In this document: positions 1 through 33,452 of the stretch, piece after piece
How positions within the stretch are numbered: position 1 is the stretch's first letter
How the letters are laid out: every line of letters starts with the position of its first letter
Virus record (IMG/VR): IMGVR_UViG_3300047560_001299
Location: 1-33,452 of that record
Source of the DNA: a virus
DNA: 33,452 nucleotides
Reading direction: 5' to 3' (one strand)
Position numbers and translations under genes: made by a program
The notes under the pieces: generated by a model
The model's input: only the letters and a program-made list of their open reading frames with translations
The model's database searches: none
Told to the model about the DNA's origin: nothing

Positions 1-2957
1 CAAACGGTTTAACAGCTAACACATTGTACTATGTAAGAACAACTGGCTTTACTAGCACACAGTTCTCAGTAAGTACAACTGGTGCAGCTGGTACAGCAGT
101 AACAATTACAACAACTGGCTCAGTATCAATTACATTATTAGCAGCAGGTTGGGATCATATTATCCCAGGAACTACTATCAAGAATGCACTTGACTTAACT
201 ACTGGTTACACAATTGAACCAAGAGTAAGTTATACTGCACCTGGCTTTACTGCTACTGCACGTACATTAAACGCATCAACAACTTGGAACAAGGTTGAGT
301 ATGGTGACGGAATGTTCGTTGCTATCCCAACAACTGGTACAACAACTGGTTATTCAAGAGACGGTGCAACATGGGCAACAGCTGGTGCATTACCAAGCAG
401 TGCATCATGGACTGGCTTAACATACGGTGGTGGCGAACAAGCAACTGCTACAGCTATTGTTGGTGGTCTAGGTGGCCGTGGTGCTATCCTAACAGCAGTA
501 TTGGGTGTACCAAATACAACTGGTGCAGCAACAGCTGACCAAGTTGCTAGTGTGACAATTGTTGACGGTGGTCAAGGTTATACAACACCTCCAACAATCT
601 TGTTTACTCCAACAAATGGTGGTAGTGGTGCTAAAGCTACTGCGGTAGTATTGAACGGTAAGATTGTTTCTGTAACAGTGACAATTCCAGGTTCTGGGTA
701 CACTACTGCGCCAACAGTTGCAGCAGCTACTGACCGTGTAACTAAGATTGTTGTTAATACATGGGGTAAGAACTTCACAAGTGCCCCAACAATTACAATT
801 ACAGGCGGTGGCTCACCAAGCGTAACTGCAACTGCACAGGCTATTCTAACAAATAGTGGCGTTTCACAAATCTTACTAGTTGACTCAAACACAATTAGAG
901 AAGATAACACTAACTACCTAGGATACTCAGGTGCTGGTTATACATCGACACCAACCGTTGTTATTAGTGATAGCGTTGCCAAGGTTGTTGCAATTGCAAA
1001 CGGTTCAACAACAAGTGCATACACAACATCAACAGCAATTGCTGCTGGTACAACATGGACAGCTGGTGGGTCAACTGGCAAGACAGATTTGACATCGATT
1101 GTTTATGGTGGTGGTATGTTCGTGGCAGTTGGTGGTACAGCAAGTGCAGTTTCAAGCACAACTGGTACAACATGGATTAGCAGAACTATTCCAACAACTA
1201 CTGGCACATGGAACTCTGTAACATACGGTAACGGTACATTTGTCGCAATTAGTACAAACGACTTGTCAACTGCATATTCAACAAACGGTACTTCATGGAC
1301 ACAGGGTGGTAACTTACCAAGCTCAACAACATGGACAAACGTTGCATATGGTAACGGTCGTTTTGTAGCAATTGCAAGTGGTGGTCGTTCAGTAGCATAC
1401 AGCTTAGACAAGGGTGTAACTTGGACAGCAGCACCAATTGGATTACCAACAAGTACTACATGGACTCGTGTACGCTACGGTGAAGGTTTATTCGTTGCAG
1501 TAGCAAGTGGTGGTACTGTAGTAGCAACAAGCCCATTTGGTATCAACTGGACTCTACAAGCATTGCCAAGTAGCAGTAACTGGAACGATGTACACTTCGG
1601 TAATCCATCGAATAACCCAACTTGGGTTGCTATTTCTAGCACAAGTGGTACAACAGCAGCAACATTAAGAACTGGTGCAACAGCATTGGGTCGTGTAAAA
1701 GTAGCTGGTGGTGTTGTAACAGAAGTTCGTATGGTTGATCCAGGATCTGGATATCCAAAGGGTGCAGTATCTGCAACAACAACTTCAACAAACTTGATTA
1801 CTGTTGATAACACTATTAACTTAGTTGATAGTCAACCAATTGAGTTCTTTGGTACTGATTCAGGCGGTTTAACAGCTGGAACAACTTACTACGTAATTGG
1901 TTCTACTATTACTTCTACACAGTTCAAAGTATCTGCAACAGCAGGAAGCTCAACAGCAGTTACATTGTCTACAACTTCACCAAGTGGTATGACATATCGT
2001 GCAGGTCCAATTTGGACTGTAACAGATACTAACCACGTTAAGGCAGTTGCTTTAAGAATGCGTTTAGGTGATGGTGCTTTGGGTAACCCAAGCTTCAGTA
2101 ACCGCGGTGCAAATAATACTACTGCAACTTCTGATACAGCTGGTGACGGTTATAGCGATCTATACCAAGCAAGCACATTCATTAACGTGTCTGGACTATT
2201 CCAAGCACCTCAAGCTGGTGCAAACGTTGAATTTGCTAGCTTACCAGGATTGTACTTCAAGTTAGTTACTGTAACGGCAGTTCTTCCAGATGGTTATGGC
2301 AAGTACACAGCTACTTTCCAAATCAACCCAGGTTTAACTGTATTACAAGCACCAAAACATGGTGATTTGATTACAACACGTATTAAATATTCACAAGTTC
2401 GTTTAACTGGACATGACTTCTTGTACATTGGTACAGGTGGTTATACCACAACTAACTTCCCAGGAACACCGCTACAAGCAGCGAACCAAGCTCACCAAGA
2501 GTTGTATTCAGCAGGTGGTCGTGTGTTCTTTACAAGTACTGACCAAGACGGTAACTTCAACGTTGGTAACTTGTTCGGGGTACAACAGGCAACTGGTACA
2601 GCTACATTGAACGCTTCAGCGTTTAACTTGGCTGGTTTAAATAGCTTGCAATTGGGTAGCGTGGAATTGGGTATCGGAAGCGCGATTATTACGCAATTCA
2701 GTACAGATCCATACTTCACAGCTAACAGCGATAGTATTGTTCCTACACAAAGAGCAATTAGAGCATACATTACATCACAGATCGGTGGCGGTCAAAGTAG
2801 TTTGAACGTAAATACATTGACCTCGGGCGTTGTGTATGTAGCTGGTAACAGCATCAGTACTACAACAGGTGTAGGACTAAACGTAACAAGTAAAATGAAC
2901 TTTACAGGTGGTATTGACGGTGCGCCCGTTGCCCTTGGGTTCTTTATGCAAAGATAA
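1..2957 (+). CDS. Large tail-fibre/virion structural protein with propeller-like repeats (5' partial)
   Basis: The reading frame is open from position 3 through the window edge, so the true start lies upstream; the TTG at 24 and the ATG at 31 are not the start. The product has at least 984 residues and is rich in Thr, Gly and Ser. Seven units of about 41 residues with the pattern W-x-x-V-x-Y-G-x-G-x-F-V-A...YS-x-(D/N)G-x-x-W begin near 285, 408, 1087, 1209, 1332, 1461 and 1581, and suggest a BNR/sialidase-like beta-propeller. Between units 2 and 3 lies an insert of about 185 residues with GxGYTxxPT repeats. A module near 1-150 (GLTAxTxYYV...STQF) recurs near 1866-1970. The C-terminal part, with DQDGNFNVGNLFGVQQATG and VPTQRAIRAYI motifs, matches a virion structural family common in T4-like cyanophages. 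The exact fibre it belongs to is not determinable. Confidence 0.85.
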   Translation, partial: NGLTANTLYYVRTTGFTSTQFSVSTTGAAGTAVTITTTGSVSITLLAAGWDHIIPGTTIKNALDLTTGYTIEPRVSYTAPGFTATARTLNASTTWNKVEYGDGMFVAIPTTGTTTGYSRDGATWATAGALPSSASWTGLTYGGGEQATATAIVGGLGGRGAILTAVLGVPNTTGAATADQVASVTIVDGGQGYTTPPTILFTPTNGGSGAKATAVVLNGKIVSVTVTIPGSGYTTAPTVAAATDRVTKIVVNTWGKNFTSAPTITITGGGSPSVTATAQAILTNSGVSQILLVDSNTIREDNTNYLGYSGAGYTSTPTVVISDSVAKVVAIANGSTTSAYTTSTAIAAGTTWTAGGSTGKTDLTSIVYGGGMFVAVGGTASAVSSTTGTTWISRTIPTTTGTWNSVTYGNGTFVAISTNDLSTAYSTNGTSWTQGGNLPSSTTWTNVAYGNGRFVAIASGGRSVAYSLDKGVTWTAAPIGLPTSTTWTRVRYGEGLFVAVASGGTVVATSPFGINWTLQALPSSSNWNDVHFGNPSNNPTWVAISSTSGTTAATLRTGATALGRVKVAGGVVTEVRMVDPGSGYPKGAVSATTTSTNLITVDNTINLVDSQPIEFFGTDSGGLTAGTTYYVIGSTITSTQFKVSATAGSSTAVTLSTTSPSGMTYRAGPIWTVTDTNHVKAVALRMRLGDGALGNPSFSNRGANNTTATSDTAGDGYSDLYQASTFINVSGLFQAPQAGANVEFASLPGLYFKLVTVTAVLPDGYGKYTATFQINPGLTVLQAPKHGDLITTRIKYSQVRLTGHDFLYIGTGGYTTTNFPGTPLQAANQAHQELYSAGGRVFFTSTDQDGNFNVGNLFGVQQATGTATLNASAFNLAGLNSLQLGSVELGIGSAIITQFSTDPYFTANSDSIVPTQRAIRAYITSQIGGGQSSLNVNTLTSGVVYVAGNSISTTTGVGLNVTSKMNFTGGIDGAPVALGFFMQR

Positions 2958-2971
2958 TTGGAGAAAATTAA

Positions 2972-3298
2972 ATGGCAACAGGAAGATTAGCGGTTCCACA
3001 GCAGTTAGCGGCAGCTACCAATACTACTGTATATACGATTCCAACTGGGTACTACTCAGTTTTTAACGTATCATTCACTAACACGAGTGCGTCGTCAGTG
3101 ACTATTAGACTAGCAATGGCAGCAACGTCATCACCAGGCACAGCCGAGTGGATTGAGTACGACACTGTTATTTTGGGTAAGGGTGTATTTGAAAGAACTG
3201 GTTTGGTTCTTGACGCAGGCAAGTTGGTTGTAGCATACGCAAGTGCTGGTTCAGCAGTAAACGTAACAGTTTACGGAATCGAAACATCAACATCATAA
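2972..3298 (+). CDS. Small conserved virion structural protein
   Basis: A 108-residue beta-rich protein with no signal peptide or membrane segment. It begins 14 nt after the large fibre gene, with a GGAG ribosome binding site in the gap. The N-terminal pattern (GRLAVPQQLAAATNTTVYTIP) and the alternating hydrophobic strands resemble small proteins encoded beside fibre genes in marine T4-like phages. That family resemblance is from memory; no enzymatic motif is visible. A role as a fibre-associated or decoration protein is inferred from position only. Confidence 0.7.
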   Translation: MATGRLAVPQQLAAATNTTVYTIPTGYYSVFNVSFTNTSASSVTIRLAMAATSSPGTAEWIEYDTVILGKGVFERTGLVLDAGKLVVAYASAGSAVNVTVYGIETSTS

Positions 3299-3313
3299 TA
3301 GGGGATTTGGAAC

Positions 3314-4435
3314 ATGGCACGATATAATACAGTAGCGCCAGTTGGTACTACCACGACTACTACAACCTTGTCGTCATTGACACAAGGTCAGTTGACAACC
3401 TTTACTGGTTCTGGCCCATATACTGTTACACTGGCTAGTCCTGTATTATATTCAGGTCAGTCACAAACTTACTGGAATAACACTGGTGCAGCAGTAACTT
3501 TAACAACCCCTAGTGGTAACATTAAGGGTCCTGGTTTTACTGCGGCAGCATCACAAGTTATTCCTAACCAAGCAGCGTATACATTAACTTCTGATGGTAC
3601 TGACTTCGTTGTAACAAACAACGAAGGTGGTCCACAGATTGGATCAACATTAACATTATCTAGTTCATTAAGTGTTGTTGGTATCACTAACACTGGTGCA
3701 TTAACAGTTAACCCAAGTAACGCCAACGTTAGTATTACACCAACTGGTTCTGGTACAATTACATTGACTTCTGGTACTACTGGTACAATGGATAACATTA
3801 ATATTGGTGGTACTACACGTGGTTCTGCAAACTTCACATCAGTGAACGCAAACGGTGACTTAGTTACAACATCAAGTACTGGTTCTTCAAGCACATCAAC
3901 TGGTGCGCTAAGAGTTTCAGGCGGTGCTGGTATTGCTGGTAACGTGTATGCTGGTGGTAACGTTGTTTCTGGTGGTTATGGTCAGTTTTCTGGCACAATG
4001 GCTGTACAGAGTACGACTGGTTCATCAAGCTATTCTAGCGGTGCGTTAGTTGTTGGTGGAGGTGTTGGTATTGGTGGTGCGTTATACGTTTCTAGCGTTA
4101 TTAACTGCGGTAACGATATTACTGCTTGGTATTCATCAGATAGAAACCTCAAAACTAAGATTACCCCAATTGGCAATGCACTAAATAAGATCGATAAAAT
4201 TGGCGGCTATAATTTCGATTGGAATCAATTAGCTCTTGATCTATATCCAGATCGTAAAGTAAACGATATTGGTGTTATTGCTCAAGAGATCGAAGAAGTA
4301 CTTCCAGAAGCTGTTATCAAACGTGATAATGGTTATCTGGCTGTAAACTATGAAAAAATTGTTCCATTATTGATTCAAGGCATTAAAGAACTTAGTGCAG
4401 AAGTTGCCAGCCTTAAAGCAAGAATTGGAGAGTAA
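3314..4435 (+). CDS. Tail fibre protein with C-terminal peptidase S74 intramolecular chaperone
   Basis: 373 residues. The N-terminal two thirds are Thr/Ser/Gly-rich fibre sequence with two copies of a (S/T)xGAL(R/V)V(S/G)GG(A/V)GI(A/G)G module, at about residues 196-220 and 233-256. The last 100 residues form a peptidase S74 domain: S275-D-R-N-L-K280 supplies the Ser/Lys dyad known from endosialidase chaperones, followed by the DIGVIAQEIEEVLPEAV core and a C-terminal helix. In that family the domain trimerises the fibre and then cuts itself off at the Ser. Both dyad residues are present, so cleavage of roughly 100 residues is predicted. The gene starts 16 nt after its neighbour and is part of the plus-strand fibre cluster. 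Confidence 0.9.
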   Translation: MARYNTVAPVGTTTTTTTLSSLTQGQLTTFTGSGPYTVTLASPVLYSGQSQTYWNNTGAAVTLTTPSGNIKGPGFTAAASQVIPNQAAYTLTSDGTDFVVTNNEGGPQIGSTLTLSSSLSVVGITNTGALTVNPSNANVSITPTGSGTITLTSGTTGTMDNINIGGTTRGSANFTSVNANGDLVTTSSTGSSSTSTGALRVSGGAGIAGNVYAGGNVVSGGYGQFSGTMAVQSTTGSSSYSSGALVVGGGVGIGGALYVSSVINCGNDITAWYSSDRNLKTKITPIGNALNKIDKIGGYNFDWNQLALDLYPDRKVNDIGVIAQEIEEVLPEAVIKRDNGYLAVNYEKIVPLLIQGIKELSAEVASLKARIGE

Positions 4436-4438
4436 TAC

Positions 4439-5098
4439 ATGTCAGTAAAGCTAACGTCAACGGGTATTGTATACCCAGATAGCACTTCACAAACTGCTAG
4501 GTATGACGCCAACGATGACCGCGGTAAGTTACTAAGAGTTGACTCTTGGACTACCAACGGTTCATATACTTGGAGTAGACCTTCAGGTGGCCGTATGGTA
4601 CGTATTATTTGTGTTGGTGGTGGTGGCGGTGCTAGTGGACACTGTGAGGGCGGCGGGTCTGGTGGTTATTCAGAACTTTGGCTTGATGTTACAGGTATTA
4701 GTTCTACAACTGTTACTGTTGGTCGCGGTGGCTACGGTGCGGGGTATTACTCAAACCGTGAAGATGGATACACATCTAGTTTTGGTCCATATGTAGCTGC
4801 TTCTGGCGGATATGGTGCAAATCGTAACTGGGGCCATACAGGTGGCCACGGTGGTATTGGACACGGTGGTAACGTGAACTTACGTGGTGGCGGTGGTTCT
4901 GGACATGAAAATGAAGCCGGACACAACGGCGCAGGTTCATATTGGGGCGGTGGGTCAATTGGTGCTCACCATCATGCACACGGTAACAACACAGAAAACC
5001 ATTGCGCTCCAGGCGCGGGCGGCGTTGGAACATGGACATCACATGGACGTGGTGAACATGGTAAAGACGGCGCAGTAATGGTATGGAATTTTACGTAA
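4439..5098 (+). CDS. Glycine-rich adhesin-like tail protein, copy 1 of 4
   Basis: 219 residues. The N-terminus (KLTSTGIVYPDSTSQT) is the short fibre-attachment-like motif shared by all four copies. After a YTWSRPSG strand comes a long region with GGGGGASGHCEGGGSGG, GGYGANRNWGHTGGHGG and further glycine islands. This matches the phage glycine-rich domain family and recalls T4-type gp38 adhesins, where polyglycine helices support receptor-binding loops. It is the most divergent copy with copy 2, and has a His-rich loop (AHHHAHGNN) near residues 176-184. The gene starts 3 nt after the S74 fibre stop codon, so translation is probably coupled. A receptor-binding role is inferred. Confidence 0.8.
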   Translation: MSVKLTSTGIVYPDSTSQTARYDANDDRGKLLRVDSWTTNGSYTWSRPSGGRMVRIICVGGGGGASGHCEGGGSGGYSELWLDVTGISSTTVTVGRGGYGAGYYSNREDGYTSSFGPYVAASGGYGANRNWGHTGGHGGIGHGGNVNLRGGGGSGHENEAGHNGAGSYWGGGSIGAHHHAHGNNTENHCAPGAGGVGTWTSHGRGEHGKDGAVMVWNFT

Positions 5099-5107
5099 GA
5101 GAGAAAT

Positions 5108-5773
5108 ATGACAGTTAAATTAACATCATCTGGTATTCAATATAATGACGGTACAGTACAATCTACCACATTTAACTATTCATTGGACAAAGGTAGATTA
5201 ATCAGAGTTGATACATTCACAAGCAGTGGTACTTGGACAAAGCCGTCTGATTGCCGAAAGATTGTAGTTGTTTGTGTTGGTGGTGGCGGTGGTGGTTGCG
5301 GCCACAATGAATCCGGCGGTGCAGGTGGTTATTCAGAATTATTATTAGATGCTACTGGCTTGTCAACAGTAAGTGTGACAATCGGTGGCGGTGGTGACGG
5401 TAGAACATATCACCAAGGTTGTGGTGATGGCGGTCAAACCGCGTTTGGTCCATATAATCACGCAACTGGTGGTCGTGGTGCAAATACAGACTGGGGCCAC
5501 ACTGGTGGCCGTGGTGGCCACGGTGGTGGCGGTAACGTAAACGTGTGGGGTGGCGGTGGCCGTTCACATGGTGACCAAGGCCAAGACCGTGGTGGTGAAT
5601 CATTTTTTGGCGGCTCTCAAGTTGCTGGACACCATGGTGGTTACTACTATAGACACTGGAACGAAGGTTTGAACCACAATCCTCCAGGTACTGGTGGTAA
5701 TGGCGAGTGGTCACAACATAGCCGTGGTGGTTATGGCACAAGTGGCATTTGTATTGTTTATAACTATTCATAA
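5108..5773 (+). CDS. Glycine-rich adhesin-like tail protein, copy 2 of 4
   Basis: 221 residues with the same plan as the other copies: N-terminal KLTSSGIQYNDGTVQST, a WTKPSDCRKIVVVCVGGGGGG strand-plus-glycine segment, then ANTDWGHTGGRGGHGG glycine islands and a short C-terminal beta strand (GICIVYNYS). It follows copy 1 after 9 nt with a GAGAG-type ribosome binding site. The core is conserved between copies, while the loops after the first glycine run differ strongly from copies 1 and 3. That is the pattern expected of a scaffold with variable binding loops. Function is inferred from architecture and location. Confidence 0.8.
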   Translation: MTVKLTSSGIQYNDGTVQSTTFNYSLDKGRLIRVDTFTSSGTWTKPSDCRKIVVVCVGGGGGGCGHNESGGAGGYSELLLDATGLSTVSVTIGGGGDGRTYHQGCGDGGQTAFGPYNHATGGRGANTDWGHTGGRGGHGGGGNVNVWGGGGRSHGDQGQDRGGESFFGGSQVAGHHGGYYYRHWNEGLNHNPPGTGGNGEWSQHSRGGYGTSGICIVYNYS

Positions 5774-5782
5774 CAGATTATT

Positions 5783-6472
5783 ATGGCAACAAAAATCGGA
5801 AATACACAAATTACATTCCCTGATGGATCAGTTCAGTCTAACCGATTTATGCAGGATGCTGATTCACAAGGTGAATTGATTCAAATTGATACATTCCCAC
5901 CTGGTAACAGTCATAATTTGTCAGTTTCTGGTGGCTATACTTGGACAAAACCATCTGGCTGTCGATACGTGAGAGCAGTTGTAGTCGGTGGTGGTGGTGG
6001 TTCTTGCGCTCACGGGGAATCCGGTGCCGCTGGCGGTATGGCTGAAAAATATATAGATGTATCCGGTTATAGCACAGTGTCAGTTACTGTCGGTGGACGT
6101 GGTGCAGGTGGCGGTTACTATTCTAACTGTGGCGATGGTGGTACTAGTAGCTTTGGTCCATGGATTTCAGCAAGTGGTGGTTACGGTGCAAATCGCAACT
6201 GGGGGCATTCAGGCGGACATGGTGGCCAAGGCCATGGTGGCGATATTAATGTATTCGGTGGTGGTGGTTCAGGACACGACAACCGCGGTGGTAAGGGCGG
6301 TATGAGCTTCTATGGCGGCTCTAAATTCCCTGGATGGCACAATAACTCATATGGCTACACTGGTGAAGACCATTACCAAGCACCTGGTGCAGGTGGTTCA
6401 AGTTGTCACTCAAACCACTCTCGAGGTGGATACGGTGCTTCTGGAATTGTAGTTGTATATTCTTACAGATAA
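5783..6472 (+). CDS. Glycine-rich adhesin-like tail protein, copy 3 of 4
   Basis: 229 residues. It starts MATKIGNTQITFPDGSVQ and continues with GYTWTKPSGCRYVRAVVVGG, then glycine islands containing C75, C116 and C208. It differs from copy 4 at only five residues (19, 26, 41, 108 and 186) although the two genes differ at many synonymous positions. The ATG follows copy 2 by 9 nt and has no strong ribosome binding site (ACAGATTATT precedes it). A tail-tip or fibre adhesin is the best guess. The alternative, a fibre-bound accessory protein without receptor contact, cannot be excluded. Confidence 0.8.
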   Translation: MATKIGNTQITFPDGSVQSNRFMQDADSQGELIQIDTFPPGNSHNLSVSGGYTWTKPSGCRYVRAVVVGGGGGSCAHGESGAAGGMAEKYIDVSGYSTVSVTVGGRGAGGGYYSNCGDGGTSSFGPWISASGGYGANRNWGHSGGHGGQGHGGDINVFGGGGSGHDNRGGKGGMSFYGGSKFPGWHNNSYGYTGEDHYQAPGAGGSSCHSNHSRGGYGASGIVVVYSYR

Positions 6473-6487
6473 GATTTAAGGTATAAA

Positions 6488-7177
6488 ATGGCAACAAAAA
6501 TCGGAAATACACAAATTACATTCCCTGATGGTTCGGTTCAAGCAAACCGTTTCATGCAGGACACTGACTCACAGGGGGAATTAATTCAAATTGATACATT
6601 TCCACCGAGTAATAGTCACAATCTTTCTGTGTCTGGTGGTTATACTTGGACAAAACCAAGTGGATGTAGATATGTGCGAGCAGTTGTAGTCGGTGGTGGC
6701 GGCGGCTCATGTGCCCACGGTGAATCTGGAGCAGCTGGTGGTATGGCTGAAAAATACATCGACGTAAGTGGATATAGCACAGTGTCAGTTACTGTTGGTG
6801 GTCGCGGATGGGGCGGTGGTTATTACTCAAATTGCGGTGACGGTGGAACAAGTTCATTTGGCCCATGGATTTCAGCAAGTGGTGGCTATGGCGCAAATCG
6901 TAACTGGGGTCACTCAGGCGGCCATGGTGGTCAAGGACACGGCGGTGATATTAACGTATTTGGCGGTGGTGGTTCAGGACATGATAACCGCGGCGGGAAA
7001 GGTGGTATGAGTTTCTACGGTGGATCAAAGTTCCCTGGATGGAGTAATAATTCATACGGTTACACTGGTGAAGATCATTACCAAGCACCTGGTGCAGGCG
7101 GTTCGAGCTGCCACTCAAACCATTCTCGCGGTGGTTATGGCGCATCCGGAATTGTTGTAGTATATTCCTACAGATAA
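6488..7177 (+). CDS. Glycine-rich adhesin-like tail protein, copy 4 of 4
   Basis: 229 residues, nearly identical in protein sequence to copy 3. The replacements are S19A, A26T, G41S, A108W and H186S (copy 3 to copy 4). The first 44 nt of the two genes are identical. A weak ribosome binding site (AAGG) lies just upstream of the ATG. It is the last gene of the adhesin array and is followed by a perfect 8-bp hairpin and then the halogenase. The A108W change needs three base substitutions in one codon and lies in a glycine-rich loop after VTVGGRG, so it is a candidate specificity position. Confidence 0.8.
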   Translation: MATKIGNTQITFPDGSVQANRFMQDTDSQGELIQIDTFPPSNSHNLSVSGGYTWTKPSGCRYVRAVVVGGGGGSCAHGESGAAGGMAEKYIDVSGYSTVSVTVGGRGWGGGYYSNCGDGGTSSFGPWISASGGYGANRNWGHSGGHGGQGHGGDINVFGGGGSGHDNRGGKGGMSFYGGSKFPGWSNNSYGYTGEDHYQAPGAGGSSCHSNHSRGGYGASGIVVVYSYR

Positions 7178-7198
7178 TAAGTAGTCGATAACTTATTA
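7175..7198 (+). other. Intergenic RNA hairpin between adhesin array and halogenase
   Basis: TAATAAGT at 7175-7182 and ACTTATTA at 7191-7198 form a perfect 8-bp inverted repeat with an 8-nt loop. The left arm begins with the stop codon of the fourth adhesin. No T-run follows, so a standalone intrinsic terminator is unlikely. It could be an mRNA processing or stability element separating structural from enzyme genes. Confidence 0.45.
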
Positions 7199-7208
7199 GG
7201 GTAACAAT

Positions 7209-8840
7209 ATGCAAATCAAAAGTGTTTTAATTGTCGGTGGTGGGAGTTCAGGTTGGATGACAGCAGCCGCATTAGTTCGTCAAATACCATCTCTTAAAAT
7301 TACACTGATGGAAGCACCGGGCATTCCAACTATTGGTGTCGGTGAAAGTACAATTGGTCACATCAACAGCTATATGAACGCAGTTGGTCTTAAAGACGAA
7401 GAGTGGATGCCACACTGCAACGCAACATATAAAACATCAATTAAGTTTACTGATTTTAGAGAAGCACCTGGTGAAAAGCCAGATGTATTCCATTATCCAT
7501 TCGGTATATGCGATATTACACATAAACCAAATGGTCCAATGGAATGGTTCTTGTTAAATGCTGGCGACAAAGATGCATGGCCACCACGCTCGTTTGCTGA
7601 ATTTTATCACCCACACGTTGTTATGGCTGATCATAACAAAATGACAAATAATGAAAATTTTGAAATTCGTGGTTTTAATTTCAAATACGATACTGCATAC
7701 CACATGGATGCTGCATTATTTGGTCAATACTTAAAGAATCATGTTTGTATTCCAGAAGGTGTTAACCACATTCTTGATACAATGACAGGCGCAACAAAGG
7801 CCGATGACGGTTCAATCTCAGGTATTATTACTGAAAACAGCGGTACATTAACTGCTGACTTGTATATTGACTGTACTGGTTTCCGTTCACTGTTGTTGGA
7901 AGGTCAAATGGGATCAGAATTTATTTCATTCCACGACACATTGATGAACGACAGAGCCATTGCAACAATTATTCCGTACATTGATACTGAAAATGAAATG
8001 ACTTCTGCTACAAACTGTACTGCATTGGAAGCAGGATGGGCATGGAACATTCCATTGTTTAATCGTATTGGTACAGGGTATGTTTACTCAAGCAAATTTG
8101 CAACTGAGGAAGAAGCTGAAGCACAATTTAGAAAGTACTTAGCAAGCAACCGCATGGACTACCATGGAGAAGGTGCTCAAGAACGTGCAGAACAAGCTGA
8201 ATTAAAGCATATCAAGATTAAGCACGGTACACACAAGCAGGGCTGGATTAAAAATGTTGTAGGCATTGGATTGGCTATGGGCTTTATTGAGCCACTAGAG
8301 TCAACTGGTTTAATGTTAACACACGAGGGTATCATGAAGATTATTGATACACTACAACAGCACGACGGCTTTGTAACTAAATTTGACATTGACACTTACA
8401 ATTTTGCGTTCCATGACCAAATTGTTGGTTTTAAAGACTTTATTTCTTTGCACTACACAATGTCACAACGTCATGACACCCCATATTGGCAATATGTAAC
8501 ACAGGAACTAAGCTATTCACCAGAAATGAATGATTGGGTTCCACGCTTACGCAATGCATATATGGATCTTTCAACTAGAATTTTAACTAATCACGCATAT
8601 GACTTTAATATGGGTGGAGTTATGTATATCGCTGCCGGACAGAACTATAATCCGGTAAATAAGAGATACTTACAAGATGATAATGATAGGTATGGTATGC
8701 GTAATCAATGGAGTGCTGAAGAAAGCACAAAGAATTGGGTCGAATATAGAGACAACGTTTTATTACCAACAATTGAGAAATTACCTACCCATTATGAGTA
8801 TCTAAAAAAACATATTCATATTAAGAATGAGGAGCAATAA
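7209..8840 (+). CDS. Flavin-dependent halogenase (tryptophan halogenase family, VirX1-like)
   Basis: 543 residues, full length for the family. Visible hallmarks are the FAD-binding GGGSSGW at residues 10-16; CNATYK with Lys75, matching the catalytic Lys79 of PrnA; the family motif W277-A-W279-N-I-P282; and GFIEPLESTG at 358-367, which holds the conserved Glu region. Such enzymes use FADH2, O2 and halide to generate HOX, which Lys relays to an aromatic substrate. A viral member from cyanophage Syn10 (VirX1) is an iodinating halogenase with broad substrate range. No flavin reductase is seen here, so reduced flavin would come from the host. The gene lies 31 nt after the adhesin array and is probably expressed with it. 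Substrate and halide are unknown. Confidence 0.9.
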   Translation: MQIKSVLIVGGGSSGWMTAAALVRQIPSLKITLMEAPGIPTIGVGESTIGHINSYMNAVGLKDEEWMPHCNATYKTSIKFTDFREAPGEKPDVFHYPFGICDITHKPNGPMEWFLLNAGDKDAWPPRSFAEFYHPHVVMADHNKMTNNENFEIRGFNFKYDTAYHMDAALFGQYLKNHVCIPEGVNHILDTMTGATKADDGSISGIITENSGTLTADLYIDCTGFRSLLLEGQMGSEFISFHDTLMNDRAIATIIPYIDTENEMTSATNCTALEAGWAWNIPLFNRIGTGYVYSSKFATEEEAEAQFRKYLASNRMDYHGEGAQERAEQAELKHIKIKHGTHKQGWIKNVVGIGLAMGFIEPLESTGLMLTHEGIMKIIDTLQQHDGFVTKFDIDTYNFAFHDQIVGFKDFISLHYTMSQRHDTPYWQYVTQELSYSPEMNDWVPRLRNAYMDLSTRILTNHAYDFNMGGVMYIAAGQNYNPVNKRYLQDDNDRYGMRNQWSAEESTKNWVEYRDNVLLPTIEKLPTHYEYLKKHIHIKNEEQ

Positions 8841-8842
8841 AA

Positions 8843-9364
8843 ATGGCAAGATACGCACTAGTGCATATTAAGGAAACCCGTGTTCAAGGTATCGCGGAAA
8901 ATGAACAAGAACGTTTTGACGTCCACGTTGACAGTGTTTGGCACGAATGCGGACCAGAAGTTCAATTCATGTGGGAATACAACTGGGAAACTGGTGAATT
9001 TAGTCCACCATATAAACCAGAAACTCGTTACGAAGTTGCTCGTAGAGTTGCATATGGTGACGTTGGTTCACAGCTTGATACTATTTTTAAAGCAGTACAA
9101 AATGGTGACACGGACCCGTTGGCTGAATGGGCAGCAAGGATTGAAAAAATTAAGATTTTATTCCCTAAAGACAACCATGAAGCAATGTTAGCAGCTAATG
9201 ATGAGTTATCTAGCAGAGTGGAAGTAATGATTAATTTACATGATGAACACCCAGACGATCCTGCATATAGAATCAAAACACCACAGGAAATGGCTGACGA
9301 GTTGGCAGCAGATTACATGAGTGGAAAATGGGATAACCCAGTTTCTGGTCCATATAAACCATAA
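8843..9364 (+). CDS. Conserved hypothetical phage protein
   Basis: 173 residues, acidic and soluble, with no signal peptide or membrane segment. It begins 2 nt after the halogenase stop; a GAGGAG ribosome binding site lies inside the end of the halogenase gene, so the two are likely translationally coupled. Residues 63-110 contain YEVARRVAYGD, then GSQLDTIFKAVQNG, then a W...I..IK..FPK segment. A similar QLD-containing segment occurs in short proteins and tail-associated proteins of marine phages, but I cannot name a function. Coupling to the halogenase suggests a partner or substrate-handling role, which is inference only. An intrinsic terminator follows. Confidence 0.65.
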   Translation: MARYALVHIKETRVQGIAENEQERFDVHVDSVWHECGPEVQFMWEYNWETGEFSPPYKPETRYEVARRVAYGDVGSQLDTIFKAVQNGDTDPLAEWAARIEKIKILFPKDNHEAMLAANDELSSRVEVMINLHDEHPDDPAYRIKTPQEMADELAADYMSGKWDNPVSGPYKP

Positions 9365-9383
9365 TCCCCACTGGTGAGTTTAC

Positions 9384-9414
9384 AAAAAGGGTAAGTAATA
9401 CACTTACCTTTTTT
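9384..9414 (+). terminator. Intrinsic terminator after the halogenase unit
   Basis: GGTAAGT (9390-9396) pairs with ACTTACC (9402-9408) around a 5-nt loop and is followed by six T residues. An upstream A-run extends the stem against the T-run. It closes the fibre-halogenase transcription unit. The next ATG begins only 8 nt after the T-run. Confidence 0.8.
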
Positions 9415-9421
9415 CATCTTT

Positions 9422-10705
9422 ATGAGCAATTACAATAAACTATTTTCATTCGGTTACCCTAGTTTTACTAAGGACCCAGAGCTTTACTACCACTGCATTA
9501 AAAACTCACATCCTAGATACCGAGCAGAAATATTTGATATCTATTTCTCAGACCCATATCGATACACATACAACGGTGTAGAAAGAATTTACGGTGATGT
9601 GATGGCTGCGCCTCTGGATGAAGCACACATTCAAACGCTACTAAAGATCCAGAAAGAATTTGGTATTGAAATATCATTAACTTTTAACGAAACATATCCT
9701 AATAGGGAGTTAGTTGAAGACATGGATATTATGAATGGTTTTGTAGACCATATTGGTAAGTACTATGAAATGGGTGTACGTTCGTGTACTATTTCACATG
9801 TACATATGATGGCTACTACTATATTACAACGTAATTTCCCAGAAATGCGCTGGAAGAATACTGTAAATCATATCATTACCACTCCACAGCAAGTAGTTGA
9901 TTACCATGCTCTTGGATATGACGTTATTAACTTGGATCGAAGTTTAAACCGTAATATGGATGCACTTGAAGCAATGCAACCAGTTCGTAAAAAGTTTCCC
10001 AATTTAAAACTATCATTGCTAGTAACAGAGGGCTGTATGCCTAACTGTGCATTCAAAGTTGAGCATGATACGATGAATAAAGAAATTGGGTGGAGTTACT
10101 GGGAAAATCATGGCAACATGACATGTAAACGTTGGCGCCATCAGATGTATAACGAACTCCCACGTATTGGTACCGAAATGGTTTGGGCAAATAAAGCTAC
10201 GTTTGAAGAATATAGAAATAAGGTTGACTACTTTAAATTTTCTGGACGCATGATGTCAATGCCAAACAATAGCTATGATCAGAAATTTGTCTGGTCAAAT
10301 ATTGCACACGTCAAAGGACAAAAGTGGGCTGCTGACAATGCAAACCTAAATGGTGTCATTGAATCAGGTGCTCAATATGGCATGGCAAATTATTTTGAAG
10401 AAATAATGGAAAATAATCCAGGAGTTGTTTCTAATTTCCAACCGTTGCGCTATTGTAATGTCAAGTATGAGTCTACTTTTGAAAATGTCGCACAAATTGA
10501 TAGTGAGACTGTATGGACTACTGGTAAAGGAAAGTCACTCAATGCTGTTCTAAAGAATTGTAAGAACGAGTGTTGGGATTGCCACGCATGTGAAAGAACT
10601 TTTGGAGCACCGGACTTTGACAGTCTAATTGAAGTAAACCGCGATGCCCAAGCACTACGTGGACATGCGGATCACTTTAAAGGTATTAAAATAATTACTC
10701 AGTAG
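9422..10705 (+). CDS. Peptidase U32-like TIM-barrel protein with probable Fe-S cluster
   Basis: 427 residues. The fold signature resembles the U32 family (UbiU/UbiV, RlhA, YhbU relatives): NLDRSLNRNMDAL near 170-182, LLVTEGCMPNCAF with C205 and C209, C235 after it, and VDYFKFSGRMMS at 268-279, which matches the family KxxGR segment. A C-terminal cluster C380-x3-C384-x2-C387-x2-C390 is a second likely metal or Fe-S site. U32 proteins of the UbiUV/RlhA type are hydroxylation factors; others were annotated as collagenase-like proteases. There is no radical-SAM CxxxCxxC. The gene directly follows a terminator and has no visible ribosome binding site or late box. Its 3' end overlaps the convergent oxygenase array by 11 nt. 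A role in the modification island is inferred. Confidence 0.6.
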   Translation: MSNYNKLFSFGYPSFTKDPELYYHCIKNSHPRYRAEIFDIYFSDPYRYTYNGVERIYGDVMAAPLDEAHIQTLLKIQKEFGIEISLTFNETYPNRELVEDMDIMNGFVDHIGKYYEMGVRSCTISHVHMMATTILQRNFPEMRWKNTVNHIITTPQQVVDYHALGYDVINLDRSLNRNMDALEAMQPVRKKFPNLKLSLLVTEGCMPNCAFKVEHDTMNKEIGWSYWENHGNMTCKRWRHQMYNELPRIGTEMVWANKATFEEYRNKVDYFKFSGRMMSMPNNSYDQKFVWSNIAHVKGQKWAADNANLNGVIESGAQYGMANYFEEIMENNPGVVSNFQPLRYCNVKYESTFENVAQIDSETVWTTGKGKSLNAVLKNCKNECWDCHACERTFGAPDFDSLIEVNRDAQALRGHADHFKGIKIITQ

Positions 10706-11318
10706 TTTTGGCAAACCAGTTGAAGTTAATATTCAATCTGGTTTTATTAGTTACTGGGCGTGATCCAGAGTGATAATAATCACCATCAAATAATACCATA
10801 CGATTGCGTTTAGGCGGAACCGCACAGAGTACTTTAAAATCATCTTTATTCTTTCTATAATACTCTAATGCCTGGTTGGTTGTTGATCCAACTGGGCATT
10901 TATTATCATAGATATATGTTGGGCCATCGGAGTCATTTAAATACAAAATTGCAGTGTTCATAGCAACATCTGGTTGATCAACGTGTGGTTCAAATGGAGC
11001 ATTAGTAATAGATGTAGTGCTTAGATTTGCTTTAACCCTGGCTAATGATGACATTTTATATCCTAAAGCAAACTCACAATGTGCCATTAGTGGAACAAAC
11101 GCTTCATAAGCAGGCGCTTTAAACTCAAATTGTTCATCAATTTTTTGCAAATATATTAAGCATGAAAATCCGTCATCCCACAGAGCTTCGTCATCACTGT
11201 ACTTGCTCTTATAGGTAGTATCTTTTAAATAAAACCATGGAAAGTCAAAGGACGTTATATCCTGATAAAGTCTTTCAAATAATGGTTCTGGTAAGAAATC
11301 GTCAATAATTTTAATCAT
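10695..11318 (-). CDS. 2OG-Fe(II) oxygenase-like protein, array member 8
   Basis: 207 residues from the ATG at 11318; six more codons to an in-frame ATG at 11336 are unlikely because 11318 makes an ATGA overlap with the preceding gene. The start (MIKIIDDFLP) matches its paralogues. Iron ligands H112-x-D114 and H183 and the 2OG-binding R194 (KTRLNINF) are all present in a double-stranded beta-helix context. The paralogous signature reads DSDGPT here instead of DSDGDT, and an insert of about 20 residues with TTNQALEYYRKNK follows it, so this is the most diverged member of the six-gene subfamily. It is the last gene of the minus-strand unit. Substrate unknown. Confidence 0.85.
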   Translation of the reverse strand: MIKIIDDFLPEPLFERLYQDITSFDFPWFYLKDTTYKSKYSDDEALWDDGFSCLIYLQKIDEQFEFKAPAYEAFVPLMAHCEFALGYKMSSLARVKANLSTTSITNAPFEPHVDQPDVAMNTAILYLNDSDGPTYIYDNKCPVGSTTNQALEYYRKNKDDFKVLCAVPPKRNRMVLFDGDYYHSGSRPVTNKTRLNINFNWFAKTTE

Positions 11319-11905
11319 TTTACGTGAGATGCCCAAGTTGTAATAATATATTTTTCGTTAGATAGTGGCGGATTGCCACGATGTGTATGTGTAAAATCAG
11401 CTGGGCATATTAGAACTCGCCCGGCTTTTGCTTGCACCCTACGTGGATAATAGTGGAACTCAGTCTCACCACCGTCATCAACATCATTAAGGTATAGGAT
11501 CATGGCCAGCATTCTATGCTGATTTTCTAAATCCCCACGCTCATGGTGCCAAACATGGTATCCTCCATTAATTGGTGTCTTTTGCAACCTATATGAATAC
11601 ACTCCATAATTTGTTGAGTATAGAATGTCATAGTGATTAAAATATGCATTTATACAATCAGCAAATGCTCTATTTGCTTCTTGCAAAATATTTGTATTAT
11701 GCAACTGGAATTCCTGTTGCATTTCATCTTGGAAAAAGTAAGTGTCATCCTGCTTTTTAAACTTTTCAACACCCTCTGCTGCTTGCCTACTGCAAGTTAA
11801 TGATGCATTCTGTACATATCTGTAATAGTCAATAACATCGTTGCAAAACTCTTTGCTAACAACATCGTCAAAAATACCAATAAAGTCTTTAATATCTGAT
11901 TTCAT
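11315..11905 (-). CDS. Prolyl-4-hydroxylase-like 2OG-Fe(II) oxygenase, array member 7
   Basis: 196 residues. It belongs to a different subfamily from most of the array: GGYHVWHHERGD gives an HxE type facial triad (H120, E122), followed by MILYLNDVDDGGETEF and FTHTHRGNPP, where H172 or H174 is the distal iron ligand. K185 in NEKYIITTW takes the 2OG-binding position. This arrangement resembles P4H-like oxygenases frequent in cyanophages, which hydroxylate protein side chains in cellular relatives. It starts 7 nt after member 6, the only non-overlapping junction of the array, and ends in an ATGA overlap with member 8. Confidence 0.87.
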   Translation of the reverse strand: MKSDIKDFIGIFDDVVSKEFCNDVIDYYRYVQNASLTCSRQAAEGVEKFKKQDDTYFFQDEMQQEFQLHNTNILQEANRAFADCINAYFNHYDILYSTNYGVYSYRLQKTPINGGYHVWHHERGDLENQHRMLAMILYLNDVDDGGETEFHYYPRRVQAKAGRVLICPADFTHTHRGNPPLSNEKYIITTWASHVK

Positions 11906-11912
11906 GTTTATC

Positions 11913-12527
11913 TCAATAGAAGTTAATATTTAACACATAACGTCTGCGGTTATGTATAGGATTACTAGGTGCATGGAACCTCAAACCATTAAAACACACA
12001 ATCCTACCCTGCTTTGGTGTAACTCGTTCAGCAGTTTTTACAGCATATTCTTTTATACCTGGTTCCCAGAGTTTATCAAACAATATTGTATCACCATCAC
12101 TATCGTTTATATAATACACTAAAGTTTTGTGCATTTCAAAATTATCTACATGGATCTCATTACAGCAATTGCCATCATATCCATATATTGGGGATACACT
12201 TTGGTTATTGACTTTCATACGCATAACACCGTTGACTTTTTCACCAGTTTTTTGCGAGTATCCATCTAATACAGCCATTCCTAACCAATATATAGTTTCA
12301 TCAAAAATTTTACTACGTCTAAAATCATTATAATAGCATAACTTGATCAGTGAATCACTAGGACACATGTTCATGTCTGAAGTTACTGTAACATCCTTAA
12401 AGTACATACCAGCAGTTAAAATGTGGTTGTAATCATTCCACGCAAACTCTGAATCACAGACATAGTCAGCGAGTCTATACTGTGTACGCTTAGGAATTAC
12501 ATCATCTAGTACAATAATATCGTTCAT
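11913..12527 (-). CDS. 2OG-Fe(II) oxygenase-like protein, array member 6
   Basis: 204 residues of the DSDGDT subfamily. H126-x-D128 (EIHVDNF), H185 (RFHAPSNP) and R196 (RRYVLNINF) supply the iron and 2OG ligands. The N-terminal DDVIP motif and the RVTPKQGRIVCFNG segment before the distal His are shared with its paralogues. The central region (residues 100-122) has NCCNE just before the HxD, so Cys121-Cys122 sit near the iron site; that is unusual among the set. The ATG overlaps member 5 by ATGA. Confidence 0.85.
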   Translation of the reverse strand: MNDIIVLDDVIPKRTQYRLADYVCDSEFAWNDYNHILTAGMYFKDVTVTSDMNMCPSDSLIKLCYYNDFRRSKIFDETIYWLGMAVLDGYSQKTGEKVNGVMRMKVNNQSVSPIYGYDGNCCNEIHVDNFEMHKTLVYYINDSDGDTILFDKLWEPGIKEYAVKTAERVTPKQGRIVCFNGLRFHAPSNPIHNRRRYVLNINFY

Positions 12528-13102
12528 ACAAAGTTAAAATTAATAGTGTAGCGTTTAAATGAATTAAGCGGGTTACTTGAGGCATGATATTGTGTCCCAT
12601 CGAATAACACAGCTGACCCACGTTTGGGTGTTATGCGTTGATTAACAGTAAATTTATCAAAAGTCTCACCAGCTCTTTCATTAAAAATAAATGTGTCACC
12701 GTCACTGTTGTCCACGTAATACAATAATACCTTGTGATCATGTTGTTGATCAGTGTGGGCTGAGTTCCACGTATCCTTAGTAAACTCCTTGGATGGGTGT
12801 TGATATAATAAGTTGAATGTAACACGAATTAAATCATTAACTTTAATTCCAGTCAAGTCGTACATATTATCAAAAATTTGCTGTGCGTATGGCATTAGCT
12901 CTTGTACTTCTATTGCATTTTTAATATATGCAGGACACGCATATCCACTTGTATCCATGTTTGTAAAAAACGCTGGCACATTCGATGGGGACTGATATGA
13001 TACAGACTTTCTGTAGTACCATCTAAAGTGTCTTTCATTCACTAAATCAATAAGCCGCTGTTGTGCTGTTAGTGGGATAATGTTATCAAAAACTTGTATC
13101 AT
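12524..13102 (-). CDS. 2OG-Fe(II) oxygenase-like protein, array member 5
   Basis: 192 residues of the DSDGDT subfamily. Ligands are H116-x-D118 (AHTDQQ), H173 (YHASSNP) and R184 (KRYTINFNF). It begins MIQVFDNIIP like the other members, and RITPKRGSAVLFDG precedes the distal His. It has ATGA junctions on both sides. No extra domain is present; the length is typical of a single double-stranded beta-helix enzyme. The substrate cannot be predicted from sequence. Confidence 0.87.
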   Translation of the reverse strand: MIQVFDNIIPLTAQQRLIDLVNERHFRWYYRKSVSYQSPSNVPAFFTNMDTSGYACPAYIKNAIEVQELMPYAQQIFDNMYDLTGIKVNDLIRVTFNLLYQHPSKEFTKDTWNSAHTDQQHDHKVLLYYVDNSDGDTFIFNERAGETFDKFTVNQRITPKRGSAVLFDGTQYHASSNPLNSFKRYTINFNFV

Positions 13103-13707
13103 GCGAAATTAATATTTAAAATTACACGCTCACCGTGATGCATTGGATTCGTGCTAGTATGGTAATGCAGTCCATCAAAGTATGCAATTCTCCCACGCTT
13201 AGGCGCAATACGCTCTTTAATAGTTAATGGTATAAGACTACCATCATGTTCAGGACTCCACTTTTCATTAAAGATGACGGTATCTCCATCACTGTCATTT
13301 ACATAGTATACCAAGACATGATGATTATTATAGAAGTCAATGTGTGGGTAATGCATTGCTGTTTCATCATATTCTGGATTCGGGTTGGGAGTTAGCATAT
13401 TTCCCTTAATGCGAACTAGACGATTTGCTGGGATACCACTAGCTTCAGAAAAATAATCAATAATCATATTACTCATCATGAACATGTCATATGGGTCGTA
13501 CCAAAGTCCATCACGCCAGAACGGCTTTGTCATGCCAGGCGACTCAACATATTTGTATCCCTCTGGCATAATAAATTCGCGTTTTACTTTCTGGCCACCT
13601 AGTGATAAGTTATCCAGGGCAAACCAATAAAATTGGTCATTAAGAAGAGTTGCTTCAATTCTATCAACCAAAGCTGGGGGTAATAAATCATCATACACTT
13701 TAATCAT
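13099..13707 (-). CDS. 2OG-Fe(II) oxygenase-like protein, array member 4
   Basis: 202 residues from the ATG at 13707, chosen because it forms an ATGA overlap with the preceding gene and yields MIKVYDDLLP as in the paralogues; an upstream in-frame ATG at 13713 adds only two residues. Ligands are H122-x-D124 (YPHIDFY), H183 (HYHTSTNP) and R194 (GERVILNINF), with VYYVNDSDGDTVIFNE between. It is a DSDGDT-subfamily member. A long variable segment at residues 40-80 (rich in Met, Trp and Tyr) differs from all neighbours and may set substrate choice. Confidence 0.87.
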   Translation of the reverse strand: MIKVYDDLLPPALVDRIEATLLNDQFYWFALDNLSLGGQKVKREFIMPEGYKYVESPGMTKPFWRDGLWYDPYDMFMMSNMIIDYFSEASGIPANRLVRIKGNMLTPNPNPEYDETAMHYPHIDFYNNHHVLVYYVNDSDGDTVIFNEKWSPEHDGSLIPLTIKERIAPKRGRIAYFDGLHYHTSTNPMHHGERVILNINFA

Positions 13708-14336
13708 GCCCAATTAATCCCAAATGATATTGATAGCCTATTCTTATCAGCAGTCTTGTTTACTGAAATTTCATGGTCCATCCACCCTGGCCAAATTAAT
13801 AAATCGCCAGTAGACGTTTGTACATCGAAATCTGGTATTAACAAGTTCATAGCATTATGGTCTTGATTATGAAAGTATGCAAACTGGTTTGGATCATAAA
13901 ACCCAATCTTTCCAGACTCATCTGGTACATCTAAATAGTATGTACCGCCTAACAAATTCATAGCATGGTGGTGTCTACCTTGATATCCACCTGGGGGATT
14001 TACATTAAACCACATGTTAGTAAAACGCAATGGACGTATATTTTTAAAAACAATCTTTCCATGCTGCTCCAAATGTTCATATCGTTTAGTCACAAACTTA
14101 TTAGCTTCCCTAATAATCATGTCACGGAGTTCATTAAACAATTCATGTGTGTATAAATGTCCCGTAAAGTCATCGTAGAAGTATGTAGTGAACCCAGTGT
14201 GATAAAAGTTTCCCTCTTTTACTGGTGATTCCGCATACATGTCTAACACAAATTTTTTCAACTCGTCATGATTTGATACTCGCGACTCAGTGTTGTGGTA
14301 AATGTGTGATGCAAATGGTTGATAAAACGTGGTCAT
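13704..14336 (-). CDS. Putative 2OG-Fe(II) oxygenase of the 2OG-FeII_Oxy_5 type, array member 3
   Basis: 210 residues with a plan different from its neighbours: MWFNVNPPGGYQGRHHH at 108-124, LLGGTYYLDVP, then TGDLLIWPGWMDHEISVN and NRLSISFGINW at the C-terminus. This matches the phage-rich family in which the first iron ligands read HxH (here H122-x-H124, with H123 between), the distal one is His in SWxxH-type context (H188), and Arg (R200) binds 2OG. It is the only member of this type in the array, joined to both neighbours by ATGA overlaps, so it was recruited rather than duplicated locally. Confidence 0.85.
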   Translation of the reverse strand: MTTFYQPFASHIYHNTESRVSNHDELKKFVLDMYAESPVKEGNFYHTGFTTYFYDDFTGHLYTHELFNELRDMIIREANKFVTKRYEHLEQHGKIVFKNIRPLRFTNMWFNVNPPGGYQGRHHHAMNLLGGTYYLDVPDESGKIGFYDPNQFAYFHNQDHNAMNLLIPDFDVQTSTGDLLIWPGWMDHEISVNKTADKNRLSISFGINWA

Positions 14337-14899
14337 TTGGGTATAAAATTAATGTTTAAAATACAGCGTCTATTATTTGTTGGCCTACTGCTACTGTGGT
14401 AGAGTCGCCCATCAAATACTACGCATCTACCACGCTTGGGCGTTACCTGTTGTTTAATGGTGTATGTTTCTGATTTCTCAGTCTCGTTATAAATGTATGT
14501 ATCACCATCAGAGTCGGTCAAATAATACAGCACAACTAAGTGATTCATTGCCATGTCAGTGTGTGCATTGTTAATTGGGCCATCATTTGACGCAATAGGT
14601 AATTGGAGGAATGCTCGCATTCTAAGTACAGCACCAACATCAAACCCCACTCTTGCGCCTGCTTGATAAAGAACAGGGAGGATATTATAAAAATCAGCAC
14701 CCATGTCAGGCTTAGTTGCACGGTCGTATATTAGGTTAGAAAACCCATAGTGTGTAACTTCTGCTCCTTGATTCTCTGGGTCAGTGTATGTTATATCCTT
14801 TTGAAAATACCATTTATTCTCACCACGGAGAAAATAATATTCAAGGAATTCTTGATGCTGTACTGGAATAATATCGTCAAATACTAGGATATCGTTCAT
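14333..14899 (-). CDS. 2OG-Fe(II) oxygenase-like protein, array member 2
   Basis: 188 residues, the shortest of the DSDGDT subfamily. Ligands are H113-x-D115 (NAHTDMA), H168 (LYHSSSRP) and R178 (RRCILNINF). It begins MNDILVFDDIIP, close to member 6, and has QVTPKRGRCVVFDG before the distal His. It has ATGA junctions with members 1 and 3. All residues needed for Fe(II)/2OG chemistry are present, so it is probably active. Confidence 0.87.
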   Translation of the reverse strand: MNDILVFDDIIPVQHQEFLEYYFLRGENKWYFQKDITYTDPENQGAEVTHYGFSNLIYDRATKPDMGADFYNILPVLYQAGARVGFDVGAVLRMRAFLQLPIASNDGPINNAHTDMAMNHLVVLYYLTDSDGDTYIYNETEKSETYTIKQQVTPKRGRCVVFDGRLYHSSSRPTNNRRCILNINFIPK

Positions 14900-15492
14900 G
14901 CTCTAATACCACCTAATACATTAAAATTAACAATGCAACGAAGCCCATGCTTTGGTTGTTCAGCAGTGTGGTAATAATCACCGTCAAAGATTACTACTCT
15001 GCCCTTCTTGGGAGTTACTCTTACAAGTTGTGGGAAATCAGCAGCTTCAAGTGTATAGTTCGGTGCGCCAACTCGCTTATGGTCAACAATAATAGTGTCA
15101 CCATCGGAATCCATGACATAGTATAGAACTACTAAGTGAGGGAATTGTTGATCAACATGTAGCGCATCCAACTTTGTTGTTGTGAAGCTCTCATGTAAAG
15201 GGACTTGCAAGAATGATCTTGCTTTTTGTATTGAATGAATGTGGTAATTGATCCTACTACAGGCGGCTTCTACCACCGGCATAACTAGTGACAAAAATGG
15301 ATCTGAATGATCGGGCCATTCGGTATTCTTAAAAACGTGACCAAATGCAGGAGTTGACCGATAATCAGCACCTGATCCAAATGTCACATCTGAAATAAAA
15401 TGCCAGTCTGCTTCCGATAGTAATACTTCTTCTATCTTGTCTGCGATTTGTTGTGAAACAATATCGTCAATTATTAGCGGTTCTTTAATCAC
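14896..15492 (-). CDS. 2OG-Fe(II) oxygenase-like protein, array member 1
   Basis: 198 residues from a GTG start at 15492, chosen because it aligns the N-terminus (MIKEPLIIDDIV) with the paralogues; a weak GGGA ribosome binding site precedes it. Ligands are H112-x-D114 (ALHVDQQ), H175 (YYHTAEQP) and R185 (GLRCIVNFN), with DSDGDT at 129-134. It is the first oxygenase after a 62-nt gap from the Nudix gene. No good late promoter is seen in that gap, so it is probably cotranscribed with gp14, gp15 and the Nudix gene. Confidence 0.86.
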   Translation of the reverse strand: MIKEPLIIDDIVSQQIADKIEEVLLSEADWHFISDVTFGSGADYRSTPAFGHVFKNTEWPDHSDPFLSLVMPVVEAACSRINYHIHSIQKARSFLQVPLHESFTTTKLDALHVDQQFPHLVVLYYVMDSDGDTIIVDHKRVGAPNYTLEAADFPQLVRVTPKKGRVVIFDGDYYHTAEQPKHGLRCIVNFNVLGGIRA

Positions 15493-15554
15493 TTATTAAT
15501 CCCGAGTTCTAGTGGGTATTTACGTGATATGCTTTTTGAATTCAGTGATCTTGG

Positions 15555-16004
15555 TTAGAGAATATCTATTAAATCAAACACTGTTTGCAGTTTTGTGCGA
15601 ATAGTTTTGCTTGAGAAACTATTACGCAATCCTTGGTGTAATGGTTTAGGCGCCCTATCAATTGTGGACCAAGCCCACCCGATATGTTCTGTACTTAGTA
15701 TAGGAACAAACTCGTCCTCAATTACACACAAGTATGTATGGAAGTTAAACACAGTATCATTTGAAACAAAAGTTTCAATTGGGATAGTTTTAATAACTTT
15801 AGGCATTGCGCCTATTTCTTCAATAACTTCCCTCTTTAAACCCTGCCATGGGTTCTCGCCAGGGATATTTGTGCCACCAACTAAACCCCAAGTTCCCTCG
15901 TGTTTACCGTGAGCTTTTTGAACCAACAGAAAGCGCCTAGTAGACTTTGCATAAAACAAAGCGCCACTACAGACGATTTTTTCTGTTATAGTACGATTCT
16001 CCAT
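15555..16004 (-). CDS. Nudix hydrolase
   Basis: 149 residues, a normal size for a single Nudix domain. The Nudix box is complete: G44-x5-E50-x7-R58-E59-V-x-E62-E63-x-G65, which binds Mg2+ and cleaves a nucleoside diphosphate linked to another group. Flanking beta strands (SGALFYA, RFLLVQKA, WGLVGG) fit the fold. The ATG at 16004 lies inside the end of gp15 (19-nt overlap). It sits between the neck gene gp15 and the oxygenase array, so it is expected to be a late gene. The substrate class (sugar nucleotide, dinucleotide, oxidised nucleotide) is not readable from the motif. Confidence 0.88.
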   Translation of the reverse strand: MENRTITEKIVCSGALFYAKSTRRFLLVQKAHGKHEGTWGLVGGTNIPGENPWQGLKREVIEEIGAMPKVIKTIPIETFVSNDTVFNFHTYLCVIEDEFVPILSTEHIGWAWSTIDRAPKPLHQGLRNSFSSKTIRTKLQTVFDLIDIL

Positions 16005-17419
16005 TGTCCAGCTGTATATAATCCATCAAAACGCTTAGTCCATGAAACGTTATTCCATGTATACTGCACTCGAATGTTATTATATATGTTGGATTGTGTA
16101 ATGATTCTTTCTTCTTGAGTAGCATCAAACATAACGTGCCATTGATTGCCATCCCACTCGATTATATCATTAGATTTTGCAATAAAATCAACACCGCTAG
16201 TAGATTTCCAAGCATCAGGACCGTCACCATTAATCGGGTTACCAATGTCTTCAATAATTAAGAATCTATCACCAGCAACGACATTAGACATGCCATTCCC
16301 TGGGTACACTCTTGACGGGTCAATAATAGCATCAAACGTACTTGGGCTACCAAGACGTACACTAGTATATCCATTGTATGGATTAACTGTTAGTGGCTCT
16401 TCATCTGACCATACAAGGTCAGCATCTGGAACAATATTCAACACTGTTGAATCAACTGGATCTGTAGCAATGGTACCTGATATTTCAGAGCCATCAATTT
16501 GCTCAATATAGATCTTTGACGACCCTGCAATATATTGCCCTGGGTATTGGTCAAATAATGAGCCCCAGTCAGCTGGCATAGTCGCATCACCACTATACTT
16601 GTCAAGCTCTGCTTTAAATGTGCTTGCAGTATTATATACTGTAATATTGAAACCACCAATTGTAGTGAATTGTCCTGATAATGCGTTGTCCATTGTTACT
16701 GACCCGCCGCTTAAATCTGGTCCAAATCCGTCAATGTATGTACTGTCGTCAATTGTATTTGATCCAAACAAGCTAGTAACAATGCGTGTAATAACACCCA
16801 AATGTTTAACCTTAACTGGTGGGCTAATCCAAATAGGAGTATCCAATGTTAATGTTGCAACATCGATTGGTGTGTCGTTGCCCACTGGAACTGTTTTACT
16901 AGACCAAGCAACTGCACTCATGTTTAATACTGACAAACTTGTCCAATCAATAAAGTTGCTGTTAGTTTGTAATTCCAAACTTGGGTTAAACAATACTAAA
17001 ATCTGCTCAAGTATCTGTAACTTTTGGTCAGTATTTGCAGACCAAATGTCAACCTTCATAGTTAACTTAAATGGAGTTGGCATTAAACGCTCAACTGTGT
17101 AATTACGGCCTTGTGATTGTGTATATGCACCATCAAGTACATCACGTTCTCTAATATTAACTTTACTGACGAAGCTAGAGTCTGCTAATCGTTCTTTGTC
17201 GATATCTAAACCAGTTACGTACACTGCAATCCTAGGTACAGAGTTGGTTTTATTTTCACTGTTTCCGCGGATAATACTTGCAGCTTGTCTATCAGCATCA
17301 CCGTACATCACGGGTATGCGATGCAAACTACCGTCACCATACTTTACTACAAAGTTGCTAAACACACGAATAGTTTGTGTGATATAGCGTCTTATCTGAC
17401 CATCATAAAAATGCTGCAT
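15986..17419 (-). CDS. gp15: Tail sheath stabilizer / proximal tail completion protein (T4 gp15 homologue)
   Basis: 477 residues against 272 in T4. The N-terminal third matches gp15: HFYDGQIRRYITQTIRVFSNF, then RIPVMYGD, and MPTPFKLTMKVDIWS with ILEQILVLFNPSLE. In T4 this protein forms the hexameric ring that caps the top of the tail tube and sheath and joins the neck. The C-terminal half is an extension of about 200 residues not in T4, with a DGNQW-type Trp motif near its end. It starts in a TAATG overlap with gp14, so the two are coupled. It is on the minus strand, opposite gp13 and gp18. Confidence 0.85.
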   Translation of the reverse strand: MQHFYDGQIRRYITQTIRVFSNFVVKYGDGSLHRIPVMYGDADRQAASIIRGNSENKTNSVPRIAVYVTGLDIDKERLADSSFVSKVNIRERDVLDGAYTQSQGRNYTVERLMPTPFKLTMKVDIWSANTDQKLQILEQILVLFNPSLELQTNSNFIDWTSLSVLNMSAVAWSSKTVPVGNDTPIDVATLTLDTPIWISPPVKVKHLGVITRIVTSLFGSNTIDDSTYIDGFGPDLSGGSVTMDNALSGQFTTIGGFNITVYNTASTFKAELDKYSGDATMPADWGSLFDQYPGQYIAGSSKIYIEQIDGSEISGTIATDPVDSTVLNIVPDADLVWSDEEPLTVNPYNGYTSVRLGSPSTFDAIIDPSRVYPGNGMSNVVAGDRFLIIEDIGNPINGDGPDAWKSTSGVDFIAKSNDIIEWDGNQWHVMFDATQEERIITQSNIYNNIRVQYTWNNVSWTKRFDGLYTAGQWRIVL

Positions 17420-18609
17420 TATAAATCCGCCCTAGGTTTGAGTGCCTTAGATAGTGATTGACGTTCTGGAACCAGATCAGTACCAAATGTATTCTCGTTT
17501 GTGTTATTGATGAATCCAGTTTTGAGTGTTTGACGAGTGTCATTGTTAGTCATTGTCATACGCACAGCGTCTTCATATTTTACCCACGAATTTCCACTAA
17601 AGCGGAATAGTCTGTTGGGGAAGAAATCCACTCTTAAGTAGAAGTCACCGTCTGATGGTGCGTCTGGGAATTGAGATCCGTGACCAAAATCATATCCATT
17701 TGATGGAATCCCGTCGCCTAACAAATATCCAGTATATCCATCGCGCACTGGTCTATTGACGTTTTCACTGACCAAGTCACCATCACTTGCAAATTCAGAG
17801 TCTAGGTCAGCAGTTTGGATAACTGGTTGCCCAGTAGTTGGATCAACACCCAATGTATAATATTGTCGTGTATCACTGCCACTTAGTGGCGCATCAGCTT
17901 CAGCTTGTCCAATTACTTGGTCATTGATGCTAATCTCAGTGTTATATGTGCTTAACAGATCCTTTAATGTTTTGCCACTTGTATCTGGGTCACCATTTGC
18001 ATCAAGTGCAGGCTTGCTGAAAATATCAGAAAATTGTTGATTGTCTGTAATCTTCTTTAACTTTAATCTATACAAATGTGGGAACCAAGTTACACTAAAA
18101 CCTTCACTTGCACGGCCCACATCTTCAATAACATAGTAGCGTGGTAGGCTTACATCAAAGTCACCCAACGCAAAATCATCACGCAAGTGTGGCAGTTCAA
18201 GCACATCACCGCTTATTGGTTTGCGACCAATATATTTGATAAAATCATTAATGTGTACAGTCATGTACAATGTATCGTTGTCAATAAACAATCCGAACTG
18301 ACTTAGATTGAAGTCAATATTTTGTACATTATACAAGCCACGAATTCTGTAAATTTCTTGATCGTATTTTCTATCACGATTCTCTAAAAACAACAAATCT
18401 TGAATGTTAGTGACTGATTGTGTATCAATTTGTGGTTGATCAACCGTCACAGAATCTGGGTCTCTTTGCAGATCAGCGTCTGTTTTAGGACCCATGTATT
18501 TGTGCAAATACACATCAGTACCGCCAGCCTGAAACATTTCAGAAATCTGACGATCTATAAATCTGTAATCGTTGCCCCTTTCTGGGCGGTAAAGAGATAA
18601 TCGTGGCAT
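17419..18609 (-). CDS. gp14: Neck protein (T4 gp14 homologue)
   Basis: 396 residues against 256 in T4. The central segment RGLYNVQNIDFNLSQFG, LYMTVHINDFIKYIGRKP, SGDVLELPHLRDD corresponds to the gp14 region with SNFGMQVQDEVTLSINP, NGKEPKEGDLIYFP. gp14 forms the collar ring between gp13 and gp15 at the head-tail junction. The C-terminal part is longer than in T4 and contains a GDFYLRVDFFPNRLFRFSGN-W module that resembles inserts in the sheath gene here. The ATG has no ribosome binding site but lies 5 nt after a GATAAATA late box, so a leaderless transcript is likely. It leads the minus-strand unit that runs through the oxygenase array. Confidence 0.82.
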   Translation of the reverse strand: MPRLSLYRPERGNDYRFIDRQISEMFQAGGTDVYLHKYMGPKTDADLQRDPDSVTVDQPQIDTQSVTNIQDLLFLENRDRKYDQEIYRIRGLYNVQNIDFNLSQFGLFIDNDTLYMTVHINDFIKYIGRKPISGDVLELPHLRDDFALGDFDVSLPRYYVIEDVGRASEGFSVTWFPHLYRLKLKKITDNQQFSDIFSKPALDANGDPDTSGKTLKDLLSTYNTEISINDQVIGQAEADAPLSGSDTRQYYTLGVDPTTGQPVIQTADLDSEFASDGDLVSENVNRPVRDGYTGYLLGDGIPSNGYDFGHGSQFPDAPSDGDFYLRVDFFPNRLFRFSGNSWVKYEDAVRMTMTNNDTRQTLKTGFINNTNENTFGTDLVPERQSLSKALKPRADL

Positions 18610-18614
18610 AATGA

Positions 18615-18622
18615 TATTTATC
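18615..18622 (-). promoter_or_regulatory. T4-type late promoter box for gp14 unit
   Basis: On the minus strand the box reads GATAAATA, one mismatch from the T4 late consensus TATAAATA. It ends 5 nt before the gp14 ATG. With the usual late spacing, transcription would begin at or next to the start codon. It would drive gp14, gp15, the Nudix gene and the oxygenases. Confidence 0.6.
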
Positions 18623-18626
18623 GCCA

Positions 18627-18634
18627 GCTAAATA
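18627..18634 (+). promoter_or_regulatory. Possible late promoter box for gp13
   Basis: GCTAAATA differs from TATAAATA at two positions. It is followed by a GGAGAG ribosome binding site at 18640-18645 and the gp13 ATG at 18652. It lies back-to-back with the gp14 box in the divergent 42-nt gap. Confidence 0.4.
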
Positions 18635-18651
18635 TACTTGGAGAGCTAAAA

Positions 18652-19437
18652 ATGGATAATCTGCCATCAACCCCTGAATCTACATCTACTATCGAACGTA
18701 ATAAAGTATTTGATTACATCCGTACAATGCTGGGTGACGGAATGGTTGATGTTGACCTTGATCCAAAGCACATGGAAATTGCACTTGATAGAGCGTTAAA
18801 TCGCTTTAGACAACGTAGTCCAAACGCTGTGGAAGAAAGCTATTTGTTTTTAGAACTAATCCAAGATCAAAACGAATACAAATTACCTGACGAAGTTATT
18901 GAAGTTCGACAAGTATTTCGTAGAGCTATTGGATCAAGAACGGGTATGGGTGCAGGCGGAACATTGTTCGAGCCGTTCAACTTGGCGTACACAAACACGT
19001 ACTTGATGTCTGGTAGTATGATGGGCGGTTTAGCAACATATGAAATGTTTGCTGGATACCAGAAATTAGTGGGCAAAATGTTTGGTTCATTCATTGAATT
19101 TAAGTGGAAACCAACTACACATACCCTATTAATTTTACAAAGACCATTTGCCCAAGGTGAGCAAATTCTAGTTCAGGCATACAATTTCCGTCCTGATTGG
19201 GTATTGCTACAGGACATCTATGCAAAGCAATGGTTGCGCGATTACGCATTGGCAACAAGCAAAATGATGCTAGGTCAAGCTCGTAGCAAGTTTGCAAGTA
19301 TTGCTGGCCCGGGGTCATCTATTACCTTAAATGGTACTGCACTAATCGCTGAAGCTAAAGAAGAACTCACGGCGCTTGATAAAGAACTAGAAACTCTAGT
19401 TTCTGGTGGCACTGGCTACTACTTTATTACTGGTTAA
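18652..19437 (+). CDS. gp13: Neck protein (T4 gp13 homologue)
   Basis: 261 residues against 309 in T4. It opens with a helical segment typical of gp13 (ERNKVFDYIRTMLGDGMVDV, then DLDPKHMEIALDRALNRFRQR), followed by LFLELIQDQNEYKLPDEVIEV and a C-terminal WLRDYALATSKMMLGQARSKF helix. gp13 is the head-completion/neck ring protein that contacts the portal and gp14. It has a clear GGAGAG ribosome binding site 6 nt upstream. It is divergent from gp14, whereas in T4 gp13 and gp14 are adjacent and codirectional, so this locus has been rearranged. Confidence 0.85.
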   Translation: MDNLPSTPESTSTIERNKVFDYIRTMLGDGMVDVDLDPKHMEIALDRALNRFRQRSPNAVEESYLFLELIQDQNEYKLPDEVIEVRQVFRRAIGSRTGMGAGGTLFEPFNLAYTNTYLMSGSMMGGLATYEMFAGYQKLVGKMFGSFIEFKWKPTTHTLLILQRPFAQGEQILVQAYNFRPDWVLLQDIYAKQWLRDYALATSKMMLGQARSKFASIAGPGSSITLNGTALIAEAKEELTALDKELETLVSGGTGYYFITG

Positions 19438-19451
19438 CGATACAAAATTAT

Positions 19452-19480
19452 TTGACTGTGTTACAGAATTGCTACATAAT
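19452..19480 (+). promoter_or_regulatory. Host-type sigma70 promoter for the dNMP kinase gene
   Basis: TTGACT at 19452-19457, a 17-nt spacer, and CATAAT at 19475-19480 match the bacterial -35/-10 consensus (one mismatch each). An AGGAGG ribosome binding site at 19493-19498 follows, 4 nt before the ATG. This fits early transcription of a nucleotide-metabolism gene inside a late block. Confidence 0.65.
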
Positions 19481-19502
19481 AACATGATATCCAGGAGGAT
19501 TT

Positions 19503-20159
19503 ATGATTATTGGTGTGTGCGGTTTCATTGGGTCTGGCAAAGATACTATTGCTGATTACCTTACAAATTTCCACGGTTACAGACGTGAAAGCTTCGCAAA
19601 TAGCTTAAAAGATGCAGTAGCACAAGTATTTGGTTGGGATAGACTACTACTTGAAGGCAGAACAAAAGCAGCCCGTGAGTGGCGTGAAATTCCAGATGAA
19701 TGGTGGAGTGAGCGTTTAGGCAAACCAATTACCCCACGATATATCCTCCAACAATGGGGGACAGAAGTATGCCGCAAAGGCTTCCATGATGATATCTGGA
19801 TCGCTAGCTTAGAAAACAAGCTACGCAACTCTAAAGACAGTGTTGTAATCTCAGACTGTCGCTTCCCAAACGAAATTAAATCAATCCGTAATGCTGGTGG
19901 TATTGTGATACGTGTTAAACGTGGCCCAGAACCTGAATGGTACAGTGCTGCTGAAAGCGTAAATCGTGGCCAATACGGGAATATGAACTGGGCATTAAGT
20001 AAGCATCATTTAGAAAAACTTGGCATCCATGCTAGCGAAACTGCTTGGGTTGGAACTGAGTTCGATGCAGTAATGGAAAACGATAGTAGTATTGAGGACT
20101 TATATAAGCAAGTTCAAGCTCTTATAAATCCGGAACCAAACCACCCTGCTTCCACTTAA
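19503..20159 (+). CDS. gp1: Deoxynucleoside monophosphate kinase (T4 gp1-like)
   Basis: 218 residues. The P-loop is G7-FIGSG-K13-D-T15, followed by a TIADYL helix, as in T4 gp1 dNMP kinases that phosphorylate dGMP, dTMP and hydroxymethyl-dCMP for phage DNA synthesis. A conserved ILQQWGTEVCRKGFHDDIW segment (residues 81-99) and VVISDCRFPNEIKSI (residues 115-129) fit the family. It has the best Shine-Dalgarno sequence of the window (AGGAGG, 4-nt spacer) and its own sigma70-like promoter. The 3' end overlaps the convergent HNH gene by 38 nt. Confidence 0.85.
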   Translation: MIIGVCGFIGSGKDTIADYLTNFHGYRRESFANSLKDAVAQVFGWDRLLLEGRTKAAREWREIPDEWWSERLGKPITPRYILQQWGTEVCRKGFHDDIWIASLENKLRNSKDSVVISDCRFPNEIKSIRNAGGIVIRVKRGPEPEWYSAAESVNRGQYGNMNWALSKHHLEKLGIHASETAWVGTEFDAVMENDSSIEDLYKQVQALINPEPNHPAST

Positions 20160-20457
20160 CACCCTCTTTGTGCAATACTCTTTGGCAGTTTGCACAGACC
20201 GTTTTTAAGTTTGAGTGTTTGCAGTTATTCAAATCGCCATCGATATGGAATACTGCAAACACTTCTTTATGGATACTTTTAAATCCGCACTTGTCGCAAG
20301 AGTTCTTCATGCGATACCCACTGAGATACCAACGAGGTACTCCGGCGTGTTCTCCGCCCTTTAAACATGCTTCGCAGAGCTTCCTGTAGTATACCCTACC
20401 ATTCTTGTGATAATTAATAGCTGCGGGACGTAAACCGCACTTACAAAGTGGTCTCAT
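20122..20457 (-). CDS. HNH/zinc-ribbon protein, conserved in T4-like marine phages
   Basis: 111 residues with two zinc-type Cys sets: C5-x-C7 with C28-xx-C31, and C54-xx-C57 with C88-xx-C91. Between the last pairs is FHIDGDLNN (H71) and NLKTVCANCQRVLH (N83, H96), the layout of an HNH (beta-beta-alpha metal) nuclease. A protein of this size and pattern recurs near the neck/sheath genes of cyanophages. Nuclease activity is predicted but not certain, because small HNH proteins can also be packaging or DNA-binding factors. The ATG lacks a ribosome binding site and lies 5 nt after a TGTAAATA late-like box. Confidence 0.72.
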   Translation of the reverse strand: MRPLCKCGLRPAAINYHKNGRVYYRKLCEACLKGGEHAGVPRWYLSGYRMKNSCDKCGFKSIHKEVFAVFHIDGDLNNCKHSNLKTVCANCQRVLHKEGVKWKQGGLVPDL

Positions 20458-20462
20458 AACGA

Positions 20463-20470
20463 TATTTACA
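20463..20470 (-). promoter_or_regulatory. Late-like promoter box for the HNH gene
   Basis: The minus strand reads TGTAAATA, one mismatch from TATAAATA, ending 5 nt before the ATG. The stretch from box to ATG is nearly the same as at gp14: TAAATATCGTTATG here, TAAATATCATTATG there. Confidence 0.5.
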
Positions 20471-20523
20471 CCTTTTTCATCCCTTTAACGTGCTGTTATA
20501 ACCACTCGAAATTGACCATTTGC

Positions 20524-20531
20524 TATAAATA
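20524..20531 (+). promoter_or_regulatory. Perfect T4 late promoter box for gp18
   Basis: An exact TATAAATA, 32 nt upstream of the sheath ATG, with a GGAG ribosome binding site at 20552-20555. It is the only perfect late box noticed in an intergenic gap of this window and fits the high expression needed for sheath and tube. Confidence 0.8.
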
Positions 20532-20563
20532 CATGGAGAACATGTATTCATGGAGATTACAAA

Positions 20564-23500
20564 ATGGCACAATTAAGTTCACCAGGTGTAAGCGTTACCG
20601 TTATTGATGAGAGTTTTTATACTCCATCTGCACCAGGAACAGTACCCCTAATTATCGTTGCCTCGGGCGAGAACAAAGCAAACAGCGCAGGTACTGGTAC
20701 AGCACCAGGTACATTGAAAGCTAATGCAGGCAAGGTATACCTATTAACAAGTCAAATGGACTTGGGAGCAACTTTTGGTATTCCTTACTTCCAAACTGAC
20801 GCAAGCAATAACCCAGTTCATGCTGGCGAAATTAACGAATATGGCTTACAAGCAGCATACAGCTTCTTGGGCATTAGCAACCGCGCATACGTTGCTCGTG
20901 CAGACGTTGACTTAACTCAACTACAAGCTAGCGCAACAGCACCACATGGTAAACCAGCAAATGGCGCACAGTGGTTAGACACATTATCATCATACTTTGG
21001 TATTTTTGAATGGAACTCAGCCCCAGCTAACGTAACTGGTGGTCAAACATTTACTAACGTGGTTCCAACAGTAATTACTGATTCAGCTAAAGTTGTGAAC
21101 TTCCTAGGTGGTGATTATACACCAAAGGCTAGCGTTGGCGCAGTTGGTGATTATGCATTAGTAGCAGTTTCAAACTTATACAAGTTGTGGTACAAGAAAC
21201 CAGCAACCTCTACTCCAGTAGCTTGGGTACAAGTTGGTTCAACAGCTTGGATTGCTAGCCAACCAGCATCTGTTGGTGCAGCAGGCACAGGAAGTATGAC
21301 AACTGGTGGTGGTGTTAAAATTAACGGAACTACAATTACTGACGTTAGTATTACACCTACAAAGACAACATTAGTTGCTGCAATTAACGCAAACTCAACA
21401 ATGATTGCTGATGGTATTTCAGCATCTATTAACATTGCTGGTAACATTCAACTTTATTCAACTGGCGTAACAATCGTTGTGGCAGATGTTTCAAGTGGTA
21501 CAAGCAATTTGGCAGCGTCTGGTTTAGTAGTTGGTTCATTCAAGCCACTAGAGCTTGCAATTGCATCACACACATTACCACCACAGTTTAAAACAAACGG
21601 ATCAGATCCACGTCCAACAGGTTCTGTATGGGTTAAGACAACTACACCTAACATGGGTGCTAGCTACTCTGTTAAGACATACAACGAAAATACTGGCAAG
21701 TGGGTTGAAGAAATTGCCCCAGTTTACGCAAACGGTGCAGCAGCTAACACTGGTTTAGACCCAATTGGCGGTGGTTTAAACATTGACATGGGCACAACCT
21801 TTGTTAAGTATGATAGCACAGCAACTAACTTAGCTGACTTCCAAGTGTTCACACGCAAAGTGGCTGGCCCAGTTGCAACAACTTCAGCAGCATTTGGTGC
21901 ATCAATTGTTGGTACAATTAGCTTTACACTTACAGAAAGTTTAACAGGTGGAACAAGCCTAGTTAACTCACATACAGTTAGCATGACTGCAACTGGTGTA
22001 GGTGCTGATGCAGATACGCTTGCAGGTTTAATTAACGCTGCTGGTATGACAAACGTTGTAGCTTCTACAACAGTTGCTAATGGTAAAGAATACCTTGTAT
22101 TGACACATGTTGCCGGTGGTGAAATTGGTCTTGTACAAAACGGTTTAACTGGTGTTAACGTAAGTGCAATCTTCGGTGGTCAAGCTAATGTATACACAAG
22201 CTCAACTGGTGGTTATGTAGTTTCAGGTTGGACTTCACAAGCTAGTGACGGCAGTGCAGCAGTTGCAGCTGGTCCAGATGCCCCAACAGCAGAGCCAGCA
22301 GACGGTCAACTATGGTATAGCAGCGTTGTTAACGAAGTGGATATTTTAATCCACAATGGTACAACATGGGTTGGTTACTTAAATTATGATCAACACACTG
22401 GTATTACTGATGCAAACAACGTAACAAGTACTGCTACAGATCCAAATGGTCCAATTGTTAGCGCAACTGAGCCAACAACACAAAGCGATGGTACTCCATT
22501 AGCACACGGTGACTTGTGGATTAGCACAGCAGATTTAGAAAATTATCCACTAATTTCTAAGTACAACTTTATTTCTAAAATGTGGGTATTGGTTGACAAT
22601 ACTGACCAAACAAGCGAAAATGGTGTTCTATTCCATGACGCACGTTGGGACACAGATGGTTTAGGCCCAACAGCAAGCAATATTGTTGACTTGTTGAGCA
22701 GCAACTTCTTAGACTTTGACGCTCCAGATCCTGCATTGTATCCACGTGGTATGTTGCTATGGAACTTACGCCGTTCAGGTAACAACGTATTACAATACCA
22801 CAAAAACTATATTGACCCAACAGCACATAACGTCCGTCAAGGTGGTGCTAGCCAATCTGCTTACTTCGTTGACAAGTGGGTTTCAGCTGCTCCAAATACT
22901 GAGAAGGGGGCAGGCCAATTTGGTCGCAAAGCGCAACGTGCAGTTGTATTAAAAGGATTGAACAGTTTAATTAACGAAAACCAACAAATCCGTGATGAAG
23001 ACAGCCGTGTATTCAACTTAATTTCTTGCCCAGGTTACTTAGAAACATTACCTGCACTAAATGCATTGAATGCAGACCGTGGTTTGTTATCATTTATTGT
23101 TGCTGACGCTCCAGCTCGTTTGACACCAGATGCTACATCATTGAGCAACTGGGGTAATAACGTAAACGGTGCAACTGGTGACGGTGAAGATGGTTTAGTT
23201 TCAACAGACAACTTGAGCGCAGTTTACTACCCATGGGGTTATACAACTGACTTGAATGGTAACAACATCGTTGTTCCACCAAGCCACATCATGTTACGTA
23301 CAATCGCATTGAGCGACAATGTTTCTTATCCATGGTTTGCACCAGCAGGTACACGCCGTGGTGGTGTAACAAACGTAAGCAGTGTTGGTTATGTTGACCC
23401 ATTAACTGGCGAGTTTAACACAGTTGCATTGAACAACGGACAGCGTGATACATTAGCAGCAATTAACGTTAACCCAATTACATACATTGGTGGCATTGGT

Positions 23501-23872
23501 TTAGTTGCTTACGGTCAGAAGACACGTCAACTAGTTGCTAGTGCAATGGATCGTATTAACGTTGCACGTTTGGTAATTTACTTACGTTACCAATTGAATG
23601 CAATCGCTAAACCTTACATATTTGAACCAAACGATACTATTACACGTAACGAAATCAAACAGCAAGTTGAAAAACTAATGCTTGAATTGACTGGTCAACG
23701 TGCGTTGTATGACTACTTAGTAGTGTGCGATACTTCAAATAACACACCAGCAAGAATTGATAGAAACGAATTGCACGTTGATATCGCTATTGAACCAGTT
23801 AAGGCAGTGGAATTTATTTACATTCCATTACGCTTGGAAAACACTGGGGCAATTAAAGGTCTTGGCGCATAA
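20564..23872 (+). CDS. gp18: Tail sheath protein (T4 gp18 homologue)
   Basis: 1102 residues against 659 in T4. The N-terminus (LSSPGVSVTVIDES, VPLIIVASGENKAN) and the last 200 residues (NNGQRDTLAAINVNPITYIG, GLVAYGQKT, INVARLVIYL, KPYIFEPNDTITR) are canonical for contractile sheath proteins; these ends form the handshake mesh between subunits. The extra length is mid-protein (about residues 180-700) and carries four related Trp modules near 186-225, 348-395, 571-609 and 637-683 with a GD/GxLW...WV pattern. They are probably surface-exposed insert domains. It is driven by a perfect late box. gp19 follows after 14 nt. Confidence 0.93.
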   Translation: MAQLSSPGVSVTVIDESFYTPSAPGTVPLIIVASGENKANSAGTGTAPGTLKANAGKVYLLTSQMDLGATFGIPYFQTDASNNPVHAGEINEYGLQAAYSFLGISNRAYVARADVDLTQLQASATAPHGKPANGAQWLDTLSSYFGIFEWNSAPANVTGGQTFTNVVPTVITDSAKVVNFLGGDYTPKASVGAVGDYALVAVSNLYKLWYKKPATSTPVAWVQVGSTAWIASQPASVGAAGTGSMTTGGGVKINGTTITDVSITPTKTTLVAAINANSTMIADGISASINIAGNIQLYSTGVTIVVADVSSGTSNLAASGLVVGSFKPLELAIASHTLPPQFKTNGSDPRPTGSVWVKTTTPNMGASYSVKTYNENTGKWVEEIAPVYANGAAANTGLDPIGGGLNIDMGTTFVKYDSTATNLADFQVFTRKVAGPVATTSAAFGASIVGTISFTLTESLTGGTSLVNSHTVSMTATGVGADADTLAGLINAAGMTNVVASTTVANGKEYLVLTHVAGGEIGLVQNGLTGVNVSAIFGGQANVYTSSTGGYVVSGWTSQASDGSAAVAAGPDAPTAEPADGQLWYSSVVNEVDILIHNGTTWVGYLNYDQHTGITDANNVTSTATDPNGPIVSATEPTTQSDGTPLAHGDLWISTADLENYPLISKYNFISKMWVLVDNTDQTSENGVLFHDARWDTDGLGPTASNIVDLLSSNFLDFDAPDPALYPRGMLLWNLRRSGNNVLQYHKNYIDPTAHNVRQGGASQSAYFVDKWVSAAPNTEKGAGQFGRKAQRAVVLKGLNSLINENQQIRDEDSRVFNLISCPGYLETLPALNALNADRGLLSFIVADAPARLTPDATSLSNWGNNVNGATGDGEDGLVSTDNLSAVYYPWGYTTDLNGNNIVVPPSHIMLRTIALSDNVSYPWFAPAGTRRGGVTNVSSVGYVDPLTGEFNTVALNNGQRDTLAAINVNPITYIGGIGLVAYGQKTRQLVASAMDRINVARLVIYLRYQLNAIAKPYIFEPNDTITRNEIKQQVEKLMLELTGQRALYDYLVVCDTSNNTPARIDRNELHVDIAIEPVKAVEFIYIPLRLENTGAIKGLGA

Positions 23873-23886
23873 TTAGGAGAATATAA

Positions 23887-24519
23887 ATGGCAATCGCAGC
23901 ATTAAGTAATTTTACAGTACCCCTAGCTTCGGACCAGAGTTCAAGCTCACAGGGTATGTTGATGCCCAAACTAAAGTATCGCTTTAGACTAAGTTTCGAA
24001 AACTTTGGTGTATCTTCAGGCACTGTTGAATTAACAAAACAAGTAGCAGAAGCGGCTCGTCCACAAGTTAAGTACACTAACCAAGTTATTGAAATTTATA
24101 ACAGTAAGATCAACTATGCTGGTAAGCCAGCATGGGAACCAATTAGCGTTAAGCTACGTGATGATGTTACTGGCCAAGTTTCTAAACTAGTTGGTGAACA
24201 AAACCAGAAACAATTTGACTTCTTTGAACAAAGTTCAGCAGCATCTGCTGGTGACTATAAGTTCACTCTACGTATTGAAATCTTGGATGGTGGTAACGCT
24301 AGCCAAAACGTTCAAGTACTAGAAACATGGGAATGTTATGGTTGTTACTTAGAATCAACAAACTGGCAAGATTTGAAGTACAGTGAACAAGGTCCTGCAA
24401 TGATCGATATGAGCATCCGTTTTGATAACGCTGTTCAAACATCAGGTGGTACAATTGGATCACAAACTGTAAAACGTGCTGGAAACAATGGTTCTGGCAA
24501 CAGTACATTAGGTTCTTAA
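23887..24519 (+). CDS. gp19: Tail tube protein (T4 gp19 homologue)
   Basis: 210 residues against 163 in T4. The core matches gp19: LKYRFRLSFENFG, ELTKQVAEAARPQVKYTN, IEIYNSKINYAGKPAWEPI, KLRDDVTG, and the C-terminal LETWECYGCYLESTNWQ strand set. Subunits stack as hexamers inside the sheath and form the DNA conduit. It has a good AGGAG ribosome binding site and lies directly downstream of gp18, as in T4. A Gly/Ser-rich tail of about 30 residues follows the conserved fold. A strong terminator closes the gp18-gp19 unit. Confidence 0.92.
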   Translation: MAIAALSNFTVPLASDQSSSSQGMLMPKLKYRFRLSFENFGVSSGTVELTKQVAEAARPQVKYTNQVIEIYNSKINYAGKPAWEPISVKLRDDVTGQVSKLVGEQNQKQFDFFEQSSAASAGDYKFTLRIEILDGGNASQNVQVLETWECYGCYLESTNWQDLKYSEQGPAMIDMSIRFDNAVQTSGGTIGSQTVKRAGNNGSGNSTLGS

Positions 24520-24524
24520 TAACT

Positions 24525-24546
24525 AGCCCACTTAGGTGGGCTTTTT
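24525..24546 (+). terminator. Intrinsic terminator after gp19
   Basis: AGCCCAC (24525-24531) pairs with GTGGGCT (24536-24542) around TTAG and runs into five T residues. The stem is perfect and GC-rich. Confidence 0.9.
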
Positions 24547-24581
24547 ATTGACTTCCGATAATGTATGCACATTATTATTTA

Positions 24582-24589
24582 AATAAATA
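24582..24589 (+). promoter_or_regulatory. Late promoter box for the second tube-like gene
   Basis: AATAAATA, one mismatch from TATAAATA, ends 5 nt before the ATG at 24595. No ribosome binding site lies between. The terminator just upstream means this gene needs its own start or read-through. Confidence 0.55.
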
Positions 24590-24594
24590 ATATT

Positions 24595-25521
24595 ATGGCA
24601 TTCACACCCACATCAAGTCTATTATCTGACCCAAATATCACGTTGCGTGACGCACAACACGCATCTAAGTTGTTCACGGTTGATCAGTTTAGACTCGCAC
24701 CTAAACAAAAATTCCTATTCCACGTTGCGTTCGGAATAAACGTTGCTGCGCTTAAAACTATTGATTTGGTACAACGATATGGTACCGAGATCAACATGTT
24801 AGTTAAGAGTGTTGATTTGCCTAACTTTTCGATTCAAACCGAAACATTAAACCAGTACAACCGCAAAAAGGTTGTACAGTTTCAAGTAAAATATCAAGAA
24901 GCTGGTATTAAATTCCATGATGATAACATGGGTTTAATTAACCAACTTTGGCAAAATTATTATAGTTACTACTATGCAGACTCGATGGCTGCAAATGTTC
25001 CAGGTGCATACGAGCGCACTGCAACACGCAGTAGTGATTTTATTACCACTCCGTATGGTTTGGATAACTCCAGCACTGCGCCATTCTTTTCTTATATTAA
25101 GATATATCAAATGGCAAGACACGAATATGTTTGTTACGAGTTAAAGAATCCTTTAATTAATTCTTGGAATCACAATAAGCTCGATTACTCACAGAACCAA
25201 GTTCACGATTTTGACATGAAGATCCATTATGAAGGTGTTGGATATTCAATTGGTAATGTTGACACTGATTTCCCAGAGGGTTTTGGGTCATCACATTATG
25301 ACACAACACCAAGTCCGTTATCTGGTCAGCTTGCTACAAATGGCCCAAGTTTTAACAGCAGTACTGGTATTGCTAATAATGCTGAATCAATTCTTAATAC
25401 AGTACTTACTCAAATAAATACTGCTCAGAATACTCAGTCATTAGGCACAGCTATTGCTAATAAAGCAAATGCTGCAAATACAGTATTGAGTGGATTACAA
25501 GGGTTTGCATTTCCAAAATAA
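24595..25521 (+). CDS. Tail tube-like protein, possibly tube initiator (gp54-like)
   Basis: 308 residues. Strands such as KQKFLFHVAFGINV, NMLVKSVDLPNFSIQTETLN and VVQFQVKYQEAGIKFHDDN resemble the tail-tube fold (gp19/gp54 family), but the protein is longer than a tube subunit and close in size to T4 gp54 (320 residues), the baseplate protein that starts tube polymerisation. The C-terminal 80 residues are low-complexity (Ser, Asn, Ala). Alternative: a second structural tube protein. The start is fixed by the late box 5 nt upstream and the preceding terminator. Confidence 0.7.
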   Translation: MAFTPTSSLLSDPNITLRDAQHASKLFTVDQFRLAPKQKFLFHVAFGINVAALKTIDLVQRYGTEINMLVKSVDLPNFSIQTETLNQYNRKKVVQFQVKYQEAGIKFHDDNMGLINQLWQNYYSYYYADSMAANVPGAYERTATRSSDFITTPYGLDNSSTAPFFSYIKIYQMARHEYVCYELKNPLINSWNHNKLDYSQNQVHDFDMKIHYEGVGYSIGNVDTDFPEGFGSSHYDTTPSPLSGQLATNGPSFNSSTGIANNAESILNTVLTQINTAQNTQSLGTAIANKANAANTVLSGLQGFAFPK

Positions 25522-25524
25522 TAT

Positions 25525-25881
25525 ATGGCAACTAATTTACCAGCATCAAATACGTACAACGTTAAAAGTTTTTTCGATAACTTGTTTCAAGATCAAGTTA
25601 CGTTCCCTGCTGCCGAAATTGATGCAACAGTGGGATTCTTTGTCAAGCGAGGTTTTGATACAAACAGTGCAAGTAGCACAGCCATTGTACTTTTAAATCA
25701 GGCTCGTCAAGACAATGTTCCAGTTTTTTCATTACTGGACAAACTTAAAGGGCTAACTGATGTTCAGTTAAGCCAAGTAGTCGTGCAAGTGCTCAACGCA
25801 AGCAGAGAAAATACTAGCTTGTTGGGCTACAGAGTTGAGATTGTAACTAACACTTTCGAAGCACGTAACATCCTAGTTTAA
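25525..25881 (+). CDS. Conserved virion-associated protein of T4-like marine phages
   Basis: 118 residues, mostly helical, with FPAAEIDATVGFFVKRGFD, STAIVLLNQARQDNVPVFSLLDKL and a C-terminal LLGYRVEIVTNTFEARNI. A family with this pattern (AAEIDAxVxFFxxxGF) is widespread near tail and head-completion genes of cyanophages and related phages; the function is unknown to me. It begins 3 nt after the tube-like gene and its stop is 1 nt before the next ATG, so it is translated in a tight cluster. Confidence 0.72.
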   Translation: MATNLPASNTYNVKSFFDNLFQDQVTFPAAEIDATVGFFVKRGFDTNSASSTAIVLLNQARQDNVPVFSLLDKLKGLTDVQLSQVVVQVLNASRENTSLLGYRVEIVTNTFEARNILV

Positions 25882-25882
25882 T

Positions 25883-26314
25883 ATGGCTGGCAAGTTCGCA
25901 AAGGGCAAGTTCACTATGAAGAACCCACAGAAGTATGTGGGTACTAAACAGCCTTTGTACAGATCCAGTTGGGAATGGAGCTTTATGAACTTCTGCGATA
26001 CTAATGCTAGTGTCCAAAAGTGGGCTAGTGAAGCCATCCAAATTCCGTATCGTGACCCATTAACAAACCGCAGCACAGTATACGTTCCAGACTTCTTTAT
26101 TCAATATGCTGACAAGTTTGGCAAAATGCACGTTGAGCTAGTTGAGATTAAGCCAGCTAGCCAAACATTGCTAGAGCGCGTAGGCAAGAACAAATATAAT
26201 CAAGCCCAGTTTGTAAAGAATCAAGCAAAGTGGGCGGCAGCTACATTATGGTGTAGACAACAGGGCATCAAGTTTAGAATCCTCAACGAAAACGACATCT
26301 TTAGTCAGACGTAA
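25883..26314 (+). CDS. gp4: Head completion protein, TnsA-like nuclease fold (T4 gp4 homologue)
   Basis: 143 residues, close to T4 gp4 (150). The start KFAKGKF, KNPQKYVG, YRSSWEWSFMNFCD and VQKWASE match the family. The PD-(D/E)xK core is P69-D70 ... E88-I-K90 with E31 upstream, all present, so nuclease activity on packaged DNA ends is plausible. gp4 is needed to finish DNA-filled heads before tail joining. It is tightly coupled to the gene before it (stop at 25879-25881, ATG at 25883). Confidence 0.86.
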   Translation: MAGKFAKGKFTMKNPQKYVGTKQPLYRSSWEWSFMNFCDTNASVQKWASEAIQIPYRDPLTNRSTVYVPDFFIQYADKFGKMHVELVEIKPASQTLLERVGKNKYNQAQFVKNQAKWAAATLWCRQQGIKFRILNENDIFSQT

Positions 26315-26328
26315 GGATAAGTAATACT

Positions 26329-26814
26329 ATGACTAAAAAACTTGAAGAAATCCTCAATTTACCTGAAAGCAAGAAGATTGTTAAGCAGGAAGAGAAGAAG
26401 CAAGAGCGTCCTCCTGTCCCTGAGCCTTTGCTTAGAGATATTAGTGAGTTTGACAAGATTGCAGCAGCGTTACCAGCAGTAAAAGGGCTTGGTGATTTGG
26501 GCGACCAAGAGCTAGACGATCTTGCTAAAAAAGCAACGGACGCATATGATGACATCATGGACTTGGGTATGAACGTAGAGGCTAGATACAGTGGCCGTTT
26601 GTTCGAAGTTGCTGCAAGTATGCTGGGCAATGCAATTAATGCCAAAACTGCAAAGCTAGATAAAAAGTTAAAAATGATTGAACTTCAGCTTAAAAAGCAA
26701 AAGTTGGATCAAGATGCTGCGGGTGGCGAAGATCGTGGTATCAATATTGCTGGTGAAGGGGTTATTGTTGCAGATCGCAATAGCTTGTTGGAAAAAATCA
26801 GGAATATGAAATAA
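26329..26814 (+). CDS. gp16: Terminase small subunit (T4 gp16 homologue)
   Basis: 161 residues (T4 gp16 has 164). It consists of a charged N-terminus, a central helical pair (DAYDDIMDLGMNVEARYSGR with LFEVAASMLGNAINAKTAKL; then KLKMIELQLKKQKLDQDA coiled coil) and a short C-terminal segment NIAGEGVIVADRNSLLEKI, the same order as T4 gp16 (helices, then NIQN...PTELMDEI). gp16 binds DNA and stimulates the gp17 motor. An AAGGA ribosome binding site precedes the ATG. It lies two genes before gp17, not adjacent as in T4. Confidence 0.8.
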   Translation: MTKKLEEILNLPESKKIVKQEEKKQERPPVPEPLLRDISEFDKIAAALPAVKGLGDLGDQELDDLAKKATDAYDDIMDLGMNVEARYSGRLFEVAASMLGNAINAKTAKLDKKLKMIELQLKKQKLDQDAAGGEDRGINIAGEGVIVADRNSLLEKIRNMK

Positions 26815-26817
26815 ATA
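26810..26817 (+). promoter_or_regulatory. Late promoter box for the predicted internal head protein gene
   Basis: AATAAATA spans the gp16 stop codon, one mismatch from TATAAATA. An AGGA ribosome binding site at 26826-26829 and the ATG at 26836 follow, so this unit has a normal short leader. Confidence 0.5.
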
Positions 26818-26835
26818 TAGTATCAGGATCATATT

Positions 26836-27453
26836 ATGAAATCATTTAAAGAATACTTAACTGAGAGCAAGAAAGTATACGAGTTCAAGATTAAAGTTGC
26901 TGGCCAATGCCCTAAGGACATGGTTGGACACATCAAGAACGCACTTTCTCCATATAAAGTGGAAAGCTGCTCAGCAGGCAAGAGTACGCCAATTCAAGAA
27001 ACTCAAGAAGAATTCCCATCACTAAAGCACGTTGAAATAACTGTATTTGACGTTACAACTAGCTATCCAGTGACATCTTTACAAGTACAAAGTTTAGTAT
27101 CAGAGTGCTCAAAACTTGCACCTTCTAACCTAATCGTACGCACACTTGCTGAACAAGAAGAATACAATATCAACCATGCCAACGATGTAAAATCTGGCAA
27201 GGCATTGTTAGGTACTGAGTATGAAAAATCTAACGACCAAGGATTGGTTGGTGAGAAGCATATGATGAACTTCTTAAAAGAGTTAGGCAAAGAAAAGCAT
27301 ACTGGCGAAGCAGTCACAGGATTTAATGATGAATTGCTAGCCAAGAAAGCGCCAGTTGAGAAGCAAGCAGATATGGCTGCAGAAAAATCAGGAGCAACCA
27401 GCGCAATTGGTTCTAAAAAGATTAAACTTCCTGATCCAATGAAAGGAAGATAA
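26836..27453 (+). CDS. Predicted internal head protein with capsid-targeting N-terminus
   Basis: 205 residues. The first eleven residues (MKSFKEYLTES) closely resemble the T4 internal-protein capsid-targeting sequence (MKTYQEFIAE type), and L-T-E fits the (I/L)xE rule of the T4 prohead protease. After it comes a compact alpha/beta domain, YEFKIKVAGQCPKD...HIKNALSPY and HVEITVFDVTTSYPVT, with a ferredoxin-like strand order, then a charged tail. A protein of this kind is conserved in cyanophages and pelagiphages near gp17. A role as a packaged head protein is inferred from the targeting motif. Confidence 0.68.
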   Translation: MKSFKEYLTESKKVYEFKIKVAGQCPKDMVGHIKNALSPYKVESCSAGKSTPIQETQEEFPSLKHVEITVFDVTTSYPVTSLQVQSLVSECSKLAPSNLIVRTLAEQEEYNINHANDVKSGKALLGTEYEKSNDQGLVGEKHMMNFLKELGKEKHTGEAVTGFNDELLAKKAPVEKQADMAAEKSGATSAIGSKKIKLPDPMKGR

Positions 27454-27454
27454 T

Positions 27455-28279
27455 ATGAGTAATTTACACGATTTATTAGCAAAGTTAGCAGCTCTTGAAG
27501 AGAGTGCTAAGAAGAGCGACATCCCAGCAGTACAACGCAAAGCACAAGGTGGTGACTGGAAAGTTACTAAGAAAGATTTGGATGCTGAAGAAAAAGAGGG
27601 CAAGATTAGTCACAAAGACAACTTGGCTAAGAATTCTGGCCGCACTGATGAAAGTATTGAGGAAGAAGCAACTGAACCAGTATCCGACGTTGCACCACAA
27701 AATAGTGAAGTTCAAGGCGGTGCAGGTGCTGCTGATGAATCAATTGAAGAATGCGGTGGCGAAGGTAACGTCCAGTTATCAATGAAAGACTTGATCGCAC
27801 TTGTTAATCACTTACAGGGTAAGGGTGCCGCAGTTCATGGTGACGAAGTTCCATTAATGGGTGACGAGTCAGTTGGTGAAGAGTTTGGTAATGCAGCACA
27901 AGGCGATGCTGGTCCAGAAGTTATGCCAGTTGCAGCAGTTACACAAACAGGTAACGATATGTTCAGCAAGGGTCAAGCTCATCCACGTAAAGTAAACGGT
28001 GGTGAGAACCCAATGCAAGAAGCTTTGGCTGCATTGTATGCTGATGTAAAGTCACGCCAATTGGATGAATTGAGCAAAGGTACATTAGCTTCATATACTA
28101 AAAAAGCGGCTGCTGACATGAATGACAAGGCATTTGTTGCTGGGGCTGATTTTGGTCAAAAGCGCAAGGGTCTTGACAATGATAAGAAGGCATGGAAGCG
28201 TCAACATGGCATCGAAAAAGCTGTTGACAAAATGTCATTAAAAGAAGCAAATGCAATGATACGCAAAATGCGTAAGTAA
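27455..28279 (+). CDS. Head-region protein with ELSKxTL module
   Basis: 274 residues, acidic in the middle and basic at the C-terminus. The N-terminus is coiled (LHDLLAKLAALEESAKK). Near residue 203 it carries LDELSKGTLASYTKKAAADM, a module repeated twice in the 828-aa protein downstream, followed by a Lys-rich tail (WKRQHGIEKAVDKMSLKEAN). The high content of Glu, Gly and Ala suggests a flexible scaffold, core or internal protein. It starts 1 nt after the preceding stop with an AGGAAG ribosome binding site. Function unknown; a terminator follows. Confidence 0.65.
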   Translation: MSNLHDLLAKLAALEESAKKSDIPAVQRKAQGGDWKVTKKDLDAEEKEGKISHKDNLAKNSGRTDESIEEEATEPVSDVAPQNSEVQGGAGAADESIEECGGEGNVQLSMKDLIALVNHLQGKGAAVHGDEVPLMGDESVGEEFGNAAQGDAGPEVMPVAAVTQTGNDMFSKGQAHPRKVNGGENPMQEALAALYADVKSRQLDELSKGTLASYTKKAAADMNDKAFVAGADFGQKRKGLDNDKKAWKRQHGIEKAVDKMSLKEANAMIRKMRK

Positions 28280-28298
28280 AATGGTGTAAAAATCACCG

Positions 28299-28322
28299 AA
28301 AACCGGGCGTTGCCCGGTTTTT
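28299..28322 (+). terminator. Intrinsic terminator before gp17
   Basis: AACCGGGC (28301-28308) pairs with GCCCGGTT (28312-28319) around a GTT loop; extra A-T pairs and a T-run extend it. A weaker GGTG/CACC hairpin lies just upstream (28283-28297). Confidence 0.9.
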
Positions 28323-28325
28323 CAT

Positions 28326-28333
28326 CTTAAATA
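28326..28333 (+). promoter_or_regulatory. Possible late box for gp17
   Basis: CTTAAATA has two mismatches to TATAAATA but keeps the TAAATA-like core and ends 5 nt before the gp17 ATG, directly after a terminator. The spacing matches the other leaderless candidates here. Confidence 0.4.
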
Positions 28334-28338
28334 ATAGT

Positions 28339-29940
28339 ATGGCAAAATCATTAGACGGCGTCTTAACGAAAAAGGCGCATATCAAAGAAGAATGGACTGA
28401 GGAAAAGATCCAGCACATGGTTGCTTGTTCGGACCCAGCTCGTGGTTACGAGCATTTTGTCAAGAACTTCTTCTTTATTCAACACCCTGTTAAAGGGAAG
28501 GTGTTGTTTGAACCTTTTGAGTATCAAGAAAGGTTATTAGCAAGTTATCACGATTATCGTTTTAACATTAACATGATGCCACGTCAAAGTGGCAAAACAA
28601 CTTGTGCAGCAGGTTATTTGTTGTGGTTTGCGATGTTCCATCCAGACCAAACTATTCTAGTTGCTGCCCACAAGTATACAGGTTCTCAGGAAATTATGCA
28701 GCGTATTCGTTACGCTTATGAATTATGTCCTGACTTCTTACGAGCAGGTGTCGTAAGCTATAACAAAGGGAGTATTGAATTTGATAACGGATCTCGTATC
28801 GTTTCTGCTACAACTACTGGCAACACTGGTCGTGGTATGTCCATATCACTTCTATACTGCGATGAGTTCGCATTTGTGCAACCTAATATTGCTGAAGAAT
28901 TTTGGACGTCAATATCACCAACACTAGCAACTGGTGGACGAGCAATTATTACATCAACACCAAACAGTGACGAAGACACATTTGCTACTATTTGGAAAGA
29001 AGCTCAAGACAAATTTGACTCATTTGGTAATGAGAAGACTGATGGCACTGGGCGTAACGGATTCCACGGATACAAAGCAGATTGGTGGGAACACCCTGAC
29101 CGCGATGATAAGTGGAAAGAAGTTGAAATGGGACGTATTGGGGAAGAGAAGTTCCGCCGAGAATACAATTGTGAATTCTTGGTATATGACGAAACGCTCA
29201 TCCATAGTATTAAGTTAGCAGAGCTTGTTGGTAAAGAACCAGCATTTAAGATGGGCGAAGTGCGTTGGTATAAGAAACCAGTTGCTGGGTTAACATACAT
29301 AGCATCGCTTGATCCTAGTTTGGGTACTGGTGGTGACTATGGTGCTATTCAAGTATTTGAGCTTCCATCGTTTGAACAAGTTGCAGAATGGCATCATAAC
29401 GTTACTCCAGTCCAACAACAGGTTAAAATTCTCAGAGATATTCTAAAATACATACAAGAAGAAATTGGTGAAGAAAACTACAACCAAATTTATTGGTCAG
29501 TCGAAAACAACACAGTTGGTGAGAGTGCCCTAGTAGTTATTGAGAACTTGGGTGAAGAAACATTCCCTGGATTGTTCCTAAGTGAGCCACTTCGCAAGGG
29601 ACACGTTAAGAAGTTCCGCAAGGGTTTCAACACCACCTTTGGTAATAAGATTTCAGCATGTGCTAAAATGAAGTACATGATTGAAGAAGACAAGATGAAG
29701 ATTCATAGTCGCCCATTATTGAGTGAACTAAAGGGCTTCATTGCCGCGGGTACAACTTATAAAGCCAAAGTGGGTTTACATGACGACTTAGTGTCTAGTT
29801 TGCTTTTAATCGTACGTATGAGCGTGATTTTAGCAGAATGGGACCCGTCAGTATTTGAATACTTAAAAGTGGGTACAGACTGGGGCGAAGATGAGAATTG
29901 GGAACCACCCTTACCTATATTCATATCTTCTGGCATTTGA
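28339..29940 (+). CDS. gp17: Terminase large subunit (T4 gp17 homologue)
   Basis: 533 residues (T4 gp17 has 610). ATPase: Walker A P81-RQSGKT-T88, Walker B LLYCD175-E176, and the coupling motif TSTPN at 205-209. Nuclease: acidic residues D325 (ASLDPSLG), E389 (WSVENN) and D482/D483 (GLHDDLV), the three positions that bind metal in T4. All motor and cutting motifs are intact. It packages DNA through the portal and makes the headful cut. No ribosome binding site precedes the ATG, which lies 16 nt after a strong terminator, so a leaderless late start is likely. Confidence 0.94.
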   Translation: MAKSLDGVLTKKAHIKEEWTEEKIQHMVACSDPARGYEHFVKNFFFIQHPVKGKVLFEPFEYQERLLASYHDYRFNINMMPRQSGKTTCAAGYLLWFAMFHPDQTILVAAHKYTGSQEIMQRIRYAYELCPDFLRAGVVSYNKGSIEFDNGSRIVSATTTGNTGRGMSISLLYCDEFAFVQPNIAEEFWTSISPTLATGGRAIITSTPNSDEDTFATIWKEAQDKFDSFGNEKTDGTGRNGFHGYKADWWEHPDRDDKWKEVEMGRIGEEKFRREYNCEFLVYDETLIHSIKLAELVGKEPAFKMGEVRWYKKPVAGLTYIASLDPSLGTGGDYGAIQVFELPSFEQVAEWHHNVTPVQQQVKILRDILKYIQEEIGEENYNQIYWSVENNTVGESALVVIENLGEETFPGLFLSEPLRKGHVKKFRKGFNTTFGNKISACAKMKYMIEEDKMKIHSRPLLSELKGFIAAGTTYKAKVGLHDDLVSSLLLIVRMSVILAEWDPSVFEYLKVGTDWGEDENWEPPLPIFISSGI

Positions 29941-29946
29941 TAAATA
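29939..29946 (+). promoter_or_regulatory. Late promoter box for the 828-aa gene
   Basis: GATAAATA, one mismatch from TATAAATA, overlaps the gp17 stop codon and ends 4 nt before the ATG at 29951. There is no ribosome binding site between box and ATG. Confidence 0.55.
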
Positions 29947-29950
29947 TAAC

Positions 29951-32437
29951 ATGGACATTAATTTAGACAATATCGCATTAGAAGTGTATGGAAAGCTAGA
30001 AACACGCTTTCCAGATGTGAAGATCGGTGACGAATCCGGTGAAGTTCTATCTAAGAAAGAGGACATTCCGAAAGCACGTTTCTTTGAATTCCCATATAAA
30101 GAAGCTGGGAGAGTTCTTGGAACAATCACAGTTACCTTGGATGACGATGATGGCATCGTTGTACAAGTGGGTGGCGATTTAGTTGATAGTGATGTCCCTG
30201 GCGTTTTTAAGTTTATCCGTAGTATGGGTAGATTCGCCAACAAAAGAACATTAGATTTTAAAATCATCAACTTGGAAAAAAGTAACTTAGATAAACGTGA
30301 CTATGAGTTCCAAGCAAAGCGCAAGGAAGAAACAATCATGCCACCAGTAGCACCAGTGATGGAAAGTAAATTTTATGGCACAGCAAAGATTAGCTACCAA
30401 GACTTGGGTGAAGCTCGCTTAATTGTCAAGCACTCACAACCAGTTAATACAGAGTTAGCTGCTGGCCGCACATTACACATTGAAAGCATCTATATTGAAA
30501 ACGCAGATGGTGAGCGTTTCAAATACCCATACAAGCACTTAAATGGTGCTCGCGCTTTAGCAGAACACTTAAAGCATGGCGGTAATCCATATGACCCAAT
30601 TGGTAAGCATATTACTGGGTTGTCAGAGGAAATGGCACAGCTACGTAAGTTTAAAGGTTACGTTGGACGTAATGAAGCCCTTGCAGAAGCAATGGGTGAT
30701 ATCCATGGCAAGGTCATGGAACGTATTGACCAAATTAAAGATCAAGTTCAAAAGCTACAACGCAAGTCTTACTATGAGTCATTTGCTGAGTCTTTTGAAG
30801 AACCAGTATCACAAGAAATTCCAGAATCTATTATGGATGACTGGATTGACCGTTTAACAGTCCGCACATTTAACGAAGATTTAAAGACAGCGTTCCCATA
30901 TATCTTCAAGTTAGTTGATGAATCAGAAATCCCAGTTAAAGAATTGGGTCCAGAGGACATGTTGTCTGAGTTGAGCAAAGATACACTAAACTCTTACGTT
31001 AGCAAAGCAACGCATAAGGGTGATGACGACCGTGACGGTGAACGCACTGTAAACAAAGGCCGTGAATCTGGTGTAACCAAAGCTGCTTATCGTACGCAGG
31101 GATTGGCACACAAGAAAGGAAGTGAAAACTTCCGTAAGTACAAAACAGATGACCAGCTTGATGAATTGAGCAAAGATACACTATCAAGTTATGCACAGAA
31201 AGGCGCATACGATGCAGCTGGACACATGCACAAGGCAGGCTTGGATACAGGTGTACAGATTGGTAGAAATGATGACATTGATTACAATCACCCAGGTGAG
31301 AAAAAAGCACACAAGAGATTGAAGGGTGTACATACTGCCATTTATAAAATGAGTAAGAAAAACTCAATGGCTGAAGATCAATTTGAAGACTTCATCAACA
31401 GCATCGTTGAGAGCGAAGAATCACAAAACGGTACTGATACATTGTTCAGCTTGAACAAAGAAGTTCAGCAAACTGCTATTAACAAGTTAAACAAGTTATT
31501 GGCGTCTGACCTTAAGGGTGGAAATAACGAAATCAATGCTAAGTTAAGCCTAAAAGGCATTATTGATGACCCAGAGTTTATCCAGTCATTAGATCAAGTT
31601 GATCCAGATTTAGATATCCGTGTATTAATCCAGAAGTATGTTCAGGAAAGAGATCCAGCAGTTGCAATGCAATTGACATTTGGTGAAGGCGAAACAGGTG
31701 GTGAAGAACCAGCTGCTCCGCCTCCAGCACCAGAACCAGTTGCTCCACCTCCACCTGCACCTACACCTGATGCAGCCGCAGTTCCTCCAGAAGCTGGCGC
31801 AATGCCTCCAGCACCAGGTGGCCCAGTTCCTCCAGCACCAGAAGCTGGCGAAATGCCTCCACCTGCTATTGAACCTCCTCCATCACCAATTGCTGAAGGT
31901 GAAATGAGCCCATTCTCTAGAATTAAGGCACGATTGATCTTAGCCAAAGAGTGTGGCGCACAATTAAGTACAAAATTAGATTTTGGTCACAGAACAATGA
32001 CATTACAAGATGCTATTGAAGAGTGTGGACTAACTCCAATGGAATGTGGATTTGACATGCCAGAGGAAGAGGAAGAAGAGAATAGCGAAAGCGGTATGGA
32101 TCAGATTTTGAAAACGATTTCTGGATTCTGGAATAAAGAAGCAAAGAATTTCACAATTGGTGGAACTAGAGCAAAACAAAAAGTAGTCAAAGCATTCAAG
32201 GATGGTGAGTTCCCAAATGCTACTGAGGAAGATGTTAAAGCAGTTCTACGTAAGATTGAAGAATTAGACCCAAGTACTAGTGAGCACGAGGGTATTATGA
32301 AATTGGCTGGTGTACCAACAATCGAAGTTGACTTTGATGGAAACACACCGAATGTGGGTATGGCTCAGATGGGCTCTGCAGATAACTCGCAAGGCAATGC
32401 TCTTGCAAGAATAATTCAACTATCAAAAGGAAGATAA
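29951..32437 (+). CDS. Large head-region structural protein with ELSKDTL repeats and proline-rich linker
   Basis: 828 residues from the ATG at 29951. In-frame codons continue upstream into gp17, but this ATG follows the gp17 stop and a late box, so it is preferred. Layout: an N-terminal alpha/beta domain (1-95); a second beta domain with FYGTAKISYQDL and a YPYKHLNGARALAEHL helix (about 120-215); a SIPVKELGPEDML-type segment (EIPVKELGPED, near 325-335); two ELSKDTLxSYxxK modules at 30967 and 31163; an IVES segment; a Pro/Ala-rich linker (about residues 580-650); and an acidic region ending LARIIQLSKGR. Such proteins are common next to gp17 in marine T4-like phages; the function is unknown, probably head-associated. 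Confidence 0.72.
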   Translation: MDINLDNIALEVYGKLETRFPDVKIGDESGEVLSKKEDIPKARFFEFPYKEAGRVLGTITVTLDDDDGIVVQVGGDLVDSDVPGVFKFIRSMGRFANKRTLDFKIINLEKSNLDKRDYEFQAKRKEETIMPPVAPVMESKFYGTAKISYQDLGEARLIVKHSQPVNTELAAGRTLHIESIYIENADGERFKYPYKHLNGARALAEHLKHGGNPYDPIGKHITGLSEEMAQLRKFKGYVGRNEALAEAMGDIHGKVMERIDQIKDQVQKLQRKSYYESFAESFEEPVSQEIPESIMDDWIDRLTVRTFNEDLKTAFPYIFKLVDESEIPVKELGPEDMLSELSKDTLNSYVSKATHKGDDDRDGERTVNKGRESGVTKAAYRTQGLAHKKGSENFRKYKTDDQLDELSKDTLSSYAQKGAYDAAGHMHKAGLDTGVQIGRNDDIDYNHPGEKKAHKRLKGVHTAIYKMSKKNSMAEDQFEDFINSIVESEESQNGTDTLFSLNKEVQQTAINKLNKLLASDLKGGNNEINAKLSLKGIIDDPEFIQSLDQVDPDLDIRVLIQKYVQERDPAVAMQLTFGEGETGGEEPAAPPPAPEPVAPPPPAPTPDAAAVPPEAGAMPPAPGGPVPPAPEAGEMPPPAIEPPPSPIAEGEMSPFSRIKARLILAKECGAQLSTKLDFGHRTMTLQDAIEECGLTPMECGFDMPEEEEEENSESGMDQILKTISGFWNKEAKNFTIGGTRAKQKVVKAFKDGEFPNATEEDVKAVLRKIEELDPSTSEHEGIMKLAGVPTIEVDFDGNTPNVGMAQMGSADNSQGNALARIIQLSKGR

Positions 32438-32438
32438 T

Positions 32439-33176
32439 ATGTCAAAGCAAACAATTTCAGAGAGCCAACTACGTTCTAGTGCGGCTAGATTGCGTGATTA
32501 CATCGCAATTGTTGAAAGTGAACAACAAAACGAAACAGCAGCAACCGCTGGACAAGCAGTTGGTAATGCAGCAGGTACTGCCGCAGGTGTTGTTGCAGCA
32601 CCAGTTAGAGCTGGTATTGAAGCTGGTCAAGCAGTTGCTAACCAAGCTGGTAAATGGTGGGATCAAGCCAAGCAAGGTGTTTCAAACTTTGCACAAGGTA
32701 TTTCACAAGGCGCACAACAAGGTTGGGCTGCAACTGATCCAGCTAAATTGGTTGGTGGACAAGCAGCAGCTAAGACAGGTACAACTACAGCTAAACCTGA
32801 TCCAGCAGTATTGAAAATCCAACAAGATTTGATTGCAAAGGGTGCTAAGATCAAAGCTGACGGTATCATGGGTCCAGCAACAAAGGCAGCTCAAGCACAG
32901 TTTGGTGGTCAAGCAGCAGCAACTCCACAAACTCAAACACAACAAAACTTCGCAGCAGCAGGTATGGCAGGTCAAGAAATGCGTACACCAGCTGAGATCG
33001 CAGCATCACAAGATTTGTTGTCAGCAAATGATGGTTCTACTACACCTGGTGCAGCAGCACAGCCACGTAATCCAAATGCAGGTGCAGCACCAGCGGCTCC
33101 AGCAGCGGCAACAAGTGAAAGTGTTACTTACAAAAACGAAGATTCACTAGCTAGAATTATACAACTTTCTCGTTAA
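32439..33176 (+). CDS. Virion-associated protein with peptidoglycan-binding-like domain
   Basis: 245 residues, rich in Ala, Gln and Gly. Residues 121-157 (LKIQQDLIAKGAKIKADG, IMGPATKAAQAQF) match a peptidoglycan-binding type-1 repeat, a three-helix fold used by many lysins. The flanks are low-complexity and include a small-residue stretch (about 35-75) that could be amphipathic. The C-terminal SLARIIQLSR repeats the end of the preceding protein. No lytic catalytic domain is visible. It starts 1 nt after the 828-aa gene with an AGGAAG ribosome binding site. A virion protein contacting the wall, or a head-core protein, is possible. Confidence 0.65.
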   Translation: MSKQTISESQLRSSAARLRDYIAIVESEQQNETAATAGQAVGNAAGTAAGVVAAPVRAGIEAGQAVANQAGKWWDQAKQGVSNFAQGISQGAQQGWAATDPAKLVGGQAAAKTGTTTAKPDPAVLKIQQDLIAKGAKIKADGIMGPATKAAQAQFGGQAAATPQTQTQQNFAAAGMAGQEMRTPAEIAASQDLLSANDGSTTPGAAAQPRNPNAGAAPAAPAAATSESVTYKNEDSLARIIQLSR

Positions 33177-33182
33177 TAAATG

Positions 33183-33201
33183 AGCGAAAAAGTTCGCTTT
33201 T
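33183..33201 (+). terminator. First intrinsic terminator before gp32
   Basis: AGCGAA (33183-33188) pairs with TTCGCT (33193-33198) around AAAG and is followed by T residues. It ends the late structural block. Confidence 0.75.
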
Positions 33202-33230
33202 AAGTAGCAAAAAACTTGAAAGACTAAATA

Positions 33231-33262
33231 AAAGTGCGTACACTAACATGTATGCACTTTTT
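33231..33262 (+). terminator. Second intrinsic terminator before gp32
   Basis: AAAGTGCGTACA (33231-33242) pairs with TGTATGCACTTT (33249-33260), 12 bp with one G-T pair, loop CTAACA, then TTGTTT. Two terminators in tandem isolate gp32 from the late block. The rest of the gap to 33332 holds only the AGGAGA ribosome binding site at 33321-33326. Confidence 0.75.
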
Positions 33263-33332
33263 GTTTATGTAGTACATATTCAAATATTAGGCAATTAAGC
33301 AAAACACAAAGGCATATTATAGGAGAATTATT

Positions 33333-33452
33333 ATGGCAACTTTGGCTGAAATTAGAGCAAAACTTAAGGCTTCTGAACAACGTGGTTCAGACAACAACAA
33401 ACAATCCGGTGGCGACAATTCAATTTACGCTTTCTGGAATCTAAAAGAAGGC
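33333..33452 (+). CDS. gp32: Single-stranded DNA-binding protein (T4 gp32 homologue), 3' partial
   Basis: Only the first 40 residues are inside the window. The sequence MATLAEIRAKLKASEQR, then NSIYAFWNLKEG, matches the start of marine T4-like gp32 proteins: a Lys-rich N-terminal segment for cooperative binding, then the first strand of the OB-fold core with the YxFWNxKEG motif. gp32 coats ssDNA in replication and recombination. It has a clear AGGAGA ribosome binding site, 6 nt from the ATG, and sits behind two terminators, so it must use its own promoter or read-through; I could not assign one with confidence. Confidence 0.82.
   Translation, partial: MATLAEIRAKLKASEQRGSDNNKQSGGDNSIYAFWNLKEG

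Follow-up and report, generated by a model that had tools for sequence, protein, structure and literature searches.

Long arrays of 2-oxoglutarate (2OG)-Fe(II) oxygenase genes are already known from cyanophages, and in Syn9 about ten such genes stand in a row. The 2OG cluster of S-CREM1 (OP535465) has been published as a set of genes for host metabolism, DNA repair and protein modification, and the available part of that report does not propose a link to adhesins (PMC9964418). We found no earlier proposal in the literature that the 2OG arrays of cyanophages are linked to adhesins. In the following we describe an array of this kind in a viral DNA stretch of 33,452 nucleotides, referred to as the window, and compare it with these systems.

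Eight predicted 2OG-Fe(II) oxygenase ORFs lie in a row on the minus strand, running from 15492 to 10695, and internal stops are absent. In reading order these are G8 (14896..15492, with a GTG start), G7 (14333..14899), G6 (13704..14336), G5 (13099..13707), G4 (12524..13102), G3 (11913..12527), G2 (11315..11905) and G1 (10695..11318). The longest-ORF listing places TTG starts upstream for two of them, whose ATG starts lie at 13707 and 11318. Neighbouring genes overlap by the 4 nt ATGA at six of the seven junctions (G8/G7, G7/G6, G6/G5, G5/G4, G4/G3 and G2/G1), and only G3/G2 is instead a 7-nt gap. A 4-nt overlap is absent from all 23 remaining junctions between same-strand genes of the window (Fisher P = 1.2e-5). 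The eight-gene array with its six ATGA junctions and single gap, as given in the preliminary description, is therefore confirmed by the ORF coordinates. The identical 4,798 bases of the array were also found on a second contig of 58.5 kb (L001/G001).

Pfam cut-offs were passed by G1, G2, G6 and G7, and G1 also exceeded the cut-off of DUF6445. G3, G4, G5 and G8 are below the PF13640 cut-off and were placed in the family via their alignment to other array members. The six phrog_274-type genes (G1, G3, G4, G5, G7 and G8) all retain HxD...H and the distal Arg. Across the alignment of phrog_274-type proteins (A2) we observed the iron ligands HxD/E...H at H113 in 49/49, D115 in 48/49 and H168 in 49/49 sequences, and the distal Arg/Lys for 2OG binding, R178, in 48/49. 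For G2 (PF13640/phrog_61) the ligand set is HxE...H. G6, a PF13759 member by profile (phrog_81), carries HxH...H...R and has no classical 2-His-1-carboxylate triad; this is the conserved set of the PF13759 subfamily itself (H122 in 158/159 and H124 in 154/159 sequences). The earlier statement that all members have retained their iron ligands is correct when the subfamily of each protein serves as the standard, although the classical carboxylate is absent from G6. As G2 and G6 come from other subfamilies, the array does not consist of copies of a single gene. The 'DNA endonuclease V' label, which most array members receive from the name of PHROG 274, is wrong: PF03013 (Pyr_excise) matches none of the eight genes. 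The S-SSM7 'denV' is likewise a PF13640 protein without PF03013, and in S-CREM1 a genuine Pyr_excise protein occurs separately. G7, the sole array protein that was modelled, yielded an AlphaFold model with a pLDDT of 91.4 and a prolyl-hydroxylase-like fold, a double-stranded beta-helix. Its PDB fold matches are 2OG oxygenases, including PHD2 with HIF peptide, algal P4H with (Ser-Pro)5 and P. putida P4H with EF-Tu; the top match is PolD, and SnoN and other small-molecule enzymes score like PHD2.

In a relative with 84% identity (L002) five genes, G4 to G8, are retained intact with their order and every ATGA. Compared with this relative the NG86 dN/dS values range from 0.03 to 0.10 for G4, G6, G7 and G8 (0.055 for G7, 0.034 for G8) at saturated dS, and the ratio was not computable for G5. 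For G4 we obtained 0.067 with NG86 and 0.036 with YN00, the latter being unusable for most array genes because synonymous sites are saturated. These values support purifying selection on the array genes rather than decay, as had been suggested beforehand, and the frameshifts or lost ligands in relatives that had been named as evidence to the contrary were not seen. In the tree the phrog_274-type genes of the array are not grouped in one clade; all six have separate origins. Six array positions, among them G8 (55% identity), G5 and G3 (43% identity), are colinear reciprocal best hits with the array of a divergent phage (L011; 6/6), which lies near an Mtd_N tail protein. The separate origins together with this colinearity indicate that the array positions are old and distinct, and they lend support to the earlier suggestion of a set of enzymes with different roles. 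Order and orthology are also conserved between the arrays of Syn9 and S-CREM1 (9/9). On account of the tree, the colinearity and the other subfamilies of G2 and G6 we rejected, for the whole array, the view that its uniform ATGA junctions stem from a recent tandem duplication.

Directly upstream of the array and on the same strand we found a Nudix hydrolase (15555..16004, PF00293), a gp15-like tail sheath stabiliser (15986..17419, PF16724) and a virion structural protein in the gp14 position (17419..18609, phrog_11591), which is the first gene of the minus-strand run. This gene is preceded by ATAAATA (18615..18621, minus strand), an element that resembles the T4 late promoter and is conserved in L002. 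By itself TATAAATA shows no enrichment in the window, and the enrichment concerns only where ATAAATA lies with respect to starts. No terminator-like site was detected on the minus strand from 18.6 to 10.7 kb, which makes the single mRNA of the preliminary description plausible, though ATGA overlaps alone do not imply the near-equal synthesis of eight enzymes that it predicted. The array would be read late together with the neck genes, probably from a minus-strand transcript starting upstream of the gp14-position gene. The window contains no RNA elements or tRNAs.

The preliminary description did not mention the main context of the array, which is one part of a recurrent neighbourhood of adhesins, halogenases and oxygenases. 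On the plus strand of the window a tail fibre protein with a C-terminal S74 chaperone (3314..4435; PF13884 and phrog tail matches) is followed by four Gly-rich tail adhesin-like proteins (4439-5098, 5108-5773, 5783-6472 and 6488-7177; PF21722, phrog_863/phrog_21412 tail fibre, alignment A4), which are the candidate substrates. Next are a flavin-dependent halogenase of the tryptophan type (7209..8840; PF04820 with E 1.6e-105, 6QGM with E 1e-148), which shows the GxGxxG, catalytic Lys, WxWxIP and Glu motifs conserved in alignment A5, and a small phrog_1787 protein (8843..9364) that adjoins adhesins or halogenase in relatives. The last gene, convergent with the array, encodes a phrog_1458 protein (9422..10705) with a U32-like barrel and conserved cysteines (alignment A3), a putative Fe-S enzyme. 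The N-terminal part of its model matches U32 MK0906, and the model is reliable only there, the C-terminal half being of low confidence. PDB sequence searches with alignments A1, A2, A3 and A4 and with one Gly-rich protein returned zero matches, and thus the adhesin fold is not confirmed.

The order Gly-rich adhesins, phrog_1787, halogenase(s) and 2OG array is shared by all eight cultured cyanophages whose halogenases are the closest (S-CREM1, Syn9, Sf-FP1, S-RIM44, P-TIM40, S-WAM1, P-RSM6 and S-SZBM1). The same components are all adjacent in the window, although here the halogenase precedes phrog_1787 and the array is on the opposite strand. A 2OG gene occurs within 2 kb of the halogenase at 10 of 12 cultured-phage halogenase loci, and in P-RSM6 one stands immediately before the adhesin pair. 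The linkage of the module also survives several rearrangements in metagenomic IMG/VR phages, where the proximity of 2OG genes and halogenases is biased because these loci were collected by a 2OG query. Sister arrays contain JmjC-type hydroxylases. Related 2OG genes without adhesins adjoin uvsW/uvsY, carbamoyltransferases and aminotransferases. A bacterial origin of the pairing was rejected, since a phage-type 2OG gene was near only 3 of 80 bacterial halogenase loci. By way of analogy, all ten large proteins picked from proteobacterial halogenase loci, selected by size and barrel-like C-termini, are TonB-dependent receptors.

We suggest, with a probability of about 0.4, that the array is the oxygenase part of a late-expressed module which hydroxylates or halogenates the tail-adhesin proteins of a T4-like phage of marine type, the adhesins being candidate substrates. 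With Fe(II), O2 and 2-oxoglutarate, each oxygenase would hydroxylate its own site or type of residue on freshly synthesised tail-fibre or adhesin proteins, to which further modifications might be added by the halogenase and perhaps by the U32-like enzyme. Enzymes with separate specificities could make the adhesin surface more diverse or more stable, with an effect on host binding. In favour of this reading are the conserved order and linkage of the module and the position of the array on the strand of the gp15 and gp14-position genes. PHD2, algal P4H and P. putida P4H, all matched by the G7 model, act on proteins, and in the experimental evolution of S-TIM4 mutations arose mainly in tail-fibre and baseplate genes, with one 2OG gene mutated too (PMC6224464). 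Against it, we know of no modified virion protein, and related 2OG genes also occur without adhesins. The Gly-rich adhesins of several four-halogenase phages contain only ∼0.4% Trp, which counts against adhesin Trp as the halogenation target, and the adhesins are also Pro-poor. Somewhat more tentatively, marine T4-like phages in general may possess a dedicated factory of ∼4-13 oxygenases and 1-5 halogenases, sometimes with JmjC, methyltransferase or U32-like enzymes, which hydroxylates and halogenates their own adhesins post-translationally and lends receptor binding a chemical diversity that the genetic code does not supply. Phages would in that case employ protein hydroxylation and halogenation for host recognition, a role for which we found no earlier proposal. 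The conserved adhesin link offers a concrete candidate substrate for these long-unexplained enzymes, and virion mass-spectrometry data exist for S-CREM1 and S-SCSM1.

An unlikely alternative is that the target is the host cell surface or a small molecule, the enzymes producing or decorating a metabolite or polysaccharide inside infected cells. For the jumbo cyanophage S-SSM6a cluster Iyer et al. proposed a halogenated amino-acid or sugar metabolite or capsule decoration (PMC7824862), the S-SSM7 halogenase is found among carbamoyltransferase, heptose and epimerase genes, and some 2OG sets adjoin carbamoyltransferase or nucleotidyltransferase genes. The small-molecule enzymes PolD and SnoN among the top fold matches would fit as well, as would VirX1, which is cited in PMC10452541 as acting on small molecules in vitro (Gkotsi et al. 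2019). However, carbamoyltransferase, sugar-nucleotide, NRPS/PKS and transport genes are absent between the adhesins and the array end in the annotated or scanned stretch, both in the window and in the eight cultured modules that are closest, and the constant partners of the array are tail adhesins and phrog_1787. We consider it equally improbable that individually useful but unrelated enzymes accumulate between the tail fibres and the neck genes, so that the eight oxygenases have eight unrelated roles. This locus type is known as the 'host recognition cluster'; it is hypervariable and also attracts unrelated genes (PMC7029224), and the adjacency of adhesins and array may therefore be only a shared location. 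The separate origins of the phrog_274-type genes and the presence of 2OG genes elsewhere in phage genomes point the same way, yet the conserved order and orthology and the linkage through rearrangement exceed the order expected of a random collection.

Far less probable is that many 2OG-consuming enzymes alter host 2-oxoglutarate/NtcA nitrogen signalling or feed succinate to respiration, as Sullivan et al. 2010 proposed for cyanophages (PMC3037559). One strongly expressed enzyme would suffice for this purpose, the distinct conserved positions, the halogenases and the adhesin linkage would be left unexplained, and psbA/psbD-type genes are absent from the window and its 58.5 kb twin. We give the least weight to DNA repair or DNA/RNA base modification by AlkB-like or 'DNA endonuclease V' activity, which is suggested by the PHROG 274 name and by the Syn9 P4H-domain genes next to uvsX/uvsY (PMC2984593). 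None of the eight genes has Pfam matches to AlkB-type, TET/JBP or Pyr_excise families, the S-SSM7 and S-CREM1 proteins described above contradict the name, and the array here is among tail genes.

Adhesin tailoring remains our preferred reading, and the known systems resemble the locus to different degrees. The prolyl hydroxylases PHD2/EGLN1, algal P4H and P. putida P4H share the double-stranded beta-helix, HxD...H and the distal basic residue with the array enzymes; at 10-15% identity and a TM of ∼0.6 the likeness is one of fold and implies no proline substrate. G6 has the HxH...H...R pattern and the C-terminal domain in common with the PF13759 structures 2RG4 and 3BVC, bacterial proteins listed as uncharacterized, in a match that covers only its last 110 residues. 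VirX1 of cyanophage Syn10 (PDB 6QGM), described as an in vitro halogenase, is the closest solved relative of the window's halogenase over its full length, and the best phage match to the latter is the S-CREM1 halogenase with 49%. S-CREM1 resembles the window in having one halogenase after the adhesins, and it contains nine overlapping 2OG/JmjC genes. Syn9 gp38-gp54 (NC_008296, 30.3-43.1 kb) likewise combines Gly-rich adhesins, phrog_1787, halogenases and a long overlapping 2OG run. Unlike the window, it has two halogenases and its oxygenase-like genes include JmjC-length members, all on one strand, whereas in the window a single halogenase and a U32-like gene are accompanied by an array on the opposite strand that continues from the gp14, gp15 and Nudix genes.

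The window is a 33.4 kb T4-like phage fragment from IMG/VR with sheath, tube, gp15-like and terminase-type genes, and its minus strand carries eight consecutive 2OG-Fe(II) oxygenase ORFs from 15492 to 10695 (G8, read first, to G1). The identical array is also found on a 58.5 kb contig. Six of the seven array junctions are ATGA overlaps and the remaining one is a 7-nt gap. Since none of the 23 other same-strand junctions in the window has a 4-nt overlap (Fisher P = 1.2e-5), the coupling characterises the array rather than the genome at large. A gp14-position gene, gp15 and a Nudix gene lie 5' of the array on the same strand. The gp14-position gene is preceded by an ATAAATA element which is kept in the related phage contig L002, and the window has six ATAAATA sites, four of which precede a start by no more than 60 nt. 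We found no terminator-like site on the minus strand between 18.6 and 10.7 kb. This layout suggests that the array is co-transcribed late with the upstream genes.

Six array genes are of the phrog_274 type and share HxD...H and a distal Arg. G2 (PF13640/phrog_61) shows HxE...H, and G6 (13704-14336, PF13759/phrog_81) shows HxH...H...R in place of HxD...H. The G6 pattern occurs in nearly all 159 PF13759-type members of the loci compared and in the solved proteins 2RG4 and 3BVC, a conserved putative ligand set. The predicted model of G7 is a double-stranded beta-helix (pLDDT 91.4) with PolD, PHD2 and SnoN as top PDB matches and prolyl hydroxylases of algae and bacteria ranking next; matches to such a model assign the superfamily, not the substrate.

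PHROG 274 and many GenBank records name 2OG-Fe(II) oxygenases 'DNA endonuclease V' (denV). We rejected this label: the proteins concerned are 2OG-Fe(II) oxygenases, and S-CREM1 has a separate, true Pyr_excise protein. Mislabelled examples are six window genes within 10698-15492, SSSM7_124 of S-SSM7 (L099:10444-10998) and gp51 and gp53 of Syn9. One 2010 paper reported 13 cyanophages with denV and another reported no such phage, a discrepancy which the mislabelling may have caused.

Compared with L002, the five comparable genes are all intact and in unchanged order, with 75-89% protein identity and all four ATGA junctions between them retained. NG86 dN/dS was 0.03-0.10 for four of the five (synonymous sites are saturated and G5 yielded no value), and neck, tail and nearby control genes gave 0.02-0.11. 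In a phylogeny of 138 relatives the six phrog_274-type paralogues do not form a clade and require six separate origins. Six array members are colinear reciprocal best hits of the array in the divergent phage contig L011 (30-55% identity), and the Syn9 and S-CREM1 arrays have nine colinear genes in common (41-64%). Each array position is thus an old, separately maintained gene, which speaks for different targets rather than for gene dosage.

The genes that converge on the array encode a U32-like protein, a phrog_1787 protein, a flavin halogenase with VirX1 as its closest solved relative, four Gly-rich adhesin-like proteins and tail fibres. Two neighbouring adhesin genes (5783-7177) encode 98% identical proteins, by sequence a recent duplication. 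The U32-like barrel (phrog_1458, 9422-10705) has conserved cysteines and is possibly an Fe-S hydroxylase; its relatives in three loci (L033, L052, L057) have a methyltransferase-like C-terminal part and adjoining 2OG genes.

Eight cultured cyanophages keep a constant order of Gly-rich adhesins, phrog_1787, one or two halogenases and 2OG genes, with neck genes close behind in S-RIM44 and Sf-FP1. The metagenomic relatives have these parts in other arrangements, often expanded to 3-5 halogenases and 6-13 oxygenases, yet still together, and several such modules have gp15 on one side and tail fibres or adhesins on the other. Sister arrays include JmjC-type proteins. As metagenomic loci were retrieved by a 2OG query, their 2OG-halogenase distance is biased. 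Among 12 cultured phages picked from halogenase matches, a 2OG gene lies within 2 kb in 10 and adhesin and phrog_1787 neighbours are present in eight. Exceptions are S-H35 and S-MbCM6 (halogenase located elsewhere), S-SSM7 (halogenase inside a sugar/carbamoyltransferase cluster) and small 2OG sets near helicases and carbamoyltransferases. Eight phages (L055, L058, L073, L082, L012, L038, L043, L069) each carry four or five flavin halogenase genes in the same island, in some cases three in succession. In proteobacteria, relatives of the phage halogenase have TonB-dependent receptor genes close by (L113, L115, L124, L125, L127, L130, L132, L133, L142, L155). A 235 kb phage contig (L015/G016, 92691-94718) has psbA/psbD-like matches, one with one internal TAG.

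The most likely reading, to which we give a probability of about 0.4, is that the module tailors tail adhesins. The data show the anatomy, the selection and the conserved linkage; that expression is late, that the substrate is a protein and that the enzymes are specialised by site is inferred. Against adhesin tailoring, Trp is rare in the adhesins of several halogenase-rich phages, we know of no modified virion protein, and the genes occupy a hypervariable island (PMC7029224). The competing explanations are hitch-hiking of the genes, surface or small-molecule chemistry (PMC7824862), drawdown of 2OG (PMC3037559) and DNA repair (PMC2984593).

Our search of open-access papers turned up no proposal tying these oxygenases and the halogenase to tail adhesins. 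Cyanophage genomes usually have 1-5 2OG genes, S-CREM1 has 10 (PMC9964418), and S-SCSM1 has 24 (PMC9602691). The window array belongs to these already known multi-copy cyanophage 2OG genes, and the 2OG row of Syn9 is longer than that of the window.
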